NCBI GenBank assembly: GCA_951812755.1
Contig: OX638329.1
Location: 3,852,522 to 3,916,521, forward strand
DNA length: 64,000 bases
Reading direction: 5' to 3'
Origin: an uncultured Latescibacterota bacterium
GTDB lineage: Bacteria; Latescibacterota; UBA2968
Shown here: one piece after another, positions 1-64,000 of the stretch
Position numbering within the stretch: the first letter of the stretch is position 1
Layout of the letters: each line of letters begins with the position of its first letter
Made by a program: the position numbers and the translations under genes
The notes under the pieces: generated by a model
What the model saw: only the letters and a program-made list of their open reading frames with translations
Told to the model about the DNA's origin: nothing
Databases searched by the model: none

Positions 1-1
1 G

Positions 2-475
2 TACAGCGACAGCATGGGCGCGAAAGTCCTGGATGAAAACGGCAAAATGCAGTCCCTTTTCATGGGGTGTTACGGCATTGGCGTGGGGCGATTATTGGCG
101 TGTATTATCGAAGCCCATCACGACGACCACGGCATTATATGGCCGATATCCGTCGCACCCTTTGAGGTGCAAATCGTAGTCCTGACAGGTCGAAAACCCG
201 CAGGCGAACTGGAAGCCGCTGAGAAATTGTATGAACAACTAAAAGCCGCGGGCCTGGATGTCTTGCTCGACGACCGCGATGAACGCGCAGGCGTAAAATT
301 CAACGATGCGGATTTAATCGGCATCCCAATACGATTGACCGTGGGATCCCGCGGCCTGGCAAATGGACAGATAGAGATGAAATTGCGGCATGAAAATGAC
401 CGCTCAGATGTGCCTCTGGATCAGGTAGTGGAACATGTGCAGTGTGAAGTAAAAAAGCTAAAGACTAACAACTAA
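2..475 (+). CDS. proS: Prolyl-tRNA synthetase, C-terminal part (5' end outside window)
   Basis: This is the last 157 residues of class II prolyl-tRNA synthetase, which charges tRNA-Pro with proline in the cytoplasm. The reading frame is open from base 2, so the start lies outside the window. The class II motif 3 region is visible ([12 protein letters not shown], about residues 22-33 of this fragment), followed by a complete anticodon-binding domain with the typical [19 protein letters not shown] stretch. The stop is followed 26 bp later by glnS on the same strand, so the two synthetase genes probably form an operon. Family assignment is secure; the catalytic core cannot be judged here. Confidence 0.95.
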
Positions 476-501
476 CAACTAACAACCCACAAAGGTTTAA
501 A

Positions 502-2181
502 ATGGCAACAACCGAAGACACACCAACGGATTTTATCCGAGAAATTGTTCGCGAAGACGTAAAAAATGGCAAACACAAAAAAATCGTAACGCGCTTTCCC
601 CCAGAGCCTAATGGCTATCTGCACATCGGTCATGCCAAGGCTTTTTGTCTGGACTTTGGCCTCGCCGAGGAATTTGACGGACAGTGCAATCTCCGATTTG
701 ACGACACCAACCCGGACCGGGAAGACACCGAATACGTCGAGTCCATCCAGGAAGATTTGAAATGGATGGGCTTTGATTGGGGCGACGGATTGTACTTTGC
801 CTCTGACTATTTTGACCAACTCTACGATTATGCAGTGGAACTCATTCAGCAGGGGAAAGCTTATGTCTGCGACTTGAGTCCAGAGGAGATACGCGATTAT
901 CGAGGCACTGTGACAGAGCCGGGTAAAAACAGCCCCTATCGAGATCGCACCGTGTCGGAAAATCTCGATCTATTTGCGCGAATGAAAAATGGAGAACTTC
1001 CCGATGGTGCGTGTACATTGCGAGCAAAAGCCGATATGGCATCGCCAAATATGAATATGCGCGATCCCGTAATGTATCGGATCAAACACACATCACACCA
1101 TCGCACGGGCGACAAATGGTGTATTTATCCAATGTACGATTGGGCACACGGGCAATCCGACGCCATTGAGCAAGTTACGCACTCGCTGTGTAGCATTGAG
1201 TTTGCAGAACACCGCCCCCTGTACGATTGGTACATCCAGCAGTTAGAGATCTTTCCCTCGCGGCAAATTGAATTTGCGCGGTTGAATATCACCTACACGT
1301 TGACCAGCAAGCGCATGTTGACCCAACTGGTCGAACGCAATCTCGTAAACGGATGGGATGACCCGCGCATGCCCACGCTTTCGGGCATGCGACGGCGCGG
1401 GATACCGCCGCAAGCCATTGTGAATTTTATCTGGCGCGTGGGAATGAATCGCCGGGATACAACGGCGGAAATAGATTTGTTTGAATTCTATATTCGCGAG
1501 CACCTGAACAAAGTCGCGCCCCGGGTAATGGGCGTGATTGACCCCTTAAAAGTGGTCATTGAAAACTATCCCGAAGATGAAGAAGAGACATTTGAGGCGA
1601 TGATCAACCCCGAAGACCCCGATGCCGGCACGCGCTCCGTGCCCTTTTCTCGGGAATTGTACATCGAGCGGGAAGATTTTATGGAAGATCCCCCGCGCAA
1701 ATTTTACCGTCTTGCGCCCGGGCGAGAGGTGCGATTGCGAGCGGCGTGTTATATCACCTGTCAGGAAGCAGTAAAAGATGATGACGGCAACATAACCGAA
1801 CTGCGCTGTACCTGGGATCCCGAAAGCCGCGGCGGCACAACACCCGATAAACGCAGGGTTCGCTCTACATTGCACTGGGTATCTGCCAAACACGCACTAA
1901 AAACCGAAGTCCGATTATTTGATCGGCTGTTCATGACGGAAAACCCAACCCGAACCGAAGATGGAGAGGACTTCACAGACAACTTAAACCCCGACTCGCT
2001 GGAAGTGCGTCCCACCTGTTATGTCGAGCCGAGCATGAAAGGGGCAGAAGTTGGCAGCGTGGTCCAATTCGAGCGACTGGGTTATTTTTGTATCGATCCG
2101 GACTCATCAGATGAAAAGCTCGTATTGAACCGAACGATTACTCTGCGCGACACATGGGCGAGGATGAGAAGTGGGAAGTAG
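502..2181 (+). CDS. glnS: Glutaminyl-tRNA synthetase
   Basis: A 559-residue class I synthetase that attaches glutamine to tRNA-Gln. The N-terminal [14 protein letters not shown] block carries the HIGH signature at residues 41-44, and LTSKR at 267-271 stands in the KMSKS loop position. The C-terminal half matches the two beta-barrel anticodon-binding domains of GlnRS. Length is typical for a bacterial GlnRS. The ATG follows an AAAGG-type ribosome site. A direct GlnRS, as opposed to GluRS plus GatCAB, is found only in some phyla. Its substrate tRNA-Gln lies 215 bp downstream. GlnRS is separated from GluRS by the Gln-specific C-terminal part and the downstream tRNA. Confidence 0.96.
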
Positions 2182-2281
2182 GAAGTGGGAAGAAGCAGCG
2201 TCAGTCATCGCGGCATAGTGTTGTAGGGGACGGTCCCTGTGCCCCCGTATAGAATCATTACAGGGCAGGCTCTCGTGTGTC

Positions 2282-2306
2282 ATCGCGGCGTGATGTTAGC
2301 CGCGAT
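2282..2306. repeat. REP-like palindrome, copy 1
   Basis: ATCGCGGC and GCCGCGAT face each other across a 9-bp loop. A second copy of the same hairpin with the same flank (GTCATCGCGGC...GCCGCGATCCAG) is at 28697-28721. It lies between glnS and tRNA-Gln and is probably an extragenic dispersed repeat. The stretch 2182-2347 otherwise holds only a G/C-rich inverted repeat near 2227 and no gene. Confidence 0.6.
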
Positions 2307-2347
2307 CCAGAAGGTTTTTTGCTGTCCGCTAATTTCTAAAAAGAAAG

Positions 2348-2376
2348 TTGCCTCTAATCGGCTAAAAATTTATATT
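2348..2376 (+). promoter_or_regulatory. Sigma-70-type promoter of tRNA-Gln
   Basis: TTGCCT (-35, 2348-2353) and TATATT (-10, 2371-2376) are separated by exactly 17 bp. The expected start is near 2383, about 13 bases before the mature tRNA. No other gene lies in between. Confidence 0.7.
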
Positions 2377-4016
2377 TAGCCCTTCGGCACAGTATTGCCC
2401 CTTCGTCTAATGGCAAGACACTGGATTTTGGTTCCAGGTATCGGGGTTCGAATCCCTGAGGGGCAACCAACTACATCTTCTCGCTGAACTTTGATTCTAT
2501 CCGTTTCATTGGCAGAATCAAACAAGGCGAGTTGAATCCCATCAGGAGTATAGATCAGGTGGTTGATATGCAGTCTTAACAGGTCTTTCCGTTCTTCTGG
2601 TGTGGCTTCAGTAAATAATTCCTCAAAGGTCGTAAGTTTTTGCTCCAACTGAGCAACGCTTACGGCCTTTTGTTTTACCTCTGCCAGAGTTACTTCATTC
2701 TCCATCATCTCCTGCTCTATTTGGCTTTTTTGCTCCTCCAGGTCGATAATTTTCTGACTGATGGTTTTAATGCCAACCTTGCGTTCCGCGATGCTTTCCA
2801 CCAAAGCATCCAGCTTCTTCTCAATATCTTTGAGAAGCCTTTGATAATTTTTCCGTGCTTGCATCAAGGATTTCATACGCTCTGAGTTATTTGTTGTCGC
2901 CTCAGCAACAAGGTCCTGGACACGTTTTTGATCATCACTGAGTTGAATTAACCGATCCGCGACTACTTTTTCAAGGGCTTGTGCGGGCACAGCCTTCATT
3001 TTGCATTCCTTGTTGCCACGATGAATTTTGCAGGTGCATTGATAGTAGAAATACGGCTTTTTCTGGTGGTTCATGCCGTAATAGGGTGTCATATAGAACT
3101 TGCACCAACCACATTTCACCAGACCTTGCAATAAGAAGGTATGCAGGTTTTGTTTTCTGCTTTTTGAGCGTTTGGCCCGTTTGGATTCTATAATGGCTTG
3201 CACTTTATTCCACAATTCCATAGGAATAATGGGTTCCTGCTGGCCTTCATATACTTCACCGTTGTAAGCAATTTTTCCGATATAAAATTCATTTTGCAGA
3301 ATACGCATAATGTGTGTGTTATTGAATTTTTTGCCCGTACGGACATGACCTCTCCTGGATACATACGATTTCGTACGATAGCCCTTTTCATTTACGACCG
3401 GTGCCGTCGCCCTGAAACTTTTCTCTTTCACATACGTACGAAAAATCAAGAGTACCAATTCTCGCTCTGCCTCATTGGGCTTTGGTACGCCTTTGTCATC
3501 TGGGTCATTGTCATACCCAAGAATCTGTCCGCCATTATGCAGGCCCTCCTCTGCACGCCACTGCATTTTTTCTTTTGTGCGCTCACTGGTGCGCTCCCGC
3601 TCTAACTCGGCCACTATCAAAAAAATGTTGAGGAAACACCGCCCTTCAGGAGTGGACGTATCCCAATTTTCACGGAGCGATATGAATGTTGCTTCATGTT
3701 CCTTTAGAAATTCTTGGAAATGATAAAAGTCGATGATAGACCGACTGGCGCGATCAATTTTTGTGCAAAGCACTGCATTGATCTTACCCCGCTCAATGTC
3801 TTGAATCATTCGCTTGTATTCAGGTCTATCCACATTCTTGCCAGATTTGCCTTCTTCACGATATATTGCAGCTACTGTCCATTCTTCCTCTGGAGATGTG
3901 GAATCCTTGACCTCAACGTACTTTTGAAGAAGATCAATTTGGGTATCCAAACTCCCATTTTTCACTTCTGCTTGCATATCGGTCGAGACCCGTGCGTAAA
4001 GACCGCATTTAATCAT
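2376..4016 (-). CDS. Large serine recombinase (integrase), C-terminus replaced by integration
   Basis: This site-specific recombinase probably inserts and excises the surrounding element. As integrated it has 546 residues. The N-terminal resolvase domain has catalytic Ser11 in YARVSTD with Arg9. A recombinase domain follows to about residue 270, then a zinc ribbon (Cys302, Cys305, Cys327/329, Cys338) and a long coiled coil (about 365-465). The ATG has an AAAGGAG site. Residues 1-519 belong to the element. Residues 520-546 are encoded by the antisense strand of tRNA-Gln and flanking DNA, because the crossover core lies inside the coding sequence. The natural C-terminus lies at 26991-27462. Whether the tRNA-encoded tail leaves the protein active is unknown. 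Confidence 0.93.
   Translation of the reverse strand: MIKCGLYARVSTDMQAEVKNGSLDTQIDLLQKYVEVKDSTSPEEEWTVAAIYREEGKSGKNVDRPEYKRMIQDIERGKINAVLCTKIDRASRSIIDFYHFQEFLKEHEATFISLRENWDTSTPEGRCFLNIFLIVAELERERTSERTKEKMQWRAEEGLHNGGQILGYDNDPDDKGVPKPNEAERELVLLIFRTYVKEKSFRATAPVVNEKGYRTKSYVSRRGHVRTGKKFNNTHIMRILQNEFYIGKIAYNGEVYEGQQEPIIPMELWNKVQAIIESKRAKRSKSRKQNLHTFLLQGLVKCGWCKFYMTPYYGMNHQKKPYFYYQCTCKIHRGNKECKMKAVPAQALEKVVADRLIQLSDDQKRVQDLVAEATTNNSERMKSLMQARKNYQRLLKDIEKKLDALVESIAERKVGIKTISQKIIDLEEQKSQIEQEMMENEVTLAEVKQKAVSVAQLEQKLTTFEELFTEATPEERKDLLRLHINHLIYTPDGIQLALFDSANETDRIKVQREDVVGCPSGIRTPIPGTKIQCLAIRRRGNTVPKG
2396..2469 (+). tRNA. tRNA-Gln (anticodon UUG)
   Basis: A 74-base tRNA with encoded CCA. The acceptor stem TGCCCCT/AGGGGCA pairs over all seven positions, the anticodon stem CTGGA/TCCAG encloses loop TTTTGGT with anticodon TTG, and the T-arm has the GGTTCGAATCC signature. 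It decodes CAA. The final nine bases GGGCAACCA are the left crossover core of the integrated element. The gene is also covered, antisense, by the 3' end of the recombinase reading frame, so recombinase transcripts would run into it. Confidence 0.97.
2461..2469. other. Left attachment core (attL)
   Basis: GGGCAACCA, the 3' end of tRNA-Gln including CCA, is repeated exactly at 27463-27471. Flanking bases differ on both sides, so the identical core is 9 bp. On the right side of this copy lies the recombinase gene, on the left side the tRNA. Confidence 0.8.
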
Positions 4017-4120
4017 ATCTATCTCCTTTGTCCTGTATTGTTTTCTTTGGAAATTATATATGAATATATTTCCCGCATATTTATTACAAATATACTTAAA
4101 AACAATACTTTATGCAATAT

Positions 4121-4324
4121 TTAATCGTTACTTCCATTGCCATAAATATTGTTCAGAGTTGGTTTTTCCAACCTTCTCAGATAAATATTTTGGCAGAGTT
4201 CTCGCAAGTGATCCATCCGTTCTTCGGGGGACAATTGAGCATACGGATTTTGTGGATTTGGAGGGCCTTCTTCTATGACCTTAACAGGGATATTGTCCCA
4301 GTCGATTTTTTGTCGTTTTGCCAT
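4121..4324 (-). CDS. Small recombinase-linked protein, unknown function
   Basis: A 67-residue basic protein upstream of the recombinase on the same strand. An ATG at 4324 is preceded by AAAGAAAGG at proper spacing; the GTG six bases earlier is less likely. It contains a short acidic/helical stretch (SPEERMDHLRELCQNIYLR, about 33-51). Small proteins beside large serine recombinases sometimes act as directionality factors or regulators; here that is only a positional guess. It probably shares a transcript with the recombinase 104 bp downstream. Confidence 0.65.
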   Translation of the reverse strand: MAKRQKIDWDNIPVKVIEEGPPNPQNPYAQLSPEERMDHLRELCQNIYLRRLEKPTLNNIYGNGSND

Positions 4325-4400
4325 AACCACACCTTTCTTTTGCTCAGGTGTGGTTTTTCCTACTCCCTGATATTGTTTTTAATGATTTGTTTTTGGAGTT

Positions 4401-4565
4401 TTATTTGTATTGCATATCGTGTTTCAGAGCATCAATTTTAATACTCTGCTCTTTTACGATATTAACCAACTCGCCTTTTTGAATACGCAGTGTGATCGAC
4501 CCCCAAAAAGAGGTGTCGAGTTCTTCCAGAAGTTGAGAAATTTCTTTGATTGTTTGTGTCTTCAT
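4401..4565 (-). CDS. YezD-like small protein (DUF2292 type)
   Basis: A 54-residue protein with a strong GGAGAT ribosome site 7 bases before the ATG. The central part (GSITLRIQKGELVNIVKEQSIKI) matches the pattern of the DUF2292/YezD family, short proteins with a GSVTIxIQDGKVVQIEKTEKIR-like core and no firmly established role. It sits between two other small genes in the recombinase transcription unit (73 aa, 54 aa, 67 aa, recombinase). Assignment rests on motif similarity by eye. Confidence 0.65.
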   Translation of the reverse strand: MKTQTIKEISQLLEELDTSFWGSITLRIQKGELVNIVKEQSIKIDALKHDMQYK

Positions 4566-4673
4566 TTGTTAATCTCCTTCAGCGGCATTAACACTCGTCA
4601 TCAAAGCCGCCGGATTTTCGCCTCGTCGTATTCGTTCCAATTACCCATCCTGTCCAGTGCCGCCGCAATGTGT

Positions 4674-4895
4674 TCAATTTTTACTACTGTTCACCACCAG
4701 CGACCGCAAAAAACCAAACTCGATTTGCACAGACCCCGACCGATCCAATGCCCGACTACGCCGCCTCAATGCTCGATCTTTGCGCCGCTCAACATCGACC
4801 ACCTGAGCAAGCATCAACGCTTTTTGAGCCGATATTTCCGGATTATTCGGCTTTGGTGTTCGTGACCACTGATTCACTAATCGCAAAGTGTCCAT
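4674..4895 (-). CDS. Small hypothetical protein
   Basis: A 73-residue protein whose ATG at 4895 follows GGAGGTGGAGC, a very strong ribosome site. It is rich in Arg/Lys between residues 35 and 55. No family was recognised. It is the first gene of the leftward recombinase unit. In the next frame just downstream (to about 4593) there is a short protein-like stretch ending DEAKIRRL without a start codon; this could be a frameshifted tail of the same protein or chance. Confidence 0.55.
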   Translation of the reverse strand: MDTLRLVNQWSRTPKPNNPEISAQKALMLAQVVDVERRKDRALRRRSRALDRSGSVQIEFGFLRSLVVNSSKN

Positions 4896-5167
4896 TGCTC
4901 CACCTCCGGGAAACAAGTTTGAAAAGGATTCAAAAGTGTGTCTGGTTCAGTACTTGTCCTGTGGTTTTTGGAGTTACTGACTCAAGTGTGTGCGAAGCTG
5001 GTGCTGCGCTTTGGGGTTTCAACAAAAGGTGCAATTTTGGCGACCTCAAGGAGCCGAAATTCGCCTTATAATAGAGTCCCCTTAGAGTCCCTTTAGGCAA
5101 AAATTCCGTTTTTTACGTAACTCATTGAGACACAAAATTTTGCGCCATTTTTCTACAAAAAGTTTCA

Positions 5168-5227
5168 GACGGTTTAATTCCCATATTCGGACGGTTTAAT
5201 TCCCACATTCGGACGGTTTAATTCCCA
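5168..5227. repeat. Three 22-bp iterons, probable replication origin
   Basis: GACGGTTTAATTCCCA begins at 5168, 5190 and 5212, giving an exact 22-bp period (two helical turns); the first two units are complete with tails TATTCG and CATTCG, the third is partial. The last unit overlaps the 3' end of the adjacent replication gene. Spaced direct repeats beside a replication gene are the usual form of iteron origins. Upstream, 4925-5167 has no gene, only a short direct repeat (TAGAGTCCC twice near 5083-5103) and A/T-rich DNA near 5105-5165, which could be the unwinding region. Confidence 0.7.
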
Positions 5228-6876
5228 GTCAAAAAGTTCTGCAAGTTCACCGTTTCCCACTTTTGCTCTTTTGCCAATCTCGCGGCCTCAACAAAGCGAG
5301 CGGTTGCCCGAAACCAGGCCACACCTTTTGTATCAAATGAAAACTCTACTGTGTCACCAGCGGTCGCTGGGTTGCGTCCGTCCGTCACATAGCCCGCAGC
5401 CTTCAACACGTCTTTGCGCCGTCCAAATCGCCTATTGACTGTGCTATCTTTGGCCTTGTCGTTCTCGTCCCAATTATCGCCCGTCAAACGCATGAATGTT
5501 CGCCAGTCCACCTTTTGCCACTCACCAGGCCCACCTTTTGAAACGGCTACCAGTGGTCGGGCAATGCCTTTATTTTCGCCTCGGATTGTTGGGGATCCCC
5601 GCGCCAAATGATATTCAATACCCGCGATTGTTCGCCAGATACCCCCGTCATCAACCTTTCCCCAAAGCCGGTTCTTGCCCACCGCACCATAACCCGCCGT
5701 TAATGTCCACTGGCCGTTTTCCCGCCTCGACCACAACGGCTTTGAAAGTGTCACCGTTTCATCATTTATTCGTGAGCATATAGCCATATCATACGGAATA
5801 AATAGGCCGTCTTTTTCAATCCATACCATCATAGCCCATACCGCGACCCAGGCATCAATAAACCGCTGTTTGTCTTGCCTATTGATTTTTTTCCGAAAGC
5901 CGCCTTGTCTATTCCGCGCCAACAACCTTGCGCCGTCTTTGTGGGACAGGAAAAGGGATTGATTGCTGGCATGTGTGAGAAATAGCAAAACAGAAACATC
6001 AGCTGCGATTGATTTGTGCAGGTCGCCGCCAAATTCTGAATAAGCGATCAGTGGTATCGGTTGAGCAAGCGGCTTGCGCTTAAACGAAAAACCCAAAGTA
6101 AGCTGGCCCTGTGTGTTTTGTGGTTTGTAGGCTTTCAGATTGCCTATCCGTGCGCGTGTTTTGAAATCCCGTATGTGGGTAGCAAGCGGCTGCCCATCGA
6201 CCATAACCGCATCAATGCTCCCCCCTATCGCTTCCCATCGAGTACGCGAAATTTCCGAAACCCCGTAAGGCACAGCCGTGAGTCCACCGCCAACCACATC
6301 CACACTTGCCTTTTCCGGTTTTCGCGGTCGATTTTGCCACCCTCTGATAAGCCGCGCAAGTATCCACTCGCCGCCAAAGCCGTTTTCTCTCGCTTCAAGC
6401 CACGCTTTATGCATCTGGAAAAGCATTTTCTCCGGTCCGAAAAAATTATTCCACAGGCGCAAAATTAGGTCTTTTGGAATCGTCTTGCAGGGTATTTCAA
6501 AATACTGTCCTATCACTGCAATTATTTTTTGCAATCTGTCATCCGATGCAGGACTTGCAAAGCGAGTATAAAGACAGTAGGTCACGGTTTGGTAGTTCAC
6601 CACTGGTGCAAACTGTGAGACCCGTTTAATATCTGCGTCTATTTGGGCAATATCAAAGTCTGTCACATCTGCGGCATAAGCCACCACATCATCAACGGCT
6701 GGGATCTTGGCCTTTGGGCAAGGCGTATTGTTTCCACTGTCAAACCAGCACCAGACAGCGCCCCACTTCAAAAATTCCGATTCTGTGGCCTTGATAAGTG
6801 TCTCCTGGGCTATCGCCTTATACTGCTCCAAATCATCGCCTGATAAGGTCGGCTGATTTGGGTTTTGCTTTGCCAT
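5218..6876 (-). CDS. Putative plasmid replication protein
   Basis: A 552-residue protein with no family recognised from sequence alone. The start at 6876 overlaps the end of the upstream helicase-like gene by about 44 bp, so the two are translationally linked. The C-terminal part (WRTFMRLTGDNWDENDKAKDS... DVLKAAGYVTDG, about 455-510) reads like a winged-helix DNA-binding segment. The stop codon lies within the third iteron. Position between a DnaB/RepA-like ATPase and iterons argues for an initiator or loader. Without a profile match the role is inferred. Codon use resembles its neighbours. Confidence 0.6.
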   Translation of the reverse strand: MAKQNPNQPTLSGDDLEQYKAIAQETLIKATESEFLKWGAVWCWFDSGNNTPCPKAKIPAVDDVVAYAADVTDFDIAQIDADIKRVSQFAPVVNYQTVTYCLYTRFASPASDDRLQKIIAVIGQYFEIPCKTIPKDLILRLWNNFFGPEKMLFQMHKAWLEARENGFGGEWILARLIRGWQNRPRKPEKASVDVVGGGLTAVPYGVSEISRTRWEAIGGSIDAVMVDGQPLATHIRDFKTRARIGNLKAYKPQNTQGQLTLGFSFKRKPLAQPIPLIAYSEFGGDLHKSIAADVSVLLFLTHASNQSLFLSHKDGARLLARNRQGGFRKKINRQDKQRFIDAWVAVWAMMVWIEKDGLFIPYDMAICSRINDETVTLSKPLWSRRENGQWTLTAGYGAVGKNRLWGKVDDGGIWRTIAGIEYHLARGSPTIRGENKGIARPLVAVSKGGPGEWQKVDWRTFMRLTGDNWDENDKAKDSTVNRRFGRRKDVLKAAGYVTDGRNPATAGDTVEFSFDTKGVAWFRATARFVEAARLAKEQKWETVNLQNFLTGN

Positions 6877-8197
6877 TTGTTGCCTCGCTGTTAATAGTGT
6901 CCTGTTCGATCCACACTCCCCGGTCAAAGGCCAACATTGTAGGCTTTTCCGGTTTGGCCGCGTAGCTCAATTTTTCCACCTCAAACTTGTATTTTGCTGG
7001 CCCGGTCTGGTCGTCCTGTTTTTCTTTACTCAAAAACCACATCGCCCTAGGGTCGGCTTCCCAGCCAGTTGATCCACTGAATTTTGCCTCGTTCTTTGGG
7101 GGATGCGCCAGGAACAAAACCGCACAATTATTCGCATTACCCCAGGCGGAAAAATAATTTGTGAACTCTCGGACACTGGCCCGGTCGTTCTCGTCGGAGG
7201 AAAACGCACCAGAAAGTGGATCCAGCACCAGAACATCAGCCCCAAACGCCGCCGCCTGTTTCAATAGCACCTCGCCCACTGGCAAAATATGTGCCCGGTT
7301 ATAGCGATTCTCCCCTTGTCTCACCCCCCACAGTGGCCCACGACCATCAGCCCGCAGATTGACGTATTTTACATTTGCCTCAAAATCGCTTTGACTGAAC
7401 CATCCCAGGCGACTTTGTGCCAAAGCCAGCCGCCTTTTGTGTTCATCCTTATCATCTTCCCAGGACGCGAGATAAATCCGCTTTTGGGGCTGATTATTTG
7501 CGTATGTGAGTTGTCGCTCTTTAGACTGCCAGGGCGTACCACCCCAGCCACAGGCCAGCTTGCCCACGATCTGGAGCATCAGGCGAGATTTGCCAACACC
7601 GCCTCGGCCTGTAAAAAGCGTCAACTCATTCGCCGGTAAAAGCTGATCAATAAGCCATTCTCGCGGCTCAACATCGTCCCAATCCGACAGGGATTCTTCT
7701 TTGATCGGCGCATAATCCCGATTAAAACCCCGGCCCTTTTCTAAAAGCTGATCGAAACGCGCCTGGAAGTCACCTATGGCCTGGTCGTCTATATGCTCGC
7801 CTTCGGCCATTTGCTGGCCCAGGACAATCAGCCCACGCCTGAACGAGTTTTTTGAAACGATCTTGATATAGCTATCCACAAGGGCACTGGTCGCCGTCTC
7901 ACTCGCCAATTCTGCCACGTAAGCCGCGCCGCCCGCATCTTCGAGTTTGCCAGTTTCAAGCAATGCCTCGCAGACCGTCAACTGATCAACGGGCTGTCCC
8001 AATTTCCACATGCCAACAATGACTCGATACATGCGCCGATTTGTCGTATTATAGAAATCGTCTGATGTAAGTCTTGCGGCTACCTGGTCAATTACCCCAT
8101 TGTCGATAAGGCAAGATCCCAGGACTGCTTTTTCAGCCTCGTTATTGTGCGGCATTGCTCGCAATAACGAGGCTTCTTTTTTTTCGTTTGATCCCAT
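6833..8197 (-). CDS. DnaB N-terminal domain fused to RepA-like hexameric ATPase
   Basis: A 454-residue protein that probably acts as the element's own replicative helicase or helicase loader. Residues about 10-110 match the DnaB N-terminal domain (NNEAEKAVLGSCLID, then DDFYNTTNRRMYRVI). From about 155 on it resembles AAA_25/RepA ATPases: Walker A FTGRGGVGKSRLML, Walker B VLVLDPLSG and a later LFLAHPPK segment. The ATG at 8197 follows GAGAAAGGA; an upstream extension in the same frame lacks such a site. The DnaB-N plus RepA-type core is not the standard DnaB architecture. It is followed, with overlap, by the putative replication protein. Confidence 0.8.
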   Translation of the reverse strand: MGSNEKKEASLLRAMPHNNEAEKAVLGSCLIDNGVIDQVAARLTSDDFYNTTNRRMYRVIVGMWKLGQPVDQLTVCEALLETGKLEDAGGAAYVAELASETATSALVDSYIKIVSKNSFRRGLIVLGQQMAEGEHIDDQAIGDFQARFDQLLEKGRGFNRDYAPIKEESLSDWDDVEPREWLIDQLLPANELTLFTGRGGVGKSRLMLQIVGKLACGWGGTPWQSKERQLTYANNQPQKRIYLASWEDDKDEHKRRLALAQSRLGWFSQSDFEANVKYVNLRADGRGPLWGVRQGENRYNRAHILPVGEVLLKQAAAFGADVLVLDPLSGAFSSDENDRASVREFTNYFSAWGNANNCAVLFLAHPPKNEAKFSGSTGWEADPRAMWFLSKEKQDDQTGPAKYKFEVEKLSYAAKPEKPTMLAFDRGVWIEQDTINSEATNGKAKPKSADLIRR

Positions 8198-8218
8198 CTT
8201 CAAAATCCTTTCTCCAAA

Positions 8219-8254
8219 GCACCACCAGGTAAAGACTTGGCGCCCTAGTGGTGC
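8219..8254 (-). other. Leader hairpin before the helicase gene
   Basis: GCACCAC (8219-8225) and GTGGTGC (8248-8254) form a perfect 7-bp stem immediately upstream of the ribosome site of the DnaB/RepA-like gene. A hairpin with the same ATCGCAC start and ACCTGG-rich loop side occurs before the previous gene at 8653-8694. They may be translational control elements or processing sites. Confidence 0.45.
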
Positions 8255-8282
8255 GATCTTTTTGTCAGTCGATAGTACCACA

Positions 8283-8612
8283 TCACGCGCTCCCCATCGC
8301 AAAAAGTTCAGTCTGGTTTAGATCCACAACCGCCTCTTTCCGCGGTCGCTGTTGTCGCTTGACCTTTGGCCGAACTTCACGCCTCACCGGAATGCTCAAA
8401 ACGTCTCCCAATTTGAGCAACACGCCAGACTGCACCATCTCGTCCACCTTGCCCTCGACACACTCAACAAGGCTGTCTGTCGGCTTTTCGCCAGGATCGC
8501 AGTAAATCAACTGTTCAAAAGTCAACGGATAACTCGCCTTTACTTCCTCAAAGATTTGGTACTTCACCACGTCAACCGGATCGCTGGGATTATACGGATT
8601 CGGTCTCGGCAT
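8283..8612 (-). CDS. Hypothetical protein in the replication operon
   Basis: A 109-residue protein with an ATG after GAAAGG. The N-terminal half (about 14-75) is helical and ends in a small beta-rich part; the C-terminal part is basic (RPKVKRQQRPRKE, about 82-94). It may be a winged-helix DNA-binding protein, but no family was recognised. It lies 86 bp upstream of the DnaB/RepA-like gene on the same strand. Confidence 0.6.
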   Translation of the reverse strand: MPRPNPYNPSDPVDVVKYQIFEEVKASYPLTFEQLIYCDPGEKPTDSLVECVEGKVDEMVQSGVLLKLGDVLSIPVRREVRPKVKRQQRPRKEAVVDLNQTELFAMGSA

Positions 8613-8652
8613 TTTTCAACCTTTCTGTCCGCGCCCCCCCAGGTGAAATGAA

Positions 8653-8694
8653 AAATCGCACCGCCCAGATTAAGGCGTCTCCTTTGTGCGATTT
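8653..8694 (-). other. Leader hairpin, second copy of the type at 8219
   Basis: AAATCGCAC (8653-8661) and GTGCGATTT (8686-8694) form a perfect 9-bp stem in the spacer before the 109-residue gene. It shares ATCGCAC with the hairpin at 8219-8254 when read on the minus strand. Function is unknown. Confidence 0.45.
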
Positions 8695-8729
8695 ACCCAA
8701 TTTTCAGGCATAAACACAGTGAAAGAAAT

Positions 8730-8933
8730 TTATTCACTTTTTTCCCGCCGATCAAAACGCCGCCCGCGCCGTCTATCCCCAATTTTTTCCAAATACAGAT
8801 CGACACACTCACGGACAACACTGGCAATAGATCGTTTATCTCGGTGTGCAACCTCATCCAGTGCCAGTTTCTGTTCCTCCGTCAATCCAACAATGAATTT
8901 GCGCGGGAAAATCGTATCGCGGTGATACGCCAT
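8730..8933 (-). CDS. Ribbon-helix-helix (CopG-like) DNA-binding protein
   Basis: A 67-residue protein whose ATG at 8933 follows CAGGAG. Residues about 8-50 fit the ribbon-helix-helix pattern: a strand (FPRKFIVGLT), then EEQKLALDEVAHRDKRSIASVVRECVDLYLEK. The tail is highly basic. Such proteins usually repress plasmid copy number or their own promoters. It is the first gene of the leftward replication operon and is divergent from the long rightward operon, so it is a good candidate regulator of the intergenic region 8934-9173. Confidence 0.75.
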   Translation of the reverse strand: MAYHRDTIFPRKFIVGLTEEQKLALDEVAHRDKRSIASVVRECVDLYLEKIGDRRRGRRFDRREKSE

Positions 8934-8996
8934 TTTGTCACTCCTGGTGGGTGGTGAAGGAAAATACGATAACACCCAAAGCATACGCCCAATCGA

Positions 8997-9020
8997 ATTA
9001 GATTTCTAATAAAATTAAGA
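8997..9020. promoter_or_regulatory. Possible operator and direct repeat, copy 1
   Basis: ATTAGA-TT-TCTAAT (8997-9010) is a perfect inverted repeat in the divergent spacer between the CopG-like gene and the rightward operon. The 24-bp stretch 8997-9020 recurs at 17633-17656 with three mismatches, bracketing the operon. Binding by one of the element's ribbon-helix-helix proteins is a guess. Confidence 0.4.
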
Positions 9021-9173
9021 AATGTCGCTGAAAGACATCCTTGAATGCCTTTGTATATTCAATAATAACAAAAAGATAGACCTGCAAAAAAAAGCCCCAG
9101 TGAGTGCCGACACACCCACCAGGGCAAAACAATGCACACCTTGACAGGTGCATCACCACGAAAGGAGAAAACG

Positions 9174-9629
9174 ATGGAAACAGCAACCGAAAAAGTCACC
9201 GACCGACAACGGGCTTTGCTCAAAAAGCTGATGTTGTCGTCAACGTTCACAGCAGAGGAAGCGCATCGCACAGCCGTATGGCTTGCATCACCTGCGGCAA
9301 CCAAAGATCGAGCAACCGAAGTGATAGACGATGCTTTGTCGCGCATCAAAAATCGGAATGAGGCTCAAAAAAATTCTGCCGACCGCAAGGCCGAGTACCA
9401 CGCCAACAAGGACTGCAATGGCGGTGGGGAATATCCCCCCAAACGTTACTCGAATGACCATCCCCCCAACGGTGCAGATGAGGCCAACGGATCCGCGCCT
9501 GAAACGTCACCAGCTCCCCCACCAGCTCCTGCACCTGAAGTGGAGCAGAAAATCTATCGGATCAATGGCGTGGATTACCACGACAAGAATGAAGCTGCCG
9601 CCGCTGCATCAAAAGCGATTTTCGGATAA
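9174..9629 (+). CDS. Hypothetical protein, first gene of rightward operon
   Basis: A 151-residue protein starting after AAAGGAGAAAACG. The N-terminal 60 residues are helical (TDRQRALLKKLMLSS, then EEAHRTAVWLAS). A Pro/Ala/Gly-rich linker follows (about 80-125), then a short C-terminal segment (IYRINGVDYHDKNEAAAAASKAIFG). That C-terminal motif resembles the N-terminus of the next protein (MYKINGVHE...), suggesting a shared short element. No function was recognised. Confidence 0.65.
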   Translation: METATEKVTDRQRALLKKLMLSSTFTAEEAHRTAVWLASPAATKDRATEVIDDALSRIKNRNEAQKNSADRKAEYHANKDCNGGGEYPPKRYSNDHPPNGADEANGSAPETSPAPPPAPAPEVEQKIYRINGVDYHDKNEAAAAASKAIFG

Positions 9630-9638
9630 GGAGACGCC

Positions 9639-10337
9639 ATGTATAAAATCAACGGAGTCCACGAAGTTGAGCAACCGATCTACAAGATTCAACTCAACGG
9701 TGCTGAGGCTCTGCCCGATGAAGAATTGCTGGCACTGGTCTTGAGAATCCCCCAACGAAATGATTTTAATGTGCTGGCAAAACTTCGAGGTTTTTTGAAA
9801 CGAAATCCTCTCCAATCTCTCGCAGATTTTCAGCTTGCGACTCCAGCCGGGCAAATTATCAACCGCGAGCTTAAAGGAAAAGATTTGACAAAGGCTCAGT
9901 TGTTGACGCTAAAAGCCGTGATCGAGTTTGCCCGCAGAGTGCTGGACAGAGGTCTGGGCACAGAACCATCAATCACTTCGCCTGTTGATGTTCTCCCCGA
10001 ACTGCGCGACATCAAAGACAAGAAGCGAGAATATTTTGTCACTGTCTTTCTCAATGCTCGGAATCAAATCATTCAGCGAGAAGTGGTCAGTATAGGCAGT
10101 CTGTCAGCCTCACTGGTGCATCCACGAGAAGTGTTTGCCCCTGCCATAGCCTCAAGTGCGGCCAGTGTGATCCTGGGGCATAATCACCCTTCGGGAGACG
10201 TAACACCATCCCGCGAAGATATTGAACTCACACGCAGGATTGTGCAGGCTGGCGAAATTATGGGAATTGAGGTACTTGATCATCTGATCGTCGGTTCAGA
10301 GCGATTTCTTTCTATGAAAGAGGCCAACGTATTTTGA
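9639..10337 (+). CDS. RadC-family JAB/MPN-domain protein
   Basis: A 232-residue protein of the RadC family, common in mobile elements. The C-terminal half has the JAMM metal-binding core: a Glu in PREVF (about 164-168) and HNHPSGD (about 182-188) with the following Asp/Glu residues. The N-terminal half contains a helix-hairpin-helix-like part (DEELLALVL, then LADFQLATPAGQ). RadC proteins were once linked to DNA repair, but their activity is uncertain; in elements they often sit near single-strand annealing genes, as here. It starts 9 bp after the previous gene. Confidence 0.88.
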   Translation: MYKINGVHEVEQPIYKIQLNGAEALPDEELLALVLRIPQRNDFNVLAKLRGFLKRNPLQSLADFQLATPAGQIINRELKGKDLTKAQLLTLKAVIEFARRVLDRGLGTEPSITSPVDVLPELRDIKDKKREYFVTVFLNARNQIIQREVVSIGSLSASLVHPREVFAPAIASSAASVILGHNHPSGDVTPSREDIELTRRIVQAGEIMGIEVLDHLIVGSERFLSMKEANVF

Positions 10338-10461
10338 CACATCTGGGTGGCCCTGATGGTCGCCAATGTCCAATTCGAGGCTATACGGGAACGCCTGGCC
10401 GCGGAAGATCGCATAATCCAGCAAGATCAGTGGTAGAAAAAAGGCCACAGAAAGGACGCCT

Positions 10462-10653
10462 ATGAGCGCAGAAACACCAGAGACAAAACCACCTCATCAG
10501 CCTGAAACTTCCGTTGTGAGGCTGAAGTTTTTCGGGCTGGTCACATGCCGTCCCGAGCAGTTTGTCGATGAATTGGAAAAGCTGTGTGAGAAGTTCACCA
10601 ATTCGCCAGAGGAATACAGCTTCAGTTATGACACGGATTTTGCCGCTGAATGA
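10462..10653 (+). CDS. Small hypothetical protein
   Basis: A 63-residue protein with an AAAGGACG ribosome site. The central part (VVRLKFFGLVTCRPEQFVDELEKLCEKF) suggests a strand followed by an amphipathic helix. No family was recognised. It is in the same operon as RadC (125 bp upstream) and is followed after 13 bp by the next gene. Confidence 0.55.
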   Translation: MSAETPETKPPHQPETSVVRLKFFGLVTCRPEQFVDELEKLCEKFTNSPEEYSFSYDTDFAAE

Positions 10654-10666
10654 AAGGAATCCCCCA

Positions 10667-10999
10667 ATGGCAAAATATGAAGGCGCACCACCAGAGATTG
10701 CCGAGGCAATCAAACAATCCACCATTATTCCAGGAGGCAATATGCCCCAACCGGAGATAACCTTCAGACATGGCCTTTGCTCTGCGTCTATTTTCGAGAA
10801 TGAATTTACACGCGGAGAGGAGAAGTTCACCGTCCGCACCGTCACTTTTCAGCGCAGTTATTTGGACAAAGATGGCAACTGGCAGACCACCAACAGCTTG
10901 AAGACGAATGATATACCGAAAACTGTCCTTGTCTTGAACAAAGCCTATGAGTTTTTGACTTCCAACAGCTTTGCTGATGCGTGCGCCGATGCTGAATAG
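10667..10999 (+). CDS. Hypothetical protein
   Basis: A 110-residue protein starting at ATG 10667 after GAAAGGAAT. The middle (about 25-90) is beta-rich: FRHGLCSASIFENEF, KFTVRTVTFQRSYLDKDGNW. This looks like a small domain seen in plasmid proteins of unknown role. The longer upstream frame overlaps the preceding gene and is unlikely to be translated. It precedes the annealing protein gene. Confidence 0.6.
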   Translation: MAKYEGAPPEIAEAIKQSTIIPGGNMPQPEITFRHGLCSASIFENEFTRGEEKFTVRTVTFQRSYLDKDGNWQTTNSLKTNDIPKTVLVLNKAYEFLTSNSFADACADAE

Positions 11000-11078
11000 C
11001 CGTACCGCCGGTGCAGTCAACCGATCACCTGGGCGGCTCTGGTCGCCCACAACCCCCAACCATTGAAAGGACTTTCAA

Positions 11079-11831
11079 ATGGCTATCACAGAAGCAGATC
11101 TGCTTCCTGAAGTCGATGTTGAGCAACTTATCGGAGAGTGCTACACGCCCTTTCCTCAAAACGTCATCAAAATTCGTCAGGATGCAGGAACAGGCAATAA
11201 ACCCCTGTCCTATGTGGGACACCCCGAATATACCCGGCGCCTCGATGCGCTGTTCCCATTCGCCTGGGACTACAAGACCGAAGTGGCAGGACTCACAGAC
11301 ACAACCGTTGCAGTCAAAGGCTCTCTCTCGATCACCTTGGCCGATGGCAGAACGATCACCCGCGAAAACTTTGGCAATGGATCCATTAACCGCGGGTTTC
11401 CTCTTGGCGATGCAATGAAAGTTGCTGCGGTCGATGCGCTTAAGAAGTGCTGCTCTACTTTTGGGATTGGGCTACATCTCTACGATGGAGATGATCTTGA
11501 CAACCGCACGAGTCCGGGCAATAATGGTCAGCATCACAACGGCCAGCCGCCAAACTCCGGCATCGAAGATCCTGGACACGATTGGCTGAATGATCCCAAC
11601 CCGCCGCCGCGTGAACAAAAAGACGAACACCGATATGACATAGGCAATGATCCCTCACCCGCCACATCGAAGCAGGTTCTGGCACTGCAAAACATCGCCA
11701 AAAACTCAAGAACGGATCCCGACCTCAAAGACGAGATAAACAAAAAATTAAATACGCCCGCGCCTAATGATGGTGTAAGAATCAGCAAAAAAGAGGCATC
11801 GGATCTCATATCGAAAGCCTTTGACAAATAA
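11079..11831 (+). CDS. Rad52/22-like single-strand annealing protein
   Basis: A 250-residue protein probably binding single-stranded DNA and promoting annealing. Residues about 40-135 carry the pattern of the Rad52/Rad22 fold: YVGHPEYTRRLDALFPFAWDYKTEV, then a strand (VAVKGSLSITLADGRTI) and GDAMKVAAVDALKKCCSTFGIGLHLYD. A polar, probably disordered segment follows (about 140-200), then a helical tail. Its ATG follows GAAAGGACT. RadC, this protein and the replication genes suggest recombination-dependent maintenance of the element. Confidence 0.8.
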   Translation: MAITEADLLPEVDVEQLIGECYTPFPQNVIKIRQDAGTGNKPLSYVGHPEYTRRLDALFPFAWDYKTEVAGLTDTTVAVKGSLSITLADGRTITRENFGNGSINRGFPLGDAMKVAAVDALKKCCSTFGIGLHLYDGDDLDNRTSPGNNGQHHNGQPPNSGIEDPGHDWLNDPNPPPREQKDEHRYDIGNDPSPATSKQVLALQNIAKNSRTDPDLKDEINKKLNTPAPNDGVRISKKEASDLISKAFDK

Positions 11832-11848
11832 CCCATAACCTTAAAGGC

Positions 11849-11905
11849 TCTCAGGGCGATTATATGAAAGTGGCTGGGGGAGACCACTGGATAATCGCTC
11901 TGAGA
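11849..11905 (+). ncRNA. Strong hairpin in the spacer after the annealing gene
   Basis: TCTCAGGGCGATTAT (11849-11863) pairs with ATAATCGCTCTGAGA (11891-11905) with one mismatch. An inner stem AGTGG/CCACT (11869-11873, 11884-11888) carries a G-rich loop. No T-run follows, so it is not a classical terminator. It could be a leader structure for the secreted protein at 12030 or a small RNA. Confidence 0.45.
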
Positions 11906-12029
11906 TAGCTTTAACAATGCTGTTTCGTGCGTTTCTTTTACATCTCCGGTCTCAGCCGCGTAGCAAACACCCCCAACACACAAACCACCAGATAGCCGAT
12001 TACGGCAAACCACAAACAAAGGAGAAAAC

Positions 12030-12632
12030 ATGTTGCGTTTCATTCTGCTGGCAATACTCATTGCCTTTGCATCTGGGGAATCAGGAGCGGATGTTTTCGG
12101 ACTCAAAAAAGGAATGTCAGTCGCGCAGATCCGTACCCTGAACTTGGGCAAGATGAGAATGCTCCCCAATACTTATGGCGAACAAAAGTGGGCGGTGCTA
12201 AGACCCAACACCCCGGAAGGAGCGGACCGTGCGGTATTTTTTGTTGTGCCAGGTAAAGGATTGCTGAAGGTGTTTTTTTTGTGGGATATCCAAACAAACT
12301 CTTTTGGCGATGGCGTTAAAACAAAATTTGAGGAATTAAAAAAAATATTGTCCGACAAGTACGGCAAGGGCGAGACCCATGACATCCTGAAGCCGAACAG
12401 CGCCTGGGATAGACCGGAAGATTGGATGGATGGATTAAGGAGCAAAGACAGGTTATTGGTCTGGTTTGTGGTAGCTAAAGAAACGCCACACCAAAATCTC
12501 CATAAAAATAAAATCGAGACCATCTCCATTCGCACAGGCGCATCGTCGCCAGTGGCTGCGTTTGTTACCCTGTCTTACGAGCTTGAAGGGTGGGCGAAAC
12601 ACGTTAAAGAGAGAGACGCTAAAGAATTTTAG
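12030..12632 (+). CDS. Secreted or periplasmic protein of unknown function
   Basis: A 200-residue protein with an N-terminal signal peptide (LRFILLAILIAFAS, cleavage near residues 16-20) and an AAAGGAGAAAAC ribosome site. The mature part begins FGLKKGMSVAQIRTL, a pattern seen in small envelope proteins where a GM-motif precedes a helix. It has several Trp and charged stretches but no recognised domain. It is in the rightward operon of the element. Confidence 0.7.
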   Translation: MLRFILLAILIAFASGESGADVFGLKKGMSVAQIRTLNLGKMRMLPNTYGEQKWAVLRPNTPEGADRAVFFVVPGKGLLKVFFLWDIQTNSFGDGVKTKFEELKKILSDKYGKGETHDILKPNSAWDRPEDWMDGLRSKDRLLVWFVVAKETPHQNLHKNKIETISIRTGASSPVAAFVTLSYELEGWAKHVKERDAKEF

Positions 12633-12691
12633 AGGTTTTGAGCATATTATCGGTAACACCTAAAACACAGCCCCGCCGATCTGGAGGAATT

Positions 12692-12961
12692 ATGGCAAAA
12701 TCAAAGCGGCCCATTGGTCGCCCAAAGACAACTGATCTGGTCACGTTCTCGATAAAGATTCCCAGGAAGCTGCAAGCCACACTGGACACCGCCGCTGGCA
12801 ATAGTTGGGATTCTCGCAATATGGTGATTCGCAGAATCCTTGAGCAATACTTTTCCGGTGAATTGATGCGCCACGACAAGACGCCTTTAGACTATTCCAA
12901 TTCAATCAATTTTGATTCACCTGAAACACGTCGAGAAGTCCCACACGTCCAGTCAAAATAA
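12692..12961 (+). CDS. Ribbon-helix-helix protein, paralogue 1
   Basis: An 89-residue protein starting at ATG 12692 after CTGGAGG. It has a strand (VTFSIKIPRKL), then a helix pair with AGNSWDSRNMVIRRILEQYFSGEL, and a tail containing TPLDYSNSINFDSPETRR. The same motif occurs in the C-terminal part of the protein at 13672 and in the one at 14281, so three paralogues lie within 2 kb. Binding to DNA as a dimer is expected for the fold. Confidence 0.75.
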   Translation: MAKSKRPIGRPKTTDLVTFSIKIPRKLQATLDTAAGNSWDSRNMVIRRILEQYFSGELMRHDKTPLDYSNSINFDSPETRREVPHVQSK

Positions 12962-12996
12962 CCCGTACTCGAGAACACATCCAAAAGGAGACTTCA

Positions 12997-13290
12997 TTGG
13001 AATCAATCGAGAGAATGAAAGACAGGATTGAGCATATTCAAGAGCAGGACTTCGAGGCGTATCAATCCGATATTTTCGATACAATCGCCCTGCGCGTATG
13101 GAAAGAACACAACGGAGATATTGACGCTATTCTGGCAAAAGAAAGCCTGGAGATCGAGAGCATCGACCCCCAGGCAATAGGCTTTATTGATGGATCCCGT
13201 ATTTCAATGGGATGTGTGGCTCACATCGAGCCTGGCTGGATCCGAAAAGGCGACAGATACCCGGCGAAGCTGTTCCTTTCAGCGGCTTAA
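12997..13290 (+). CDS. Hypothetical protein with TTG start
   Basis: A 97-residue protein; the TTG at 12997 follows AAAAGGAGAC at proper distance and no better start is near. The N-terminal half is acidic and helical (RMKDRIEHIQEQDFEAYQSDIFDTIALRVWKEH). The C-terminal half is short and beta-rich. No family was recognised. The stop codon lies in the loop of a hairpin (13281-13304) that is probably a terminator. Confidence 0.6.
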   Translation: MESIERMKDRIEHIQEQDFEAYQSDIFDTIALRVWKEHNGDIDAILAKESLEIESIDPQAIGFIDGSRISMGCVAHIEPGWIRKGDRYPAKLFLSAA

Positions 13291-13304
13291 AATTTGCCGC
13301 TTTT
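13281..13304 (+). terminator. Hairpin at end of the TTG-start gene
   Basis: AGCGGC and GCCGCT face each other across a 9-base loop containing the TAA stop, followed by TTTT. Confidence 0.5.
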
Positions 13305-13388
13305 CCGTCATTGCGATAGATTGTCTCTGACACTTCGGCGCCCAGGCGTGAAGCCAACACACCAACCCTTAATAAAGTGAGGTATTGG

Positions 13389-13568
13389 ATGGAAAATGTA
13401 ACCCTGGAAATCACATTGCCAGCCGATCTGGTCGAGACAATCTATAAGGCCGCAGACAAAGCCAATATACCGCCCGCCGCTGTTGTTGTCAGCACCTTAC
13501 GGTGGTATTTCACCGAGCATCAAAGACGGCAGCACAAAAGGCCGACCGCCCCAACAAAGCGAGGTTAG
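13389..13568 (+). CDS. Small CopG-like ribbon-helix-helix protein
   Basis: A 59-residue protein; the ATG at 13389 is preceded by GTGAGG. The sequence VTLEITLPADLVETIYKAADKANIPPAAVVVSTLRWYF fits strand-helix-helix. The C-terminal 15 residues are basic. It belongs to a different branch from the AGNSWDSRN paralogues around it. It is probably a DNA-binding regulator. Confidence 0.65.
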   Translation: MENVTLEITLPADLVETIYKAADKANIPPAAVVVSTLRWYFTEHQRRQHKRPTAPTKRG

Positions 13569-13609
13569 AAAAAGTCGCTGGTAAAATCCTCGAGTACGAC
13601 AAAACACAC

Positions 13610-13640
13610 GCCCCTGGCAGAAATCGCCGGGGGCTTTTTC
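13610..13640 (+). terminator. Intrinsic terminator
   Basis: GCCCCTGGC and GCCGGGGGC (one G-T pair) enclose 7 bases and are followed by TTTTT. It lies after the 59-residue CopG-like gene. The next gene has its own CCGGTAACACCGG hairpin and AAAGGAG site. Confidence 0.7.
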
Positions 13641-13671
13641 TGTTTCCGGTAACACCGGAGAAAGGAGCTTT

Positions 13672-14259
13672 ATGGATATTTTGAGAAGCTATTGCAAACA
13701 CCTTTACTGCCTGTTGCCTCCCGTCGAGAATGGCTTTTGCGGCTATCATTTGACGGATCCCCCAGAGGATGAAAGCCATTACTCGGTTTATCGAATCACT
13801 CTTGCCAATGGTCAAACCTTTGTCGAGGCCACAGAGGGCAGAATCGCCGACCGCATCAAAGAACATTCCCGCACAAAGAACAGCCTCATAGGGCAAGGCT
13901 TAAAGCCCGGATCCGTTTGGCGTGGTGAATGCCTGGACACTGGATTATCGAGAGAACAAGCCTTGTCGTTGGTGAAGAAAGAGCAAGCCCGCTCGGATCC
14001 GATCAAACCCGTTGTCCGTTCCAAAACAAACAATCTCAAACTGGTCTCTATCAGGATTAAAGAGCCGCTTCTGGCACTAATTGAGAAGGCGACGGGCAAC
14101 TCGACCGATAGCCGGAATCAGGTCATAGGAAAAGTACTTGATCAGTATTTTCGAGGTGAGTTGATACGTGCAGATGACACGCCCCTTGACTACCTGGACT
14201 CCATCGACTTTGACGCGCCTATGATCAGGCGACCATTGCCACTCACACCCTCACAATAA
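13672..14259 (+). CDS. Degenerate GIY-YIG-like domain fused to ribbon-helix-helix paralogue
   Basis: A 195-residue protein with ribosome site GAAAGGAGC. Residues about 35-110 resemble the GIY-YIG endonuclease fold: SVYRITLANGQTFVEAT, ADRIKEH, then SREQALSLVKKEQAR. The catalytic tyrosine-rich motifs are altered (YIG replaced), so nuclease activity is doubtful. Residues about 122-190 match the neighbouring ribbon-helix-helix paralogues (GNSTDSRNQVIGKVLDQYF, then TPLDYLDSIDFDAP). The fusion suggests that this DNA-binding module is shuffled within the element. Confidence 0.6.
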   Translation: MDILRSYCKHLYCLLPPVENGFCGYHLTDPPEDESHYSVYRITLANGQTFVEATEGRIADRIKEHSRTKNSLIGQGLKPGSVWRGECLDTGLSREQALSLVKKEQARSDPIKPVVRSKTNNLKLVSIRIKEPLLALIEKATGNSTDSRNQVIGKVLDQYFRGELIRADDTPLDYLDSIDFDAPMIRRPLPLTPSQ

Positions 14260-14280
14260 CCCGCAACGAAAGGAGCAACA

Positions 14281-14502
14281 ATGAGCAAAACCAATGGCAG
14301 ATTGAAGCCCAAGAGGGAACTGGTGATTGTTGCCGCAAAGATCCCGCGTGGGATTGTCTGCCGTCTCGACCGAGCGGCTGGTAACTCGTGGGACACTCGC
14401 AACACTGTCATTCGCTCCATTTTGGAGCAATACCTATCAGGGCAGCTTGTGAGAAAAGACAACGCCGAACTGGAGTTTTCCGAATCTATCGGATTGCCCT
14501 GA
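14281..14502 (+). CDS. Ribbon-helix-helix protein, paralogue 3
   Basis: A 73-residue protein with AAAGGAGC site, beginning 21 bp after the previous gene. It has AAGNSWDTRNTVIRSILEQYLSGQL and a shortened tail (ELEFSESIGLP) compared with paralogue 1 at 12692. The N-terminus is basic. It probably forms homo- or heterodimers with the other copies. Confidence 0.7.
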   Translation: MSKTNGRLKPKRELVIVAAKIPRGIVCRLDRAAGNSWDTRNTVIRSILEQYLSGQLVRKDNAELEFSESIGLP

Positions 14503-14512
14503 GACACAACAG

Positions 14513-14683
14513 ATGTTTTCAGGCGAACGGCACACCGCTATAAAGAACATCTGCAAACCTCTAACCCTCGCCACAGACTTCACCGTGACGCTCTCTAAAG
14601 GCCAAAAAATCCCCCATCCATTGGCCGGATTATTCCGGCACATCCAACCTCGCCCGTCTGGATTGCCCCAGGCGGCAAAATAG
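14513..14683 (+). CDS. Possible small protein (56 aa)
   Basis: An open frame from ATG 14513 to TAG 14683 whose stop overlaps the ribosome site of the next gene, in keeping with the tight packing here. It lacks a clear ribosome site of its own. The start region also forms a perfect inverted repeat (CAGATGTT/AACATCTG), so the segment may instead be a structured leader. Confidence 0.35.
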   Translation: MFSGERHTAIKNICKPLTLATDFTVTLSKGQKIPHPLAGLFRHIQPRPSGLPQAAK

Positions 14684-14695
14684 GAGACTCCGCAG

Positions 14696-15022
14696 ATGAA
14701 AGACGATAAGCAATACACCGAGCAAGGCTTTTGGGAGAAGATCACCACCACCGCAAAAAAAGCTGGGCAAGAAGTTGTGGAGAAAGCCCTGCAACTGCAT
14801 TACACGGCTGAATCTTCAGAAACGCCCAGGTGGGTTAAGGTCACGATCTATGGGGCATTGGCGTATTTGATTGCGCCGCTCGATATGATACCGGATTTTT
14901 TGCCTGGGGGATTCACAGACGACCTGGGCATTTTGGCCGGAACGTTATCAGCCGTTATTGCCCATATCACGCCTGAAGTTAAGCGGCGAGCAGCCGAAAA
15001 ACTGGAAGAATGGTTTGGTTAA
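14696..15022 (+). CDS. DUF1232 (YkvA-like) membrane protein
   Basis: A 108-residue protein with AGGAG site. Residues about 45-105 match the DUF1232 pattern: VKVTIYGALAYLIAPLDMIPDFLPGGFTDDLGILAG, where the PLDxIPDFLP motif is diagnostic. Two hydrophobic helices are likely. The family is widespread in bacteria and plants, and its molecular role is unknown. It lies directly upstream of structured RNA 1. Confidence 0.85.
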   Translation: MKDDKQYTEQGFWEKITTTAKKAGQEVVEKALQLHYTAESSETPRWVKVTIYGALAYLIAPLDMIPDFLPGGFTDDLGILAGTLSAVIAHITPEVKRRAAEKLEEWFG

Positions 15023-15085
15023 TGCACAAAAGCATACCAGATTTTGTATATATGCATTAAAGCAGAGGTTTAGATAACTGTTGAC

Positions 15086-15305
15086 GGCCCCGCCTTTGCG
15101 TTGTATTCATGGCAACAGTCCATTGTCATGGCGGAAACCCGATTATGTCGGGTGGCTCGCCCTATACAACAGCCCATTAACGGCAAAGGGTCGCTCCCTG
15201 AGCCGGGTGAAAAGGCGGGGCTATTGTGCGTATTTTCCGCATGACGGTGGACTCTGCCCGGCACTCATTTTTGTGAGTGCCAACCACCTCACGCGGGAAG
15301 TCCAC
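15086..15305 (+). ncRNA. Structured RNA 1 (paralogue of RNA at 18884)
   Basis: A closing stem of 11 bp is formed by GCCCCGCCTTT (15087-15097) and AAAGGCGGGGC (15211-15221). Inside lie GTTGTAT/ATACAAC (15100-15106, 15164-15170), CCCGA/TCGGG (15138-15142, 15148-15152) and AGGG/CCCT (15187-15200). A 3' domain has GTGGACT/AGTCCAC (15247-15253, 15299-15305) with inner GGCACTCA/TGAGTGCC. RNA 2 shares this order of stems with changed but still pairing bases, plus the identical 13-mer TATGTCGGGTGGC. No known RNA family was recognised. Confidence 0.75.
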
Positions 15306-15307
15306 CG

Positions 15308-15427
15308 ATGCGTAAAGCCCACGCAAAAGCTGTACGGTTTTTCAACGACTATTTGGAAGAAATAGAAGCCCTTTGGGAGTACGCATCCCAGGGGGCTTTT
15401 TCTATGTACCCCAACAGGGAGGAATAG
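15308..15427 (+). CDS. Possible small protein after RNA 1
   Basis: A 39-residue frame from ATG 15308, two bases after the last RNA 1 stem, to TAG 15427, one base before the next ATG. The sequence looks protein-like (AVRFFNDYLEEIEALWEYA). However, it runs through a strong terminator-like hairpin at 15367-15401, so it may be translated only if the hairpin is not formed, or not at all. Confidence 0.4.
   Translation: MRKAHAKAVRFFNDYLEEIEALWEYASQGAFSMYPNREE
15367..15401 (+). terminator. Intrinsic terminator after RNA 1
   Basis: AGCCCTTTGGGA (15367-15378) pairs with TCCCAGGGGGCT (15386-15397) over 12 positions with two G-T pairs, followed by TTTTTCT. It would release RNA 1 as a separate transcript of roughly 320 bases, or act as an attenuator for the genes downstream. 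Confidence 0.65.
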
Positions 15428-15428
15428 C

Positions 15429-15836
15429 ATGACTGACATTCAAGACGGCAACGGCCTCGAAGATCGGGACGAGGCAACAGACGAGACAGAAAAAAGCCCG
15501 TCAAAACTTCGGACGGGAATAGGTGGAATGTGGGCATCTATCAAAGGACGCCCCACATTTTAGGCAGTGATCGCGCTGTGCGTTATCACCGTTTTCTTCA
15601 ACACATACACGCTGTTTGTCCTGACCCAGGATGTTCGCCGGTCGATTGAAAAGAAAGCCTACACTTACAAGGTGGTGGCCCCGGACGATGAAGACCTTAC
15701 CACAACCCTGAAAATTCAGGGCGTTCTCGGCTGGCGCGTTGTTCACGCGCGGCGGGCGACCAGGAGAGGCACTAGCGGGCGGGGAACCATCCCCATCTAT
15801 GAACTCATATTAGAGCGCGAATACATCCTTCGATGA
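15429..15836 (+). pseudogene. Membrane protein with DUF4177-like tail, split by in-frame TAG
   Basis: A 44-codon frame (15429-15563, site GGGAGG) ends in TAG, and after one sense codon the same frame continues from a GTG at 15567 for 89 codons. Together they would make a 135-residue protein: acidic N-terminus, one membrane helix (VIALCVITVFFNTYTLFVL) and a C-terminal part YTYKVVAPDDEDL... LGWRVV... PIYELILER that resembles DUF4177. Either the gene was broken by a point mutation, or the two parts are separate proteins with a GTG restart, or the stop is read through. The first is the simplest reading. Confidence 0.55.
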
Positions 15837-15922
15837 TGTGCCGCGCAAAACCGTGAAGGGTTGCACTGTGCTTCCCGTACTCACGCGGCCCTTTGCGGAA
15901 TTCACAGCGAAAGGAGAATCCC

Positions 15923-16852
15923 ATGCCCCCTAAAACCTTCACCATCACACTCAAAAAATTGCTGTTGTTCGGCATTCCCGCCCTGGTGATATTCGCGGCT
16001 TTGGCCGCCGGACTTGTCATTATAACTGGGACTCTTTCAGATGTGCAAAAAGAGCTTTTAGATATAGAAAAAGAGCTTGCTGAGAAAGTCAGCAGAAAGG
16101 AACTTTCTGAACTGCTCGCCAAACGCGACATTAAGGATCAGTTACCCGACAAAGAGAACTCACCAAGGGAGAAAGCACCAAAGTTCAAAGAGCCGTATGA
16201 AAAAGTGATGGTCAATTATTTTGCCGCAGAGACCTGGCAAGACAGGCTCCCCTTCGTATTGCACCCCAACACAACCGAGCCGCTAATGAAACGCCATTAC
16301 GGTATTGGGCAATTTGGAAAATTTGAGGCTACGAATATTATTCCCTATGATGGTCAAAGCAAAGTGGGTATTGGTGAATACATAAGACTTCTGGTTTATT
16401 ATAGAGACCGGCAGGATGGATCCACATCTCCCCCCCACCTGTATTATGTGAAAAGAGTCCGCGGTGGATACAAGGTTGATTGGGAAGCCTCGATGGGCAA
16501 AAATCCAATGAGCTGGAAGGCGTACCGAGCCCAACGACCAACAATGCCGATGCTATTCAGGGTGGTAACAAATCTCACGTCCTATTACAATTATGAGTTT
16601 GGGGACGCACACCGTTCCTATTTGAGCATAAGTTTTGAGGACGGGACGCTCGTCCCCATTCACGGCTATGTCAAAAGGGGGTCAAAAAGTGGAAAACGGA
16701 TATACGAGATTTTGAAGGATGGAGAAAATCACGCCCTGATTGTCAAAATCAGATTCTTGGCTGGCGGCGATCCGTCCAGTAATACTGTTCTGATAGATGA
16801 GCTAATCTCTGAAGATTGGGCAATGAGAAACGGGGAGGAGTTCGCGCAATAA
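15923..16852 (+). CDS. Membrane-anchored envelope protein, paralogue A
   Basis: A 309-residue protein; ATG 15923 follows AAAGGAGAAT. One membrane helix (about 10-38, LLLFGIPALVIFAALAAGLVIITG) is followed by a coiled coil (DVQKELLDIEKELAEKVSRKELSELL) and a linker, then a ~215-residue extracytoplasmic domain. That domain is clearly homologous to the lipoprotein at 19097: shared VNYFAAETWQDR/KDYFAAKNWQER, PHLYYVKR, WEASMGKNPMSWKAY, GYVKRGSKSGKRIYEILKDGE and SNTVLIDELISE. Function is unknown. The two paralogues differ in how they are anchored. Confidence 0.8.
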   Translation: MPPKTFTITLKKLLLFGIPALVIFAALAAGLVIITGTLSDVQKELLDIEKELAEKVSRKELSELLAKRDIKDQLPDKENSPREKAPKFKEPYEKVMVNYFAAETWQDRLPFVLHPNTTEPLMKRHYGIGQFGKFEATNIIPYDGQSKVGIGEYIRLLVYYRDRQDGSTSPPHLYYVKRVRGGYKVDWEASMGKNPMSWKAYRAQRPTMPMLFRVVTNLTSYYNYEFGDAHRSYLSISFEDGTLVPIHGYVKRGSKSGKRIYEILKDGENHALIVKIRFLAGGDPSSNTVLIDELISEDWAMRNGEEFAQ

Positions 16853-16863
16853 AGGAGAAAGAT

Positions 16864-17349
16864 ATGATGCGCTATTTCGCAGTATTGTTCGCATTGCTGG
16901 CAACACACACCATTGACGCGCGTGAACCCTGGCCGCCCAAAGACGGCCTGGGGAAAGACCTACCAAAAGAATTGTCTGCGGCGTACTGGTTCGTCTCGGA
17001 TGCTGACCCCAGAAAGTTCCCTTATCCTGACGAAGTGCAGACCCTTTTCTACGACTTCGACGTGAGAATAAAATTCTGGTTTATGGTGGGCCGAATGATG
17101 CAGATAGCTAAAAGGGGGAACGGCAAAGTTTTGCCAGAGGATGAGGCAAAGTTGAAGGCTACCTTTGAAAAATTTCTCCTGTCGCTTTTTTCCAATAAGT
17201 ACTTTGCCCGTATGCCAGAGTCAAAGCAGAACCAGGTCTCGAAGGGGATGCGGGATTTTGCCACCATAGAAATCACAGGACGAATCATTATGATACACAG
17301 CCTGAACGAGACGGTCCGGGAGGCGAAAAGACAGAAAGAAGGACGGTGA
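16864..17349 (+). CDS. Secreted protein of unknown function
   Basis: A 161-residue protein starting after AAAGGAGAAAG, 11 bp behind paralogue A, so both are probably co-expressed. A signal peptide is visible (MMRYFAVLFALLATHTIDA). The mature part begins REPWPPKDGL and is rich in aromatic and charged residues, with a helical C-terminus. No family was recognised. It is the last gene of the rightward operon and is followed by a terminator. Confidence 0.65.
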   Translation: MMRYFAVLFALLATHTIDAREPWPPKDGLGKDLPKELSAAYWFVSDADPRKFPYPDEVQTLFYDFDVRIKFWFMVGRMMQIAKRGNGKVLPEDEAKLKATFEKFLLSLFSNKYFARMPESKQNQVSKGMRDFATIEITGRIIMIHSLNETVREAKRQKEGR

Positions 17350-17418
17350 TTGACCACAATATTTTGTGGTTGTAATTGTCTGTGGTAACACCACATCTTG
17401 AGGTGCTGGCATAAAAAA

Positions 17419-17453
17419 GTCGCTGGTCTGCGAATGATCAGCGGCCTTTTTTT
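17419..17453 (+). terminator. Terminator of the rightward operon
   Basis: GTCGCTG and CAGCGGC pair around 13 bases and are followed by seven T. Two smaller hairpins (ACCACAATATTTTGTGGT at 17355 and TGTGGTAACACCACA at 17381) precede it. The stretch 17454-17715 contains the 24-bp repeat below and otherwise nothing recognisable. Confidence 0.7.
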
Positions 17454-17632
17454 ATCTCCCTGGCGACAAAAAACGTTCACTTCAAATGCCTCATGCGGCC
17501 AGGGTTTCGGACAATACCTTGAAACACGGCGATTTGTGTCCAATCATATCCCAGGCGACAAAAAGCGGATCGAAACGCTCCAAAATTAAATATGGATCCC
17601 CCGACCAGCCCGGTCGCCAAAGCCCCAGGTAA

Positions 17633-17656
17633 ATTAAATTTCTGATAAAATTACGA
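17633..17656. repeat. Direct repeat, copy 2 of 8997-9020
   Basis: Matches 21 of 24 bases with 8997-9020. The palindrome present in copy 1 is degraded here. The two copies flank the rightward operon. Confidence 0.45.
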
Positions 17657-17715
17657 CCGCCTGATTGAGTATCAAAACCACAACATCTTGACGCCCCATA
17701 TCATTACGTCATAAT

Positions 17716-17967
17716 GTGCAATTTCTGTGGCTACAAAGACAAGCATTTGCGAATGATTTGACGAATGAACATTCTTTAATTGCTGTGTCTGCATCTGCCA
17801 ATCGGTCTAAAGGTGATCGAGACCCCGCAAACTGGCTACCGCCAGATGAGTCCTTTCAATGCGAGTATATCAAACGGTGGGTGGCCGTGAAAGAGCATTT
17901 TAACTTGCGTATGGACGCGACAGAAAGGAATTTCTTGCAAAACCATCAGTGCTTGCAGGATAATTAA
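17716..17967 (+). pseudogene. C-terminal remnant of a DUF1524-type HNH nuclease
   Basis: Eighty-three codons resemble the end of DUF1524/HNH-family proteins: FANDLTNEHSLIAVSASANRSKGDRDPANWLPP, then CEYIKRWVAVKEHFNL. In the family this is preceded by a catalytic His-containing segment; here no such sequence and no ribosome site are seen upstream, so it is probably a truncated relic. It overlaps the end of the convergent gene at 17964 by 4 bp. Confidence 0.6.
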
Positions 17968-18623
17968 GTCCTATACCGTTCCTTACCCCTGCCGTCTAAC
18001 AGAACAAACTGAAGGGGCTGAGACAGGGGCTGAGACACATTACATATAAGGTATCGGTCAGACTTTGCGACTTGTGTAAAGGCGTTGATAGCCGCCTTTA
18101 TATCATCCAGGATAGGCTCAAACCTTTCATTGTCCACAGAGAAAACGAAGACGCGCAGCTCGGCTCTGACTATGAGAAGTTTAGTAAAATCGAACAGTAT
18201 GTTTTTAGTGCCCGTTCCCCATTCACATTCGAGAACCAGAAGGACCTTCTTCAGTGGGGTTTCAGGGGCGAAGTAGCTATCTTGACTTATACCGTCAGTT
18301 ACCAAAAAGCACACATCATAGAGAAATTCTCCCCAATCCGGATTCCCTCCCCTCGGATCATGTCGGACCTCAACGTTAAGTTTCTCCGCCAGACGATCCA
18401 ATTCAGAGAATAGCCGGGTTGTCCAGTACGCGCTACTGTTTCTCTGCTCGTCCGGCCAGTTATTGAGACCTTGGAACGCATCTCGCACAGATTGAATGAT
18501 GCAGCGAGCCAGTTTGTTGCGATATAAAAGATCTTTTAATCTCGGAACGATGACCTTCAGAATAAAGGTCAAAATTAGCCCCCCGACTACTGTTCCTATT
18601 ACTGCGTAGATTATCGTTTCCAT
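17964..18623 (-). CDS. Membrane-anchored putative nuclease
   Basis: A 219-residue protein with one N-terminal membrane helix (about 5-27) and a cytoplasmic domain. The middle part (DPRGGNPDWGEFLYDVCFLV, then KVLLVLECEWG, then DFTKLLIVRAELRVFVFS) has the D...E-x-E...K spacing of PD-(D/E)XK folds. Related defence-island proteins share the LECEWG and DFxKLL blocks. It stands alone in a defence-rich stretch. Its start lies right beside a dispersed repeat (18632-18684), which may have replaced its promoter. Confidence 0.5.
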   Translation of the reverse strand: METIIYAVIGTVVGGLILTFILKVIVPRLKDLLYRNKLARCIIQSVRDAFQGLNNWPDEQRNSSAYWTTRLFSELDRLAEKLNVEVRHDPRGGNPDWGEFLYDVCFLVTDGISQDSYFAPETPLKKVLLVLECEWGTGTKNILFDFTKLLIVRAELRVFVFSVDNERFEPILDDIKAAINAFTQVAKSDRYLICNVSQPLSQPLQFVLLDGRGKERYRT

Positions 18624-18631
18624 TGGAGTTA

Positions 18632-18684
18632 CCCCGTTTTGGTGAAGTATTTAGGACTTGGGTTCAAGCCTGTGATCGGTGCAG
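18632..18684 (+). repeat. Dispersed ~50-bp repeat, copy A
   Basis: Contains GTTTTGGTGAAGTATTTAGG followed by ACTTGGGTTCAAGCCTGTG. Related copies are at 25781-25830 (minus), 28230-28281 and 38155-38206. This copy is followed by CCGTATAGATTCATTACAG, also present near 2243 beside glnS. Probably a non-autonomous mobile or REP-type repeat. Confidence 0.65.
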
Positions 18685-18883
18685 TTTGCCGTATAGATTC
18701 ATTACAGCACATGCTTCGTAAGCTATCGGCGTAAGGGTATGCGATAAACGAGTTAAGATGAAACTTCATAGTAATATATATCATAGAGATTGCCGTCCAA
18801 TCTAAACTTACAAATTAGATCGCAAAGACGGCGGATTTCAAACGGCACATTGTAGAGGGAATTATGTTTTGACTTGCAGAAAA

Positions 18884-19080
18884 GGCTATTGTATTATGCA
18901 GGCATCAACGCTCGTGCGGTGCCCGTATGTCGGGTGGCCTGCCGAATACAATAGCCAATCACATAGGCAAGGGGTAGCTTCCCAAGTCTTGGTGAATAAG
19001 TAGGACTCCCGCATCTCTTACTGTGCGAGTGTTGATACCGCCCGGCACCCAACCGGGTGCCGGATTATGGGCTAACACTC
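18884..19080 (+). ncRNA. Structured RNA 2 (paralogue of RNA at 15086)
   Basis: GGCTATTGTATT (18884-18895) pairs perfectly with AATACAATAGCC (18945-18956). Inside are GCAGGC/GCCTGC and CCCG/CGGG with loop TATGT. Then follow a GGGG/TCCC hairpin (about 18970-18984) and a 3' domain GAGTGTT/AACACTC (19027-19033, 19074-19080) with inner CCGGCACCC/GGGTGCCGG. The order matches RNA 1 although stem sequences differ. RNA 2 ends just before the GGGAGGG ribosome site of the lipoprotein gene, so here it may be its leader. No known family was recognised. Confidence 0.75.
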
Positions 19081-19096
19081 ACCTGGGAGGGATGCG

Positions 19097-19783
19097 ATGT
19101 TACAGTATATTTTGTTGGTTGTTATTCTAATGTTGTCCATTGGATGCGAACAGCAACCCGAAGATGCTATAAAGGATTATTTTGCTGCAAAAAACTGGCA
19201 AGAGAGGTATGCGATAGTATTACAGCGTGCAACAACCAAGTCACAGATGGAATCCCATTATGGTTCTATTTCCTTGGAAGATAATAAAGTTTGGGATATT
19301 GTCCGTATTGACGGCGAAAAAGAAGTCGATGTTGGCAAATACATCAGGTTAGTCGTATGGTACGGTACTCAGGATAGAAAAAAACCCCACCTTTATTATG
19401 TGAAACGGACGCCTGATGGATACAGAATTGATTGGGAGGCATCATTGCAAGATAATCCAATGAGCTGGAAGGCATATATGGCGCAACGTCCATTAAACTC
19501 AATGACATTCAGAGTGGCAGCGGGACTTGCGACGTATTATAACTACGAATTTAGTAATGCACAGCCTGATTATTTTAGCATAAACCTTAACAGCATAGAC
19601 CTTATTCCCTCTCTTTACGGCTATGTCGAACGGGGGTCAAAAAGTGGCAAAAGGATGTATGAGATATTAAAAGACGGGGAGACTCATCATCTCACTGTCA
19701 AGATAAGATTCCTCCCATATAGGTCCACCAGTAATACTGTGCTTATTGATACCCTCATCTCTGAAAGTTGGATAATAGATTAG
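19097..19783 (+). CDS. Lipoprotein, paralogue B of the protein at 15923
   Basis: A 228-residue protein with a lipoprotein signal peptide: LQYILLVVILMLSIGC, lipobox LSIGC with Cys17. The mature domain aligns along its length with the extracytoplasmic domain of the protein at 15923, including KDYFAAKNWQER, PHLYYVKRTPDGYRIDWEAS, NPMSWKAY and GYVERGSKSGKRMYEILKDGE. ATG 19097 follows GGGAGGG at the 3' end of RNA 2. The pairing of RNA plus this protein family occurs twice in the element. No function is known; surface exclusion or phage protection are possibilities only. Confidence 0.82.
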   Translation: MLQYILLVVILMLSIGCEQQPEDAIKDYFAAKNWQERYAIVLQRATTKSQMESHYGSISLEDNKVWDIVRIDGEKEVDVGKYIRLVVWYGTQDRKKPHLYYVKRTPDGYRIDWEASLQDNPMSWKAYMAQRPLNSMTFRVAAGLATYYNYEFSNAQPDYFSINLNSIDLIPSLYGYVERGSKSGKRMYEILKDGETHHLTVKIRFLPYRSTSNTVLIDTLISESWIID

Positions 19784-19877
19784 TCATTCGTTCATTTTTC
19801 ACCACACAAAAAGGCGGGTTGAGGGATATAATCAGCCTTTCTCTTGCTTCTTTGTTCACTTCTACACATAACCCCCA

Positions 19878-22800
19878 TTACTTATAAGATTCATGTTCAA
19901 CGGATTCTTTCTCAGGAATTCCCAACTTCGGCAAGCCCTCAACAATCTCTACAGTCTCTAAACTCACCGTAATCACCTTCCCAATCAGCTTGACAATGTA
20001 TTTCGGATCATCTTCACTGTTCGGGTCGTTGATAATGCCACTTCGTTTGTCCTCTTTGACACGGTATTGATCAATGATCCATTCCAACGCGGACCGATTT
20101 CCAAGCCGATATTCCAATGCTTCCGGGGGGATCCCGTCGAGAGTCAAGAAATCGTTGTACACAATCTGCGTTTTGTCTTTGGAAAACCTCATCTTTTCCA
20201 CACGCCAGTTGAGAGGCATATCCGGTGTTTCAATGAATGTGAGCGGATATTCGGGCATGTCCTCGTAGCCTATGTGGATTTCCGATAGCCTTTTACCTGC
20301 TTTGGCAAAGCCCCAAAAGCCTGTGCTGGACTTTGATCCAGTATCCGGTGTGAACGGAATGCGCGGCAATTCCCGCTTGAGGTTGGCCCGATACCGCTCC
20401 CTATAATCCGGGTGATGGAGCAGACCGTAAACATAATGAAAGATGTCCCATTTGGTGATTGCATCATCTTCATAATACCCTCGAAATTGTTCCAGAACCC
20501 AATCGGTGACATTCTCACGGCGATTTGTTCCGTCCTCATCGTAGGTGAAGAAGGGAAAGCATTGGGTTCCGCCATTTGAGGAGTTTGAAAATTTGTACTC
20601 AGTGATTCTATTGGCAATATGACATCTAAAAATATCATGTCCTAGCCCACTGACACAAATCACTCGATTTTCCGTTTCTGTCTCCACTGTGGGGAAGATG
20701 GAGGGGAAAACGTAAACTTCCTCATTCAAAATCCGATCAAAGAACAGATGCGTTTTTGTAAAGGGGCGGCGTAGTGAATCTCTTACCTTGTATTCAGCAC
20801 ATTCAGCACTTTTACCTCGTTTCAAGTCCAGTTTTAAGTCCCGGCTCCAACTGATTTTCTTGTCATCATAAACTACGAAATCATCTACATTTGTACCCAA
20901 TTCCCCACGACGTTTCCACCTATCAACCTCCTCGTTGTAAGTTTGAATCGTCCGGCTCATATTCTCAGTGAGGGCATTCCGATTGAAGTTGTAAGCCCAC
21001 ACATCACGACTGGTTTTAATGCCGCTACTGTAAGTCTTAAAAATTACATTATCCACCTCGACCTTTGCAGATTTTGCTTCCCTGGTGCCCATGGGAATAA
21101 AGGTCTCAAATTCGGTGTGGAGTCCTTCTGTGAACCATGTGTATTTCTGATCAGGCGTTATTAGCTTCCATTTGATTTTTCGATAATGTTCCTTTGCATT
21201 GAGATAGCGATATTTGTCTTCCTTGCGCCAGAACTCATCAACACGGGCATAGAAGATTTTCGCATGAGTCTCTGGTTTATTGCTCTTTTTGACGAAAAAA
21301 TTAATGCTCACTCCGACTTGTATCCCAAAGACATTGTGTGTTGTTCCTGAGAGTTTCGGGTTCTTACGGACATTCCCACTCAGGTCCAGAATATAAATCG
21401 CGTCGAACTCCTCTGAGAGATGTTTCCGCATCCCATCAAAGGCTATACCATCGAGAAATCCGTTGTTCGTCACAAAGGCGACAACACCTCCATCCTCAAT
21501 TCGGTCTGATGCCCACCGAATTGCCTTCACATAAGGGTCAGAGAGTGCGTTTTTATTGGTCGCCTTTGAATCTTGTGAATAAGTATCCCGCACTTGCTTA
21601 TCCATCGTCTTATATTTTCTATTCTTGTTGTTGTCATTCTCATTGACCTGTCCAACGTTATAAGGTGGATTGCCGATAACCACAAACATCGGTGTTTCCT
21701 TCTGCCGTTCCACTCTTTCCGCATTCTGCTCCGTGAACAACGCCATCTGCTGTGGCTCTGCCAACTCAAATGTATCGACCAGACATATCCCATCAAACGG
21801 CAAATAATGTCCTGTCGCCTCGTAAAACTCGTGCTCGATATTCATTGACGCGATATAGTACGGTAGAAGCATCACCTCGTTGCAGTGAAGATTGGATGTG
21901 TACTTGTGTTCAAGCGCGGTTTTGCTAATCTCCCGCATAATCCGCACGATGAAATTGCCGGTGCCGACAAACGGATCAATGATATGAACGCCACCATCAG
22001 AAAGCGAACGGTCAAATTCAGTCTGTAGAATATGCTCAACACTTTTCACCATGAAATCGACGATGGGTTGCGGTGTATAGACGATACCGTGTGTATCGGC
22101 AACCTTGATTGAAAAGCCTTGAAAAAACTGCTCATAGACGGTATTGAGAAAATGCTGTTTTTGGGAGAAGTCATTGATCGTTTCCGCTGTCCGTTCAATT
22201 GCTACATAGAAGCGATCAAGATTTTGGAGAAATTCATGACGGCTAAACGACTGCGATGTAAGCGCGTCAATCACTTTCTCAATTTCATTGGCAATTACAT
22301 TGCGGCGGGTGAAATCGGAGTTATCAAAAACAGTTCGGAAAATCCGCTCGGTCAAAAGATGTTGAATAAGCATCTCCTCAACCGCAGCTTCAGAGAGGTT
22401 TGGATTGATTGACAAGCGACATTTGTCCAGAAAATCTGCAAAGGCGGAAGTAAACCGGCTGTTGGTCTGTCGTTCCTTTTGTATCAACTCAGCCAACCCG
22501 TTTCCAATATCGGGCACTATGTCTTTGAACTGCGCGACTGCCCCTTCCCATTCGGCGATCTCTTGCGGACGATGAGCAAAGAAAGTTTGGAGCGTCTCAA
22601 TGAGTTGCTTTGGGTCAGTCAAATCGGCGTCAATTACTCGACGATCATCCTGATAGAGGATCGCCCGTTGTGGCGTCTGGAACAGGATATTATCTGTGGG
22701 ATAACCCGCCTCAAATTTGTGCTGAACTTCTGTTGGCAGGTCATCGTGTATATCCTTTGCCTCCCAATAGCCATGGGACAACCGAAAGTCGTCAATCAAC

Positions 22801-23015
22801 GCCCCATCAACGACAATCCGCTTATTCCGATTGAGAGCCATCGGATGTTCGAGAACGAGCGTCCAATCAAACTGCTTCCCACAAGATTCGAGCAGCGATT
22901 GAAATGCCGAACGCACGGCGGTTTCATGCGTGACGCCGAGACGATCAAATTGATCGAGCGATTCATAATACGCTTTGACTGGCTTATGGGTGGGTTTAAG
23001 GTTGAGTGTTGGCAT
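19878..23015 (-). CDS. Single-chain type IIG-like restriction-modification enzyme
   Basis: A 1045-residue protein combining cleavage and methylation. The N-terminal domain has a PD-(D/E)XK nuclease pattern: Asp70 in VDGALID and Glu85-Ala-Lys87 in YWEAKD. The gamma-class N6-adenine methyltransferase core has motif I DPFVGTG (347-353) and motif IV NPPYNV (449-454). The C-terminal third (about 640-1000) matches the target-recognition part seen in type ISP/IIG enzymes. No helicase domain is present, unlike type ISP. ATG 23015 follows AAGGAAAA. It needs no partner gene for function and none is adjacent. It serves as defence and could also stabilise the element. Confidence 0.85.
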   Translation of the reverse strand: MPTLNLKPTHKPVKAYYESLDQFDRLGVTHETAVRSAFQSLLESCGKQFDWTLVLEHPMALNRNKRIVVDGALIDDFRLSHGYWEAKDIHDDLPTEVQHKFEAGYPTDNILFQTPQRAILYQDDRRVIDADLTDPKQLIETLQTFFAHRPQEIAEWEGAVAQFKDIVPDIGNGLAELIQKERQTNSRFTSAFADFLDKCRLSINPNLSEAAVEEMLIQHLLTERIFRTVFDNSDFTRRNVIANEIEKVIDALTSQSFSRHEFLQNLDRFYVAIERTAETINDFSQKQHFLNTVYEQFFQGFSIKVADTHGIVYTPQPIVDFMVKSVEHILQTEFDRSLSDGGVHIIDPFVGTGNFIVRIMREISKTALEHKYTSNLHCNEVMLLPYYIASMNIEHEFYEATGHYLPFDGICLVDTFELAEPQQMALFTEQNAERVERQKETPMFVVIGNPPYNVGQVNENDNNKNRKYKTMDKQVRDTYSQDSKATNKNALSDPYVKAIRWASDRIEDGGVVAFVTNNGFLDGIAFDGMRKHLSEEFDAIYILDLSGNVRKNPKLSGTTHNVFGIQVGVSINFFVKKSNKPETHAKIFYARVDEFWRKEDKYRYLNAKEHYRKIKWKLITPDQKYTWFTEGLHTEFETFIPMGTREAKSAKVEVDNVIFKTYSSGIKTSRDVWAYNFNRNALTENMSRTIQTYNEEVDRWKRRGELGTNVDDFVVYDDKKISWSRDLKLDLKRGKSAECAEYKVRDSLRRPFTKTHLFFDRILNEEVYVFPSIFPTVETETENRVICVSGLGHDIFRCHIANRITEYKFSNSSNGGTQCFPFFTYDEDGTNRRENVTDWVLEQFRGYYEDDAITKWDIFHYVYGLLHHPDYRERYRANLKRELPRIPFTPDTGSKSSTGFWGFAKAGKRLSEIHIGYEDMPEYPLTFIETPDMPLNWRVEKMRFSKDKTQIVYNDFLTLDGIPPEALEYRLGNRSALEWIIDQYRVKEDKRSGIINDPNSEDDPKYIVKLIGKVITVSLETVEIVEGLPKLGIPEKESVEHESYK

Positions 23016-23394
23016 TTTTATTTTTCCTTCGTCGTATGCTGTATTAAGCGATGTGTGACTTCAAAAGCGAATAGAGCATGGCAAAATTTATAAAAATTGA
23101 TGGCACTTGATGATTGGGTGGACCTTCAAGTATATCCCCTTAAACGGGGCAAATCCAATCTCTCGCAGGCAATGACAAGACAATTCTCGACAATCTCCTA
23201 TTCGTTTATACCTAAAGAAAATACGATAAGATCAAAAAAAGGGCAATTTGCATTAGGTGATGGGCGATTTATGCTATTATCCACCAAAACGGAGCAAGTC
23301 CATTTAGAAAAGTTGGCATAATTTTTGCTCTACTCTGATTTTTCGGGAATTATATACTTTGTACACCCAACTTGATTTTTGAGTGAAAATTGGG

Positions 23395-23423
23395 TTGACA
23401 ATCTTTTGAATAAAGGATAGATT
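23395..23423 (+). promoter_or_regulatory. Sigma-70-type promoter of the defence unit
   Basis: TTGACA (23395-23400), 17 bp, TAGATT (23418-23423). It reads towards the genes at 23466 and onward. The rest of the spacer 23016-23394 is A/T-rich without a convincing gene; a 74-codon frame at 23097 has no ribosome site. A short AAACGGGGCAAATCC near 23137 resembles fragments of the dispersed repeat family. Confidence 0.65.
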
Positions 23424-23465
23424 TGCCTGAAAATTATCAACAACTTTTTTGTCGCCGGAGGGAAC

Positions 23466-23756
23466 ATGGACAGCAATGTGGTAAGACTTTTGGAGGCAGG
23501 AAGAAGCCGGGCTTGGGGATCCTCGGATTCTCCAGATGAGAGAATAGACGACCTCGAACGCTTTAAGAAGCTTTTCGATATTGTCAACGAGATGCAGAGT
23601 GACTTGTACTTAACAAAGACTGGATTAAACCTTGCACAAACGGAAATCACCAGAATGAAGATGGAGGGCCAAAAAGCAGAAAGGTGGGATGATCCTGAAG
23701 TGCTCAGGGAAGAATATCGTGAAGCACGAGAAAGGCTGGAAAACGAAGGATTTTAA
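23466..23756 (+). CDS. Small coiled-coil protein
   Basis: A 96-residue protein with strong GGAGGG site. Most of it is charged and helical (ERIDDLERFKKLFDIVNEMQSDLYL, REEYREARERLEN). No family was recognised. It lies upstream of the TIR-SLATT pair under the promoter at 23395, but a hairpin separates them. It might be a small component of the same system or independent. Confidence 0.6.
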   Translation: MDSNVVRLLEAGRSRAWGSSDSPDERIDDLERFKKLFDIVNEMQSDLYLTKTGLNLAQTEITRMKMEGQKAERWDDPEVLREEYREARERLENEGF

Positions 23757-23763
23757 AAAAGAA

Positions 23764-23784
23764 GGCCGTGCTGGAAACACGGCC
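23764..23784 (+). terminator. Hairpin after the coiled-coil gene
   Basis: GGCCGTG and CACGGCC pair perfectly around a 7-base loop. Only a weak T-run follows, so termination may be partial. Confidence 0.45.
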
Positions 23785-23824
23785 CTCAAAGCAAACACAA
23801 CTTTACGTAAAGGAATGTGAAAAT

Positions 23825-23899
23825 ATGTTAAGTGTTTTCAGCGAAACAGTCAACATATTTGTTGACAATTCGCCTACTGGAAAGGAGTTGTTCTGGTGA
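23825..23899 (+). CDS. Possible 24-residue leader peptide
   Basis: ATG 23825 is preceded by AAAGGAATG, and the TGA stop overlaps the GTG start of the TIR gene (GTGA). The frame contains the palindrome GTCAACATATTTGTTGAC just before the downstream ribosome site. Arrangement suggests translational coupling or control of the TIR gene. Confidence 0.4.
   Translation: MLSVFSETVNIFVDNSPTGKELFW
23849..23866. promoter_or_regulatory. Palindrome upstream of the TIR gene
   Basis: GTCAACA-TATT-TGTTGAC: perfect 7-bp arms, 4-bp centre. It could be an operator or an RNA hairpin lying 15 bp before the AAAGGAG site. Confidence 0.5.
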
Positions 23900-24492
23900 A
23901 TGATGACTCAAAAGAGACTATTCACAACTTAATAGCGAGACTCTACAAACTCGAACTTGAGGGCGCTATCGAAAGAGGACTTTTCTCGGTTATATTCAAA
24001 AAACAGCAGGAACAAATAACAGACATCAACAACAGGCTGAAACGAATAGAAGAAAACACCAAAACAGGAGGTTCTACAATGCCGTCATTGCGAATTTACA
24101 GGTTGTTTATCAGCCACGCGTGGGACTACAACGATGAGTACTACAAACTAACTAACCGCTTGGACGAAGCTCCCAATTTTGAATGGCGCAATTACAGTGT
24201 GCCAGAACATGATCCTGTTGACAGCGACGAAGACTTGAAAGAAGAATTGCGAGAACAGATCCGGCCAGTACAGGTTGTTGTTATCCTCGGAGGTATGTAC
24301 GTAGCACACAGCAAATGGATTCAGTTTGAAATTGACTATGCAAAGGAATTGGGAAAACCGATTTTGGGAATCAAACCTTGGGGGTCACAGAGGATGCCAA
24401 AGGCTGTGCAAGATGCTGCTGACGAAATCGTGGGATGGAATACACCAACGATTGTAAAGGCAATTCGGCGTCTTGCTAAGAAGAAAAAATGA
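23896..24492 (+). CDS. TIR-like (DUF1863/ThsB-type) protein
   Basis: A 198-residue protein. Residues about 64-190 have the pattern of TIR-like DUF1863 domains as in Thoeris ThsB: RLFISHAWDYNDEYYKLTNRLDE, WRNYSVPEHDP, VVVILGGMYVAHSKWIQFEIDYAKELGKPILGIKPWG. The N-terminal 60 residues form a helical region. Translation from GTG 23896 has an AAAGGAG site. An internal ATG at 24079, exactly at the domain start, has AGGAGGT at ideal spacing, so a 137-residue form is also likely. It overlaps the SLATT gene by 4 bp (ATGA). It probably makes a nucleotide signal from NAD on infection, by analogy. Confidence 0.78.
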   Translation: MNDDSKETIHNLIARLYKLELEGAIERGLFSVIFKKQQEQITDINNRLKRIEENTKTGGSTMPSLRIYRLFISHAWDYNDEYYKLTNRLDEAPNFEWRNYSVPEHDPVDSDEDLKEELREQIRPVQVVVILGGMYVAHSKWIQFEIDYAKELGKPILGIKPWGSQRMPKAVQDAADEIVGWNTPTIVKAIRRLAKKKK

Positions 24493-24935
24493 CTTCGGAT
24501 GACTTTGAAGCCTACCTGAAAGACCGCTATGAAGATCAGTTACGCTGGTACAGCAAGAAGTCCAGCGGGTGCAAAAAGTGGTATCGCTGGCTTCAAGGGA
24601 TAATATTTGTGCTTTCAGCCTTTCTTCCAGTCATAGCTATTGTTAAACCAGGGCATCCTTGGGTAATCGCTGTTGTGGCAAGCTGTCTGGCGGCCCTTAC
24701 CGCAATATTGAAATCATTTAACTTTCAGGAAGATTGGATTAGCTACAGAGCAACGGCTGAAAATCTGAAAAGGGAAAAGTACTATTACGATGCGAAGGTA
24801 GGAGATTATGGCACAGCTAAAAATTCAGAACAGATTTTTGTGGAAAAAGTTGAGGGTTTAATATCAAAAGAAAATACATCGTGGACAGACGCTCACTTAA
24901 CAAAAGAAACAGAATCCCATCAGGAAGAATCGTAA
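24489..24935 (+). CDS. SLATT/DUF4231-type two-helix membrane effector
   Basis: A 148-residue protein: a charged N-terminus (YLKDRYEDQLRWYSKKSSGCKKWYRW), two membrane helices (about 36-52 and 58-73), and a conserved-looking segment after them (FNFQEDWISYRATAENLKREKYYY). This is the layout of SLATT domains, predicted pore-forming effectors of nucleotide-signalling defence systems, and resembles DUF4231. Overlap with the TIR gene indicates a two-gene unit. By analogy with Thoeris, a TIR product could open or activate this protein. That link is inference. Confidence 0.78.
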   Translation: MTSDDFEAYLKDRYEDQLRWYSKKSSGCKKWYRWLQGIIFVLSAFLPVIAIVKPGHPWVIAVVASCLAALTAILKSFNFQEDWISYRATAENLKREKYYYDAKVGDYGTAKNSEQIFVEKVEGLISKENTSWTDAHLTKETESHQEES

Positions 24936-25177
24936 GTATCGGCAAATATGCTGCGTTTTATGGGATAGTGCTCACCCCTTACGCCTTCAATAATCAGGTC
25001 GTTTTCTGAAAACTCATGGTATCCTTCAAGCGTCCGAATCTTTCCTGAAATTCTCCCTTCGGTGTTTAGTTCCATGAGGGAAGGGAGTTTTCTGATCAAG
25101 TCAAGGTTCTGTTTTTCTACGCTTAGTGCCTTGACCGCAACAGGTTTTTTACGCACTTTGACCCATCCGCTGGACAT
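24920..25177 (-). CDS. Phage/element-type small protein
   Basis: An 85-residue protein with AAAGGAG site, convergent with the SLATT gene and overlapping its end by 16 bp. It begins WVKVRKKPVAVKAL and ends with a motif like IRTLEGYHEFSENDLIIEGVRGEHYPIKRSIFADTY. This is the pattern of a small protein common in phages (KKPVVVEA ... IKTLEG ... GDYIIKGVxGEFYPCKPDIFxxTY), likely a small beta fold of unknown use. Confidence 0.75.
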   Translation of the reverse strand: MSSGWVKVRKKPVAVKALSVEKQNLDLIRKLPSLMELNTEGRISGKIRTLEGYHEFSENDLIIEGVRGEHYPIKRSIFADTYDSS

Positions 25178-25281
25178 AACTTTACACTCCTTTTGGGGTT
25201 ATTATGGCTTCGGGGGGCAAGATTGTTTGTGATTTTTCTGAAGTCAAATTCTTTTTTCACCGCTCTCTCAAGGAGAAAGTT

Positions 25282-25425
25282 ATGTTTTTTTCTGATGATC
25301 GCCCCCAGCCACCACCTCCGCCTCAATCACCACCTCCACCTCAGCAGCCACCACCTCAGTCTCCACCTCAACCTCCACCTCAGCCTCCACCCCAAACACC
25401 ACCACCCAGACCAATGGGGGGATAA
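25282..25425 (+). CDS. Poly-proline/glutamine peptide
   Basis: A 47-residue frame; ATG 25282 follows AAGGAGAAAG. From residue 8 on it consists almost wholly of Pro, Gln and a few Ser/Thr, coded by short CCACCTC-type tandem repeats. No signal peptide or domain. Strings of prolines normally stall ribosomes without EF-P. It may be a true small protein or a repeat expansion. Confidence 0.45.
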   Translation: MFFSDDRPQPPPPPQSPPPPQQPPPQSPPQPPPQPPPQTPPPRPMGG

Positions 25426-25502
25426 CAGGAGTAACACAAAAAAATAGGTTGCCTTTTTTGGGCAACCGTCTTAGACTCGTTTTGCGAGTGGTAAAAAATA
25501 AT

Positions 25503-25541
25503 GGGGGAAGGCCGTTTTTCTAAAGGACCTTCCCCTTTTTT
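25503..25541 (+). terminator. Intrinsic terminator
   Basis: GGGGAAGG and CCTTCCCC enclose 16 bases and are followed by six T. An earlier hairpin, GGTTGCC/GGCAACC with a T-rich loop (25447-25467), and ACTCG/CGAGT stand in front of it. Confidence 0.75.
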
Positions 25542-25622
25542 ATTTGAACCCCCGCCCCGAAATCGCTATATTAGTCTCACGCCAAGTAAGCCAAACAGTT
25601 TCATTCAGTTAGGGGGTAAATC

Positions 25623-25769
25623 ATGTCCGGACTCAGCGCTTTTTCACAGCGTTTTTCTACGCCAGAGCAATGTCTATCACACATTGAGTCTGTGCGCTGG
25701 AAAAGGGGCGAATTTTGCCCGAAGTGCGGTTCTACGGAGAAGATATATCATTATAAAAAAGGCGTATAG
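25623..25769 (+). pseudogene. Truncated IS1595-type transposase
   Basis: Forty-eight codons match the N-terminus of IS1595-family transposases: FSTPEQCLSHIESVRW, then a zinc-ribbon knuckle FCPKCGSTEKIYHYKKG. The frame stops at TAG 25767; the second knuckle and the catalytic DDE region are missing. Twelve bases further begins dispersed repeat copy B. The relic shows that an insertion sequence once stood here. Confidence 0.7.
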
Positions 25770-25780
25770 CTTACGAAAAA

Positions 25781-25830
25781 CTGCACCAATCACAGGCTTG
25801 AAACACATGCCCTAAATACTCCACCAAAAC
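25781..25830 (-). repeat. Dispersed ~50-bp repeat, copy B
   Basis: Read on the minus strand it matches copy A (18632-18684) closely, including GGAGTATTTAGGG and TTTCAAGCCTGTGATTGGTG. It abuts the IS1595 relic. The spacer 25831-25976 holds nothing else recognisable except AAACGGGGCAAATCC at about 25939, a partial relative of the repeat end. Confidence 0.65.
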
Positions 25831-25976
25831 GATGCTGTTGCCGAATTCCGAATCTGTCCATACAGAGCTTGTATTCAGGCTACAAACAGCCGTTTTTCCA
25901 ACCACAGATACTTCTCGACCAATTGGGCAACAGCATCCAAAACGGGGCAAATCCAGGAACAAAAATCTTTACTAAG

Positions 25977-26858
25977 TCACTTTTTTAACTTCGGGAATAA
26001 GAAATTCTGATTTCTGACATAACCCTGTAGATCACTATAAATGGCTGGCAGCTGTATATTATATACACACGCCAAATATGTCTTAATCTCTCTTTTTTTT
26101 GACGAAGGAATAGTGACAACTTCAATCCAATCTTCATTGATGTCAATGATACCAGAAGTTCTCGGTCGCACCAAAACACTAGACTGCATTTTACTGTACG
26201 CAACTTGTGGAAATGTCAACGGACTATGCTTTGGATGGATACTTGTATGGTGATAGAGAATAACACGCCCATCTTTATCGTTGTCGTATAAACTACTCCG
26301 ATAATACAGTGAATCAGTCTGACTACGACAAGCAAAAAACAAGGCAATATTCGCATTCCTTGTAAAATCTATGAAATTAGTTATCCCTCCTCTGTGCTGG
26401 ACATCCGCCAAGAGTTCCCATTGTTTAGACGAAAAATCCTCGACACAACCTCCGTTTTTAACTACATAATCTTCACCTCTATACCCTGCGAAAACTGATG
26501 CGACTTGAACAATTTTCTTTTCGTAATTAAAAAGAAATTGCTCTTTTTCATCATCATTTTTTGCTCTCCAAGCATCATGTCCCGAAAAATAGCGGTACAA
26601 ACCAGACGATATAGAGGGGAAAGGTTCATTTTCCCCTCTATATAGCGTTTCTTCACTTCCAAATCCACGTCCGGTCATAGTGAGATCCGCTATTTCTTTC
26701 ATAACTTTGTTGTAGTAGTGCAATGTCTCATACCTCGTTTTTTTGACTGGCTCCCGTAAGCATATCAACGAAATGAATGTTACTACTTTTTTGTAAAACA
26801 TCCTATTCGGGAACGTCAAGGCGATGCGCTCGACTCCATCCACAACATTTGACAACAT
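25977..26858 (-). CDS. FRG-domain protein
   Basis: A protein of about 293 residues if it starts at ATG 26858 (a frame extension to 26933 runs through repeat-like DNA). The FRG domain is visible: TLYRGENEPFPSISSGLYRY, then ADVQHRGGITNFIDFTRNANIALFFAC. FRG proteins often lie in defence islands, alone or with other genes, and are suspected toxins or nucleotide-modifying enzymes; the activity is not settled. The ribosome site is weak and the start uncertain. It is the last intact gene before the displaced recombinase end. Confidence 0.75.
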   Translation of the reverse strand: MLSNVVDGVERIALTFPNRMFYKKVVTFISLICLREPVKKTRYETLHYYNKVMKEIADLTMTGRGFGSEETLYRGENEPFPSISSGLYRYFSGHDAWRAKNDDEKEQFLFNYEKKIVQVASVFAGYRGEDYVVKNGGCVEDFSSKQWELLADVQHRGGITNFIDFTRNANIALFFACRSQTDSLYYRSSLYDNDKDGRVILYHHTSIHPKHSPLTFPQVAYSKMQSSVLVRPRTSGIIDINEDWIEVVTIPSSKKREIKTYLACVYNIQLPAIYSDLQGYVRNQNFLFPKLKK

Positions 26859-26990
26859 TTCTGTGTAAGAAAATACCACGTTGATGCCCAATGTCAAGCG
26901 GTGTAAAACGGGGCGATGTCCTGCCCCGTTCATTAGCCTTTATAGCGGTTCAACTTCAGGGGCGCATCTCTCCGGTCCAACCTATTTTAT

Positions 26991-27462
26991 TTAACTATCA
27001 AGTCCTGATAATACAACCTGCTTATGGCAGGCACTTTCGCCAGGGTATTGCTCCTCGATCATTTCCCAAAATTTCCTTCTTTGTCTCTCCTTGCTCTTAA
27101 CCTGGAGTAACGGCTGCAACCGATAGACAGTCAGGGAATTCAGTCCTGGGTCTGAGTCCTCTATCTTCAAGATAAAGTCTTTAATTTCCTCATCCAGTTT
27201 GAGCATTTGTAGAATCAAGTGGATTTTGGGCTGAGAAATTCCCACCTGTTTCGCAAGTGCCCTCTGAGATTGAACATAACCATTTTCAAGAAGTTCGTGA
27301 TAATATATGGCTCTTTTGAGATAGTTGGGATGGTGCAATTTTTGAGTAACCAATTGTTTTTTCTTTTTTTGACCGATTGCGATAATGGGCTTATTGTTCC
27401 TGCGGAAGTGATGGATGGGGAAGTGATCCCATACGGTAAAAAGTTCAGTGAGTGCAGCAGTC
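26991..27462 (-). CDS. Displaced C-terminal part of the element's serine recombinase
   Basis: A frame without its own start, open from the attachment core at 27463 to a stop at 26991: 156 codons beginning TAALTELFTVWDHFPIHHF. It includes a helix-turn-helix of ParB/KorB type (NYLKRAIYYHELLENGYVQSQRALAKQVGISQPKIHLILQMLKL). Through the core GGTTGCCC the frame matches that of the recombinase at 2376-4016 exactly, so excision would give a protein of about 675 residues. While integrated, this part has no normal start; a TTG at 27353 could allow separate expression of the DNA-binding domain. Confidence 0.75.
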
Positions 27463-27471
27463 GGGCAACCA
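27463..27471. other. Right attachment core (attR)
   Basis: GGGCAACCA, identical to 2461-2469. Left of it is the recombinase C-terminal segment; right of it are eight T residues, as expected after the CCA end of a tRNA gene before integration. Confidence 0.78.
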
Positions 27472-27479
27472 TTTTTTTT

Positions 27480-27530
27480 AGGTCGTAAGTTTTTGCGCTA
27501 TCTGAGCAACACTTACGGCCTTTTGTTTTA
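27480..27530 (-). pseudogene. Fragment of a related serine recombinase gene
   Basis: About 51 bp match recombinase codons around 448-463 (QKAVSVAQ...QKLTT) with only a few differences from 2633-2683. It lies outside the right attachment core. It forms a hairpin (GGTCGTAAG/CTTACGGCC) followed by TTTTGTTTT, so it could also serve as terminator of tRNA-Gln after excision. Probably left by an earlier related element. Confidence 0.55.
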
Positions 27531-27547
27531 GAAATCTCCAAAATGCA

Positions 27548-27575
27548 GAAGCCGTATAGAGTCCTATACGGCTTC
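27548..27575. terminator. Perfect 12-bp hairpin
   Basis: GAAGCCGTATAG and CTATACGGCTTC enclose AGTC. No T-run on either side. It may be a terminator core, a repeat or a binding site. Confidence 0.45.
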
Positions 27576-27611
27576 GCGCCCTGCTCCCCAAGCAACAGGG
27601 GTGGTAATTAT

Positions 27612-27897
27612 TTACAAATTCAACCCGGACCCACTAACAAGTCCGGAGGCTTCAGCACTGGTCAAGCCTGAGAGAGGTGAGAGGTCGGATATTTCGTTGC
27701 TATTGACCCACTCATCCGCCACGCTCTCGACACCAAGATCCAAATTTGTCAGACGGGTCGCAAACTCAAGCCCGACCAAATCTCTGATATCCTTGTCCCG
27801 CGCCTCAAGGCGCGTCAGGGTCTCCATCTCACTCCGCGTGATCGGCGCACCGCTCGCCTTGCCAAAAATACCTTCAATTTTGCCCTGTTTCCATTTT
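27612..27897 (-). pseudogene. LRR protein fragment
   Basis: About 95 codons without a start and cut at the end. They include the capping segment of bacterial LRR proteins (IFGKASGAPITRSEMETLTRLEARDKDI), then DLVGLEFATRLTNLDLG and NEISDLSPLSGLT. An intact protein of related design is at 58157. Remnant of a secreted LRR protein. The spacer 27898-28098 shows nothing recognisable. Confidence 0.6.
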
Positions 27898-28098
27898 TTC
27901 GATTAACAATCCCACCGATCAGCGTCCGACCGCGTCGCCACTGGATGTTCCTTCAATCGAGGCAGACATCTCCACACAGGAAGTCTTCACACTTGTCAGG
28001 CAAAAGAGGGGTAAAATAAGAGGGTGGCGTCAACGCGCCCAATAACGCACGTCTGTATTTGGCCGCGCTTCAGAACCAAAACGGGAGACCGCCATCAT

Positions 28099-28226
28099 TT
28101 CTCAAAAGACACCTTACTGATATACCCCCACTTGCCATCCTTTTTCACAGGAGCCAAGCCTTCTGAAAAACCCGTTCCAGCACCGTCAAATTGCGGTTTG
28201 ATAACGTATTGTCCTTCCCGGTTGGA
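28099..28226 (-). pseudogene. WG-repeat protein fragment
   Basis: Forty-one codons plus stop match the last repeats of the WG protein at 28744: REGQYVIKPQFDGAG, FSEGLAPVKKDGKWGYISKVSFEK. Upstream the gene is cut by dispersed repeat copy C. A sigma-54-type promoter remains at 28336-28352 behind the repeat, probably the former promoter of this gene. Confidence 0.75.
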
Positions 28227-28229
28227 CTT

Positions 28230-28281
28230 GACCCGTTTTGGAGAAGAGTTCAAGACTTGGGTTTCAGACCTGTGTTTGATG
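28230..28281 (+). repeat. Dispersed ~50-bp repeat, copy C
   Basis: GACCCGTTTTGGAGAAGAG, then TTCAAGACTTGGGTTTCAG. It separates the WG fragment from its upstream DNA, so insertion of the repeat or recombination at it probably broke the gene. Confidence 0.65.
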
Positions 28282-28291
28282 CTGCTCTTTG

Positions 28292-28382
28292 ATGTCTCAA
28301 TCTTCTCTTTTATGGCATTAAAAGTTTAGATATAATGCAAAAAGTGTGCCAACGTGAATGAAATCCAAATAAATACTCATAA
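28292..28382. repeat. 91-bp duplicated promoter region, copy 1
   Basis: Nearly identical, without gaps, to 33740-33830. It contains the sigma-54-type promoter given separately. Confidence 0.75.
28336..28352 (-). promoter_or_regulatory. Sigma-54-type promoter, copy 1
   Basis: On the minus strand TTGGCAC, five bases, TTGCA; GG and GC are separated by 10 bp as required for -24/-12 promoters. It points to the WG fragment at 28226. Confidence 0.65.
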
Positions 28383-28502
28383 TCGGCATTAACATCGCCG
28401 TTATCGCGACATGGTTTTGCCTACTATCGCTCGGTCATATAGGGCGGATTATCTGGCTGGCATGGTGGCATTGAGTAAGGGGAAAGAAAAAGCACGCTCG
28501 AA

Positions 28503-28673
28503 GGTATCCTCGAAGTGTTAGAGATTCGATTTGATCTCCCTGCGTCGCATCCCCTATCTGCTCGCATTGCCGCTATAAACGATTTACAACGCCTCAAGCA
28601 GTCGCACCGCGCGGCGATACAGGTGGCCAGCCTTGAAGCATTTGGGCACAGGTTAGATCAAGAACAGAACTAA
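28503..28673 (+). pseudogene. C-terminal fragment resembling Rpn/DUF4351-type proteins
   Basis: Fifty-six codons, no start: ILEVLEIRFDLP, then ARIAAINDLQRLKQSHRAAIQVASLEAF. This resembles the C-terminal helical part of Rpn (YhgA-like) recombination-promoting nucleases, where LLEARFG and LxxLxxLLxxALxASLEEF patterns occur. Likely relic of a mobile gene. Assignment is tentative. Confidence 0.4.
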
Positions 28674-28696
28674 CCCATTTCTCCTGTTTGCCTGTC

Positions 28697-28721
28697 ATCG
28701 CGGCAGGGTTTAAGCCGCGAT
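28697..28721. repeat. REP-like palindrome, copy 2
   Basis: ATCGCGGC/GCCGCGAT with the same flanks as 2282-2306. Confidence 0.6.
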
Positions 28722-28743
28722 CCAGCACCAAAACAGAACGCCA

Positions 28744-29772
28744 TCATTTCTCAAAAGACGCCTTATTGATATACCCATACTTGTCACCAATTTTTACAGC
28801 AGCCAGGCCTTCTGAAAAAGACCCAGCATAGTCAAATTGCGGCCTGATAACAACTTGTCCTTCTCTGTTGATATACCCATACCTGTCACCAATTTTCACA
28901 TAAGCCAGACCTTCTGAAAAAGGCCAAGCATAGTCAAATTGCGGGTTGACAACATATTGTCCTTCCTTGTTGATATACCCAAACTTTTCACCAATTTTCA
29001 CAATAGCCAGACCTTCTGAAAAATCTCTGACATCATCAAATTGAGGATTGATAACATATTGTCCTTCTCTGTTGATATACCCATACCTGTCACCAATTTC
29101 CACACGAGCCAGACCTTCTGAAAAGGGTTTAGCCCCATCAAATTGCGGCTTGATAACAACTCGTCCTTTTCTGTTGATATACCCATAATCGCCCCGAATG
29201 TACACAGCAGCCAGGCCTTCTGAAAAATTATCAACACTAAAGGTAAATTTAAATAGCAGGTCCAGGTTGATAACAACTTGTCCTTCCTTGTTGATATACC
29301 CATCCTCGTCATCAATGCCCACCTCTGCCAGACCTTCTGAAAAAGAAGAGGCAGAGCTAAATTGCGGGGTAATAACAACCTGCCCTTCCTTGTTGATATA
29401 CCCATACTTGCCATCTTTTTTTACAAGAGCCAGGCCTTCTGAAAAAAAATAAGCATAGTCAAATTGGGGATTGACAACATATCGCCCTTCCTTATTGATA
29501 TACCCCCACTTGCCATACTTTTCACCAATGTACACAGCAGCCAGGCCTTCTGAAAAAGACCCAGCACCGTCAAATTGGGGATTGATAACAACCTGCCCTT
29601 CCTTGTTGATATACCCCCACCTGTCACCAATGTACACAGCAGCCAGGCCTTCTAAAAAAGACCCAGCACCGTCAAATTGCGGCTTGATAGCATATTCGAC
29701 CTCGTCCTGTTGCGCATCGCTGCTTGAAAATAGCAGGGTTGAGAAAATCAAGATGTATAATATCTTGTTCAT
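28744..29772 (-). CDS. Secreted WG-repeat protein
   Basis: A 342-residue protein; ATG 29772 follows GGGAGG. A signal peptide (LYILIFSTLLFSSSDA) is followed by about nine WG-type repeats of 33-34 residues with the pattern GYINKEGQVVINPQFDGAGSFSEGLA. Repeats are well conserved also at DNA level, so unequal crossing-over is likely. WG-repeat proteins are often surface or periplasmic binding proteins. A truncated paralogue lies just downstream at 28099, so the locus was duplicated. Confidence 0.85.
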   Translation of the reverse strand: MNKILYILIFSTLLFSSSDAQQDEVEYAIKPQFDGAGSFLEGLAAVYIGDRWGYINKEGQVVINPQFDGAGSFSEGLAAVYIGEKYGKWGYINKEGRYVVNPQFDYAYFFSEGLALVKKDGKYGYINKEGQVVITPQFSSASSFSEGLAEVGIDDEDGYINKEGQVVINLDLLFKFTFSVDNFSEGLAAVYIRGDYGYINRKGRVVIKPQFDGAKPFSEGLARVEIGDRYGYINREGQYVINPQFDDVRDFSEGLAIVKIGEKFGYINKEGQYVVNPQFDYAWPFSEGLAYVKIGDRYGYINREGQVVIRPQFDYAGSFSEGLAAVKIGDKYGYINKASFEK

Positions 29773-29847
29773 TGCTGTACCTCCCTTTACTGTGATAGAG
29801 CTTGTCCTAAATGTCAAACGGTGTACAAATGCATCGCAGATCATCCT

Positions 29848-30167
29848 TTATAAATCACCATCTCCGTTCAAATCGTCGCCCGTGCCATCCAGACGAAAAT
29901 CGGTTTCCCTGATTATTGATGCGTGTTCCTTCCCCAGGACAAAGCCATCGGAACACTCGCCAGACCAGGTCCCGGTCTCGCCCTTCGCAAGACCGGGATT
30001 CCAGACATAGCATTCAGGTGGGTTGTCCAACGCCATCCAACAACCGGAGCCTACAGACTTTCTGGCACACGTTTCCTCGACCCTGATCTCTGGCGGCAGT
30101 TAGGCGGATGCAACTGTGAATAATCCCAGTGAAATAGAACGAAAATACTTCTGATCACGCTCTGCAT
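29848..30167 (-). pseudogene. Broken gene for a small secreted protein
   Basis: ATG 30167 follows GAAGGAGAG. The signal peptide frame is interrupted by a frameshift near its middle and by TAA just after the predicted cleavage site (VASA, stop, LPPEIRVEE). The rest is open: MALDNPPECYVWNPGLAKGETGTW, then SGECSDGFVLGKE, a C-rich MORN-like pattern. The start MQSVIRS and the LPPE motif resemble the coiled-coil protein at 30380-31441, which suggests a common secretion leader. Confidence 0.55.
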
Positions 30168-30379
30168 GATGTCTCTCCTTCTTGTTATACCAATCGTAAG
30201 AATTAACTTTGCATGGTCTGTTGCCTGCTCAAGCTGTCGCAGAGTCGGGAAAAGGATTTCTCTCCTACAACTCGCTTACTGTGGGAGCGGCATCCCTGCC
30301 GCGATTCCCCAGTTTCGAGAACCTGATGCAAGATTTCTATATCTGATTAGTATTAGTTACCGTTTTGAGACTGAGGGAC

Positions 30380-31441
30380 TTACTCCTGAGATGAAGTAGC
30401 CCCCAACGAGTCTTGCAGTATTTCGTGAATGGCCCTTAATTCCTTAAGAAGTTGCTTAACGCTATCCTGGACGCTACTCACTTTACCTTTGACCACCTCA
30501 ACGCTATCCTGCACATTGTTCACTTCGCCTTTGACCACCTCAACGCTATCCTGCACATTGTTCACTTCGCCTTTGACCACCTCAACGCTATCCTGCACAT
30601 TGTTCACTTCGCCTTTGACCACCTCAACGCTATCCTGCACATTGTTCACTTCGCCTTTGACCACTTCAACGCTATCCTGCACATTGTTCACTTCGCCTTT
30701 GACCACCTCAACGCTATCCTGCACATTGTTCACTTCGCCTTTGACCACCTCAACGCTATCCTGCACATTGTTCACTTCGCCTTTGACCACCTCAACGCTA
30801 TCCTGCACATTGTTCACTTCGCCTTTGACCACCTCAACGCTATCCTGCACATTGTTCACTTCGCCTTTGACCACCTCAACGCTATCCTGCACATTGTTCA
30901 CTTCGCCTTTGACCACCTCAACGCTATCCTGCACGCTATCCACTTTACCAGCGATCCGATTGAAATGTGATGGGAGGTTAGCTTCGACGCTATCTATCGT
31001 TCCTTTGACGTTTTTAGCAGCTATGTGTGTAGAATCTAGTCTAGCCTGTATCTCTCGCGTTTTCCTTTCGGCGTCAGCTTGGTCTATAAATGACACAAAA
31101 AGGCCTATAACTGCAACGCAGATTATGAGCTTGCCCCAAATAGTGATATTATTCCATAGCCATTTTGACTGTGCCCATGCTCTGGCTACGCCCCCTTGCT
31201 GCTCATTGGGATTAAACTTATTGCCAGCCCATGTTTTTCCTCCCACGGCTAAAATTATCAAAAGAAACGTAATAAAAGGTAAAATAGATCTTACAAAGTC
31301 ACGCGGGGTCATCCGGGGGGAATCTGCTGACGAGGACGCTTCATTACCCACCTGTACCTCTGGCGGCAGTTGTTGGGCTACCGCAACTGTGAAAAATCCC
31401 AATAAGACTGTAAAAAGAACGCCTTTGATTATGCTCTGCAT
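30380..31441 (-). CDS. Membrane-anchored coiled-coil protein with 14-residue repeats
   Basis: A 353-residue protein with GGAAGG site. A signal peptide (MQSIIKGVLFTVLLGFFTVAVA), a first membrane helix (about 48-66), and a second (about 100-122) are followed by a long coiled coil. The unit VQDSVEVVKGEVNN is repeated ten to eleven times, matching a 42-bp DNA repeat. The period of 14 residues equals two heptads, so a continuous rod is expected. It is probably a stalk or spacer protein at the cell surface. Spacer 30168-30379 holds a G/C-rich hairpin near 30270 and no gene. Confidence 0.85.
   Translation of the reverse strand: MQSIIKGVLFTVLLGFFTVAVAQQLPPEVQVGNEASSSADSPRMTPRDFVRSILPFITFLLIILAVGGKTWAGNKFNPNEQQGGVARAWAQSKWLWNNITIWGKLIICVAVIGLFVSFIDQADAERKTREIQARLDSTHIAAKNVKGTIDSVEANLPSHFNRIAGKVDSVQDSVEVVKGEVNNVQDSVEVVKGEVNNVQDSVEVVKGEVNNVQDSVEVVKGEVNNVQDSVEVVKGEVNNVQDSVEVVKGEVNNVQDSVEVVKGEVNNVQDSVEVVKGEVNNVQDSVEVVKGEVNNVQDSVEVVKGEVNNVQDSVEVVKGKVSSVQDSVKQLLKELRAIHEILQDSLGATSSQE
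30489..30932. repeat. 42-bp tandem repeat within the coiled-coil gene
   Basis: ACATTGTTCAC recurs ten times from 30513 to 30891 at exactly 42 bp. Units are almost identical, with a single silent change seen in one (CCACTTCAACG near 30663). No stops occur in several other frames of the repeat, producing long false frames on the plus strand. Confidence 0.95.
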
Positions 31442-31538
31442 AGGTGTACCTTCCTTTCGTTGGTGATTCTGTTAGGTGTAGGAGGACAAAAAAATATCAC
31501 CCCTTTCCCTCCCCATGAAAGAGGTAAAGAATCAAGAG

Positions 31539-32312
31539 CTAAAAAGACCGGGCAACTCGAAAACCGTCGCCGTAGAGCCGGAACTCGGTGTGATGCGTTC
31601 GGCGATTCGCCGAACGTAAGTACCACGGTCCGTCGTTCCACGATCCACCACGCTTCACGCGACCGTCGCAGTTTCCAGTCAGCCAGGCAGTACCATCTGT
31701 AGGCGCACCCTCGTAATTGCTATTATAACAATCCTGCACCCATTCTCGCACATTCCCATGCATATCGTAAAGACCCCAACCATTGGCCTTGAACGATCCC
31801 ACAAGTGCTGTCCTCTCACCACCCCATAAACTGGCGCAATCGCGACAATTGGCGCGGTTGCGACCTATGCTGTCACCCCAGCTATAAGCCATCGTTGAAC
31901 CAGCACGCGCAGCATACTCCCACTCCGCCTCGGTCGGCAAACGATAGCGATCCCCTGTCTGCGACGTCAGCCACTCTGTGTACGCCATCGCGTCCTCCCA
32001 CGAAACCTTGATCACTGGACGCAGACCTCGACCCCAACCTATGTCACCTACTCGCTCGCGTCCCGTCGCATCCGTGAAAGCATCATACTCCTTAAATGTC
32101 ACCTCATATTTCGACATTGCAAACGAGTCTATCTTCACTTCATGCACAGGCTTCTCATCGCTGTCGCAGTCTATACCCGACACGCAGCCCATCTGAAAAC
32201 TGCCCGCTGGGATCACCACCATCTCTGGTATTGGAATACGCGGTTGAGAATACACTGAATACACCGTCCAACAACTCACCAAAACGGTTAGTACAACAAA
32301 TATACGCCACAT
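31539..32312 (-). CDS. SUMF1/FGE-like (formylglycine-generating enzyme family) secreted protein
   Basis: A 257-residue protein; ATG 32312 follows GAGAAAGGGG. After a signal peptide (RIFVVLTVLVSCWTVYSVYS) comes the family domain: MVVIPAGSFQMG, KYEVTFKEYDAFT, RPVIKVSWEDAMAYTEWL, YRLPTEAEWEYAARAG, GLYDMHGNVREWVQDCY, VKRGGSWNDGP and DGFRVARS. Many bacterial members do not modify sulfatases and act as binding or surface proteins. No sulfatase gene is nearby, so true FGE activity is doubtful. It belongs to the row of secreted proteins. Confidence 0.85.
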   Translation of the reverse strand: MWRIFVVLTVLVSCWTVYSVYSQPRIPIPEMVVIPAGSFQMGCVSGIDCDSDEKPVHEVKIDSFAMSKYEVTFKEYDAFTDATGRERVGDIGWGRGLRPVIKVSWEDAMAYTEWLTSQTGDRYRLPTEAEWEYAARAGSTMAYSWGDSIGRNRANCRDCASLWGGERTALVGSFKANGWGLYDMHGNVREWVQDCYNSNYEGAPTDGTAWLTGNCDGRVKRGGSWNDGPWYLRSANRRTHHTEFRLYGDGFRVARSF

Positions 32313-32480
32313 AATGAACCCCTTTCTCGTAGGCTTAAAACAGACACGTCTTATCTGATAACTCACTTTACTTATTACACTTTATTTCTCAGCACTAAGC
32401 GATGTGCCAGTGCCAGTGATTAAATAACAGAAAGCCCGTCAATCAGTGAGGACCGACAGACTTTGGACATCATTTGCACC

Positions 32481-33626
32481 TCACCTAACTGTTTCAACGA
32501 TAATTCGCGCTTTCGATCCGGCACCGCCGCGATGACGCCATACCTGCGTTTCTGTATTCTCTCCAGTAACGCGGATTTCGCCTGTGTTTGCATCCGCGTG
32601 GCTACAGTCCCCCTTGTATCCCGTGCCGTTGAGCGCTGTCAATTCCACTGCATAGCTTCCTCCTGCCCACACATTCAGCGTGTAGCAGTCCCAGTCGTTG
32701 TCAATCTCGCCAGAAAATATGCTCCTGCCATCGACCTCAACCCTGATCTTATCGCCATCTTCGCACTCGTGGTCACGCACGCAAATTTTAAGGCTCCCAG
32801 TGTTGCCCGTAATTTTCATCGGGAAGTCCTGGAGGGCCTGCTCACTTCGAGTGTTCTGATTACTGGTGGCGGTCGGGTAGTCGTAGGCATAAATCTTATC
32901 GCCACTGTCGTCCACCACCCACATAGTCGTCCCGTCAGACCAGATCCCCATAGGATCGTTGTTTCCGGCGGCGAGCCTATTGCAGTCCTTCGGGTCACGG
33001 TCTTGGGATCTCAGGTTGTAGGCACAAATTGTCTTGTCCCAGTCGTCCACCACCCACATGGTCGTCCCGTCAGACCAGATCCCCATGGGGCTGGCGCTTA
33101 CTGCGTTGCGTAGCCTGAAGTCCTTGGCCGAGTCATGGGCTTTAGTCCTCATGTTGTAGGCAAAAATCTCGTTTAAAGCTCTGTCCGCCACCCACATGGT
33201 TGTCCCATCCGACCAGATCCCTTCAGGGATGCCGTGTTTTACGGAGAGATCGAAGTCTTTGTCCGGGTCGCGAGCTTTGGACCTCATGTTGTAGGCATAA
33301 ATCTTATCGTGATAATCGTCCACCACCCACATGGTCGTCCCATCCGACCAGATCCCTCCTGAGTGTCTATCGGATGCGTCGAGCGTATTGAAGTCCTTGC
33401 CTCGGTCACGTGCTCTGGTCCTCAGGTTATAGGCATAAATCTTATCGTCATAATCGTCCAGCACCCACATAGTCGTTCCGTCCGACCAGATCCCTTTAGG
33501 ATATCGGTTTCCGGCGGCGCGGAGCTTATCGAAGTCCCTGTCCGTAGCACGGGTCATGTCTCCTGCCAATGCCAGACCTGCCAACACAAACACCAGACAA
33601 ATGGTTAAGATCATACGGTTCCACAT
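32481..33626 (-). CDS. Secreted propeller-type repeat protein
   Basis: A 381-residue protein; ATG 33626 follows AAGGAGG. Signal peptide ILTICLVFVLAGLALA. Five repeats of about 45 residues carry GIWSDGTTMWVVDD and KIYAYNMRTKARD, suggesting a beta-propeller. The C-terminal ~120 residues contain paired Cys (CVRDHECEDGD, DWDCYTL, KGDCSHAD) and a beta-rich domain. The sigma-54-type promoter at 33784-33800 lies about 160 bp upstream in the right orientation, and the sensor of the neighbouring activator is also a propeller. Confidence 0.8.
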   Translation of the reverse strand: MWNRMILTICLVFVLAGLALAGDMTRATDRDFDKLRAAGNRYPKGIWSDGTTMWVLDDYDDKIYAYNLRTRARDRGKDFNTLDASDRHSGGIWSDGTTMWVVDDYHDKIYAYNMRSKARDPDKDFDLSVKHGIPEGIWSDGTTMWVADRALNEIFAYNMRTKAHDSAKDFRLRNAVSASPMGIWSDGTTMWVVDDWDKTICAYNLRSQDRDPKDCNRLAAGNNDPMGIWSDGTTMWVVDDSGDKIYAYDYPTATSNQNTRSEQALQDFPMKITGNTGSLKICVRDHECEDGDKIRVEVDGRSIFSGEIDNDWDCYTLNVWAGGSYAVELTALNGTGYKGDCSHADANTGEIRVTGENTETQVWRHRGGAGSKARIIVETVR

Positions 33627-33739
33627 AGATGCCTCCTTGAGTAAGTTGTGTTTCGTTGAATTGGAGCAGAATTCAGCAACTGCATCCAAAACGGGATAAC
33701 GCCTTCCTCTACCAGTTAAACGCAACCATCAATGCTTTT

Positions 33740-33830
33740 ATGTCTAAATCTTCTCCTTTATGGCATTAAAGGTTTAGATATAGTGCAAAAAGTGTGCCAA
33801 CGTGAATGGAATCCAGATAAATACTCATAA
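33740..33830. repeat. 91-bp duplicated promoter region, copy 2
   Basis: Copy of 28292-28382 without gaps and with few changes. It contains the second sigma-54-type promoter. Confidence 0.75.
33784..33800 (-). promoter_or_regulatory. Sigma-54-type promoter, copy 2
   Basis: Minus strand TTGGCAC, five bases, TTGCA, with GG-to-GC spacing of 10 bp. It reads into the propeller gene starting at 33626; a transcript would have a leader of about 150 bases. Confidence 0.7.
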
Positions 33831-33863
33831 GATATTATTTTTATTCGAGATAAAATTTATATA

Positions 33864-33933
33864 CCAATAAAAAAGCCAGCCTGAATTTTATGTCCTTTGA
33901 ACCGTATATGGTTCAAAAAAATTCAGACTGGCT
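33864..33933 (-). terminator. Strong terminator of the sigma-54 activator gene
   Basis: Two 16-bp arms (33874-33889 and 33918-33933, one mismatch) start with AGCCAG on the minus strand, and the lower arm runs into TTTTTTATT. The loop itself contains the inverted repeat GAACC...GGTTC. Confidence 0.75.
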
Positions 33934-33970
33934 CTTATATGCTTTATTAATAAATATTTATATCTAAACA

Positions 33971-34000
33971 TCCGTATATGGATTAGAGTCCATATACGGA
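33971..34000. promoter_or_regulatory. Possible activator-binding palindrome
   Basis: TCCGTATATGGA and TCCATATACGGA are perfect 12-bp arms with a 6-bp centre. The related GAACCGTATATGGTTC is at 33899-33914. Both lie 100-200 bp upstream of the sigma-54-type promoter at 33784, a usual distance for enhancer sites, but they also lie at the end of the activator gene and may be part of its terminator. Confidence 0.4.
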
Positions 34001-34006
34001 CGGCAA

Positions 34007-37000
34007 TCAGGGACGCTTGATACCCAGTTTTTTCATTTTGTTATACAGGGTAGAAGGCGGTAATTGCAGCAGCGTCGCTGCGCCTTCGGTTCCCCTTATT
34101 TTCCAGTTGGTCGCTTTGAGCACTTTCAGGATATAGAGGCGTTCAAATTCAGCCATTGGCACGATTTCGCTGTCTGTAACAACAGGCGCGCTACCGTTTA
34201 TCAGGCCGATATCCGCAACTTCAATTTGAGAATCCTGACACACGATGATGGCTCGGTTTATCGTATGTTCCAGTTCTCGTACATTGCCTGGCCAATCGCA
34301 GGCTTGCAGCACTTCTATCACCTCTATGGTCAAAGGCTCGATTTGCTTGTCCAGATGTGTCGCCATGCGAGTCTTGAAAAACTCAGCGAGGTATGGTATA
34401 TCCTCCTTGCGCTCGCGCAGGGGTGGCAAAGATATTGGAAAGGCATTGATGCGGTAATAGAGATCCTCCCGGAAAGTACCTGCATTGACCATCTCTTCAA
34501 GATCTCGATTGGTCGCTGCCACAATCCGTGCTTGTATCGATAGCGTCTCGCTACCCCCAATGCGCTCAAATGTGCCCTCTTCCAGCAGGCGCAACATCCT
34601 GGTCTGCGTTTCCAGACTCATGTCGCCGACCTCGTCCAAAAAGAGCGTGCCGCCCCTGGCCAGTTCTACCTTGCCCAGTTTGCGAGACACTGCGCTGGTA
34701 AACGCACCCTTCTCGTGACCAAAGAGTTCACTATCAATCAGCGTTGCTGGCAGCGCACCGCAGTTGACCTGCATAAATGGACCATCGCACTTGGAACTCA
34801 GCGCGTGTAATACCCGCGCAGCCAATCCCTTGCCCACACCCGTCTCGCCCTTAAACAGCACCGTCAGATCAGTAGATGCGACCTGTCTAAGCTGGATTTG
34901 AAACGCGTGTAGTGCCGCACTCTCACCGATAAATTCATTACCAACGCCATCCGTGCTGTTGATTATGGAGGTCAGTGCGCTGATGCGCGGGTCCATTTCT
35001 ACGGAAAGTCGTGCCTGTGCGATCTCCGAGTAATTGAGGTCGCGATCTATCGCCCTGACCTGAAAGGTGTACTCTCCCGGTGGTAAATCCCGGTAGTAGG
35101 CCCGTATCTTTCGGGTCGCTGGCTGCCAGTCGGGGTCGTATCCCTCCAGACGATAAACATAGAGCATGTCGCGGGGATGGGTGGAAAAACTCAGCCCCTT
35201 GTACTCAAAAGTCACATGCTGATCTGCGGTAGATACGATGACTTCCTGCGGGTTCTCATAGACCTGATTGGCAACAATCTGAATCAGGCGAACCAGGGGC
35301 GGAGTCTGTCGCTGGCGGTAGCGCACCAGGGTGTTTTGAACTGTACCGAAATAGAAGGCCCCATCGCGATCTTCAATTATCTGAAGAACCGCTCCTATAT
35401 GCGGTGATTTGATGGTCTGAAAATACTGACCATCGTAGTGAACCACACCCCCATCTGTGCCGAGCCAGAGGTGGCCTTGCCGATCCTCAAGCAAGCAACG
35501 GATGCGGTTGCTCGGCAAACCGTCTTCAGTCGTGAAGGTCTGAAAAGTGCTGCCATCAAAGCAACACAGACCGCTCCTCGTAGCGACCCACAGGTTGTCA
35601 TTGCAGTCTAATAGCAAGTCTGTGACCCTATCGTCTATCAGCCCCTCTTCAACCCCATAAAATTTAAGTCCTTCTTCGGGATGCCACCGCGCGAAACCCT
35701 TGTCCTGGTCGTAGAAATCCTGGTGATAAAGCAAAAAATACAACTCGCCATTGTGCCCGGCAATCACAGTACCGATGCGACTAAAAGGATCTTTCTTTTT
35801 ATTATCCAAAAAAATTGTTTGAAACTGCTCGCCCCGCTGATAAATGAGCTTCAATGGGCTGGAAAAAAAATCTTTTTTCATTCTTATGCTGTCCTTTGCC
35901 CAATGTCCAAAAATGAATCGCCCTTGCGAGTCCTGGGTAATTGCACTGACACTTCTTTCCCCTAAATCTGCGGTTGTATGCATCTTTTCTATTTGCTGCC
36001 CATCGTAGCGGAACAGACCCTTGCCACCGCCAAACCACAGATAGCCATCGTGGTCTTCGTAGATGGCAAAACAGTTGTTGATATCAAAACCCGACTCGGT
36101 ACCTACCAATGCAAAGTCCTCGCCATCAAAGCGAAAAACACTTTTTTTTATCTCCTTGAGGTTGTACGACGCATGCCCGACCCATATATCACCTCGCCGG
36201 TCTTGTACAATCTGAGAGATCTCGCTCCCGCTTTTAGAGACCTCCGCACTGAGATCAAAAACGCTGATACTGTGCGCATCGTAAAGACCGACACCACCCC
36301 AGGTGGCGAACCAGAACTGATGCTCGCGGTCCTGGAACACGGCTTTGACATCAGGATGGGGCAGGCCATCGGCAGGCGTAAACTTGCTGAACCCATCACC
36401 ATCCTGATAGAGTACCTCTTCCGAAGTGCTAAACCACATTCTGCCTTCTCGGTCACAATCAATTCTGCGCAATGGGCTACCCAAATCGACCTGAACAGGC
36501 TGGAAAGTGCCATCGACATAGCACCAGAGTTGATTCTCATGTTCGTGCTGACCCACCCACACCTTGCCAGTATCGTCCCGACCCACGGCATAGCTTATAT
36601 TACTCCTGGGAAACCCCTCTTCTTCTCCGTAGCGGTGGAAGGAGGTGCCATCAAAGCGGCTGAGACAGCCAAAGCCGAACCACAGGTGCCCTACCCTGTC
36701 CTCCGCAATGCCTCGACACTGGTTTCGCGACCGGTCGGAAGGTGAAGGCTGATAGCCAAGATAGAGTGGAATCAGATCGTGGAACACTGTGCCGTCGTAA
36801 TATCCCAGAGTATGGTGACCACCAAACCATATGCGGCCCTCACGGTCTTCGTAAATGAACTGCACAGCACGACCTGCAATCCCGTCGTCCTCCAGATGGT
36901 GGAAATCTGTTCCGTCGTACCAGCAGACCCCATTTAATGTACCGAACCACAACCGATTACGACTGTCTTGTGTAACAAAATAAGTACAATCATCAATAAG

Positions 37001-37183
37001 ACCGTCCTGTTGGGTAAAATTCTGGAACTCGTCGCCATCGAAGCGACTAACACCGTTGTCCCATGTGGCGAACCAGAGATAACCTTCACTATCCTCGGCA
37101 ATGTGTTCAATGCGCACTCCAGCCAGGCCTTCGGCCATAGAATAAGTCTGCCATGTCCCTTTGCGGTCAAGTGGCTTGATCAT
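34007..37183 (-). CDS. Two-component-type propeller sensor fused to sigma-54 activator
   Basis: A 1058-residue protein. Residues about 1-640 hold many Reg_prop blades (DSEGYLWFATWDNGVSRFDG, DRQGHLWLGTDGGVVHYDG). A Y_Y_Y domain follows (about 650-735: FEYKGLSFSTHPRDMLYVYRLEGYDPDW). The AAA+ sigma-54 interaction domain has Walker A GETGVGKG (about 779-786) and Walker B LFLDEVGDM, and a Fis-type helix-turn-helix ends the protein (GAATLLQLPPSTLYNKMKKLGIKR). The loop that contacts sigma-54 reads GAFTSA instead of GAFTGA. Reg_prop/Y_Y_Y sensors usually pair with histidine kinases; no transmembrane helix or kinase is seen, so it may sense a cytoplasmic ligand. Confidence 0.9.
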   Translation of the reverse strand: MIKPLDRKGTWQTYSMAEGLAGVRIEHIAEDSEGYLWFATWDNGVSRFDGDEFQNFTQQDGLIDDCTYFVTQDSRNRLWFGTLNGVCWYDGTDFHHLEDDGIAGRAVQFIYEDREGRIWFGGHHTLGYYDGTVFHDLIPLYLGYQPSPSDRSRNQCRGIAEDRVGHLWFGFGCLSRFDGTSFHRYGEEEGFPRSNISYAVGRDDTGKVWVGQHEHENQLWCYVDGTFQPVQVDLGSPLRRIDCDREGRMWFSTSEEVLYQDGDGFSKFTPADGLPHPDVKAVFQDREHQFWFATWGGVGLYDAHSISVFDLSAEVSKSGSEISQIVQDRRGDIWVGHASYNLKEIKKSVFRFDGEDFALVGTESGFDINNCFAIYEDHDGYLWFGGGKGLFRYDGQQIEKMHTTADLGERSVSAITQDSQGRFIFGHWAKDSIRMKKDFFSSPLKLIYQRGEQFQTIFLDNKKKDPFSRIGTVIAGHNGELYFLLYHQDFYDQDKGFARWHPEEGLKFYGVEEGLIDDRVTDLLLDCNDNLWVATRSGLCCFDGSTFQTFTTEDGLPSNRIRCLLEDRQGHLWLGTDGGVVHYDGQYFQTIKSPHIGAVLQIIEDRDGAFYFGTVQNTLVRYRQRQTPPLVRLIQIVANQVYENPQEVIVSTADQHVTFEYKGLSFSTHPRDMLYVYRLEGYDPDWQPATRKIRAYYRDLPPGEYTFQVRAIDRDLNYSEIAQARLSVEMDPRISALTSIINSTDGVGNEFIGESAALHAFQIQLRQVASTDLTVLFKGETGVGKGLAARVLHALSSKCDGPFMQVNCGALPATLIDSELFGHEKGAFTSAVSRKLGKVELARGGTLFLDEVGDMSLETQTRMLRLLEEGTFERIGGSETLSIQARIVAATNRDLEEMVNAGTFREDLYYRINAFPISLPPLRERKEDIPYLAEFFKTRMATHLDKQIEPLTIEVIEVLQACDWPGNVRELEHTINRAIIVCQDSQIEVADIGLINGSAPVVTDSEIVPMAEFERLYILKVLKATNWKIRGTEGAATLLQLPPSTLYNKMKKLGIKRP

Positions 37184-37277
37184 AAAAAAACCTTGTGATA
37201 TAAAAAAACAGGTTTATACCGTATTTCACATTTGCAAATCAAATAATAATAATAATTTCCAAATATCCAAATACAAA

Positions 37278-37361
37278 TTACTCTTCGATCATTTGCCAAA
37301 ATTTCCTTCTTTGTCTCTCCTTGCTTTTAAGCCGGAGTAACGGCTGCAACCGATAGACAGT
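37278..37361 (-). pseudogene. Fragment of a recombinase C-terminus
   Basis: Twenty-seven codons (TVYRLQPLLRLKSKERQR, then KFWQMIEE and stop) match the displaced recombinase end at 27040-27140. It is the third recombinase trace in the window, 1 kb from tRNA-Pro. The spacer 37184-37277 is A/T-rich without features. Confidence 0.65.
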
Positions 37362-37365
37362 TAAG

Positions 37366-37400
37366 AAAGCCCGTCAATCAGTGGTGATCGACGGGCTTTT
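37366..37400. terminator. Bidirectional terminator-like hairpin
   Basis: AAAGCCCGTC and GACGGGCTTT enclose 14 bases, with T-runs on both strands. A similar, decayed sequence is near 32433. Confidence 0.65.
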
Positions 37401-37433
37401 GTTTGTACTCGAAGTAGGTCGATAAATTTTTCA

Positions 37434-37462
37434 TTGATATTGGAGTCAAGGTTGGCTATATT
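37434..37462 (+). promoter_or_regulatory. higBA promoter
   Basis: TTGATA (37434-37439), 17 bp, TATATT (37457-37462). The -10 box overlaps the operator palindrome. Confidence 0.7.
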
Positions 37463-37494
37463 TTACACGATTACCGTGAAATCGTGTAAAATAT
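37458..37494. promoter_or_regulatory. higBA operator palindrome
   Basis: ATATTTTACACGATT and AATCGTGTAAAATAT are perfect 15-bp arms around a 7-bp centre. They cover the -10 region and lie 16 bp before higB, as expected for autoregulation by HigA. Confidence 0.75.
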
Positions 37495-37510
37495 AAAAGA
37501 AGAACATTTC

Positions 37511-37801
37511 ATGATTGAGTCATTTGGAGATTCTGCAACAGAAGATTTATTTCATAATAGACAAACGCGGCGCGCCCGTAGCTTTCCACCTAATATTGCA
37601 CGTGCCGCTTTAAGGAAATTGGATGTTATTGAAACTGCACATCGCCTGCAAGACTTGCGGACACCTCCGGGCAATCGTCTGGAAGCCCTGAAAGGCAATC
37701 TTCAGGGATTTTACAGCATCCGTGTCAACGAGCAATGGCGGATCATTTTTCGATGGTCTGAAAATTCTGCACATCAGGTATCGCTGACGGACTATCATTA
37801 G
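37511..37801 (+). CDS. higB: HigB-type toxin (RelE superfamily mRNA interferase)
   Basis: A 96-residue protein: EDLFHNRQTRRARSFPPNIARAALRKLDVIETA, LRTPPGNRLEALKGNLQGFYSIRVNEQWRIIFRW. This is the HigB pattern, in which the toxin cuts mRNA on translating ribosomes. It is the first gene, toxin before antitoxin, which is the usual HigBA order, and starts 16 bp after the operator. Confidence 0.9.
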   Translation: MIESFGDSATEDLFHNRQTRRARSFPPNIARAALRKLDVIETAHRLQDLRTPPGNRLEALKGNLQGFYSIRVNEQWRIIFRWSENSAHQVSLTDYH

Positions 37802-37818
37802 ACTATTTGGAGATAACC

Positions 37819-38109
37819 ATGCTGCCCGAAAATCGCATTCCGACGCATCCAGGTGAAATCCTTTTGGAAGAATTTCTGAAACCTCTGGGAATAACCCAGG
37901 TAGCGTTTGCCAAACACATTGAAGTACCACTTCAAAGAGTTAATGAGATCATACGTGGCAAGCGGGGCGTAACGCCTGAGACAGCCTGGTTATTTTCTCA
38001 AGCACTGGGCACAACACCTGAGTTATGGATGAATCTTCAACGGAATTACGATCTGGCGAAGACCCGACCACAGAAAAAGATTCCAAAACTTCAACTTGAT
38101 CCGTTTTGA
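37819..38109 (+). CDS. higA: HigA-type antitoxin
   Basis: A 96-residue XRE-family helix-turn-helix protein: IPTHPGEILLEEFLKPLGITQVAFAKHIEVPLQRVNEIIRGKRGVTPETAWLFSQALGTTPELWMNLQRNYDL. It neutralises HigB and probably represses the operon through the palindrome at 37458-37494. ATG 37819 follows TGGAG; a TTG four codons earlier is less likely. It starts 17 bp after higB. Confidence 0.92.
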   Translation: MLPENRIPTHPGEILLEEFLKPLGITQVAFAKHIEVPLQRVNEIIRGKRGVTPETAWLFSQALGTTPELWMNLQRNYDLAKTRPQKKIPKLQLDPF

Positions 38110-38154
38110 GGACTTGTATCGCATTGTTCTCCGTCCGCATTCGGACCTGGATTT

Positions 38155-38206
38155 GACCCATTTTGGTGGAGAATTCAGGACTTGGGTTTCAAACCTGTGT
38201 TTGATT
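38155..38206 (+). repeat. Dispersed ~50-bp repeat, copy D
   Basis: GACCCATTTTGGTGGAGAA, then TTCAGGACTTGGGTTTCAAA. It lies directly after higA and before tRNA-Pro. Confidence 0.65.
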
Positions 38207-38214
38207 ATAAACGA

Positions 38215-38248
38215 CAAGGGGTTGCGAGCGAAAACTCACAACCCCTTG
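38215..38248 (-). terminator. Terminator of tRNA-Pro
   Basis: CAAGGGGTTG and CAACCCCTTG form perfect 10-bp arms, four bases after the CCA end of the tRNA on the minus strand. Confidence 0.65.
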
Positions 38249-38252
38249 TTAT

Positions 38253-38329
38253 TGGTCGAGGTGGAGGGATTTGAACCCCCGGCCCCCTGCTCCCAAAGCA
38301 GGTGCTCTACCGGACTGAGCCACACCTCG
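38253..38329 (-). tRNA. tRNA-Pro (anticodon UGG)
   Basis: A 77-base tRNA with encoded CCA. Acceptor CGAGGTG/CACCTCG pairs fully; the anticodon stem CCTGC/GCAGG encloses TTTGGGA with anticodon TGG; the T-arm has GGTTCAAATCC. It reads CCA and by wobble other Pro codons. Confidence 0.97.
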
Positions 38330-38342
38330 TTTCTAATACCTA

Positions 38343-38371
38343 AAAGTACGGGATTCGGAAAATATTGTCAA
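38343..38371 (-). promoter_or_regulatory. Promoter of tRNA-Pro
   Basis: On the minus strand TTGACA (38371-38366), 17 bp, TACTTT (38348-38343). The start would lie about 7 bases before the tRNA. Confidence 0.7.
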
Positions 38372-38387
38372 TAGAAAGAATCCGACC

Positions 38388-39332
38388 TTATCGCGTCCCT
38401 GCCATAATCGCCTCGGCCAATTCCATCGTCTTAATCGCCTCATCCAAATTCGCTGCGGGAAGCGCGACCGGGCGGTCTTCTTTCACGCAATCGATGAAAA
38501 ATCGGTTCTGTTCGTCTGTGCCCGATCCATCCCCGCTCAACGCCATCTTCTCCCCATCGCAAAAAACCTCTCCGCGCGACACCCCCTCCATATAAGCCGA
38601 AATCTCGTGCCCGTGAATCTCATAACGCTCCAGCCTGGCATTGGTCGTATAATTGTGAATAAGCTGCGCGACAACGCCATTTTCAAACGCGACGAGCGCC
38701 GCGTGTACATCCCGATAACCGGACATAGACCGCTGCACCACACTGTGAACCTCAGAAACATCAGCACCTGCCAAAAAGCGGACGGTATCAATGGCGTGAA
38801 TCGGCGTCTCAAAAAGCATACAATCCATCAGAACCTCGGCAAACTTGCCCGAATTGCCCAAATCCGTGATGCTCTTGTGAAACTCCCCCACCAACTGCGT
38901 CACAGGACCGCGATCCAGCACCAGATTGCGCGCCTCGACAATAATCGGATGAAATCGTCGATTCCACCCCACCATAGCTTCCGCGCCCGTTTCGTCCGAC
39001 GCAGCCTTTAACGCTTCGGTCTCTTTTAGGCTCAAACCGGGTGGTTTCTCCAAAAAAGTATTGACCCCCGCCTCCAGACACGGCAATGCAAGCGTGGCAT
39101 TTAAATGTGCAGGCGGCGCGACAAAAACCGCATCCAGAGCTTCGCCTTCGAGCAACCCGGAAACATCGCCGTATTGCCCCTCAATCCCGTACTCCTCACA
39201 CACGGACTCGCGAATCGCCACAACCGGATCGCAAACCGCTGCGAGATGCACATCTTCAAATTCATTCAAAGTTCGAATGTGTCCCCTCCCCCGACCACCA
39301 CATCCAATTACACCAACGCGTACGCTATCCAT
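38388..39332 (-). CDS. Gfo/Idh/MocA-family oxidoreductase
   Basis: A 314-residue NAD(P)-dependent dehydrogenase of the sugar/inositol type. The Rossmann motif is near the start (RVGVIGCGGRGRGHI), followed by VCDP, FVAPPAHLN and EKPPGLSLKE, which carries the Lys of the EKP motif. The C-terminal domain has DTVRFLAGADV. ATG 39332 or 39335 follows GAGGAGG. It is the last gene of a leftward cluster and starts 7-10 bp after the aldo/keto reductase, so the two probably act in one pathway. The substrate cannot be told. Confidence 0.9.
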   Translation of the reverse strand: MDSVRVGVIGCGGRGRGHIRTLNEFEDVHLAAVCDPVVAIRESVCEEYGIEGQYGDVSGLLEGEALDAVFVAPPAHLNATLALPCLEAGVNTFLEKPPGLSLKETEALKAASDETGAEAMVGWNRRFHPIIVEARNLVLDRGPVTQLVGEFHKSITDLGNSGKFAEVLMDCMLFETPIHAIDTVRFLAGADVSEVHSVVQRSMSGYRDVHAALVAFENGVVAQLIHNYTTNARLERYEIHGHEISAYMEGVSRGEVFCDGEKMALSGDGSGTDEQNRFFIDCVKEDRPVALPAANLDEAIKTMELAEAIMAGTR

Positions 39333-39342
39333 CATATCCTCC

Positions 39343-40359
39343 TCAACCTGTCCATTCCGCCGGATCGATATCCACCCACCTCGCATCAATTTCACCCCAC
39401 TTATTGGGCGCCGTATCAATCTCGTATTTGGCAAAAACCCGATCAATTGCTCGCTTTGTATCCTCGTCCAATGTCCATCCCAGAGCGCCCATATTGTCTT
39501 CCACTTCTTCCGGCCTTCGCGCACCCACCAGTGCCGTACTCACAGCCGAATGAGACAACACCCAATTCAGCGCCATATGCGGCAGATTTTTGCCCAGCCC
39601 CGCGGCGATCTCCTTCAACTCATTCACCGCCCGGACATTGCGCTGAAAAATACCCGGCTCAAACAGACGCAAAGTCGTATTGCTACCCCCTCTTCTGCGC
39701 CAATCATTATCTTCAAAAACCGTGTCTTCTGTAAACGCGCCAGCGAGCAAGCCATAAGCCAGAGAACCGTACGTCATCACCCCTACATTATTTGCTTCCG
39801 CATAAGGAAACGTCCATTTGACATGGCGGCGATCAAACAAATTACACCCGTATTGCAACACATCCACGCTACGCGTATCCATACACCGCGCAATTTCCGG
39901 GGGCGTAAAATTCGACACCCCCACAAACCGCGTCTTCCCGGCCTGGACGATTTCCTCCAGAGCCCCCATGGTCTCTTCAAAAGGCGTATCGCGGTCGGGC
40001 CAATGCACCAGATACACATCGACGTAATCTGTATTCAGCATCTCCAAACTCTGCTCAATCGCCCGATGGACCATCTCTTTGCTGCTATCTCTGCCCTGCT
40101 CGTACCCAATGCCGAACTTCGTCACCAGAATCACATCTTTGCGCCTGGGTCCCAATGCCCGTGCAAGCAACCGCTCAGACATCCCTCCGCCATATCCCTG
40201 CGCCGTATCAAAACAATTGATCCCCAGATCAATCGCGCGATTGACCGCAGCAACGACCTCAGCGTCATCAATAGACCCATATCCCCCACCCAATTCCCAG
40301 CATCCAAAACCGATTGCCGAAACCTTCAATCCCGTCTGTCCAAACTCGCGATATTCCAC
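39343..40359 (-). CDS. Aldo/keto reductase
   Basis: A 338-residue NADPH-dependent reductase of the AKR superfamily. The catalytic residues are visible: Asp and Tyr in NCFDTAQGYGGGMSERLL, Lys in ILVTKFGIG and His in VDVYLVHWPD. GVSNFTPPEI, and the C-terminal SHSAVSTALVGARRPEEVEDN, are also typical. The start is GTG 40359, placed by GAGGAGG; a longer frame has no such site. It may act on a keto sugar made by the neighbouring oxidoreductases. Confidence 0.92.
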   Translation of the reverse strand: MEYREFGQTGLKVSAIGFGCWELGGGYGSIDDAEVVAAVNRAIDLGINCFDTAQGYGGGMSERLLARALGPRRKDVILVTKFGIGYEQGRDSSKEMVHRAIEQSLEMLNTDYVDVYLVHWPDRDTPFEETMGALEEIVQAGKTRFVGVSNFTPPEIARCMDTRSVDVLQYGCNLFDRRHVKWTFPYAEANNVGVMTYGSLAYGLLAGAFTEDTVFEDNDWRRRGGSNTTLRLFEPGIFQRNVRAVNELKEIAAGLGKNLPHMALNWVLSHSAVSTALVGARRPEEVEDNMGALGWTLDEDTKRAIDRVFAKYEIDTAPNKWGEIDARWVDIDPAEWTG

Positions 40360-40497
40360 AATAACCTCCTCAGGAGAATCTGCGGAGCGGTGTACAACTG
40401 ACCGCCCCTCAGGCCAGTTCATCAACGAATCAACGAACCCCGCCCATCCTCCCAAAATCAGTGTGTATCGCCATTCGTCTATTCGTCTATTCGTTCA

Positions 40498-41571
40498 TTA
40501 ACGTTCAAATTTCGGTTGCCTGGGTGCAAAACCGCGATCCATGCGATAGGGACAGTCTTGCAACGGCAGATTGACCCGCTTGCCTCCTCGCTGATGCGAC
40601 TCGACACAAGCAAAAATCAATTCTTGATTGGCATGTGCCAACCGCACACCACATCGCGTCGGTTCACCCGTATCCAGCGCGTGTGCCAGGTCTTCAATCA
40701 AATGTACCGTAGAACTCGTCGGCTCCACCTCTGGAAATTCCCCTACCCCCAACACATTTCGTCCCCTGTGGTCGTGACCAACCACCTCGCGCACCTGCCA
40801 CCCCGCGCCATTTTGCAAACTCGTCACAACCCCCGCATCGCCCACAGCTTCAACCTCCAAACCGCGTCCAGAATTGAGGGCATAAGCCGTCACACCGTTT
40901 TCAAACTGAATAATCCCATGCCCCACTGGATCCGCCTTCAAAATATTCCCCTCAATCTCATCTGCACCCTGCGATAAATGTGCCTGCACCCACAATGCGG
41001 GATGGTCGCTATTGAGACGCATCAACAGATCAAAACTGTGACTCGCACCATTAAAAAGAGAACTCGTCTGATGAATGATCAGCGACCGCAACCGCCCAAT
41101 GCGCCCGCTGTCAATCACCTCCTTCATACTGTCATACCCTCTATCCCAGCGCCGATTGGTACCCAGATTGAAAAACACCCCATTGCGCTCACACGCATCG
41201 ACCATCGCACTGGCATCCGCCATAGAAGCCGCCATTGCTTTTTCAGCATAAATCGCTTTTGCCCCGTGCTCGGCAGCATATACCACAATTTCTGCGCGCT
41301 GCTCTGGCTGCGTGGCCACGCTTACAATATCTGGCTCTTCCGTATTGATAAGTTCCCGATAATCCGTGTACTGCCGCGATTTTGGAACCCCATATCGCTC
41401 GCCCGCCTGCGCCATCACATCTTCGCGCAGATCCGAACACGCGACCAAATCCGTTCGCTCACACGCCTCGTATCCCGCCGCATGGGAATACGCCCGCGTG
41501 TGATCTACCTCATTGTCGATAAATGCACCCATCCGACTGCATCCAATCAATGCTGCGCGGTATGTTTTCAT
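40498..41571 (-). CDS. Gfo/Idh/MocA-family oxidoreductase
   Basis: A 357-residue dehydrogenase with MKTYRAALIGCSRMGAFID at the N-terminus and the Lys-containing AEKAMAAS motif where EKP normally stands. The C-terminal domain has NRRWDRGYDSMKEVIDSGRIG and RLNSDHPALWVQAH. It resembles the protein encoded at 41592 (same MKTYR start, YVEKAMASS, RRG-S/K-RVNLPL end), so the two arose by duplication and now form an operon with 20 bp between them. Confidence 0.9.
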   Translation of the reverse strand: MKTYRAALIGCSRMGAFIDNEVDHTRAYSHAAGYEACERTDLVACSDLREDVMAQAGERYGVPKSRQYTDYRELINTEEPDIVSVATQPEQRAEIVVYAAEHGAKAIYAEKAMAASMADASAMVDACERNGVFFNLGTNRRWDRGYDSMKEVIDSGRIGRLRSLIIHQTSSLFNGASHSFDLLMRLNSDHPALWVQAHLSQGADEIEGNILKADPVGHGIIQFENGVTAYALNSGRGLEVEAVGDAGVVTSLQNGAGWQVREVVGHDHRGRNVLGVGEFPEVEPTSSTVHLIEDLAHALDTGEPTRCGVRLAHANQELIFACVESHQRGGKRVNLPLQDCPYRMDRGFAPRQPKFER

Positions 41572-41591
41572 GGTCTGCTCCCAATGATGGC

Positions 41592-42674
41592 TTAAACATG
41601 AAAGATGTACAAATCCCGTTCTTCCAGCGGCAGATTTACCCAGGAACTTCCCCGGCGATGGCTCTCTGCCACGGCAATACATGCCTCAGTGATATGATGA
41701 GCAACCTCCACATGTCCCAGCGTCGGACGCCCTTGCTCATAAGCGTCTATCAGATCCTCCAGACACGACACCACATGGCTTTTGGGTTCAACTGGCGCGA
41801 TCTCCGCATCATCCCATCCCTGGCGTTTGCCCACCATGTCACCGGCTTTCCTGAGCTTTATGCCATCCCCATTGTTAATTGACCGGATGCACCCCTTTGT
41901 CCCTATCACCTCAAATTCCCATCCGCCAGCGGGTACTGACCAGGATTCTATGCCATTTTCAAATCGCAATTGAAAAGTCGCCCTCGGATCAAAAGCAATG
42001 TGATTGTTCTCAATCGCAAAATCTCGCGGCAACAATTCACCGCACACCGCTTCGATTTTCGGATCGCCCAACAAAAAAGAGAGCGTATCTATAGAGTGGA
42101 TATGCCCGTGCATCAAAGATGAGGCCGCATAGTGAATAGCTGCTTTGGGTTCACCAATTTCACCCTCGGCAATTGCGCGGCGCACAGCGTGATAGCTCTC
42201 GTTAAAACGTCTCAAAACACCTGTATTAAACACCGTGCCATTGGCTTTCACCGCTTTCAAAATCTCATCTGCCCGCGTTATCGAACTCGCCATGGCCTTC
42301 TCCACATACAACATCGGCACCCCAGCATTGGCCAGGCTCACGGTTAAATCCGCATGCGAATCGCCCCTGAAATTGACATCTGGTGCTTCATTGGCGGGCT
42401 TAAACAAACCCGAAGCCGTTGTACACACCGCCACCAGATCGAGCGACTCTTGTGCCACCATCTCCAGATAATCTTCGTAAACAGCCCCCACACCCCATCG
42501 CCGGGTAAAAGCCGCCCGCTTATCTGCTTGCAAATCGGAGCCAGCGACCAGTTCGAGCTGATCTATCACCTCACAACAAGCCGCAATAGAATACGGTTTG
42601 ACAGCATGCCCTTCATCGTCAATAGTGCTACCCATTCGTCCCAATCCAATAATGCCCACGCGGTAGGTTTTCAA
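41592..42674 (-). CDS. Gfo/Idh/MocA-family oxidoreductase
   Basis: A 360-residue dehydrogenase with Rossmann motif GIIGLGRMGSTID, VCTTASGLF, and YVEKAMASSI. The C-terminal part has HIHSIDTLSFLLGDPKIEAV. Close paralogue of the downstream gene. It follows the flippase gene by 71 bp on the same strand. Substrates of such pairs are usually sugars or inositols. Confidence 0.9.
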   Translation of the reverse strand: MKTYRVGIIGLGRMGSTIDDEGHAVKPYSIAACCEVIDQLELVAGSDLQADKRAAFTRRWGVGAVYEDYLEMVAQESLDLVAVCTTASGLFKPANEAPDVNFRGDSHADLTVSLANAGVPMLYVEKAMASSITRADEILKAVKANGTVFNTGVLRRFNESYHAVRRAIAEGEIGEPKAAIHYAASSLMHGHIHSIDTLSFLLGDPKIEAVCGELLPRDFAIENNHIAFDPRATFQLRFENGIESWSVPAGGWEFEVIGTKGCIRSINNGDGIKLRKAGDMVGKRQGWDDAEIAPVEPKSHVVSCLEDLIDAYEQGRPTLGHVEVAHHITEACIAVAESHRRGSSWVNLPLEERDLYIFHV

Positions 42675-42745
42675 AACGCGCCTCCCTTTGTTTTTAACCA
42701 GACGCTTGCATTATGCCATGAACAGGCGGACAACACAATCACAAT

Positions 42746-44188
42746 CTATTGCCCTCTGAAATCACGCCAGAACCGCATCACAAACGCCCAGGCGAACAAA
42801 CGCACCGCAATAGCATAAGCAATGCTCCCGACCACCACCCCCACCAACAGAGATTCAACAGGCCCCAGATCGGTTAATGAACGAACCGCGACCAGCGCAG
42901 CCGCGACCCATAGCGTCGTCAGCAATGGCCCCACAAATGATTTCAAGTAATCAATCATTCGCAAAACAATCAAACGGTTGACCAATATTTGCGTAACCAC
43001 GAGGAATAACACGGCAGCCGCTGAAAGCACGGCGGCGATCCCATCAATACCATAGCGCACGCCCCAATAAAGCGCGGGCACAAAAACAATCAGATTTACA
43101 AGCGTCCATCGAAACGACCAGTTTGCCTTTCCCTTGGCGAGAAAAACCGATCCTACAACCGTACCCACAGCTTTAAGCATACCCGCTAAAATCAACAGCC
43201 TGAGTGGGTTAAGAGCAGATAACATCTCCTCACCTTTTACGAACAACAAAATCTCTCGCCCATAAATAAAACCACCTATTAGTGCGGGCCAGGACAAAAG
43301 GGCAATCGCAGTAATCGTGCGCGTATATCCTCGCCGCAAAGTCTGATTATTGCGCTGCACCACGGAAAAAGCCGGGAAAACCACCCGCGTCAGCACAACA
43401 CTCGCCCGATTCAATGGAACCATTGTATATTGATAGGCAAAAGCGTACAGACCCGCAGCAACAGGCCCCAGCAAAACCGGAACAAAATAGACCTTGTCCA
43501 GATTATTGTTGATATTGTTGAGCAGATTTGCGCCGGAAACATTAAACCCAAATGGCAAAAGTGCCTTTAGTTTTGCCCAACTAAACGACAGCGATGGCAT
43601 CCAGGCAGCGGCAATCCACAAACCGCCCAACAATGCGATCTCCCTCGTTATTGCATTCCAAACCGCACTTTTTATGCCCCAACCACCAAAGAGAAGACCA
43701 ATGCCGACAATTGCAGCAATCAACGCGGCAGCCATTTCACTTATTGCTATGGACTGAAAACGCAATTCCCGAGCCAGTATTGCTTTCACAATACCCGAAA
43801 CAGATGCGAGGGGAATAATCAAAGCCATAGGTTTCGCAATATCAAAAAACGCCGCGATATTCGGCGTTCTCCCCCACCAGATAATCAAAAGCCACTCACT
43901 TGCTATAAACCCGAAAAAAAGTGCAACCCCCACAAAAAGACAGGCCCAAAAAGCAGAAGAAACATGAATGCGAGAAGCATCTTGATATTTTATCAGAGCA
44001 TCATTTAGCCCCAATACACCAACCATCTGAAACATAACCAAAACGCGCTGTGCCCAGATGAAATACCCCATATCTTCCAGATTTAGAATCCGAAAGAAAA
44101 TCAGCGTCACAATTAGATGCACGCCCAACCCACCGCCTGTCCAGAACGCACCGCGCACCGCTCGTGTTGCCAAAGACTGATTGCTCAT
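42746..44188 (-). CDS. Polysaccharide flippase (MOP/Wzx-like)
   Basis: A 480-residue membrane protein with about 12-14 hydrophobic helices. It begins SLATRAVRGAFWTGGGLGVHLIVTLIFFRILNLEDMGYF, typical for the lipopolysaccharide/O-antigen flippase family, with a later GSVFLAKGKANWSFRWTL segment. It probably moves lipid-linked sugars across the inner membrane. The ATG at 44188 overlaps nothing and lies 5 bp after the DUF6785 gene, so co-transcription is likely. Confidence 0.85.
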   Translation of the reverse strand: MSNQSLATRAVRGAFWTGGGLGVHLIVTLIFFRILNLEDMGYFIWAQRVLVMFQMVGVLGLNDALIKYQDASRIHVSSAFWACLFVGVALFFGFIASEWLLIIWWGRTPNIAAFFDIAKPMALIIPLASVSGIVKAILARELRFQSIAISEMAAALIAAIVGIGLLFGGWGIKSAVWNAITREIALLGGLWIAAAWMPSLSFSWAKLKALLPFGFNVSGANLLNNINNNLDKVYFVPVLLGPVAAGLYAFAYQYTMVPLNRASVVLTRVVFPAFSVVQRNNQTLRRGYTRTITAIALLSWPALIGGFIYGREILLFVKGEEMLSALNPLRLLILAGMLKAVGTVVGSVFLAKGKANWSFRWTLVNLIVFVPALYWGVRYGIDGIAAVLSAAAVLFLVVTQILVNRLIVLRMIDYLKSFVGPLLTTLWVAAALVAVRSLTDLGPVESLLVGVVVGSIAYAIAVRLFAWAFVMRFWRDFRGQ

Positions 44189-44193
44189 ATCCC

Positions 44194-46149
44194 CTACCAC
44201 GAATGCATGTGATGCCCCCGCCCGGGAAACCAGATCTGATCCACCACGTAGGACGTGAACACGGCAAGCCCATAGCCCACCAGCATCCCGACAAAAAAGG
44301 GCCGGCTACGCCGATAAAGCGAAGCCCCGCCAATGCGAAGAATAATTGCTTTGGCACTCCACGCAATCAAAATAGACATCGTCGAATGCATCGCGTGACC
44401 GACCGGCACAATCATCCCGATCTGATGCAGAGGCCACCATGTAAAGCGATACCGCAAAAAACTCATAACACTAAAAATGAGTGCTCCAGCACCGAGAAAC
44501 AAATAGCGTTCGGGTTTGTATTCGGGCACTTCTTTTAACGCTTTGACCAGACCGTCGTACACCCGCGGCGGATAGCGCGTAAATGGAAGATCATTAAAAT
44601 TATACGCGCCGTAAGTATAACTCAAAAAAATCGTCAGAATCACCGTCCCACCAATCCCAACGATGAGTGTCACAAGCACGGTCATCAGCAAACGCCCCCT
44701 TTGCTGCTGGATCAACTCCCCCAACCTGGCAATGTGAACCAGAGGCACCATAAACATCGCCTTGCTCTGGCAACGCAAAGCAGAAAATAGCGTGATCGAA
44801 GTTCTCGCGCCTGCCGAATAATCTGCCGGATGAAAAAACAAACCTGCGAACCCGGCCTCGTTGATCGGCATACTCATATACACCACGCCAGTCTCGGCAA
44901 TCACGCGGGCAAGCCCAACATAAGCAATGAACAAACCCAGGGTTAATAGACACACAAATTTCCATTCCAATCCCATCGTGCGCAACCACAACAACATGAA
45001 CAACACACTGATCCCAAGCGAAATAACAGCCATGCGATGCGACATCAACTCACCCGAATCATCCACCTCATCATCGCCCCACAAAGCCTTGCGAAACACA
45101 TCCTTCAAATGCAACCGCGCCGTCCAAAATGTCCAGAAGACCAGAGCGATAAATGCCCCGGCACTTTGCAGGCCAGCCACCGCATCGCCGGGACCTGTTT
45201 TGGCTGATAATGTGAACCCAATCCGACGAAAAAAAGCAATCTCATTGAGATACAAAAGATGAAAGACCAGAATGGAAAACAACACATCCACATTGGCAAA
45301 ATACGCAAAGCCAATCGTAAAAAAATTCACCCCTGTATGCTGAGGCGGATAAAATCTGGCAAAATAAAACCACTGCTGCCCCAACCAGATAATGGGAATA
45401 CCGGGGTTGAAATACGACATAATATTCCACGCCTTCACAAAAAAAATCAGGCCGCATCCGATCCAGAACAACCGATTGTACAAAATGCCTTCCCGCTTTG
45501 GTGCGTCAGCCGCTGAAGCCAGATCTACCGGAGGGCCGAGCACGGGATAGGCCACGCGCTCGTGCTCAGACCACTGTTTTCGCAACATACTCGAAAGCGC
45601 GATAGACGCCAGAACAATGGCTGCAACAACGCTCAACCACCAGAACAGCGGCACAACCCACACATCCCAGGGAATGGATTGCCCCGCAGGCAGGCCCTCG
45701 TAAAGCCATCGCATGGCGTGGCCTTCATTACTCGGCACCAGCCAATCGGGCAAATGAGGATGGACAAATTCCGACCATTGATTTTCGGGCGTCGCCAGAT
45801 AATGCGGCACCGAAATCATGCCCAGGAAAAAACTCGTCAACCCATAAGCGGGAATGGCCGCGCCCAAAAGCCCCATCGCCAATACCACCAGCAACTCGGT
45901 TTGACACAGCGCATATCGCGGCTTTATCCAGCGCACCAACTGATTCAGCAACACCACCAGTATGTATGTACACAACAATACCATTGGGAAATGGCTGATA
46001 TTCATACGCGATGTGTGGGCAATATACTCGGCATGCGTATTCCAAAACGCAATCCACAGCACTACCACCAACCCAAAAAGAACAGCCCTGAGCGTGATAC
46101 CCTCGCGCGTTGCCGCATCTGTTGTATTTGAGGCTCGTACTTCGGCCAT
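44194..46149 (-). CDS. DUF6785-type multi-helix membrane protein
   Basis: A 651-residue membrane protein with many hydrophobic helices. Charged loops contain WSEHERVAYPVLGPP and GLARVIAETGVVYMSMPINEAGFAGLFF. The design fits the DUF6784/DUF6785 group, distantly like OPT transporters and abundant in Planctomycetota and related groups, often beside carbohydrate genes. A transport role is likely but unproven. It is the first gene of the leftward cluster. Confidence 0.75.
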   Translation of the reverse strand: MAEVRASNTTDAATREGITLRAVLFGLVVVLWIAFWNTHAEYIAHTSRMNISHFPMVLLCTYILVVLLNQLVRWIKPRYALCQTELLVVLAMGLLGAAIPAYGLTSFFLGMISVPHYLATPENQWSEFVHPHLPDWLVPSNEGHAMRWLYEGLPAGQSIPWDVWVVPLFWWLSVVAAIVLASIALSSMLRKQWSEHERVAYPVLGPPVDLASAADAPKREGILYNRLFWIGCGLIFFVKAWNIMSYFNPGIPIIWLGQQWFYFARFYPPQHTGVNFFTIGFAYFANVDVLFSILVFHLLYLNEIAFFRRIGFTLSAKTGPGDAVAGLQSAGAFIALVFWTFWTARLHLKDVFRKALWGDDEVDDSGELMSHRMAVISLGISVLFMLLWLRTMGLEWKFVCLLTLGLFIAYVGLARVIAETGVVYMSMPINEAGFAGLFFHPADYSAGARTSITLFSALRCQSKAMFMVPLVHIARLGELIQQQRGRLLMTVLVTLIVGIGGTVILTIFLSYTYGAYNFNDLPFTRYPPRVYDGLVKALKEVPEYKPERYLFLGAGALIFSVMSFLRYRFTWWPLHQIGMIVPVGHAMHSTMSILIAWSAKAIILRIGGASLYRRSRPFFVGMLVGYGLAVFTSYVVDQIWFPGRGHHMHSW

Positions 46150-46258
46150 AGTCCACCTTTCTCAATCGCTTGTCAGAACTCTCAAACTAATAACAGGAGA
46201 CAAAAGATGCAACCTGCAACCGCGCATCTCTCACCTCCTGTTTATAGCTTACAACAGA

Positions 46259-46714
46259 TCACGCAAATCCATCTGTCCGATTTCTGCGCCCCCACAAACG
46301 ATACTCAAAAGTAACGCAGTCCGCAGCACTGCGCCCCAACCGCCTGAACCCCACCGATTCAAAAACGGCTATTGCGCCCATCCTATCGCACGGCACAACC
46401 GCCTCTAACAACCGCACCCCCGCCTCCCGAAAATGCTCTGTCAGCGCGTTGACCAACTGCGTTGCCACGCCAAAGCGCCGATGCGTATCACGCACCCCAA
46501 ACCCCACAATCACAGCCTGCATCTCATCCTGCAACCACGCCACGAACCCAATTACCTGATCGCCCTGCACAGCCACAAGCGTCTGCTCCACATCTATGGA
46601 CGTACCCCCACCGGACAACTCCGTAATGCATTGTGGTCCAATTAGTTCCAGAATTCCGTTAAGAGATTTTCTATCAGAAATCCGCGCTGGACGCACAGTT
46701 AAATTGGGTAACAT
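46259..46714 (-). CDS. GNAT-family acetyltransferase
   Basis: A 151-residue protein with the GNAT acetyl-CoA core: VAVQGDQVIGFVAWLQ, AVIVGFGVRDTHRRFGVATQLVNALTEHFREAGVRLLE, and AIAVFESVGFRRLG. The substrate is unknown. ATG 46714 shares one base with the stop of the upstream nucleotidyltransferase gene (TGATG) and has CAGGAG in front, so the two are translationally linked. Confidence 0.88.
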   Translation of the reverse strand: MLPNLTVRPARISDRKSLNGILELIGPQCITELSGGGTSIDVEQTLVAVQGDQVIGFVAWLQDEMQAVIVGFGVRDTHRRFGVATQLVNALTEHFREAGVRLLEAVVPCDRMGAIAVFESVGFRRLGRSAADCVTFEYRLWGRRNRTDGFA

Positions 46715-47421
46715 CACTCCTGAACCGAGTCATTCTGTTCGCAGATATAATCGAAAATAACAACCGCGACATGGGTGCAAGCCGCTATCACTGCGTTCCA
46801 GTCGTGCCACTGTGCAGCGAGGTCTTTATATTCTGAAAGTTCCATGTCCTCCAAGTCGTAGGGCAAGGGATTTGAGAGTTGCACCTGTAATTGTTGTAAT
46901 GCGGACTCCCCGTTGTCCTGATGGTACAACCTGTCGAAAGGTCGCATGGCCTCTGCTACATCCTGGTCGTCCATCTGGTGTGCAAGTGCGACAAAGTCGA
47001 GATAGTCGCGGGTCGTGTTGCGTTTGAGAATCAGCACGCCTTTGATGCGGAGTATTTCCGCTCGGGTTGGGATGGTCAACATCGCGCCCCGATGTTGGAG
47101 CGTCGTCGTTTCCAATGGCTCGCCGCGGATCAGTTGACGCACACCCGTCTCAATTCCGTCAAGGCTGCCGAGTATTTGGACCGGGCGCATCACGCGGGCT
47201 GTCTGCCATCCGGACACCGATTCTAATTGGGCGAGAATCTCATCGAACCAACGGCGCAAATCGAGCAACACATGATCTGCGTCCTGGGAAAGGCGATGCT
47301 CGGCATGGATGGCTGCCGCAGTCCCTCCCACCAGCACAGCTTCAGGCAGGATCTGCTGGAGGCGACACGCAGACGACAACACGCGATCCCACTCAGGAAG
47401 TATCGCGGTGTTTTTTGACAT
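46714..47421 (-). CDS. AbiEii-like nucleotidyltransferase
   Basis: A 235-residue protein with AVLVGGTAAAIHAEHRLSQDADHVL, the GG-S-x-D pattern of minimal nucleotidyltransferases, and TRAEILRIKGVLILKRNTTRDYLDFVALA, where the Lys and Asp of AbiEii-type proteins occur. Members serve as toxins in type IV toxin-antitoxin systems. The preceding small gene overlaps its start by 29 bp and is probably its partner. Confidence 0.72.
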   Translation of the reverse strand: MSKNTAILPEWDRVLSSACRLQQILPEAVLVGGTAAAIHAEHRLSQDADHVLLDLRRWFDEILAQLESVSGWQTARVMRPVQILGSLDGIETGVRQLIRGEPLETTTLQHRGAMLTIPTRAEILRIKGVLILKRNTTRDYLDFVALAHQMDDQDVAEAMRPFDRLYHQDNGESALQQLQVQLSNPLPYDLEDMELSEYKDLAAQWHDWNAVIAACTHVAVVIFDYICEQNDSVQE

Positions 47422-47620
47422 AGTTCATCCAAAAATGATGACGCTGAGCATATGGGTCAGCGATGCAATGGGCACAAACGCGCTCGATCTTGTCGAGCAG
47501 AGCGGGGTCTTCAAGAGCCGCTCGGCGCAACTCAGCCCAATCGTCCCAGCGACCGCGACGAATCACATCGTCTATAGCGGCGAGAGTAAAACGTTGATGG
47601 TTTAAATGACGGTGCTGCAC
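47393..47620 (-). CDS. Small partner of the nucleotidyltransferase
   Basis: A 75-residue protein (RFTLAAIDDVIRRGRWDDWAELRRAALEDPALLDKIERVC) found in this pattern upstream of AbiEii-like genes in many bacteria. It may be the antitoxin. The overlap with the next gene (29 bp) supports a common function. Confidence 0.6.
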   Translation of the reverse strand: MQHRHLNHQRFTLAAIDDVIRRGRWDDWAELRRAALEDPALLDKIERVCAHCIADPYAQRHHFWMNYVKKHRDTS

Positions 47621-47640
47621 GGCTCACTCCTCTTGCAGGC

Positions 47641-48018
47641 TTACCTCTCCAACAACTCAATTTCATACCCATCGGGATCATCGACAAATGCCATTTTGCG
47701 ACCCGTGGGAAATGTCTCTCGCCAATCGCCGGGCCAAATCTCGAGTCCGTTTTTTTCCAGCTCATCGCAAAAGGCAATCAAATCGGGCACACCGATCGCA
47801 AAGTGCATCAAATCTTCGGGCACATTCAACTCGTAATCATCGGAATACGTCAATTCCAGGGTATGCTCATTGCCCGGCAATTCCAGATGACAGATCTGAT
47901 TACCCGCAGGTGACTTTTCCGAGCGGCTCTTTAGCACAAAACCAAAGTGATCGCAATAATACTGGATCGACTTGTCCAAATCGCTCACGCGAATGCGCGT
48001 ATGAAGAAATACAGCCAT
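47641..48018 (-). CDS. VOC/glyoxalase-family protein
   Basis: A 125-residue lactoylglutathione-lyase-like protein: HTRIRVSDLDKSIQYYCDHFGFVLKSR, NEHTLELTYSDD, LMHFAIGVPDL, and FVDDPDGYEIELLER. The metal ligands His and Glu of each half are present. It may detoxify methylglyoxal, but family members have varied tasks. It stands alone with a GGAG site. Confidence 0.88.
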   Translation of the reverse strand: MAVFLHTRIRVSDLDKSIQYYCDHFGFVLKSRSEKSPAGNQICHLELPGNEHTLELTYSDDYELNVPEDLMHFAIGVPDLIAFCDELEKNGLEIWPGDWRETFPTGRKMAFVDDPDGYEIELLER

Positions 48019-48205
48019 GGAAAACTCCTTTCAGAAATGAAAAAGTGCGATTTACAACTTCAATGACCACCAAAGATACACATGAATGAGACAAAGACAA
48101 GAGGGAATTAGGAATTAAGAATTAAAAGCAGGGAGGCTGAAATTGGAGCAAAAAAAAACAGGTCGCGCAAAGCGGAACCTGATTGACAAAACAAACAGAG
48201 GAAAG

Positions 48206-48586
48206 TTAGACTATGGGGTACGGCGATGGTGACGGGGGTTTGACCTTTTGTCCTGATTCTATACCCAGAGCGCGTTGCACCCGCCGTATGGCGAGGCGGT
48301 AGTGACTTTGCACCGCACTTTTTGAAATCTCTAAAAGTAGCGCGATTTCTGTAAAAGTCTTGCCCTGCGAGCGCAGCAACAAAACCTCGTACTTGCGTCC
48401 GGTCAGCACCGTTTCGATAACGTCTTTAACCTGAGCCAAACGCACGGGGTCCGCCTCGCCGGGCATTAAGTGGCTGATATGACAGGGCGCGCCGTTTTCC
48501 TGCAAATTGTCGGAAAGACGAGCGAGATCTTCCGGCGCAAAACAAACTTCGCGCACCGTGTTATAATGTATTCTTTCGCGCTTCAT
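48206..48586 (-). CDS. Sigma/LuxR-type helix-turn-helix regulator
   Basis: About 126 residues if begun at ATG 48586. The C-terminal part (VLTGRKYEVLLLRSQGKTFTEIALLLEISKSAVQSHYRLAIRRVQRALG) is a sigma region 4/LuxR-like helix-turn-helix. No sigma region 2 is visible, so it is not a full sigma factor. The start is uncertain; a TTG at 48667 would add 27 residues, and neither has a clear ribosome site. It is divergent from the CNNM gene. Confidence 0.6.
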   Translation of the reverse strand: MKRERIHYNTVREVCFAPEDLARLSDNLQENGAPCHISHLMPGEADPVRLAQVKDVIETVLTGRKYEVLLLRSQGKTFTEIALLLEISKSAVQSHYRLAIRRVQRALGIESGQKVKPPSPSPYPIV

Positions 48587-48815
48587 AGCATTTTGTAAAA
48601 TGGTACTTTCTGTAAAATTTCGAAAATTTGGACGCCGTAATTTAGCGGATTCAAACACACTTGGCAAGGGAAAATACCTTACTGCGAACCAGAAGTCAAA
48701 CCTCTACCGAAGTTGTACCCCACATCGCAAACATCTTGACGAAAAATAATTTATGCTTAAATAAAAAGATGAAACCCTCCCAGTCTTGCCAAACTGCGCA
48801 AGGAGACAAAAACCC

Positions 48816-49865
48816 ATGATCGAGCTTATTATTGTTGTCGCTGCTGTTATTCTCACCTCTGCCATGTGCTCGCTCTTCGAAGCCGTACTCTATTCTATAC
48901 CCATCAGCCACATTGAAACCCTCGCGAGAGAAAACAAAACCTCTGGTTTTATCCTGCGGCGCCTGCGCCAAACCGTTGACCGCCCAATTTCCGCCATTTT
49001 ATCACTGAACACCATATCAAATACCGGCGGCGTCAGCCTCGCGGGATTTCTTTTTGCCACCGCAGTTATGGGAGAAAAAACATCCGGTGAATCCTTTGCC
49101 GGCATAGCCTTTTCCATCGCAATGACCTTCGCCATCTTATTCTTATCCGAACTCCTGCCCAAAACAGTCGGCGTTGTTTATGCACGCCCGTTGGCGAGCA
49201 TCATCGCCCGCCCCCTCCAATTATTGGTCTGGATATTCGCACCGTTTATTGTATTATCGCGCCTGGCCACGCGCCTGGTTGCCAAAGAACAAAAAGAACA
49301 GGATATTTCCGATGAAGAATTCATTTCACTCGCGCGCCTGGGAAGACGCAGTGGCGCATTGGACCCCACAGAAGCGCGCGTAATACAAAATATACTCTCC
49401 CTCAAATCCAAGACCGCAAGGGAGGTCCTGACTCCGCGAACAGTTGTCTTTTCACTCAAAGACGATCTCACCGTTGAAGAAGCCCACAACCAGCGCGGAA
49501 TATGGTCTCACAGCCGCATTCCCGTTTACGAAAAAGATTTTGAAGACATTGTCGGCATTGTTTTGCGGCGCAACATCCTGGCTGCACTCACAGACGCTCG
49601 CGGCGACAGCAAATTATCAGACCTCATGCGCCCCGTACATTTTGTCGCTGAATCCCATAGCCTCGACCGTATCTTGCAAATGTTCCTCGACCGCCGTCAA
49701 CACCTCTTTGTCGTCATCGATGAATACGGAGGCCTCGCTGGCGTTCTGGCACTTGAAGACGTACTCGAAGAAATTCTCGGCTCTGAAATCGTCGATGAAT
49801 CCGACCGCGTTGATGACCTGCGCGAACTGGCTCGCCGCCGTCGCCAGCAAACACTGGATGAATGA
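48816..49865 (+). CDS. CNNM/CBS-domain membrane protein (hemolysin C-like)
   Basis: A 349-residue protein with an N-terminal CNNM domain of about four helices (1-165, including SLFEAVLYSIPISHIETLARE and LFLSELLPKTVGVVYARPLA), then two CBS domains (EVLTPRTVVFSLKDDLTVEEA; VIDEYGGLAGVLALEDVLEEILGSEI). Related CorB/YfjD proteins transport or regulate Mg2+. The C-terminal CorC transporter-associated domain is missing, so this is a short form. ATG 48816 follows AAGGAG. Confidence 0.87.
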   Translation: MIELIIVVAAVILTSAMCSLFEAVLYSIPISHIETLARENKTSGFILRRLRQTVDRPISAILSLNTISNTGGVSLAGFLFATAVMGEKTSGESFAGIAFSIAMTFAILFLSELLPKTVGVVYARPLASIIARPLQLLVWIFAPFIVLSRLATRLVAKEQKEQDISDEEFISLARLGRRSGALDPTEARVIQNILSLKSKTAREVLTPRTVVFSLKDDLTVEEAHNQRGIWSHSRIPVYEKDFEDIVGIVLRRNILAALTDARGDSKLSDLMRPVHFVAESHSLDRILQMFLDRRQHLFVVIDEYGGLAGVLALEDVLEEILGSEIVDESDRVDDLRELARRRRQQTLDE

Positions 49866-49896
49866 ACACCAATCCCAAATATGGAGACCCTTCCTT

Positions 49897-50886
49897 ATGC
49901 TACGTGTATGTGTCATTGGACTGGGGCCAATTGGCAACCGGCACGCTGATATTTATGTGGATAACCCGCTGTCCCAACTTGTGGGCGTATGCGACATTGA
50001 CGAAACCCGCGCAAATACCACTGCACAACGCCTGGGCGTCACCGCTTTTTACAATGTTCAGAAAATGCTTGAAGAACGCAAACCCGATGTGGTAAGCGTA
50101 GCCACGGGCGGGTATGAATACAGCAGCGATCACTACGCACCCACTATGCAAGCCCTCGAAGCTGGCTGTCACGTTTTGGGTGAAAAACCCATCTCAAATA
50201 ATATTTCACATGGCGAAGAAATGGTCGCCAAAGCCAGAGAAATGGGCGTCTGCTACGGCATTGACCTCAACCACCGCTTTACTCCTGCTGCTCGCCTTGC
50301 AAAAAAATGGGTAAATGAAGGTCGCCTGGGCCACCTGCTCTTTATCAATATGGCAATGTGGATCATGAACCCGGCGGAGAGTTCGCCGTATTATCATCTC
50401 AAAGCACTCCACCCACACACCATTGACGTCATGCGCTATTTCTGTGGCGACATAGAAGCGGTTCAATGTTTCGCCACCAAAGCACCGGGGCGACAAATAT
50501 GGTCCACCGCGCAATTCAACATGCGTTTTAAAAACGGCGTAGTCGGCTCACTCACGGGCAGTTACGACATCGCGCGCGGACACCCTATGGAACGCTGTGA
50601 AGTCGGCGGAACAGGCGGTCGATTCGTCCTTGAAGATATGTGGCACGAACTCACCCTTTACCCGGCGGGAGACCTCGAAAAAACCGTGTACACAGACCCT
50701 GCTTTTGGAGGATTTGGAGACTTTATCGACACCTTTCGCGACCGCATCGGCACATTTCTCCGCCAGGTCAGCGACGGGATTGCACCCGAAGACATCGATG
50801 GCTCAGGCGAAGAAGGCCTCGCCGCGCAAAAAGTCATTGCCGCAGCAATTGAATCGCTCGACACCGAAACCGTTGTTTACGTGTAA
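49897..50886 (+). CDS. Gfo/Idh/MocA-family oxidoreductase
   Basis: A 329-residue dehydrogenase, Rossmann motif VCVIGLGPIGNRHADIY, CDIDE, and GEKPISNN with the EKP lysine. C-terminal HPHTIDVMRYFCGDIEAV. The ATG at 49897 is 31 bp after the CNNM stop; a long open frame upstream is a shadow of that gene. It is followed by a second member at 50938. Confidence 0.9.
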   Translation: MLRVCVIGLGPIGNRHADIYVDNPLSQLVGVCDIDETRANTTAQRLGVTAFYNVQKMLEERKPDVVSVATGGYEYSSDHYAPTMQALEAGCHVLGEKPISNNISHGEEMVAKAREMGVCYGIDLNHRFTPAARLAKKWVNEGRLGHLLFINMAMWIMNPAESSPYYHLKALHPHTIDVMRYFCGDIEAVQCFATKAPGRQIWSTAQFNMRFKNGVVGSLTGSYDIARGHPMERCEVGGTGGRFVLEDMWHELTLYPAGDLEKTVYTDPAFGGFGDFIDTFRDRIGTFLRQVSDGIAPEDIDGSGEEGLAAQKVIAAAIESLDTETVVYV

Positions 50887-50937
50887 GAGAGGCATCCCTG
50901 CCTCGACTTTGCAACACAACATCAAAGGTACTACTCT

Positions 50938-51981
50938 ATGGACAAAGTTCACATTGGCGTAATCAGCCACGCACACGGACACATCAACACATATTGCGGT
51001 CAAATGCAGCATTACAACGATGTCGAACTCATCGCCACATGGGACGACAACAAAGACCGCGGGCGCGAGAATGCCAACAAATTCGGCATGGAATATCGCA
51101 CATCAGCAGACGCCGTACTCGGCGACCCAAACATCGACACCGTCATGATCGGCATCGAAACCAATCGCCACGCAGAATACGCAATAGTGGCTGCTCAAGC
51201 TGGCAAAAACATCCTGCTACAAAAACCCATGGCCACCACCCTTGAAGATTGCGACCGCATTATCGAAGCCGTGAATACATCGGGCGTCAAATTCAGTATG
51301 GCCTTTCAAATGCGGCAGGACCCCGTCAACCGCAAAATTAAGGAACTCGTTGACAAAGACATAGTTGGTAATATCGCGGTCGTGCGCCGAAGACATTGCA
51401 TCCCCGTACTGCTCAATCCCCACTTTGTCACTGGCGCGTCCAGATGGCACCTCGACCCCATTGCCAATATCGGAATGTACTTCGACGACGCCATCCATGC
51501 CGCCGACTGGTTCTACTGGATATTTGGTCGCCCCGTCTCAGTAATGGCCGAAATCGATAACATCGTGATAGATACTGCGCCCGACGATAACGGCGTCTCC
51601 ATCTTCCGCTTTGAAACCGGCATGATGGGCATATTATTCAATGGCTCCACCACCGCCGCAGGTGTCAACACCACTGAAATCTACGGCGATGAGGGGACCA
51701 TCATCCAGGACTACGGCGACGCGCCTTCTACTTCTGCACCACGACCAGAAGACGCTGTCCCACTCAAATACATCCGCCGCGGTGACAATCGCTGGACCGA
51801 ATTCAAAATGGACATACCCCAGGGGCAGGGCGAGCGCATCGCTGGCATACCCCGTCCCTTTATCAACTACATTCGCGGCCTGAGCGACGAACGCGTCTCC
51901 CCCGAAGAGGGTCGCGTCTCCGTTGAAATGATCCTCGGCGCGTATCAATCGGCACAAGAAGGTAGAAGAATCACATTCTAA
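50938..51981 (+). CDS. Gfo/Idh/MocA-family oxidoreductase
   Basis: A 347-residue dehydrogenase beginning VHIGVISHAHGHINTYCGQM; the usual GxGxxG is replaced by a His-rich turn, which may alter cofactor binding. LLQKPMATTLEDC stands at the EKP motif (QKP). MAFQMRQDPVNRKIKELVDKDIVG and AIHAADWFYWIFGRPVSV are typical of the family. It probably forms a unit with its neighbours at 49897 and 52007. Confidence 0.88.
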   Translation: MDKVHIGVISHAHGHINTYCGQMQHYNDVELIATWDDNKDRGRENANKFGMEYRTSADAVLGDPNIDTVMIGIETNRHAEYAIVAAQAGKNILLQKPMATTLEDCDRIIEAVNTSGVKFSMAFQMRQDPVNRKIKELVDKDIVGNIAVVRRRHCIPVLLNPHFVTGASRWHLDPIANIGMYFDDAIHAADWFYWIFGRPVSVMAEIDNIVIDTAPDDNGVSIFRFETGMMGILFNGSTTAAGVNTTEIYGDEGTIIQDYGDAPSTSAPRPEDAVPLKYIRRGDNRWTEFKMDIPQGQGERIAGIPRPFINYIRGLSDERVSPEEGRVSVEMILGAYQSAQEGRRITF

Positions 51982-52006
51982 AAGCGTACAATGAAAGGCT
52001 AACCCA

Positions 52007-52651
52007 ATGCAACAATCCTATTCCGATCTCGACACATACAAACGGGAAGTATTCGCCCGTGAAGACGACTTGCTCAAAAACATCATGCCCGCAGCTGTCG
52101 AACAGGGTATTCCGCGAATCTCCGTCAGCCCCGAAGCCGGACAAACCCTGTATTTGCTCGCAAAAACAATCGGCGCAAAAAAAATTCTTGAATTTGGCGC
52201 GCTCGCTGGCTATTCAGGGATCTGGCTCGCCCGCGCACTGCCTGAAGATGGACAATTCATCACCCTCGAAATTGAACCCAAACACGCCGATGTCACGCGG
52301 CGCAACTACGAAAAAGCCGGACTATCAGACCGAACAGACGTGCGCCTGGGCGACGGCGCAGAACTCATGAAAGACGCGGCGCAGGACGGACCTTTTGACC
52401 TCATCTTCATCGACGCAGACAAAGAAAGCTATCCCAAATACCTCGACTTTGCCCTTGAGAACACGCGCCCGGGCGGCCTCATTATCGCCGACAACGCCAA
52501 TGGACACGGGCACGCACATCGCGCACTGCCCCAAGGCGATGGTCGCCGAGGCATACAGGATTACAACCGCCGCGTTGCCAACCACCCCAAACTCATATCC
52601 AACATCATACCCGTAGGTGGCTGGCTCGCCGTCTCACTCGTTTTGGAGTAA
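52007..52651 (+). CDS. O-methyltransferase (class I SAM-dependent)
   Basis: A 214-residue catechol-type O-methyltransferase. SAM motif I is ILEFGALAGYSGIWLARALPEDG; the acidic motif II is TLEIEPKHAD; and PFDLIFIDADKESYPKYLDFAL holds the metal-binding Asp residues. The later GGLIIADNAN fits the third metal ligand (Asp-Asn). Substrate is unknown. ATG has AAAGG and lies 25 bp after the oxidoreductase. Confidence 0.9.
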   Translation: MQQSYSDLDTYKREVFAREDDLLKNIMPAAVEQGIPRISVSPEAGQTLYLLAKTIGAKKILEFGALAGYSGIWLARALPEDGQFITLEIEPKHADVTRRNYEKAGLSDRTDVRLGDGAELMKDAAQDGPFDLIFIDADKESYPKYLDFALENTRPGGLIIADNANGHGHAHRALPQGDGRRGIQDYNRRVANHPKLISNIIPVGGWLAVSLVLE

Positions 52652-52734
52652 ATGTGCCGTTCACATCTGCGAACATCACATCTACAGTTGTCATAATTTT
52701 CGTAATTGCGTAACTTTTCTGTAAAGATCAGAGC

Positions 52735-52974
52735 ATGAACGTCACGAATTATTTTGTTACCGTGCTGCTCGAAAAACATCCTGAAACGTTGAGAAATTTG
52801 CGGGCAATTGTCGATGCGGTTGACAGTGGAAATATGGAAGGTTATGCAGTAGAATCTTCGGGGCGCATTCGGCGATGGGTTTATATTGCCGATGCTAAAA
52901 AATATTTTCGAATTGTCTTTCTTTCCGATGGAAAAACTGTCTTGAACGCCTTTCCAGATAGCAGATATAAATAA
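52735..52974 (+). CDS. Small protein, possible toxin-like partner
   Basis: A 79-residue protein (MNVTNYFVTVLLEKHPETLRNLRAIVDAV... RRWVYIADAKKYFRIVFLSDGKTVLNAFPDSRYK). The C-terminal strand pattern resembles small RelE/DUF4258-like proteins. It precedes, by 10 bp, a DUF2283-like gene, a pairing typical for toxin-antitoxin or orphan regulatory modules. Evidence is weak. Confidence 0.5.
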   Translation: MNVTNYFVTVLLEKHPETLRNLRAIVDAVDSGNMEGYAVESSGRIRRWVYIADAKKYFRIVFLSDGKTVLNAFPDSRYK

Positions 52975-52984
52975 GGAGTAAACC

Positions 52985-53431
52985 ATGAAAGAGCCATTTA
53001 TGTATTTCCCCGATTCAGATACCCTGGAAATTACGCTGGCTCAGGGCCTCGTATCCAAAACCGAAAATGCCGGTGTTGATGGTGAACATGACAATATTCT
53101 CTTTTCATACGACGACCAGGGGAGGCTCGTATCTATCACAATTGATGCAGCGACCCAGGCTGTGAATTTGTCAGACATCATACAAAATCCTGAAAACACG
53201 ATTAACGGACAGACTTCAGAAATTTTCACAGTATCGAGCCTGGCAAAATCCTGGAATGTCTCCCCTCACACCATTAAAAAAATTATCAAATCCATGGCGA
53301 AAGCAGGTATTGGGGTTGGCCTCCAAAACAGCGCGAAAGGGCATATTGTCTTGACAGAAGCAGACGCAGAAAAAATTGACCAATGGCGCAAAGAACATCC
53401 ACAAACCCATCCAAAAACCGTTGATGTCTAA
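52985..53431 (+). CDS. DUF2283-like protein with helix-turn-helix
   Basis: A 148-residue protein with AAGGAG site. The N-terminal 60 residues match DUF2283 (YFPDSDTLEITLAQGLVSKTENAG, DDQGRLVSITIDAATQAVNL). The C-terminal part is a helix-turn-helix (FTVSSLAKSWNVSPHTIKKIIKSMAKAGI). Probably DNA-binding and paired with the small upstream gene. Confidence 0.65.
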   Translation: MKEPFMYFPDSDTLEITLAQGLVSKTENAGVDGEHDNILFSYDDQGRLVSITIDAATQAVNLSDIIQNPENTINGQTSEIFTVSSLAKSWNVSPHTIKKIIKSMAKAGIGVGLQNSAKGHIVLTEADAEKIDQWRKEHPQTHPKTVDV

Positions 53432-53443
53432 AAAAATGTCTTA

Positions 53444-53628
53444 GAAGCTGTTTTAAAATTAATACCTGATGTTACGCATGTCCGGCGTTTTGTCATGCTG
53501 AGCGTAGCCGAAGCATCTTTTCCACCTGAGTTGGTAAGAGATTCTTCGACTCCGCTGCGCTCCGCTCAGAATGACAGGGCAATAGCGCATAGCTGAGAAG
53601 GGGCAAAATGAGTTTTAAAACAGTCTCT
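53444..53628. mobile_element. MITE-like element, about 185 bp
   Basis: Ends GAAGCTGTTTTAAAA and, inverted, GAGACTGTTTTAAAA (13 of 15 match). TTA flanks both sides as a possible target duplication (53441-53443, 53629-53631). The interior has no gene but includes a palindromic stretch GTCATGCTGAGCG...CGCTCAGAATGAC. The ends and 3-bp duplication would suit an IS5-type transposase. The stretch 53432-53727 is otherwise empty. Confidence 0.6.
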
Positions 53629-53727
53629 TAAAATTATTACCGCATCATTCTCGGTATGTTTAGACTGACCACTTGACCCTTCCATTGCCCTCCTTTATAT
53701 TTTGAAAAACGAACAGAGGTCGCGTCC

Positions 53728-54210
53728 ATGGTCTATGAAGCCCAAATCGAAGGCATATTTATCGACCGCCAATTAGAAGAACCGGTTGTTATGCTCAAAC
53801 AAAAAGACGGCGACCACCGCGTGCCAATATGGATTCAAATGGGCGAAATGTTCTCGCTTGCCCTTCATATTTCAGGCGATGACTACAAACCGCCGCGTCC
53901 ATTTGCACACGATTTGATCAGAACGGTTATTAAAAACTTGCAAGCCAGCGTTCAACACGCGCTCATCACAGACATTATAGACCACGTCTATCGCGCGCAA
54001 TTGCATCTCACCTCCCCTGTAACCCCTTTGGAACTCGACGCGCGTCCCAGCGACGCGATCTTGATGGCACTCAAATTTGACGCGCCAATCTACATTGACG
54101 AAAAAGTGGTGCAAAAAAGTGCCGAACTATCCAAAAAACATCCCCCCGGACGCCTTCAACAGCGACTTCAAAAACTGCACCCAGAAGATTTTATCAATCT
54201 TGTTCAATGA
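53728..54210 (+). CDS. BFN-domain (DUF151) bifunctional nuclease
   Basis: A 160-residue protein of the DUF151 family: QIEGIFIDRQLEEPVVMLKQKDGDHRVPIWIQMGEMFSLALHISG, then RPFAHDLIRTVIKNL, and LDARPSDAILMALKFDAPIYIDEKVV. The ARPSDAI motif is diagnostic. Members have RNase/DNase activity in plants and are widespread in bacteria. Its stop overlaps the start of the next gene (ATGA). Confidence 0.9.
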   Translation: MVYEAQIEGIFIDRQLEEPVVMLKQKDGDHRVPIWIQMGEMFSLALHISGDDYKPPRPFAHDLIRTVIKNLQASVQHALITDIIDHVYRAQLHLTSPVTPLELDARPSDAILMALKFDAPIYIDEKVVQKSAELSKKHPPGRLQQRLQKLHPEDFINLVQ

Positions 54211-56051
54211 AAACATTATCCACATTCCTGTTTCTCCTCCTCTTCTCTACCCAGATATCGAGTGAGATCTTCAGCCAAAAAGCGGAAACCCTCTTCCAAC
54301 GCGCACTTGCCCATTATAACCAGGACAAATTATCAGACGCCCGGGATGGGTTTATCGAACTTATAGAACAACATCCCCCCAACCAGCGCACCTCTGCCGC
54401 GCGATTCATGCTGGCAAAATCGCACTACAAATTGAAAGCGTACGATCTGGCTCTGAACGAGGCCATCGCGCTTCAACACCACTATCCGCGCAGCCGATAC
54501 GTCTCCGAAACCGACCTGATCATCGGCGACTGCTATTTTCACCAGCGCCAGATTTACAACGCCGCTACACAATATGCGCGCGTGCTCACCAGCCGCGCCG
54601 ACATACGCACCAAAGCGCGTGCAGCCGACCGCCTGGGCCAATTATCTGGCAGCGAAAATTTGACCACGGCAGAGGTCGAAAATTTGAAAACCAACTTTAA
54701 TCGCGCCATCATCGACGAAGCCATTGCCTTTGGCAAAGCGCACTGGCACATCAAATTCGGCACCCCCAAAACGGGCAACAAATACCTGTCCTTCTTTCTC
54801 GATCACCATCCAAACGGACAATTTGCCGCACACGCTCGCCAAATCCTCATGCACGCGCGCGCTGCGCCATCGCCCCAACCCGCTCCAGAACCCAAAAATG
54901 CGCGCTATAAAATTGGCGTCATCGCCCCATTGGGCACCCCAAACGGCGAAAACCTTCGCAACGGTATCACACTTGCGAGAGACCGCAATGCACTCGTATC
55001 TCACGACCAGGTCGAACTGATATTCGAAGACTCCGAAGGCGATCCCATTCGCGCAGCACGCGCGGCACAGCGCCTTGTTGAAGAACGCAAAGTACTCGCC
55101 ATCATCGGCGCGCTCACAAGCGCGGAAACCACGCCTATCGCAACCATGCTCAGTGCCCAAAAAGTGCCTCTGGTGGCTCCAACAGCCTCAGATGACGGCA
55201 TTGCATCCCTCAGTCCCTACGTTTTTCAAGTCAACGCAACACCGGGCGCGCAGGGCAGGCATATTGCAGAACACGCCGTACACAAACAGGGCTTGCGAAC
55301 GCTGGCCTCACTCGCATCTCGAGATGATTATGGCCGGAGCATCGCCCGCGAATTTGCCATCAGAGCCGAAGATCTCGGTGCCGAAGTGCTCATTCAAGAA
55401 TGGTATGAACCGGGCACCACGGATTATCGCCGCCAATTTGAACGCATCCGCAGCGCGGGACTGGCACTTCAAGCGCCCGACGATCTCGCTTCGGAAATTG
55501 ACTCCTTAATCCTCGGGGACATACGCGTTGCCCCTCCTCCACCCGTCAGAGTTGATCCCGACACCGTGCAACTCGAAGTTGTCAAAGCCCTGGACGGCAT
55601 CCTCATTGCCGGTGGCGCTGAAGACATCTTACTCATCGCCCCCCAATTTCACTCCGCCCTCGTCTCTTCCCAGGTACTCGGTAGCGATGGCTGGAACCAC
55701 GATCAAGTGGCTCGCGACGGAGGCAACTATGTCGATGGTGCTGTTTTTGTCGCAAAATATTACGACCAGAGCCACCTCGAATCCGTGCAAAATTTCGTCA
55801 ACGCCTACCGTTCGCGCTTTGGCAAAGAACAAAATATCGTTGCCGCCCTCGGATACGATGCCATGCTATCTATCCTGCACGGCATAAACGCGGGCGGCAC
55901 CACCCGAGACCGCCTGCGAGACCGCCTTGAAACCCTTACCAACATACCCGGTGCAACCGGCCAAATATCTTTTGGCAAAGGCCATCGAGAAAATGCCTGG
56001 ATGTATATGCTCACCATCAGAAATCGCAGAATAGAACTGTATCAAAAATGA
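54207..56051 (+). CDS. TPR plus periplasmic-binding protein (LppC/penicillin-binding-protein-activator-like)
   Basis: A 614-residue exported protein. Signal peptide MKTLSTFLFLLLFSTQISS; TPR-like repeats to about 215 (ETLFQRALAHYNQDKLSDARDGFIELIEQHPPNQRT); a Pro-rich linker near 230; then a type I periplasmic-binding fold (YKIGVIAPLGTPNGENLRNGITLARD, VLAIIGALTSAETTPIATML, VPLVAPTASDDGIASLSPYVFQ, AALGYDAMLSIL). TPR followed by this fold is the layout of LpoA/LppC. It may regulate peptidoglycan synthesis or bind a ligand. It lacks an obvious lipobox. Confidence 0.8.
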   Translation: MKTLSTFLFLLLFSTQISSEIFSQKAETLFQRALAHYNQDKLSDARDGFIELIEQHPPNQRTSAARFMLAKSHYKLKAYDLALNEAIALQHHYPRSRYVSETDLIIGDCYFHQRQIYNAATQYARVLTSRADIRTKARAADRLGQLSGSENLTTAEVENLKTNFNRAIIDEAIAFGKAHWHIKFGTPKTGNKYLSFFLDHHPNGQFAAHARQILMHARAAPSPQPAPEPKNARYKIGVIAPLGTPNGENLRNGITLARDRNALVSHDQVELIFEDSEGDPIRAARAAQRLVEERKVLAIIGALTSAETTPIATMLSAQKVPLVAPTASDDGIASLSPYVFQVNATPGAQGRHIAEHAVHKQGLRTLASLASRDDYGRSIAREFAIRAEDLGAEVLIQEWYEPGTTDYRRQFERIRSAGLALQAPDDLASEIDSLILGDIRVAPPPPVRVDPDTVQLEVVKALDGILIAGGAEDILLIAPQFHSALVSSQVLGSDGWNHDQVARDGGNYVDGAVFVAKYYDQSHLESVQNFVNAYRSRFGKEQNIVAALGYDAMLSILHGINAGGTTRDRLRDRLETLTNIPGATGQISFGKGHRENAWMYMLTIRNRRIELYQK

Positions 56052-56199
56052 GAAATCGTTGTATAGGCTACGCCTGTACTTAATTTTTAATTCTCAATTC
56101 TCAATTTTTAATTCTTCTGGCATACCGTTTGCATAAGGTCTATTGCAGTAATAAAGCAACTTACTGTAAATACAGACCTTTATATCGCAAACGCGCCCA

Positions 56200-57948
56200 A
56201 TGCCAGAACAAATCTTTCACATCCGCACGCTCGCATGGCACATTGTGTTCACCCTGTGCGTTCCCGCGCTCCTATTCGCGCAACCGCCCGCCATCTACAC
56301 CGAAAGCGAAGCCGAAGCATATAACGACCTGTTACGCGACCTCGAAGGCATAAGCCTCGAACTCAATCGCGCAAGCGCGAAAGACCTGCTCATTCTGCCC
56401 GGTCTCACCCCAGAACTCGTCCGACGAATCATCGCCCGTCGCCCCTATCGCGCCCTTTCAGAACTCGCCTATGTGCAGGGCTTATCGGAAGAACACATCG
56501 ATCTCATCGCGCCCTATCTCTCCATCGCACCCCCGCGCCCATGGCGTTTGCAATACACATCTCGGATCTCGCGCCCTTCCAAACGCGCCAATAGCTTTAG
56601 CGACATGCGTTTCTACCAACGACTCGAAATCTCTTCACCCTCACGCCTCTCTGCCTTTTTTCTTACAGAACGCGATCCAGAAGAACCGACCCTTACCGAT
56701 CATGTCACCGGATATATTGTCCTGCCCCTTTCGCGCGTCAACATCATCCTGGGAGACGTGCGTCCGGAATGGGGACAGGGATTGCTCTTTTCTCGCCGCA
56801 CCCGCAGCGCGACCGGCATGAGCTATGCCCGCGCCCGCACTGCAACGCAATCGGGCAACCGCACCAGCACAGAGCACGGTGCCCTGCGCGGCATTTATCT
56901 GAGTGGCTCACACACCCATTTGTTATGGAGCCTGATGTATGGCCGAATGACCTGGGATGCGACCTTTGGCTCTGACACGCGCATCTACACCAGCGGCCTT
57001 CACCACACCGAAACCTCACAAGCGCGCAAAAACGCACTCCGCGAAAACCTCACAGGCGCGAACATAGCCATTGGCTCCTCGCAAAAACACATTGGATTGG
57101 CAATCCTCAACACAGCCTTTGCACCCGTTGCGTCTGACATAGCCGGAGAATCCGCCGTACCGCGCACTGCTCAGGCAGGCATGTTATTCAGCCTCAACGC
57201 CCTCTACCGCACTGGCAGCATCGCCTTGTTTGGCGAAATCACCCCGAAAGCTTTTATAACCGGTCTCATCGCCGGTACGCCCATCCTGCGTCTTCACCTC
57301 ATTGGCAGACACTATGGCGCCAATTTCCACAGCTTGCACGGCGCACCTTATGCCGCCTATAGCTCTCCCCCCAACAACGAATGGGGCGCATTCTTTGGTC
57401 TGACCTGGCGCATATCAAAACACAAACGCCTCGATATCGCCCTCGATCGCCACGGCCATCTCAAGCCAGAGAAAAGCGCACTGCCAGAACGAGGTGCTCG
57501 CCTGCGGCTCAATTTTACCCACCGCTTCAGCAGAGGTTTTTCTGCGCGCCTGACTGCCGATGCCAGAAGTACGACAAATCGCGTGCCTCGCCAAAGCCTT
57601 CGCCTCGCACTCATCTACAAACGTCCCGCACGCACCATGACCGCCTGGCTACAGCGCGCCCACGCCGGTACATCGGGAAACGCTGCCGGACTTCGCCTCC
57701 AACTCGGCAAATCAACAGGCTTTTCCCTCGCACTATGGGCCACCCAGCACAAGATCTCAACCTACAACGCGCGTATCTACGACATTGAACCCGATGTCTG
57801 GGGCGGCATACGCTTGCTCACCCTCTCGGGAGACGGCACCAATCGCGGTCTGCGCCTCACCTGGGCAACCACGCACTTTCGCCTGTCAACGCGCTACAGC
57901 CACCACCGCACCTCCTCCTGGTCTGCACAACTCGACCTCAAACGTTAG
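56200..57948 (+). CDS. Helix-hairpin-helix plus predicted outer-membrane barrel protein
   Basis: A 582-residue protein with an N-terminal signal sequence (LAWHIVFTLCVPALLFA). Residues about 55-105 form a ComEA-like helix-hairpin-helix (ELNRASAKDLLILPGLTPELVRRIIARRPYRALSELAYVQGL). The remaining 450 residues are alternating polar/hydrophobic strands with many Arg/His, ending SAQLDLKR, as in beta-barrels. Similar proteins occur in Bacteroidota and Gemmatimonadota-like genomes; the function is unknown, possibly DNA handling at the surface. The ribosome site is weak. Confidence 0.65.
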   Translation: MPEQIFHIRTLAWHIVFTLCVPALLFAQPPAIYTESEAEAYNDLLRDLEGISLELNRASAKDLLILPGLTPELVRRIIARRPYRALSELAYVQGLSEEHIDLIAPYLSIAPPRPWRLQYTSRISRPSKRANSFSDMRFYQRLEISSPSRLSAFFLTERDPEEPTLTDHVTGYIVLPLSRVNIILGDVRPEWGQGLLFSRRTRSATGMSYARARTATQSGNRTSTEHGALRGIYLSGSHTHLLWSLMYGRMTWDATFGSDTRIYTSGLHHTETSQARKNALRENLTGANIAIGSSQKHIGLAILNTAFAPVASDIAGESAVPRTAQAGMLFSLNALYRTGSIALFGEITPKAFITGLIAGTPILRLHLIGRHYGANFHSLHGAPYAAYSSPPNNEWGAFFGLTWRISKHKRLDIALDRHGHLKPEKSALPERGARLRLNFTHRFSRGFSARLTADARSTTNRVPRQSLRLALIYKRPARTMTAWLQRAHAGTSGNAAGLRLQLGKSTGFSLALWATQHKISTYNARIYDIEPDVWGGIRLLTLSGDGTNRGLRLTWATTHFRLSTRYSHHRTSSWSAQLDLKR

Positions 57949-58156
57949 CCCCCTCCTCTTTTCTTACCTCTTATTTTTATTGACTAATCAACCGCTTTTA
58001 TATTATCATAGCTCAGATTAGAGCACACAAGAACACGCACCACAACAGAAAGGAGGAAATCTCTCGTAAATTGTTACGGTACATGTGCTCAAAATCACAT
58101 CCATTTAGTACGGGCACTTTGCGTGCCTCATTCACCCCCATCTGGAGGAAAAAACC

Positions 58157-58912
58157 ATGAAGTATCGACATCTTCCCCTGATCCTCGCACTCCTCATTGC
58201 ATGCAGCTATAGCGCGAGTGACGCGGGCCATCACCTGAAGAGCGAGCAAAAAAGCGAAAGTGCCAAACAAATGGCGCCAAAACCCGTCATGATCGCCGAT
58301 GCCAATCTGCGTGCGGTTATTGCGGATTCTCTAAACATGGCGAGCGATGCGGTGATCACCACGGCTGACATGGCAAAATTGCGACGCCTTGTTGCGCCAA
58401 ATGCAAACATCAGCGATTTGAGCGGACTCGAGCATGCAACCAATTTGACAGTACTGAACCTTGGTGCTACGCGCGTAGAAAACAAGGTCGCCAATAGCAA
58501 CGCCGTCTCTGACCTTTCGGCACTTTCCGGTTTGAAAAAACTGCGAACGCTGAATCTTACCCGCAATAATGTATCCGACATCTCGGCACTTGCTAAATTA
58601 ACCAATTTGAGAACGCTGAATCTCAGTGCGAACCGCAACGTCTCTGATATTTCGGCACTTTCTGGGGCGACCAAAATGAGAAACTTGAATCTCTCCAGCA
58701 ACAAAGTCGCGGATATTTCGGCAGTGTCGGGCATGGCCGAGTTGAAAACCCTGGGGCTGAACAACAACAAAGTCATGGATATAGCACCGGCCGCGGGCCT
58801 GGCCAATCTGGCAACACTGAATATCAGGCGCAACGCCCTGAATGAAGCATCGATGAAAACGCATATTCCCGCCTTGACAAAAAAAGGCGTTAAGGTAAAT
58901 ACCGACAGCTAA
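58157..58912 (+). CDS. Secreted leucine-rich-repeat protein
   Basis: A 251-residue protein; ATG follows TGGAGG. The N-terminus has LPLILALLIACSYSASDAG, possibly lipid-modified at the Cys. About six to seven LRRs of ~22 residues follow: NISDLSGLEHATNLTVLNLGA, NVSDISALAKLTNLRTLNLSA. The cap segment (IADANLRAVIADSLNMASDAVITTADMAKL) is the one seen in the fragment at 27612. It is presumably a surface or periplasmic binding protein. Confidence 0.85.
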   Translation: MKYRHLPLILALLIACSYSASDAGHHLKSEQKSESAKQMAPKPVMIADANLRAVIADSLNMASDAVITTADMAKLRRLVAPNANISDLSGLEHATNLTVLNLGATRVENKVANSNAVSDLSALSGLKKLRTLNLTRNNVSDISALAKLTNLRTLNLSANRNVSDISALSGATKMRNLNLSSNKVADISAVSGMAELKTLGLNNNKVMDIAPAAGLANLATLNIRRNALNEASMKTHIPALTKKGVKVNTDS

Positions 58913-58941
58913 ATACCTGTGAAAATCTCAGGTCATAACCA

Positions 58942-58977
58942 AACGAGTTCGCTCAGTGGAAGCTGGGCGAACTCGTT
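58942..58977 (+). terminator. Terminator after the LRR gene
   Basis: AACGAGTTCGC and GCGAACTCGTT form perfect 11-bp arms around 14 bases, followed by GTTGTT. Confidence 0.65.
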
Positions 58978-58999
58978 GTTGTTAAAAAGAAAAGACATC

Positions 59000-60817
59000 A
59001 TGAAATCAATCGCTGCAATAATCATCCTTATGCTGAGTATCCAAACAAATGCAGAAGCATTCACCCCCCCGGATAGGGATCAGATTCTAATGACCTTAAA
59101 ACCTGGTCACCCGCGCCTGATGATGGATGCAAACACCCTCGCACGCATCAAAAAGCAAATTACCCAGGACACTGTTGCTGCAAAAATCTATCGCAGGATC
59201 AAGCGAGAAACCCGGGAAATACTCACGCAAAAACCTTCAAAATACAGCATCCCTGACGGAAGGCGGTTACTCTCCACCAGCCGCCGCGTGAAAGAGCGCG
59301 TGCGGCAACTCGCCTTTCTCTATCTCATGGAGGGTGGAAAACCCTATTTGGAACGCGCCTGGGCCGAACTCGAAGCCGCAGCGCGATTCAAAGACTGGAA
59401 TCCCGGTCACTTTCTCGACACTGCAGAAATGACCTATGCCTTTGCCGTTGGATACGACTGGTTATACGACCATTGGACAGAAGACCAGCGTAGCATCCTT
59501 CGCAGTGCTATAGTGGAAAAGGGTCTCAAACCCGGCTTAAAAGGCTATCGTGAAAACGCCTGGTGGGCGCGCAGTCACAACAACTGGAACCAGGTCTGCA
59601 ATGGTGGGCTTGGCATGGGCGCGCTCGTCATAGCCGATGAAGAACCAGAACTCGCCAGTGAAATTCTCCACTCGGGCATCAAAGGTATTCCCCTATCGAT
59701 GAATTTTTACGCACCCGATGGCGCGGGTATCGAAGGCGTCACCTATTGGGATTATGGTACGCGTTACAACGTGCTCTTTTTATCCAGCCTGTTCAGCGCA
59801 CTCGGCACGGACTTTGATCTCACAGCCACACCCGGGTTCAAAGAAAGCGGGGATTATCAGATTTACATCTCGGGGGCGGATCGCTACAGTTTTGACTTTG
59901 CCGATTGCGGGTTGCGGCGCATGAGTTCTCCCATGCACTTCTGGATGGGCAAGCACTACGGCATACAACACTATAGCTGGTTCCGCTACGATACGCTCAG
60001 ACAACACGGCAGGGGAACTGTGCTCGACTTGCTGTGGTTTGATGACCGTGCAAAAAACTTTGATCCCAACACCCTACCCCTCAACAAACACTTTCGCAAA
60101 GCCGATGTTGCCACCTTCCGCACATCGTGGACCGACCCCAATGCACTGGTCCTGGGCATTCAAGCTGGCGGCAATTACAATCTGGGCATGCACCGACACC
60201 TCGATCAGGGCACGTTCATCCTCGAAGCACTCGGCGAGCGATGGGCTATCGACTCGGGCACGGAACGCGAAACCTATCAAAGACACCGCAACAAACGCCA
60301 ACGGTGGGAATTTTATCGCATCCGCGCCGAAGGCCATAATACCCTCGTCTTCAACCCCGGCAATGGCCCAGATCAGAATCCCAAGGCCCAATGCCCCATC
60401 ACCTCCTTCAAATCCGAGGCCAATCGCGCGACAGCTATTCTCGACCTCACCGACGTTTATGTCGATAATGCAACGCGCGCACAGCGGACCTTTGAGATGA
60501 TAGACCAAAATCATGTCGTGATCACCGACGACATTGAAGCCAAATCACCATCTGAACTCTGGTGGTTTATGCACACGAGAGCCAGTGTCAAACTCGACGG
60601 TCAAACCGCCCTTCTAACGCGCAGAGACAAACATCTCAAAGCGGAAATTTTATCGCCATCTGACGCGATATTTACAGTTCTCGACGCAACCCCCTTGCCC
60701 ACTTCCCCCAATCCCAAACAAGCCGATAATACGGGCCGCAGAAAACTGGCGATTCACTTCACAGATGTCACAACTCTTCAGATTAAAGTAAAACTCACGC
60801 CAGAGGTAAGCCCGTAA
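59000..60817 (+). CDS. Heparinase II/III-like polysaccharide lyase
   Basis: A 605-residue exported protein. Signal peptide SIAAIIILMLSIQTNAEA; an alpha-toroid domain (about 30-340: GHPRLMMDANTLARIKKQI, EMTYAFAVGYDWLYDHWTEDQ, WWARSHNNWNQVCNGGLGMGA) and the heparinase II/III beta-sandwich (FRTSWTDPNALVLGIQAGGNYNLGMHRHLDQGTFILEALGERWAIDSG). Conserved Asn/Tyr/His/Trp of the active site appear present. The target is probably an acidic glycan such as alginate, heparin or ulvan. ATG 59000 was chosen because the signal peptide starts there. Confidence 0.85.
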   Translation: MKSIAAIIILMLSIQTNAEAFTPPDRDQILMTLKPGHPRLMMDANTLARIKKQITQDTVAAKIYRRIKRETREILTQKPSKYSIPDGRRLLSTSRRVKERVRQLAFLYLMEGGKPYLERAWAELEAAARFKDWNPGHFLDTAEMTYAFAVGYDWLYDHWTEDQRSILRSAIVEKGLKPGLKGYRENAWWARSHNNWNQVCNGGLGMGALVIADEEPELASEILHSGIKGIPLSMNFYAPDGAGIEGVTYWDYGTRYNVLFLSSLFSALGTDFDLTATPGFKESGDYQIYISGADRYSFDFADCGLRRMSSPMHFWMGKHYGIQHYSWFRYDTLRQHGRGTVLDLLWFDDRAKNFDPNTLPLNKHFRKADVATFRTSWTDPNALVLGIQAGGNYNLGMHRHLDQGTFILEALGERWAIDSGTERETYQRHRNKRQRWEFYRIRAEGHNTLVFNPGNGPDQNPKAQCPITSFKSEANRATAILDLTDVYVDNATRAQRTFEMIDQNHVVITDDIEAKSPSELWWFMHTRASVKLDGQTALLTRRDKHLKAEILSPSDAIFTVLDATPLPTSPNPKQADNTGRRKLAIHFTDVTTLQIKVKLTPEVSP

Positions 60818-60900
60818 ACCTGTGCTGTGTAAACTTTGCTCTTTGCATCATCTTATTTCTTCTTTAAATTTCCCCTGTCCTCTCTCCCCATAATAACACT

Positions 60901-62142
60901 ATGTCCATCAAATTTCTACATGTTGCCGACACCCATATTGGCGTTGAAAACTACGGCCGACTCGATTCGGGTACGGGCCTTCACACGCGCTTGCAAGACT
61001 TTATCAAAAGTCTTCGGTTTGCATTTGAAAAGGCAATTAAAGAAGATGTCGATCTCGTCATCTTTGCCGGTGACGCCTATCGCTCATGCGATCCCACGCC
61101 CACACACCAGCGCGAGTTTGCATCCCTCATTCACATGCTCAGTGCCCGCGACATACCCATCGTCATGATCACCGGCAACCACGACAGCCCCGTATCTTAT
61201 GGCAAAGCCTCATCTGTTGACATCTTTGGCACACTGGGCACAAAAGGCGTCTATATCGCCTCTGAAGACCGCCTCATACCCATTGACACAAAATCTGGCC
61301 CCGTTCAAGTTGCCTGCTTGCCCTGGCTGCACCGCAGCCGCCTGTTGACTCAGGGACCCTATCACAACCTGTCGCAAGAAGAAGTCGTCGAACAACTGCA
61401 AAACCTGGGTGCCCTCTTAATTGACCATCTATCCTCACAGGTCAATCCCGCTATCCCCTCCGTTCTCGTGGGCCATCTCGCCGCTGCCGACGCCACCTTA
61501 TCCGGCTCTGAACAAACCGCAATAATTGGGCGCGATCCCGTTTTTCTTACCAGTACACTCGCCAACCCCGCCTTTGACTATGTCGCCCTGGGCCATATCC
61601 ACAAATTTCAGGACCTCAACCCCAATGCTCAACCCCCTGTCGTGTATTCCGGCAGCATTGAACGCATTGATTTTGGCGAAGAGCGAGAAACCAAAGGCGT
61701 CGTCATGGTCACAATTGAGACTCTGGAGACAGGCAGGACGACATCTTACAAATTTGTACGTACACCGGCCCGTCCCTTTTCCACGATATCGGTTGATATC
61801 GCCCCAGATCAGGACCCCACAACAGCCGTACTTGAAGCCCTCGACAAACACACCCTGACCGATGCCATTGTGCGCGTCATCTATGATTTGCCCGGCGACC
61901 GCACAGATACCGTTGACCTTAAAGCCGTCAAAAACGCGCTCGAAGATGCGTTCATGATCGCCAGCATTGCGCCCAGGCCCAGAGTCCAAAAACAGCAGCG
62001 CAGATCCAGCATTTCAGAAGATATGGACATAAAAGACGCGCTCCACGCATACTTACAAAATCACCCCGACCTCAAAAACATCGAAAAAGACCTTCAGAAT
62101 TACGGCGCGCAACTCGAAGCCGAGCTCAGAGGTAGCGAATGA
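60901..62142 (+). CDS. sbcD: SbcD exonuclease (Mre11-like)
   Basis: A 413-residue subunit of the SbcCD nuclease, which removes hairpins and processes double-strand ends. Phosphoesterase motifs: Asp10/His12 in HVADTHIG, GDAYRS, GNHDSP, GHLAA and GHIH. The C-terminal capping part (about 270-400) is shorter and variable. Its stop overlaps the sbcC start by 4 bp (ATGA), the typical operon arrangement. Confidence 0.93.
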   Translation: MSIKFLHVADTHIGVENYGRLDSGTGLHTRLQDFIKSLRFAFEKAIKEDVDLVIFAGDAYRSCDPTPTHQREFASLIHMLSARDIPIVMITGNHDSPVSYGKASSVDIFGTLGTKGVYIASEDRLIPIDTKSGPVQVACLPWLHRSRLLTQGPYHNLSQEEVVEQLQNLGALLIDHLSSQVNPAIPSVLVGHLAAADATLSGSEQTAIIGRDPVFLTSTLANPAFDYVALGHIHKFQDLNPNAQPPVVYSGSIERIDFGEERETKGVVMVTIETLETGRTTSYKFVRTPARPFSTISVDIAPDQDPTTAVLEALDKHTLTDAIVRVIYDLPGDRTDTVDLKAVKNALEDAFMIASIAPRPRVQKQQRRSSISEDMDIKDALHAYLQNHPDLKNIEKDLQNYGAQLEAELRGSE

Positions 62143-64000
62143 TTCCCATAAGCCTTTCCCTCCAGAACTTCCTCAGCTATGGCGAAAACGTGCCCCCCCT
62201 CGACTTTTCGAGCTTTCACGTCGCCTGCATATCTGGCCGCAATGGGCACGGCAAATCTGCCTTGCTCGACGCCATCACCTGGGCACTGTGGGGAGAAGCC
62301 CGCAAATCCGGTAGTGACCGTCGTCCCAACGACGGTCTGTTGCGCATTGGCACCACTGAAATGCGGGTCGATTTTGAATTTTTTCTCGAAAATGACCGCT
62401 ATCGCATCAGCCGCAGCTTTCGCAAAACTGGCAAAAGCGCGACCACTCGTCTCGAATTTCAAATTTACTCCCCAGAAACGAACGCATACAAAACCCTCTC
62501 GGAAGAAAGTGCCATACGCCAAACACAGGCCAGTATCGACACCCTGTTGCGAATGACTTATGAGACCTTTATCAACTCGGCCTTTTTGCTTCAGGGGCGC
62601 GCAGATGAATTTACGCGCTGCAAAGCGAGCCAGCGAAAAGCCCTTCTCTCAGACATTCTCGGCTTATCGCATTACGACGACCTGGCTTCTCTTGCGCGAG
62701 AGCACGCGCGCAAAGGAGATATAGAACTTGCAACAGCTCGCGCAAAAAGAGATGACATCGCGGAAACCATAGAAAAACGCGATGAATTTGTATCACAGCG
62801 CGACAGCGTCAACGCACAACTCCAGGCCTGCAATAGCGAATTGGAAAACGCGGAAAATCGCCGCGAAGCACTGCGAAAAATACGCACCCAACGCGAACGC
62901 CATGAAGCCGAGAGAGAGGCTCTCCAAAAAGACATATCGCGCACCGAATCGGACATGGGGGAACAACAAAATGCGTGTAAAAAAGCGCGGCAAGATGTGG
63001 CAGCCTATCGCGAAATCCTCGACAGAAGCGCCGAAATCACAAACGCCGCCGAAAAATATCGGACACTCCAAAAAGAAGACACAGACCTGCAGACAAAACT
63101 ACACGTCTTGAGACCACTTGAAAAACGCGCAGGAGAACTCGATCAAAAAATCGCCGACCAGCGTCACGAAGTGGAACGCCGCCTCGGCGAATGGCAAATA
63201 CGCATTGGAGATGCTGAACGCGCATTGCGAGAAACAGAGACACTTCTATCCGACCGCCAAACCATTCAAACACAGATCGAAGCATTGCACAAAGCCAGGC
63301 AACAGGACCGCGAATGGGAAGACATACGTGAAAACCGAGAGCGCGTTGAGCGCAATATTCGAGATCTCGAGCGACAAATAGATAGTACTGTTGAAAATAT
63401 AAAAGTAGATATCAACACCCGCACACATCAACTTCAGCAGACCGATGTGCTGGTAGCCGAGATTGAAGTGCGCAGAAAAACGCGGCAATCTCTCCGTGCA
63501 CAAGTAGAGGAAATCCAATCCATCGAGACCGAACGCGATGAGATTCGCAACAAAGGCAGTGCTCTCAAAATTCAGATCGAAAATGCCGGGGAACGCCTCG
63601 ACACCCTGCGCCAAAACCACAAAGACATCGCCCAACAGCAGCAAATTTTGCAAAATGTTCAGGATGCTTCGTGTCCCTTGTGCGGCAGCGAACTCGACCA
63701 GCACCACCGCGAAGAAGTAACAGCCAAACTCTCGAAGCAGTTGCGAGAACAACAGACGCAGATCACACAGTTGGAATCGGATAATCAAAAAGCCGAATCA
63801 GAACGCGAACAGCACAGACATCGCTATCAAGAGATTAAAAACCAACTCGCACAGCGTGAAGGCATCGCCCAACGCCTCGCTGAAGCCGAAGCCGCAATAA
63901 AAGAAGCCGAAAATGCCGTGCAAACCCGCGAGACATTGGCGGCTGAAATCAACGCACTAAAAATCCAATTGCGCGAACAAACCCAGAGCAGCCCGGATGC
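62139..64000 (+). CDS. sbcC: SbcC ATPase (Rad50-like), cut by the window end
   Basis: The first 620 or so residues of the SMC-type ATPase partner of SbcD. N-terminal ISLSLQNFLSYGE and Walker A GRNGHGKSALLDAI are followed by the Q-loop region FLLQGRADEF. A long coiled coil carries the zinc hook CPLCG (about residue 512). The second half with Walker B and the signature motif lies outside the window. No stop occurs before base 64000. Confidence 0.93.
   Translation, partial: MIPISLSLQNFLSYGENVPPLDFSSFHVACISGRNGHGKSALLDAITWALWGEARKSGSDRRPNDGLLRIGTTEMRVDFEFFLENDRYRISRSFRKTGKSATTRLEFQIYSPETNAYKTLSEESAIRQTQASIDTLLRMTYETFINSAFLLQGRADEFTRCKASQRKALLSDILGLSHYDDLASLAREHARKGDIELATARAKRDDIAETIEKRDEFVSQRDSVNAQLQACNSELENAENRREALRKIRTQRERHEAEREALQKDISRTESDMGEQQNACKKARQDVAAYREILDRSAEITNAAEKYRTLQKEDTDLQTKLHVLRPLEKRAGELDQKIADQRHEVERRLGEWQIRIGDAERALRETETLLSDRQTIQTQIEALHKARQQDREWEDIRENRERVERNIRDLERQIDSTVENIKVDINTRTHQLQQTDVLVAEIEVRRKTRQSLRAQVEEIQSIETERDEIRNKGSALKIQIENAGERLDTLRQNHKDIAQQQQILQNVQDASCPLCGSELDQHHREEVTAKLSKQLREQQTQITQLESDNQKAESEREQHRHRYQEIKNQLAQREGIAQRLAEAEAAIKEAENAVQTRETLAAEINALKIQLREQTQSSPD

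Follow-up and report, generated by a model that had tools for sequence, protein, structure and literature searches.

Two related leader RNAs in a Latescibacterota sponge symbiont: candidates for C4-type self-silencing

What are the two similar, apparently structured RNAs that precede two similar proteins in the genome of a Latescibacterota sponge symbiont, and do RNA and protein form one unit? The window, which is the whole stretch of 64,000 nucleotides analysed here, was described in an earlier note as holding a repeated RNA-plus-protein module that might be an undescribed riboregulator, a toxin-antitoxin-like or a defence module. Fold and homologue comparison show two copies of one structured RNA, RNA1 and RNA2, both real and above chance. 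Their fold energies lie well under those of shuffled controls (z of -5.5 and -5.9), and the 13-mer TATGTCGGGTGGC is common to both.

A pseudoknotted leader RNA with homologues in many phyla

About 100 homologues of the RNA were found. Seven belong to this genome and the others to at least ten bacterial phyla, with sponge symbionts predominating, an enrichment that carries the exact-pattern bias of the collection. The covariance model R1 scores the cores of RNA1 (15147-15262) and RNA2 (18929-19046) at 83.0 and 93.9 bits, and tandem copies occur at loci L159 and L160. Scanned against Rfam at the gathering score, the window as a whole yielded two tRNAs and nothing else. BLASTN searches with the RNAs gave no match in phages and, in plasmids, only short core matches, which pointed to a short subtype. 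Read from 5' to 3', the homologues share a promoter, then strand A, the closing stem B and a hairpin whose loop is conserved; A' and B' come next, with RCC directly behind B', and A'' lies close to the Shine-Dalgarno sequence ahead of the start codon. The two loci of the window contain the following features.

15081..15109, + strand: RNA1 promoter, TTGACG - 17 nt - TATTCA, from the sequence; the -35 box is a family feature
about 15116, + strand: predicted start of RNA1, at strand A, from the promoter position
15117..15137, + strand: RNA1 strand A, complement of A' (locus-specific pairing), placed where P1 has a1/b1
15147..15155, + strand: RNA1 strand B, GUCGGGUGG, from covariance; predicted RNase P cut immediately 5'
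15157..15219, + strand: RNA1 hairpin C/D with conserved internal loop (AUACAAYA / GAAxA) and tip GGGUCGCUCCC, from alignment and covariation
15233..15253, + strand: RNA1 strand A', the antisense strand, pairing with A at 15117-15137
15254..15262, + strand: RNA1 strand B', pairing with B and forming a pseudoknot with A-A'
15260..15281, + strand: RNA1 local hairpin B'/B'', GGCACTCA/TGAGTGCC, alternative partner for B'
15295..15310, + strand: RNA1 A'', AGTCCACCG, complement of A', with Shine-Dalgarno GGGAAG and ATG of the leader ORF
15308..15427, + strand: RNA1 leader ORF of 39 codons, icd-like, its stop 1 nt ahead of the next ATG (15429)
15368..15401, + strand: intrinsic terminator within the leader ORF, 11 bp, -20.7 kcal/mol, U5
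15429-15836: gene interrupted by an in-frame TAG, between the leader ORF and the gene at 15923
15923..16852, + strand: gene of a membrane/coiled-coil protein
18869..18897, + strand: RNA2 promoter, TTGACT - 17 nt - TATTAT
18904..18921, + strand: RNA2 strand A, pairing with A' at 19019-19036
18929..19046, + strand: RNA2 core from B to B' (B 18929-18937, A' 19019-19036, B' 19038-19046)
19042..19063, + strand: RNA2 hairpin B'/B'', CCGGCACCC/GGGTGCCGG
19074..19096, + strand: RNA2 A'', AACACTCACC..GGGATGCG, with Shine-Dalgarno GGGAGGG, adjoining the ATG
19097..19783, + strand: lipoprotein gene, putatively controlled by RNA2, its ATG 50 nt past B'

By sequence comparison, the helices A-A' and B-B' together make up a pseudoknot. 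The A-A' helix has a median of 17 pairs and differs in sequence from locus to locus, and its pairing is locus-specific: the own partner ranks best of 100 at 79 loci, and 91 of 100 loci exceed the 95% cross-locus control. The pairing is again positive in 27 of 34 hits from model searches and in 17 of 20 copies of the short subtype. The earlier note had staked its reading on covariation among homologues, and covariation is present: B-B' and C-C' covary, with 10 pairs changed on both sides and a value of 0.277, against 0.171 in shuffled and at most 0.09 in slid alignments. The paired cells hold 244 G-U against 35 C-A, which fixes the RNA strand. The internal loop GAAUACAAYA/GAAUA is near-invariant over 78 sequences from many phyla. 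Conservation also extends to the triplet RCC after B' (R in 76, C in 81 and C in 82 of 96 sequences; ACT in RNA1, ACC in RNA2), to U at position -1 relative to B (59/96) and to G at +1, the first position of B; together these are compatible with RNase P maturation 5' of B. TTGAC lies 56-72 nt upstream of B in about 35 homologues, against 31 cases in a 320-nt background.

The pairings near the ribosome site vary more among loci. A'' is complementary to A' in a subset of homologues that includes both window copies; the own site falls within the top 10% of 93 at 37 loci (median rank 14), and only about 22 of 93 loci exceed the 95% control. A direct test of similarity between A and A'' across loci was not significant. 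In RNA2, A'' pairs with A' and also with CGCATCTCT at 19010-19018. Tested as a locus-specific feature, B'-B'' (-15.0 kcal/mol) is only weakly better than its controls, which range from -13.4 to -13.7 kcal/mol, and is therefore counted as minor. The window copies hold strong helices that exclude one another.

The fold first proposed for the two RNAs thus holds in part. Two of its hairpins, the B'/B'' hairpins of RNA1 and RNA2, are present, and the long conserved pairings A-A' and B-B' had been overlooked. The stem GTTGTAT/ATACAAC, with its counterpart TTGTATT/AATACAA, had to be given up: it joins the promoter's -10 box to the core, exceeds the 95% control in 12 of 95 homologues where about 5 are expected, and, not being general, probably lies outside the RNA. 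The idea of a riboregulator of a kind not described before is supported by the covariation, by the homologues in many phyla, by the promoter upstream and by the constant spacing to the start codon downstream (a narrow range in homologues, with a median of 43 nt from B').

Downstream genes in the homologues are mostly unrelated to each other and encode secreted proteins in 43 of 56 cases, against 45 of 335 controls; no metabolic theme was found among them. LRR, trypsin and DM9 proteins and surface lipoproteins are examples of the secreted products.

Relation to sRNA-Xcc1 and to C4 of phage P1

The short subtype grades into the Rfam family sRNA-Xcc1 (RF02221), which is regarded as a trans-acting sRNA. 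RF02221 matches RNA2 at 29.7 bits (E 0.033), not reaching its gathering cut-off of 53, and gives no match on RNA1. In the opposite direction, R1 finds the true RF02221 members L127 (28.7 bits, E 5e-4) and L132 (27.4 bits), both ahead of P22_AR_N (P22-type antirepressor) proteins, and finds the intermediates L130, L138 and L022 at 51-60 bits in the same places that RF02221 matches. Antirepressor, phage and possible methyltransferase genes follow the short subtype. The window RNAs share with sRNA-Xcc1 the core and the position upstream of a gene, and differ in their long D arm and in scoring below the Rfam cut-off. Since the RF02221 model begins at B or 1 nt ahead, it omits strand A; in the short-type copies examined, A is found upstream of the core. 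For sRNA-Xcc1, RACE located the 5' end and Northern blotting showed an RNA of about 100 nt (PMC2996969); the family occurs in Xanthomonas integron cassettes upstream of symE (PMC12444791).

A second parallel is offered by the P1 record, in which the order is a1/b1 - C4 - a2/b2 - icd - ant1. Phage P1 silences its own antirepressor with the antisense RNA C4. The order A - RNA - A'' - leader ORF - gene of the window is the same as that of C4 in P1/P7 (RF01695): target copy, RNA, target copy at the ribosome site, leader ORF and gene are all present at RNA1, and all but the leader ORF at RNA2. The RNA1 leader ORF with its internal terminator resembles icd, and in C4 and the window RNAs alike the variable antisense part is the specificity element. 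C4 is matured by RNase P at the 5' end of its closing stem (PMC5320573), and RNase P cleaves pseudoknots in loop 1 where RCCA follows (PMC12710915). The window RNAs nevertheless differ from C4 in having one long antisense strand in place of two short blocks, an A-A' pseudoknot of about 17 bp, a conserved internal loop, an intrinsic terminator in the leader ORF (RNA1) and mostly secreted proteins as targets; no antirepressor genes lie behind the window RNAs, which precede other proteins. RF01695 found no match in genomes G000, G008, G060 and G065, this genome included, against 68.8 bits for P1 itself, and R1 found none in P1. The C4-derived Group 1 sRNAs of Acinetobacter baumannii resemble the window RNAs in their many copies per genome, RNase P-type processing, phage derivation and variable antisense part (PMC5320573), but they match RF01695 and are not linked there to a unit of promoter, RNA and start codon ahead of genes for secreted proteins.

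A possible self-silencing mechanism and its alternatives

We consider it reasonably probable (about 60%), by sequence and analogy, that the RNAs are C4-type antisense leaders, matured by RNase P, which silence their own downstream gene. The promoter would drive a 5' leader holding its own antisense RNA, as in P1. In the earliest transcripts A would pair with A', leaving the ribosome site open, and the gene would be made. A cut by RNase P directly 5' of B might release a stable RNA carrying A', which on accumulating would cover A of new transcripts and/or hit A'' directly; with A masked, A' would pair with A'' and translation would cease. At RNA1 the silenced site would be that of the leader ORF that crosses the terminator, and we propose that the loss of its translation also halts transcription before the gene, as in icd-ant of P1. 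Expression would be brief or self-limited, and its control locus-specific, because the A/A'/A'' set differs at each locus. That sRNA-Xcc1 begins at B, where the cut is predicted, counts in favour of the C4-type reading. Against it count the low number of loci with A'-A'' above control, the mismatch between RF01695, P1 and this family, the single long antisense strand where C4 has two short blocks, and the missing leader ORF of RNA2. The conserved internal loop, too, has no part in the model.

That loop would find its role if the RNA were a riboswitch, in which a small molecule or ion bound there chooses between the A-A'/B-B' pseudoknot, with the ribosome site open, and A'-A''/B'-B'', with the site hidden. 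The near-invariance of the loop, the mutually exclusive helices, the tandem copies and a regulon of unrelated secreted proteins speak for this, and translational riboswitches are likewise 5' leaders in which the core is conserved and strands pair alternatively at the ribosome site. The window RNAs differ from them in the RNase P features and the locus-specific switching strand: RCC after B', U at -1 and the start of sRNA-Xcc1 at B would stay unexplained, as would the existence of an independent short RNA, the resemblance to P1 and the antirepressor, phage and possible methyltransferase genes of the short subtype. The trigger would have to be universal, since the RNA functions in many phyla, and the downstream genes share no metabolic theme; we regard a riboswitch as the main rival, though rather unlikely. 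A plain cis-acting translational or thermosensitive leader, working with neither ligand nor trans RNA, would account for A'' close to the Shine-Dalgarno sequence and for the narrow spacing of B' and start codon; it is improbable for an RNA so over-elaborate, with its pseudoknot, invariant loop, RCC and an A pairing retained across loci.

Pseudoknotted RNA, terminator and gene follow one another in type III toxin-antitoxin systems, and do so at RNA1, where the RNA could be an antitoxin bound by the encoded protein. The downstream proteins, though, are mutually unrelated and mostly exported, and the paired proteins of the window match no toxin, antitoxin or defence family in Pfam, NCBIfam or PADLOC, which speaks against the toxin-antitoxin or defence module first suspected and leaves such a pair very little probability. 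Equally slight are the chances of a DNA element, a recombination or transposition site: the RNA1 unit, from -35 box to start codon, is 96.5% identical to that of a sister species, against 76% in the upstream flank, and sRNA-Xcc1 sits in integron cassettes (PMC12444791), but G-U pairs are strand-specific, and promoter and start codon hold fixed positions. A group-specific protein regulator was also considered and ranked low.

More tentatively, and with somewhat less than even confidence, the RNAs might represent an undescribed cross-phylum family of C4-type self-silencing leaders. Sponge symbionts would have recruited it as a portable unit of promoter and switch for proteins that are secreted and face the host (LRR, trypsin, DM9, surface lipoproteins), so that expression limits itself gene by gene, with sRNA-Xcc1 as its short phage/integron branch. 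If so, an orphan Rfam family upstream of symE and prophage antirepressors would gain a mechanism, a phage-immunity RNA design would have become a widespread control unit by which sponge symbionts of many phyla govern their secreted proteins, and about 100 natural, mutually specific RNA switches would be at hand. It becomes testable whether symbiont surface proteins are made only briefly, for instance when transferred to a naive cell, before their own leader silences them.

The protein pair and the leader of RNA1

The proteins at 15923 and 19097 are homologous (53% over 212 aa), as the earlier note had held. The expectation that each RNA precedes a gene of this family holds for RNA2, directly ahead of the lipoprotein gene, and fails for RNA1, where the leader ORF with its terminator and the TAG-broken gene intervene. 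Nor do RNA and protein form a module: the family has two copies in this genome and a degraded remnant in a single sister species, was found nowhere else, with no relatives in viral contigs or plasmids, and elsewhere the RNA precedes unrelated genes. The pair is a narrow, nearly orphan family whose distribution does not follow that of the RNA. A PDB profile search returned nothing; the AlphaFold model of the lipoprotein (pLDDT 43) was set aside.

Terminators follow 10 of 95 elements, against 15 of 89 controls, which confines the leader terminator to an RNA1-like subset. A leader ORF followed by the next gene, as at RNA1, also occurs at L154, where stop and start overlap, and in the sister species L176, where the gene matching that at 15923 starts 67 nt past the conserved RNA1 block. 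The terminator within the leader ORF is related to that of RNA1 at L154 and is of unrelated sequence at L176.

Core fold of the two RNAs

The earlier note's view that the window carries two related structured RNAs holds: TATGTCGGGTGGC is common to both, and their folds have z-scores of -5.5 (RNA1) and -5.9 (RNA2) against dinucleotide shuffles. The two proteins encoded behind them do belong to one family, as that note had claimed, with 53% identity across 212 aa. Rfam has no member at either RNA; RNA2 scores 29.7 bits against sRNA-Xcc1 (RF02221), below the cut-off of 53.

15147-15262, core of RNA1
15308-15427, RNA1 leader ORF of 39 codons, icd-like, 3' of strand A''
15429-15836, broken gene after the leader ORF
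15923-16852, gene behind RNA1
18929-19046, core of RNA2
19097-19783, lipoprotein gene behind RNA2

From 5' to 3', the element comprises a promoter, strand A, strand B, hairpin C/D, strand A', B', A'' and the start codon. Across 78 aligned cores, covariation is seen in two stems, the closing one (B-B') and C-C'. In these stems 95.5% of cells are paired and 10 pairs are altered on both sides, the B-B' figures being biased towards pairing because B' was placed by its pairing with B. Covariation is 0.277, against 0.171 in shuffled and at most 0.09 in slid versions, and RNAalifold recovered both stems independently from the same alignment. G-U cells outnumber C-A cells by 244 to 35, an excess which argues that the element functions as an RNA of this strand. 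The loop at the tip of hairpin D is often a palindromic hexamer in the core alignment (TAGCTA, TCATGA, TAATTA), TAGCTC being the commonest form; kissing dimers through this loop are possible. In RNA2 (18884-18956), the promoter region is 90% complementary to the core over 20 nt, a feature absent from most homologues.

Variable strands and the likeness to phage P1 C4

Strand A lies 5' of B, and A', with which it pairs, between C' and B'; the paired sequence differs at every locus. Of 100 partners compared, a locus's own ranks first at 79 loci, and the median number of pairs is 17; the result was repeated in 27 of 34 hits of the covariance-model search (E-values approximate), a partly overlapping set, and in 17 of 20 short-type RNAs, which grade into sRNA-Xcc1. 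The predicted A-B-A'-B' arrangement is a pseudoknot. A' is also complementary to A'' close to the start codon: among 93 loci, the own A'' falls in the top tenth at 37, its median rank being 14, and the pairing exceeds the 95% control at 22; such pairing is present in both window copies. The start codon follows B' by a median of 43 nt, with gene starts picked by rule. TTGAC, a -35 box, lies 56-72 nt 5' of B at roughly one locus in three (~1.6 loci expected by our own arithmetic), a position from which transcription should begin at A.

The RNA1 leader ORF contains a terminator (11 bp, -20.7 kcal/mol, U5), and its stop is 1 nt from the next ATG. At a homologous locus, L154, a related terminator is found and the leader stop overlaps the next start; at L176, in a sister species, the terminator occupies an equivalent position but is unrelated in sequence.

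The window order A, RNA, A'', leader ORF, gene parallels that of phage P1, whose record lists target sites a1/b1, the C4 RNA, target sites a2/b2, icd, and an ant1 gene that overlaps icd. True sRNA-Xcc1 members within the short subtype precede P22-type antirepressors, the same place in which P1-type phages keep C4. C4 is freed from its precursor by an RNase P cut where the closing stem begins on its 5' side (PMC5320573), and pseudoknots are cut by the same enzyme in loop 1 if RCCA follows (PMC12710915). Here B' is followed by R, C and C in 76, 81 and 82 of 96 cases, and U occupies position -1 in 59 of 96, which resembles an RNase P substrate. The sRNA-Xcc1 model, which rests on an RNA whose ends were mapped by RACE (PMC2996969), begins at B or one base earlier. 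The C4 model did not match these RNAs and our RNA-core model did not match P1, which limits the claim to an RNA that works like C4 rather than one that is a C4. The two types coexist in one virus contig (IMGVR_UViG_2854132136_000003), which bears a true C4 RNA at 28783-28865 together with a true sRNA-Xcc1 at 7542-7626.

Sequence comparison shows triple complementarity of A, A' and A'' in the window copies, a pseudoknot, the RCC, a promoter and a leader ORF with a terminator. We give C4-type self-silencing a probability of about 0.6: RNase P would mature the RNA, and the freed RNA would target new transcripts, A' meeting A'' and turning translation off. In RNA1, transcription would then end at the leader terminator, which translation of the leader ORF would otherwise hold open. 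Protein would be made in an early state without inhibition, and production would end as the RNA builds up. The main rival, a riboswitch sensing through the invariant loop, seems unlikely to us.

Genes behind the RNAs

A simple home-made rule, used in place of SignalP, assigns a start resembling that of a signal peptide or a lipoprotein to 43 of 56 downstream ORFs of at least 60 aa, compared with 45 of 335 other genes from those contigs. The encoded proteins are mostly unrelated to one another; single ones match LRR, trypsin, DM9, CsgG and surface-lipoprotein families. Two short-type RNAs (L225, L228) precede probable DNA methyltransferase genes (matched weakly by Pfam at L228), which would fit expression upon entering a new cell. 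The window pair is found only in this genome, apart from a decayed fragment 2 kb behind an RNA1 copy in one sister species.

Sister-species RNA1 is 96.5% identical across 15080-15334, from the -35 box to just beyond the start codon, against 76% in the upstream flank. The gene there starts 67 nt after the conserved block, so the window carries some 510 additional bases separating RNA1 from its gene; these contain the broken gene. This gene has an in-frame TAG at 15561 (MTDIQDG..RPTF*AVIAL..), and the second half of its product weakly resembles DUF4177. Behind RNA2, a defence-like island (19878-26933) encodes a type ISP restriction enzyme, a ThsB-like TIR protein, a SLATT/DUF4231 membrane protein and an FRG-domain protein.

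Homologues and their distribution

A search of one genome per species, biased towards conserved cores, yielded 105 stretches matching the exact core pattern, where its information content leads us to expect about 1 by chance. Matches occur in Pseudomonadota, Acidobacteriota, Gemmatimonadota, Nitrospirota, Binatota, Latescibacterota, Chloroflexi, Verrucomicrobia, Poribacteria, Nitrospinota and Rhodothermales. Judging by titles, most matching records stem from sponge metagenome series. The source of the jk18x bins is Ircinia (PMC9531527); the other series we take to belong to sponge metagenome studies, PMC8163846 among them. A literature search, with subscription journals mostly outside its reach, found no paper describing this RNA family.

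The window's genome has 7 copies, and 23 of 60 relatives' genomes have at least one; in an evenly drawn sample of Alphaproteobacteria 20 of 289 had matches, about half of the short form. The nearest neighbour by core similarity belongs to the same phylum for 37 of 78 cores (13 expected), an adherence above chance but not strict, suggesting that vertical descent and transfer both contribute. At L159 and L160, a single gene is preceded by two or three copies of the RNA in tandem. The window's genome has another island (G000:C1:965823-970769) with two further copies (L146, L004), adjoining paralogues of the genes at 9088-15022 of the window (RadC, ERF-like, DUF1232), so that RNA1 belongs to one of a pair of related mobile regions.
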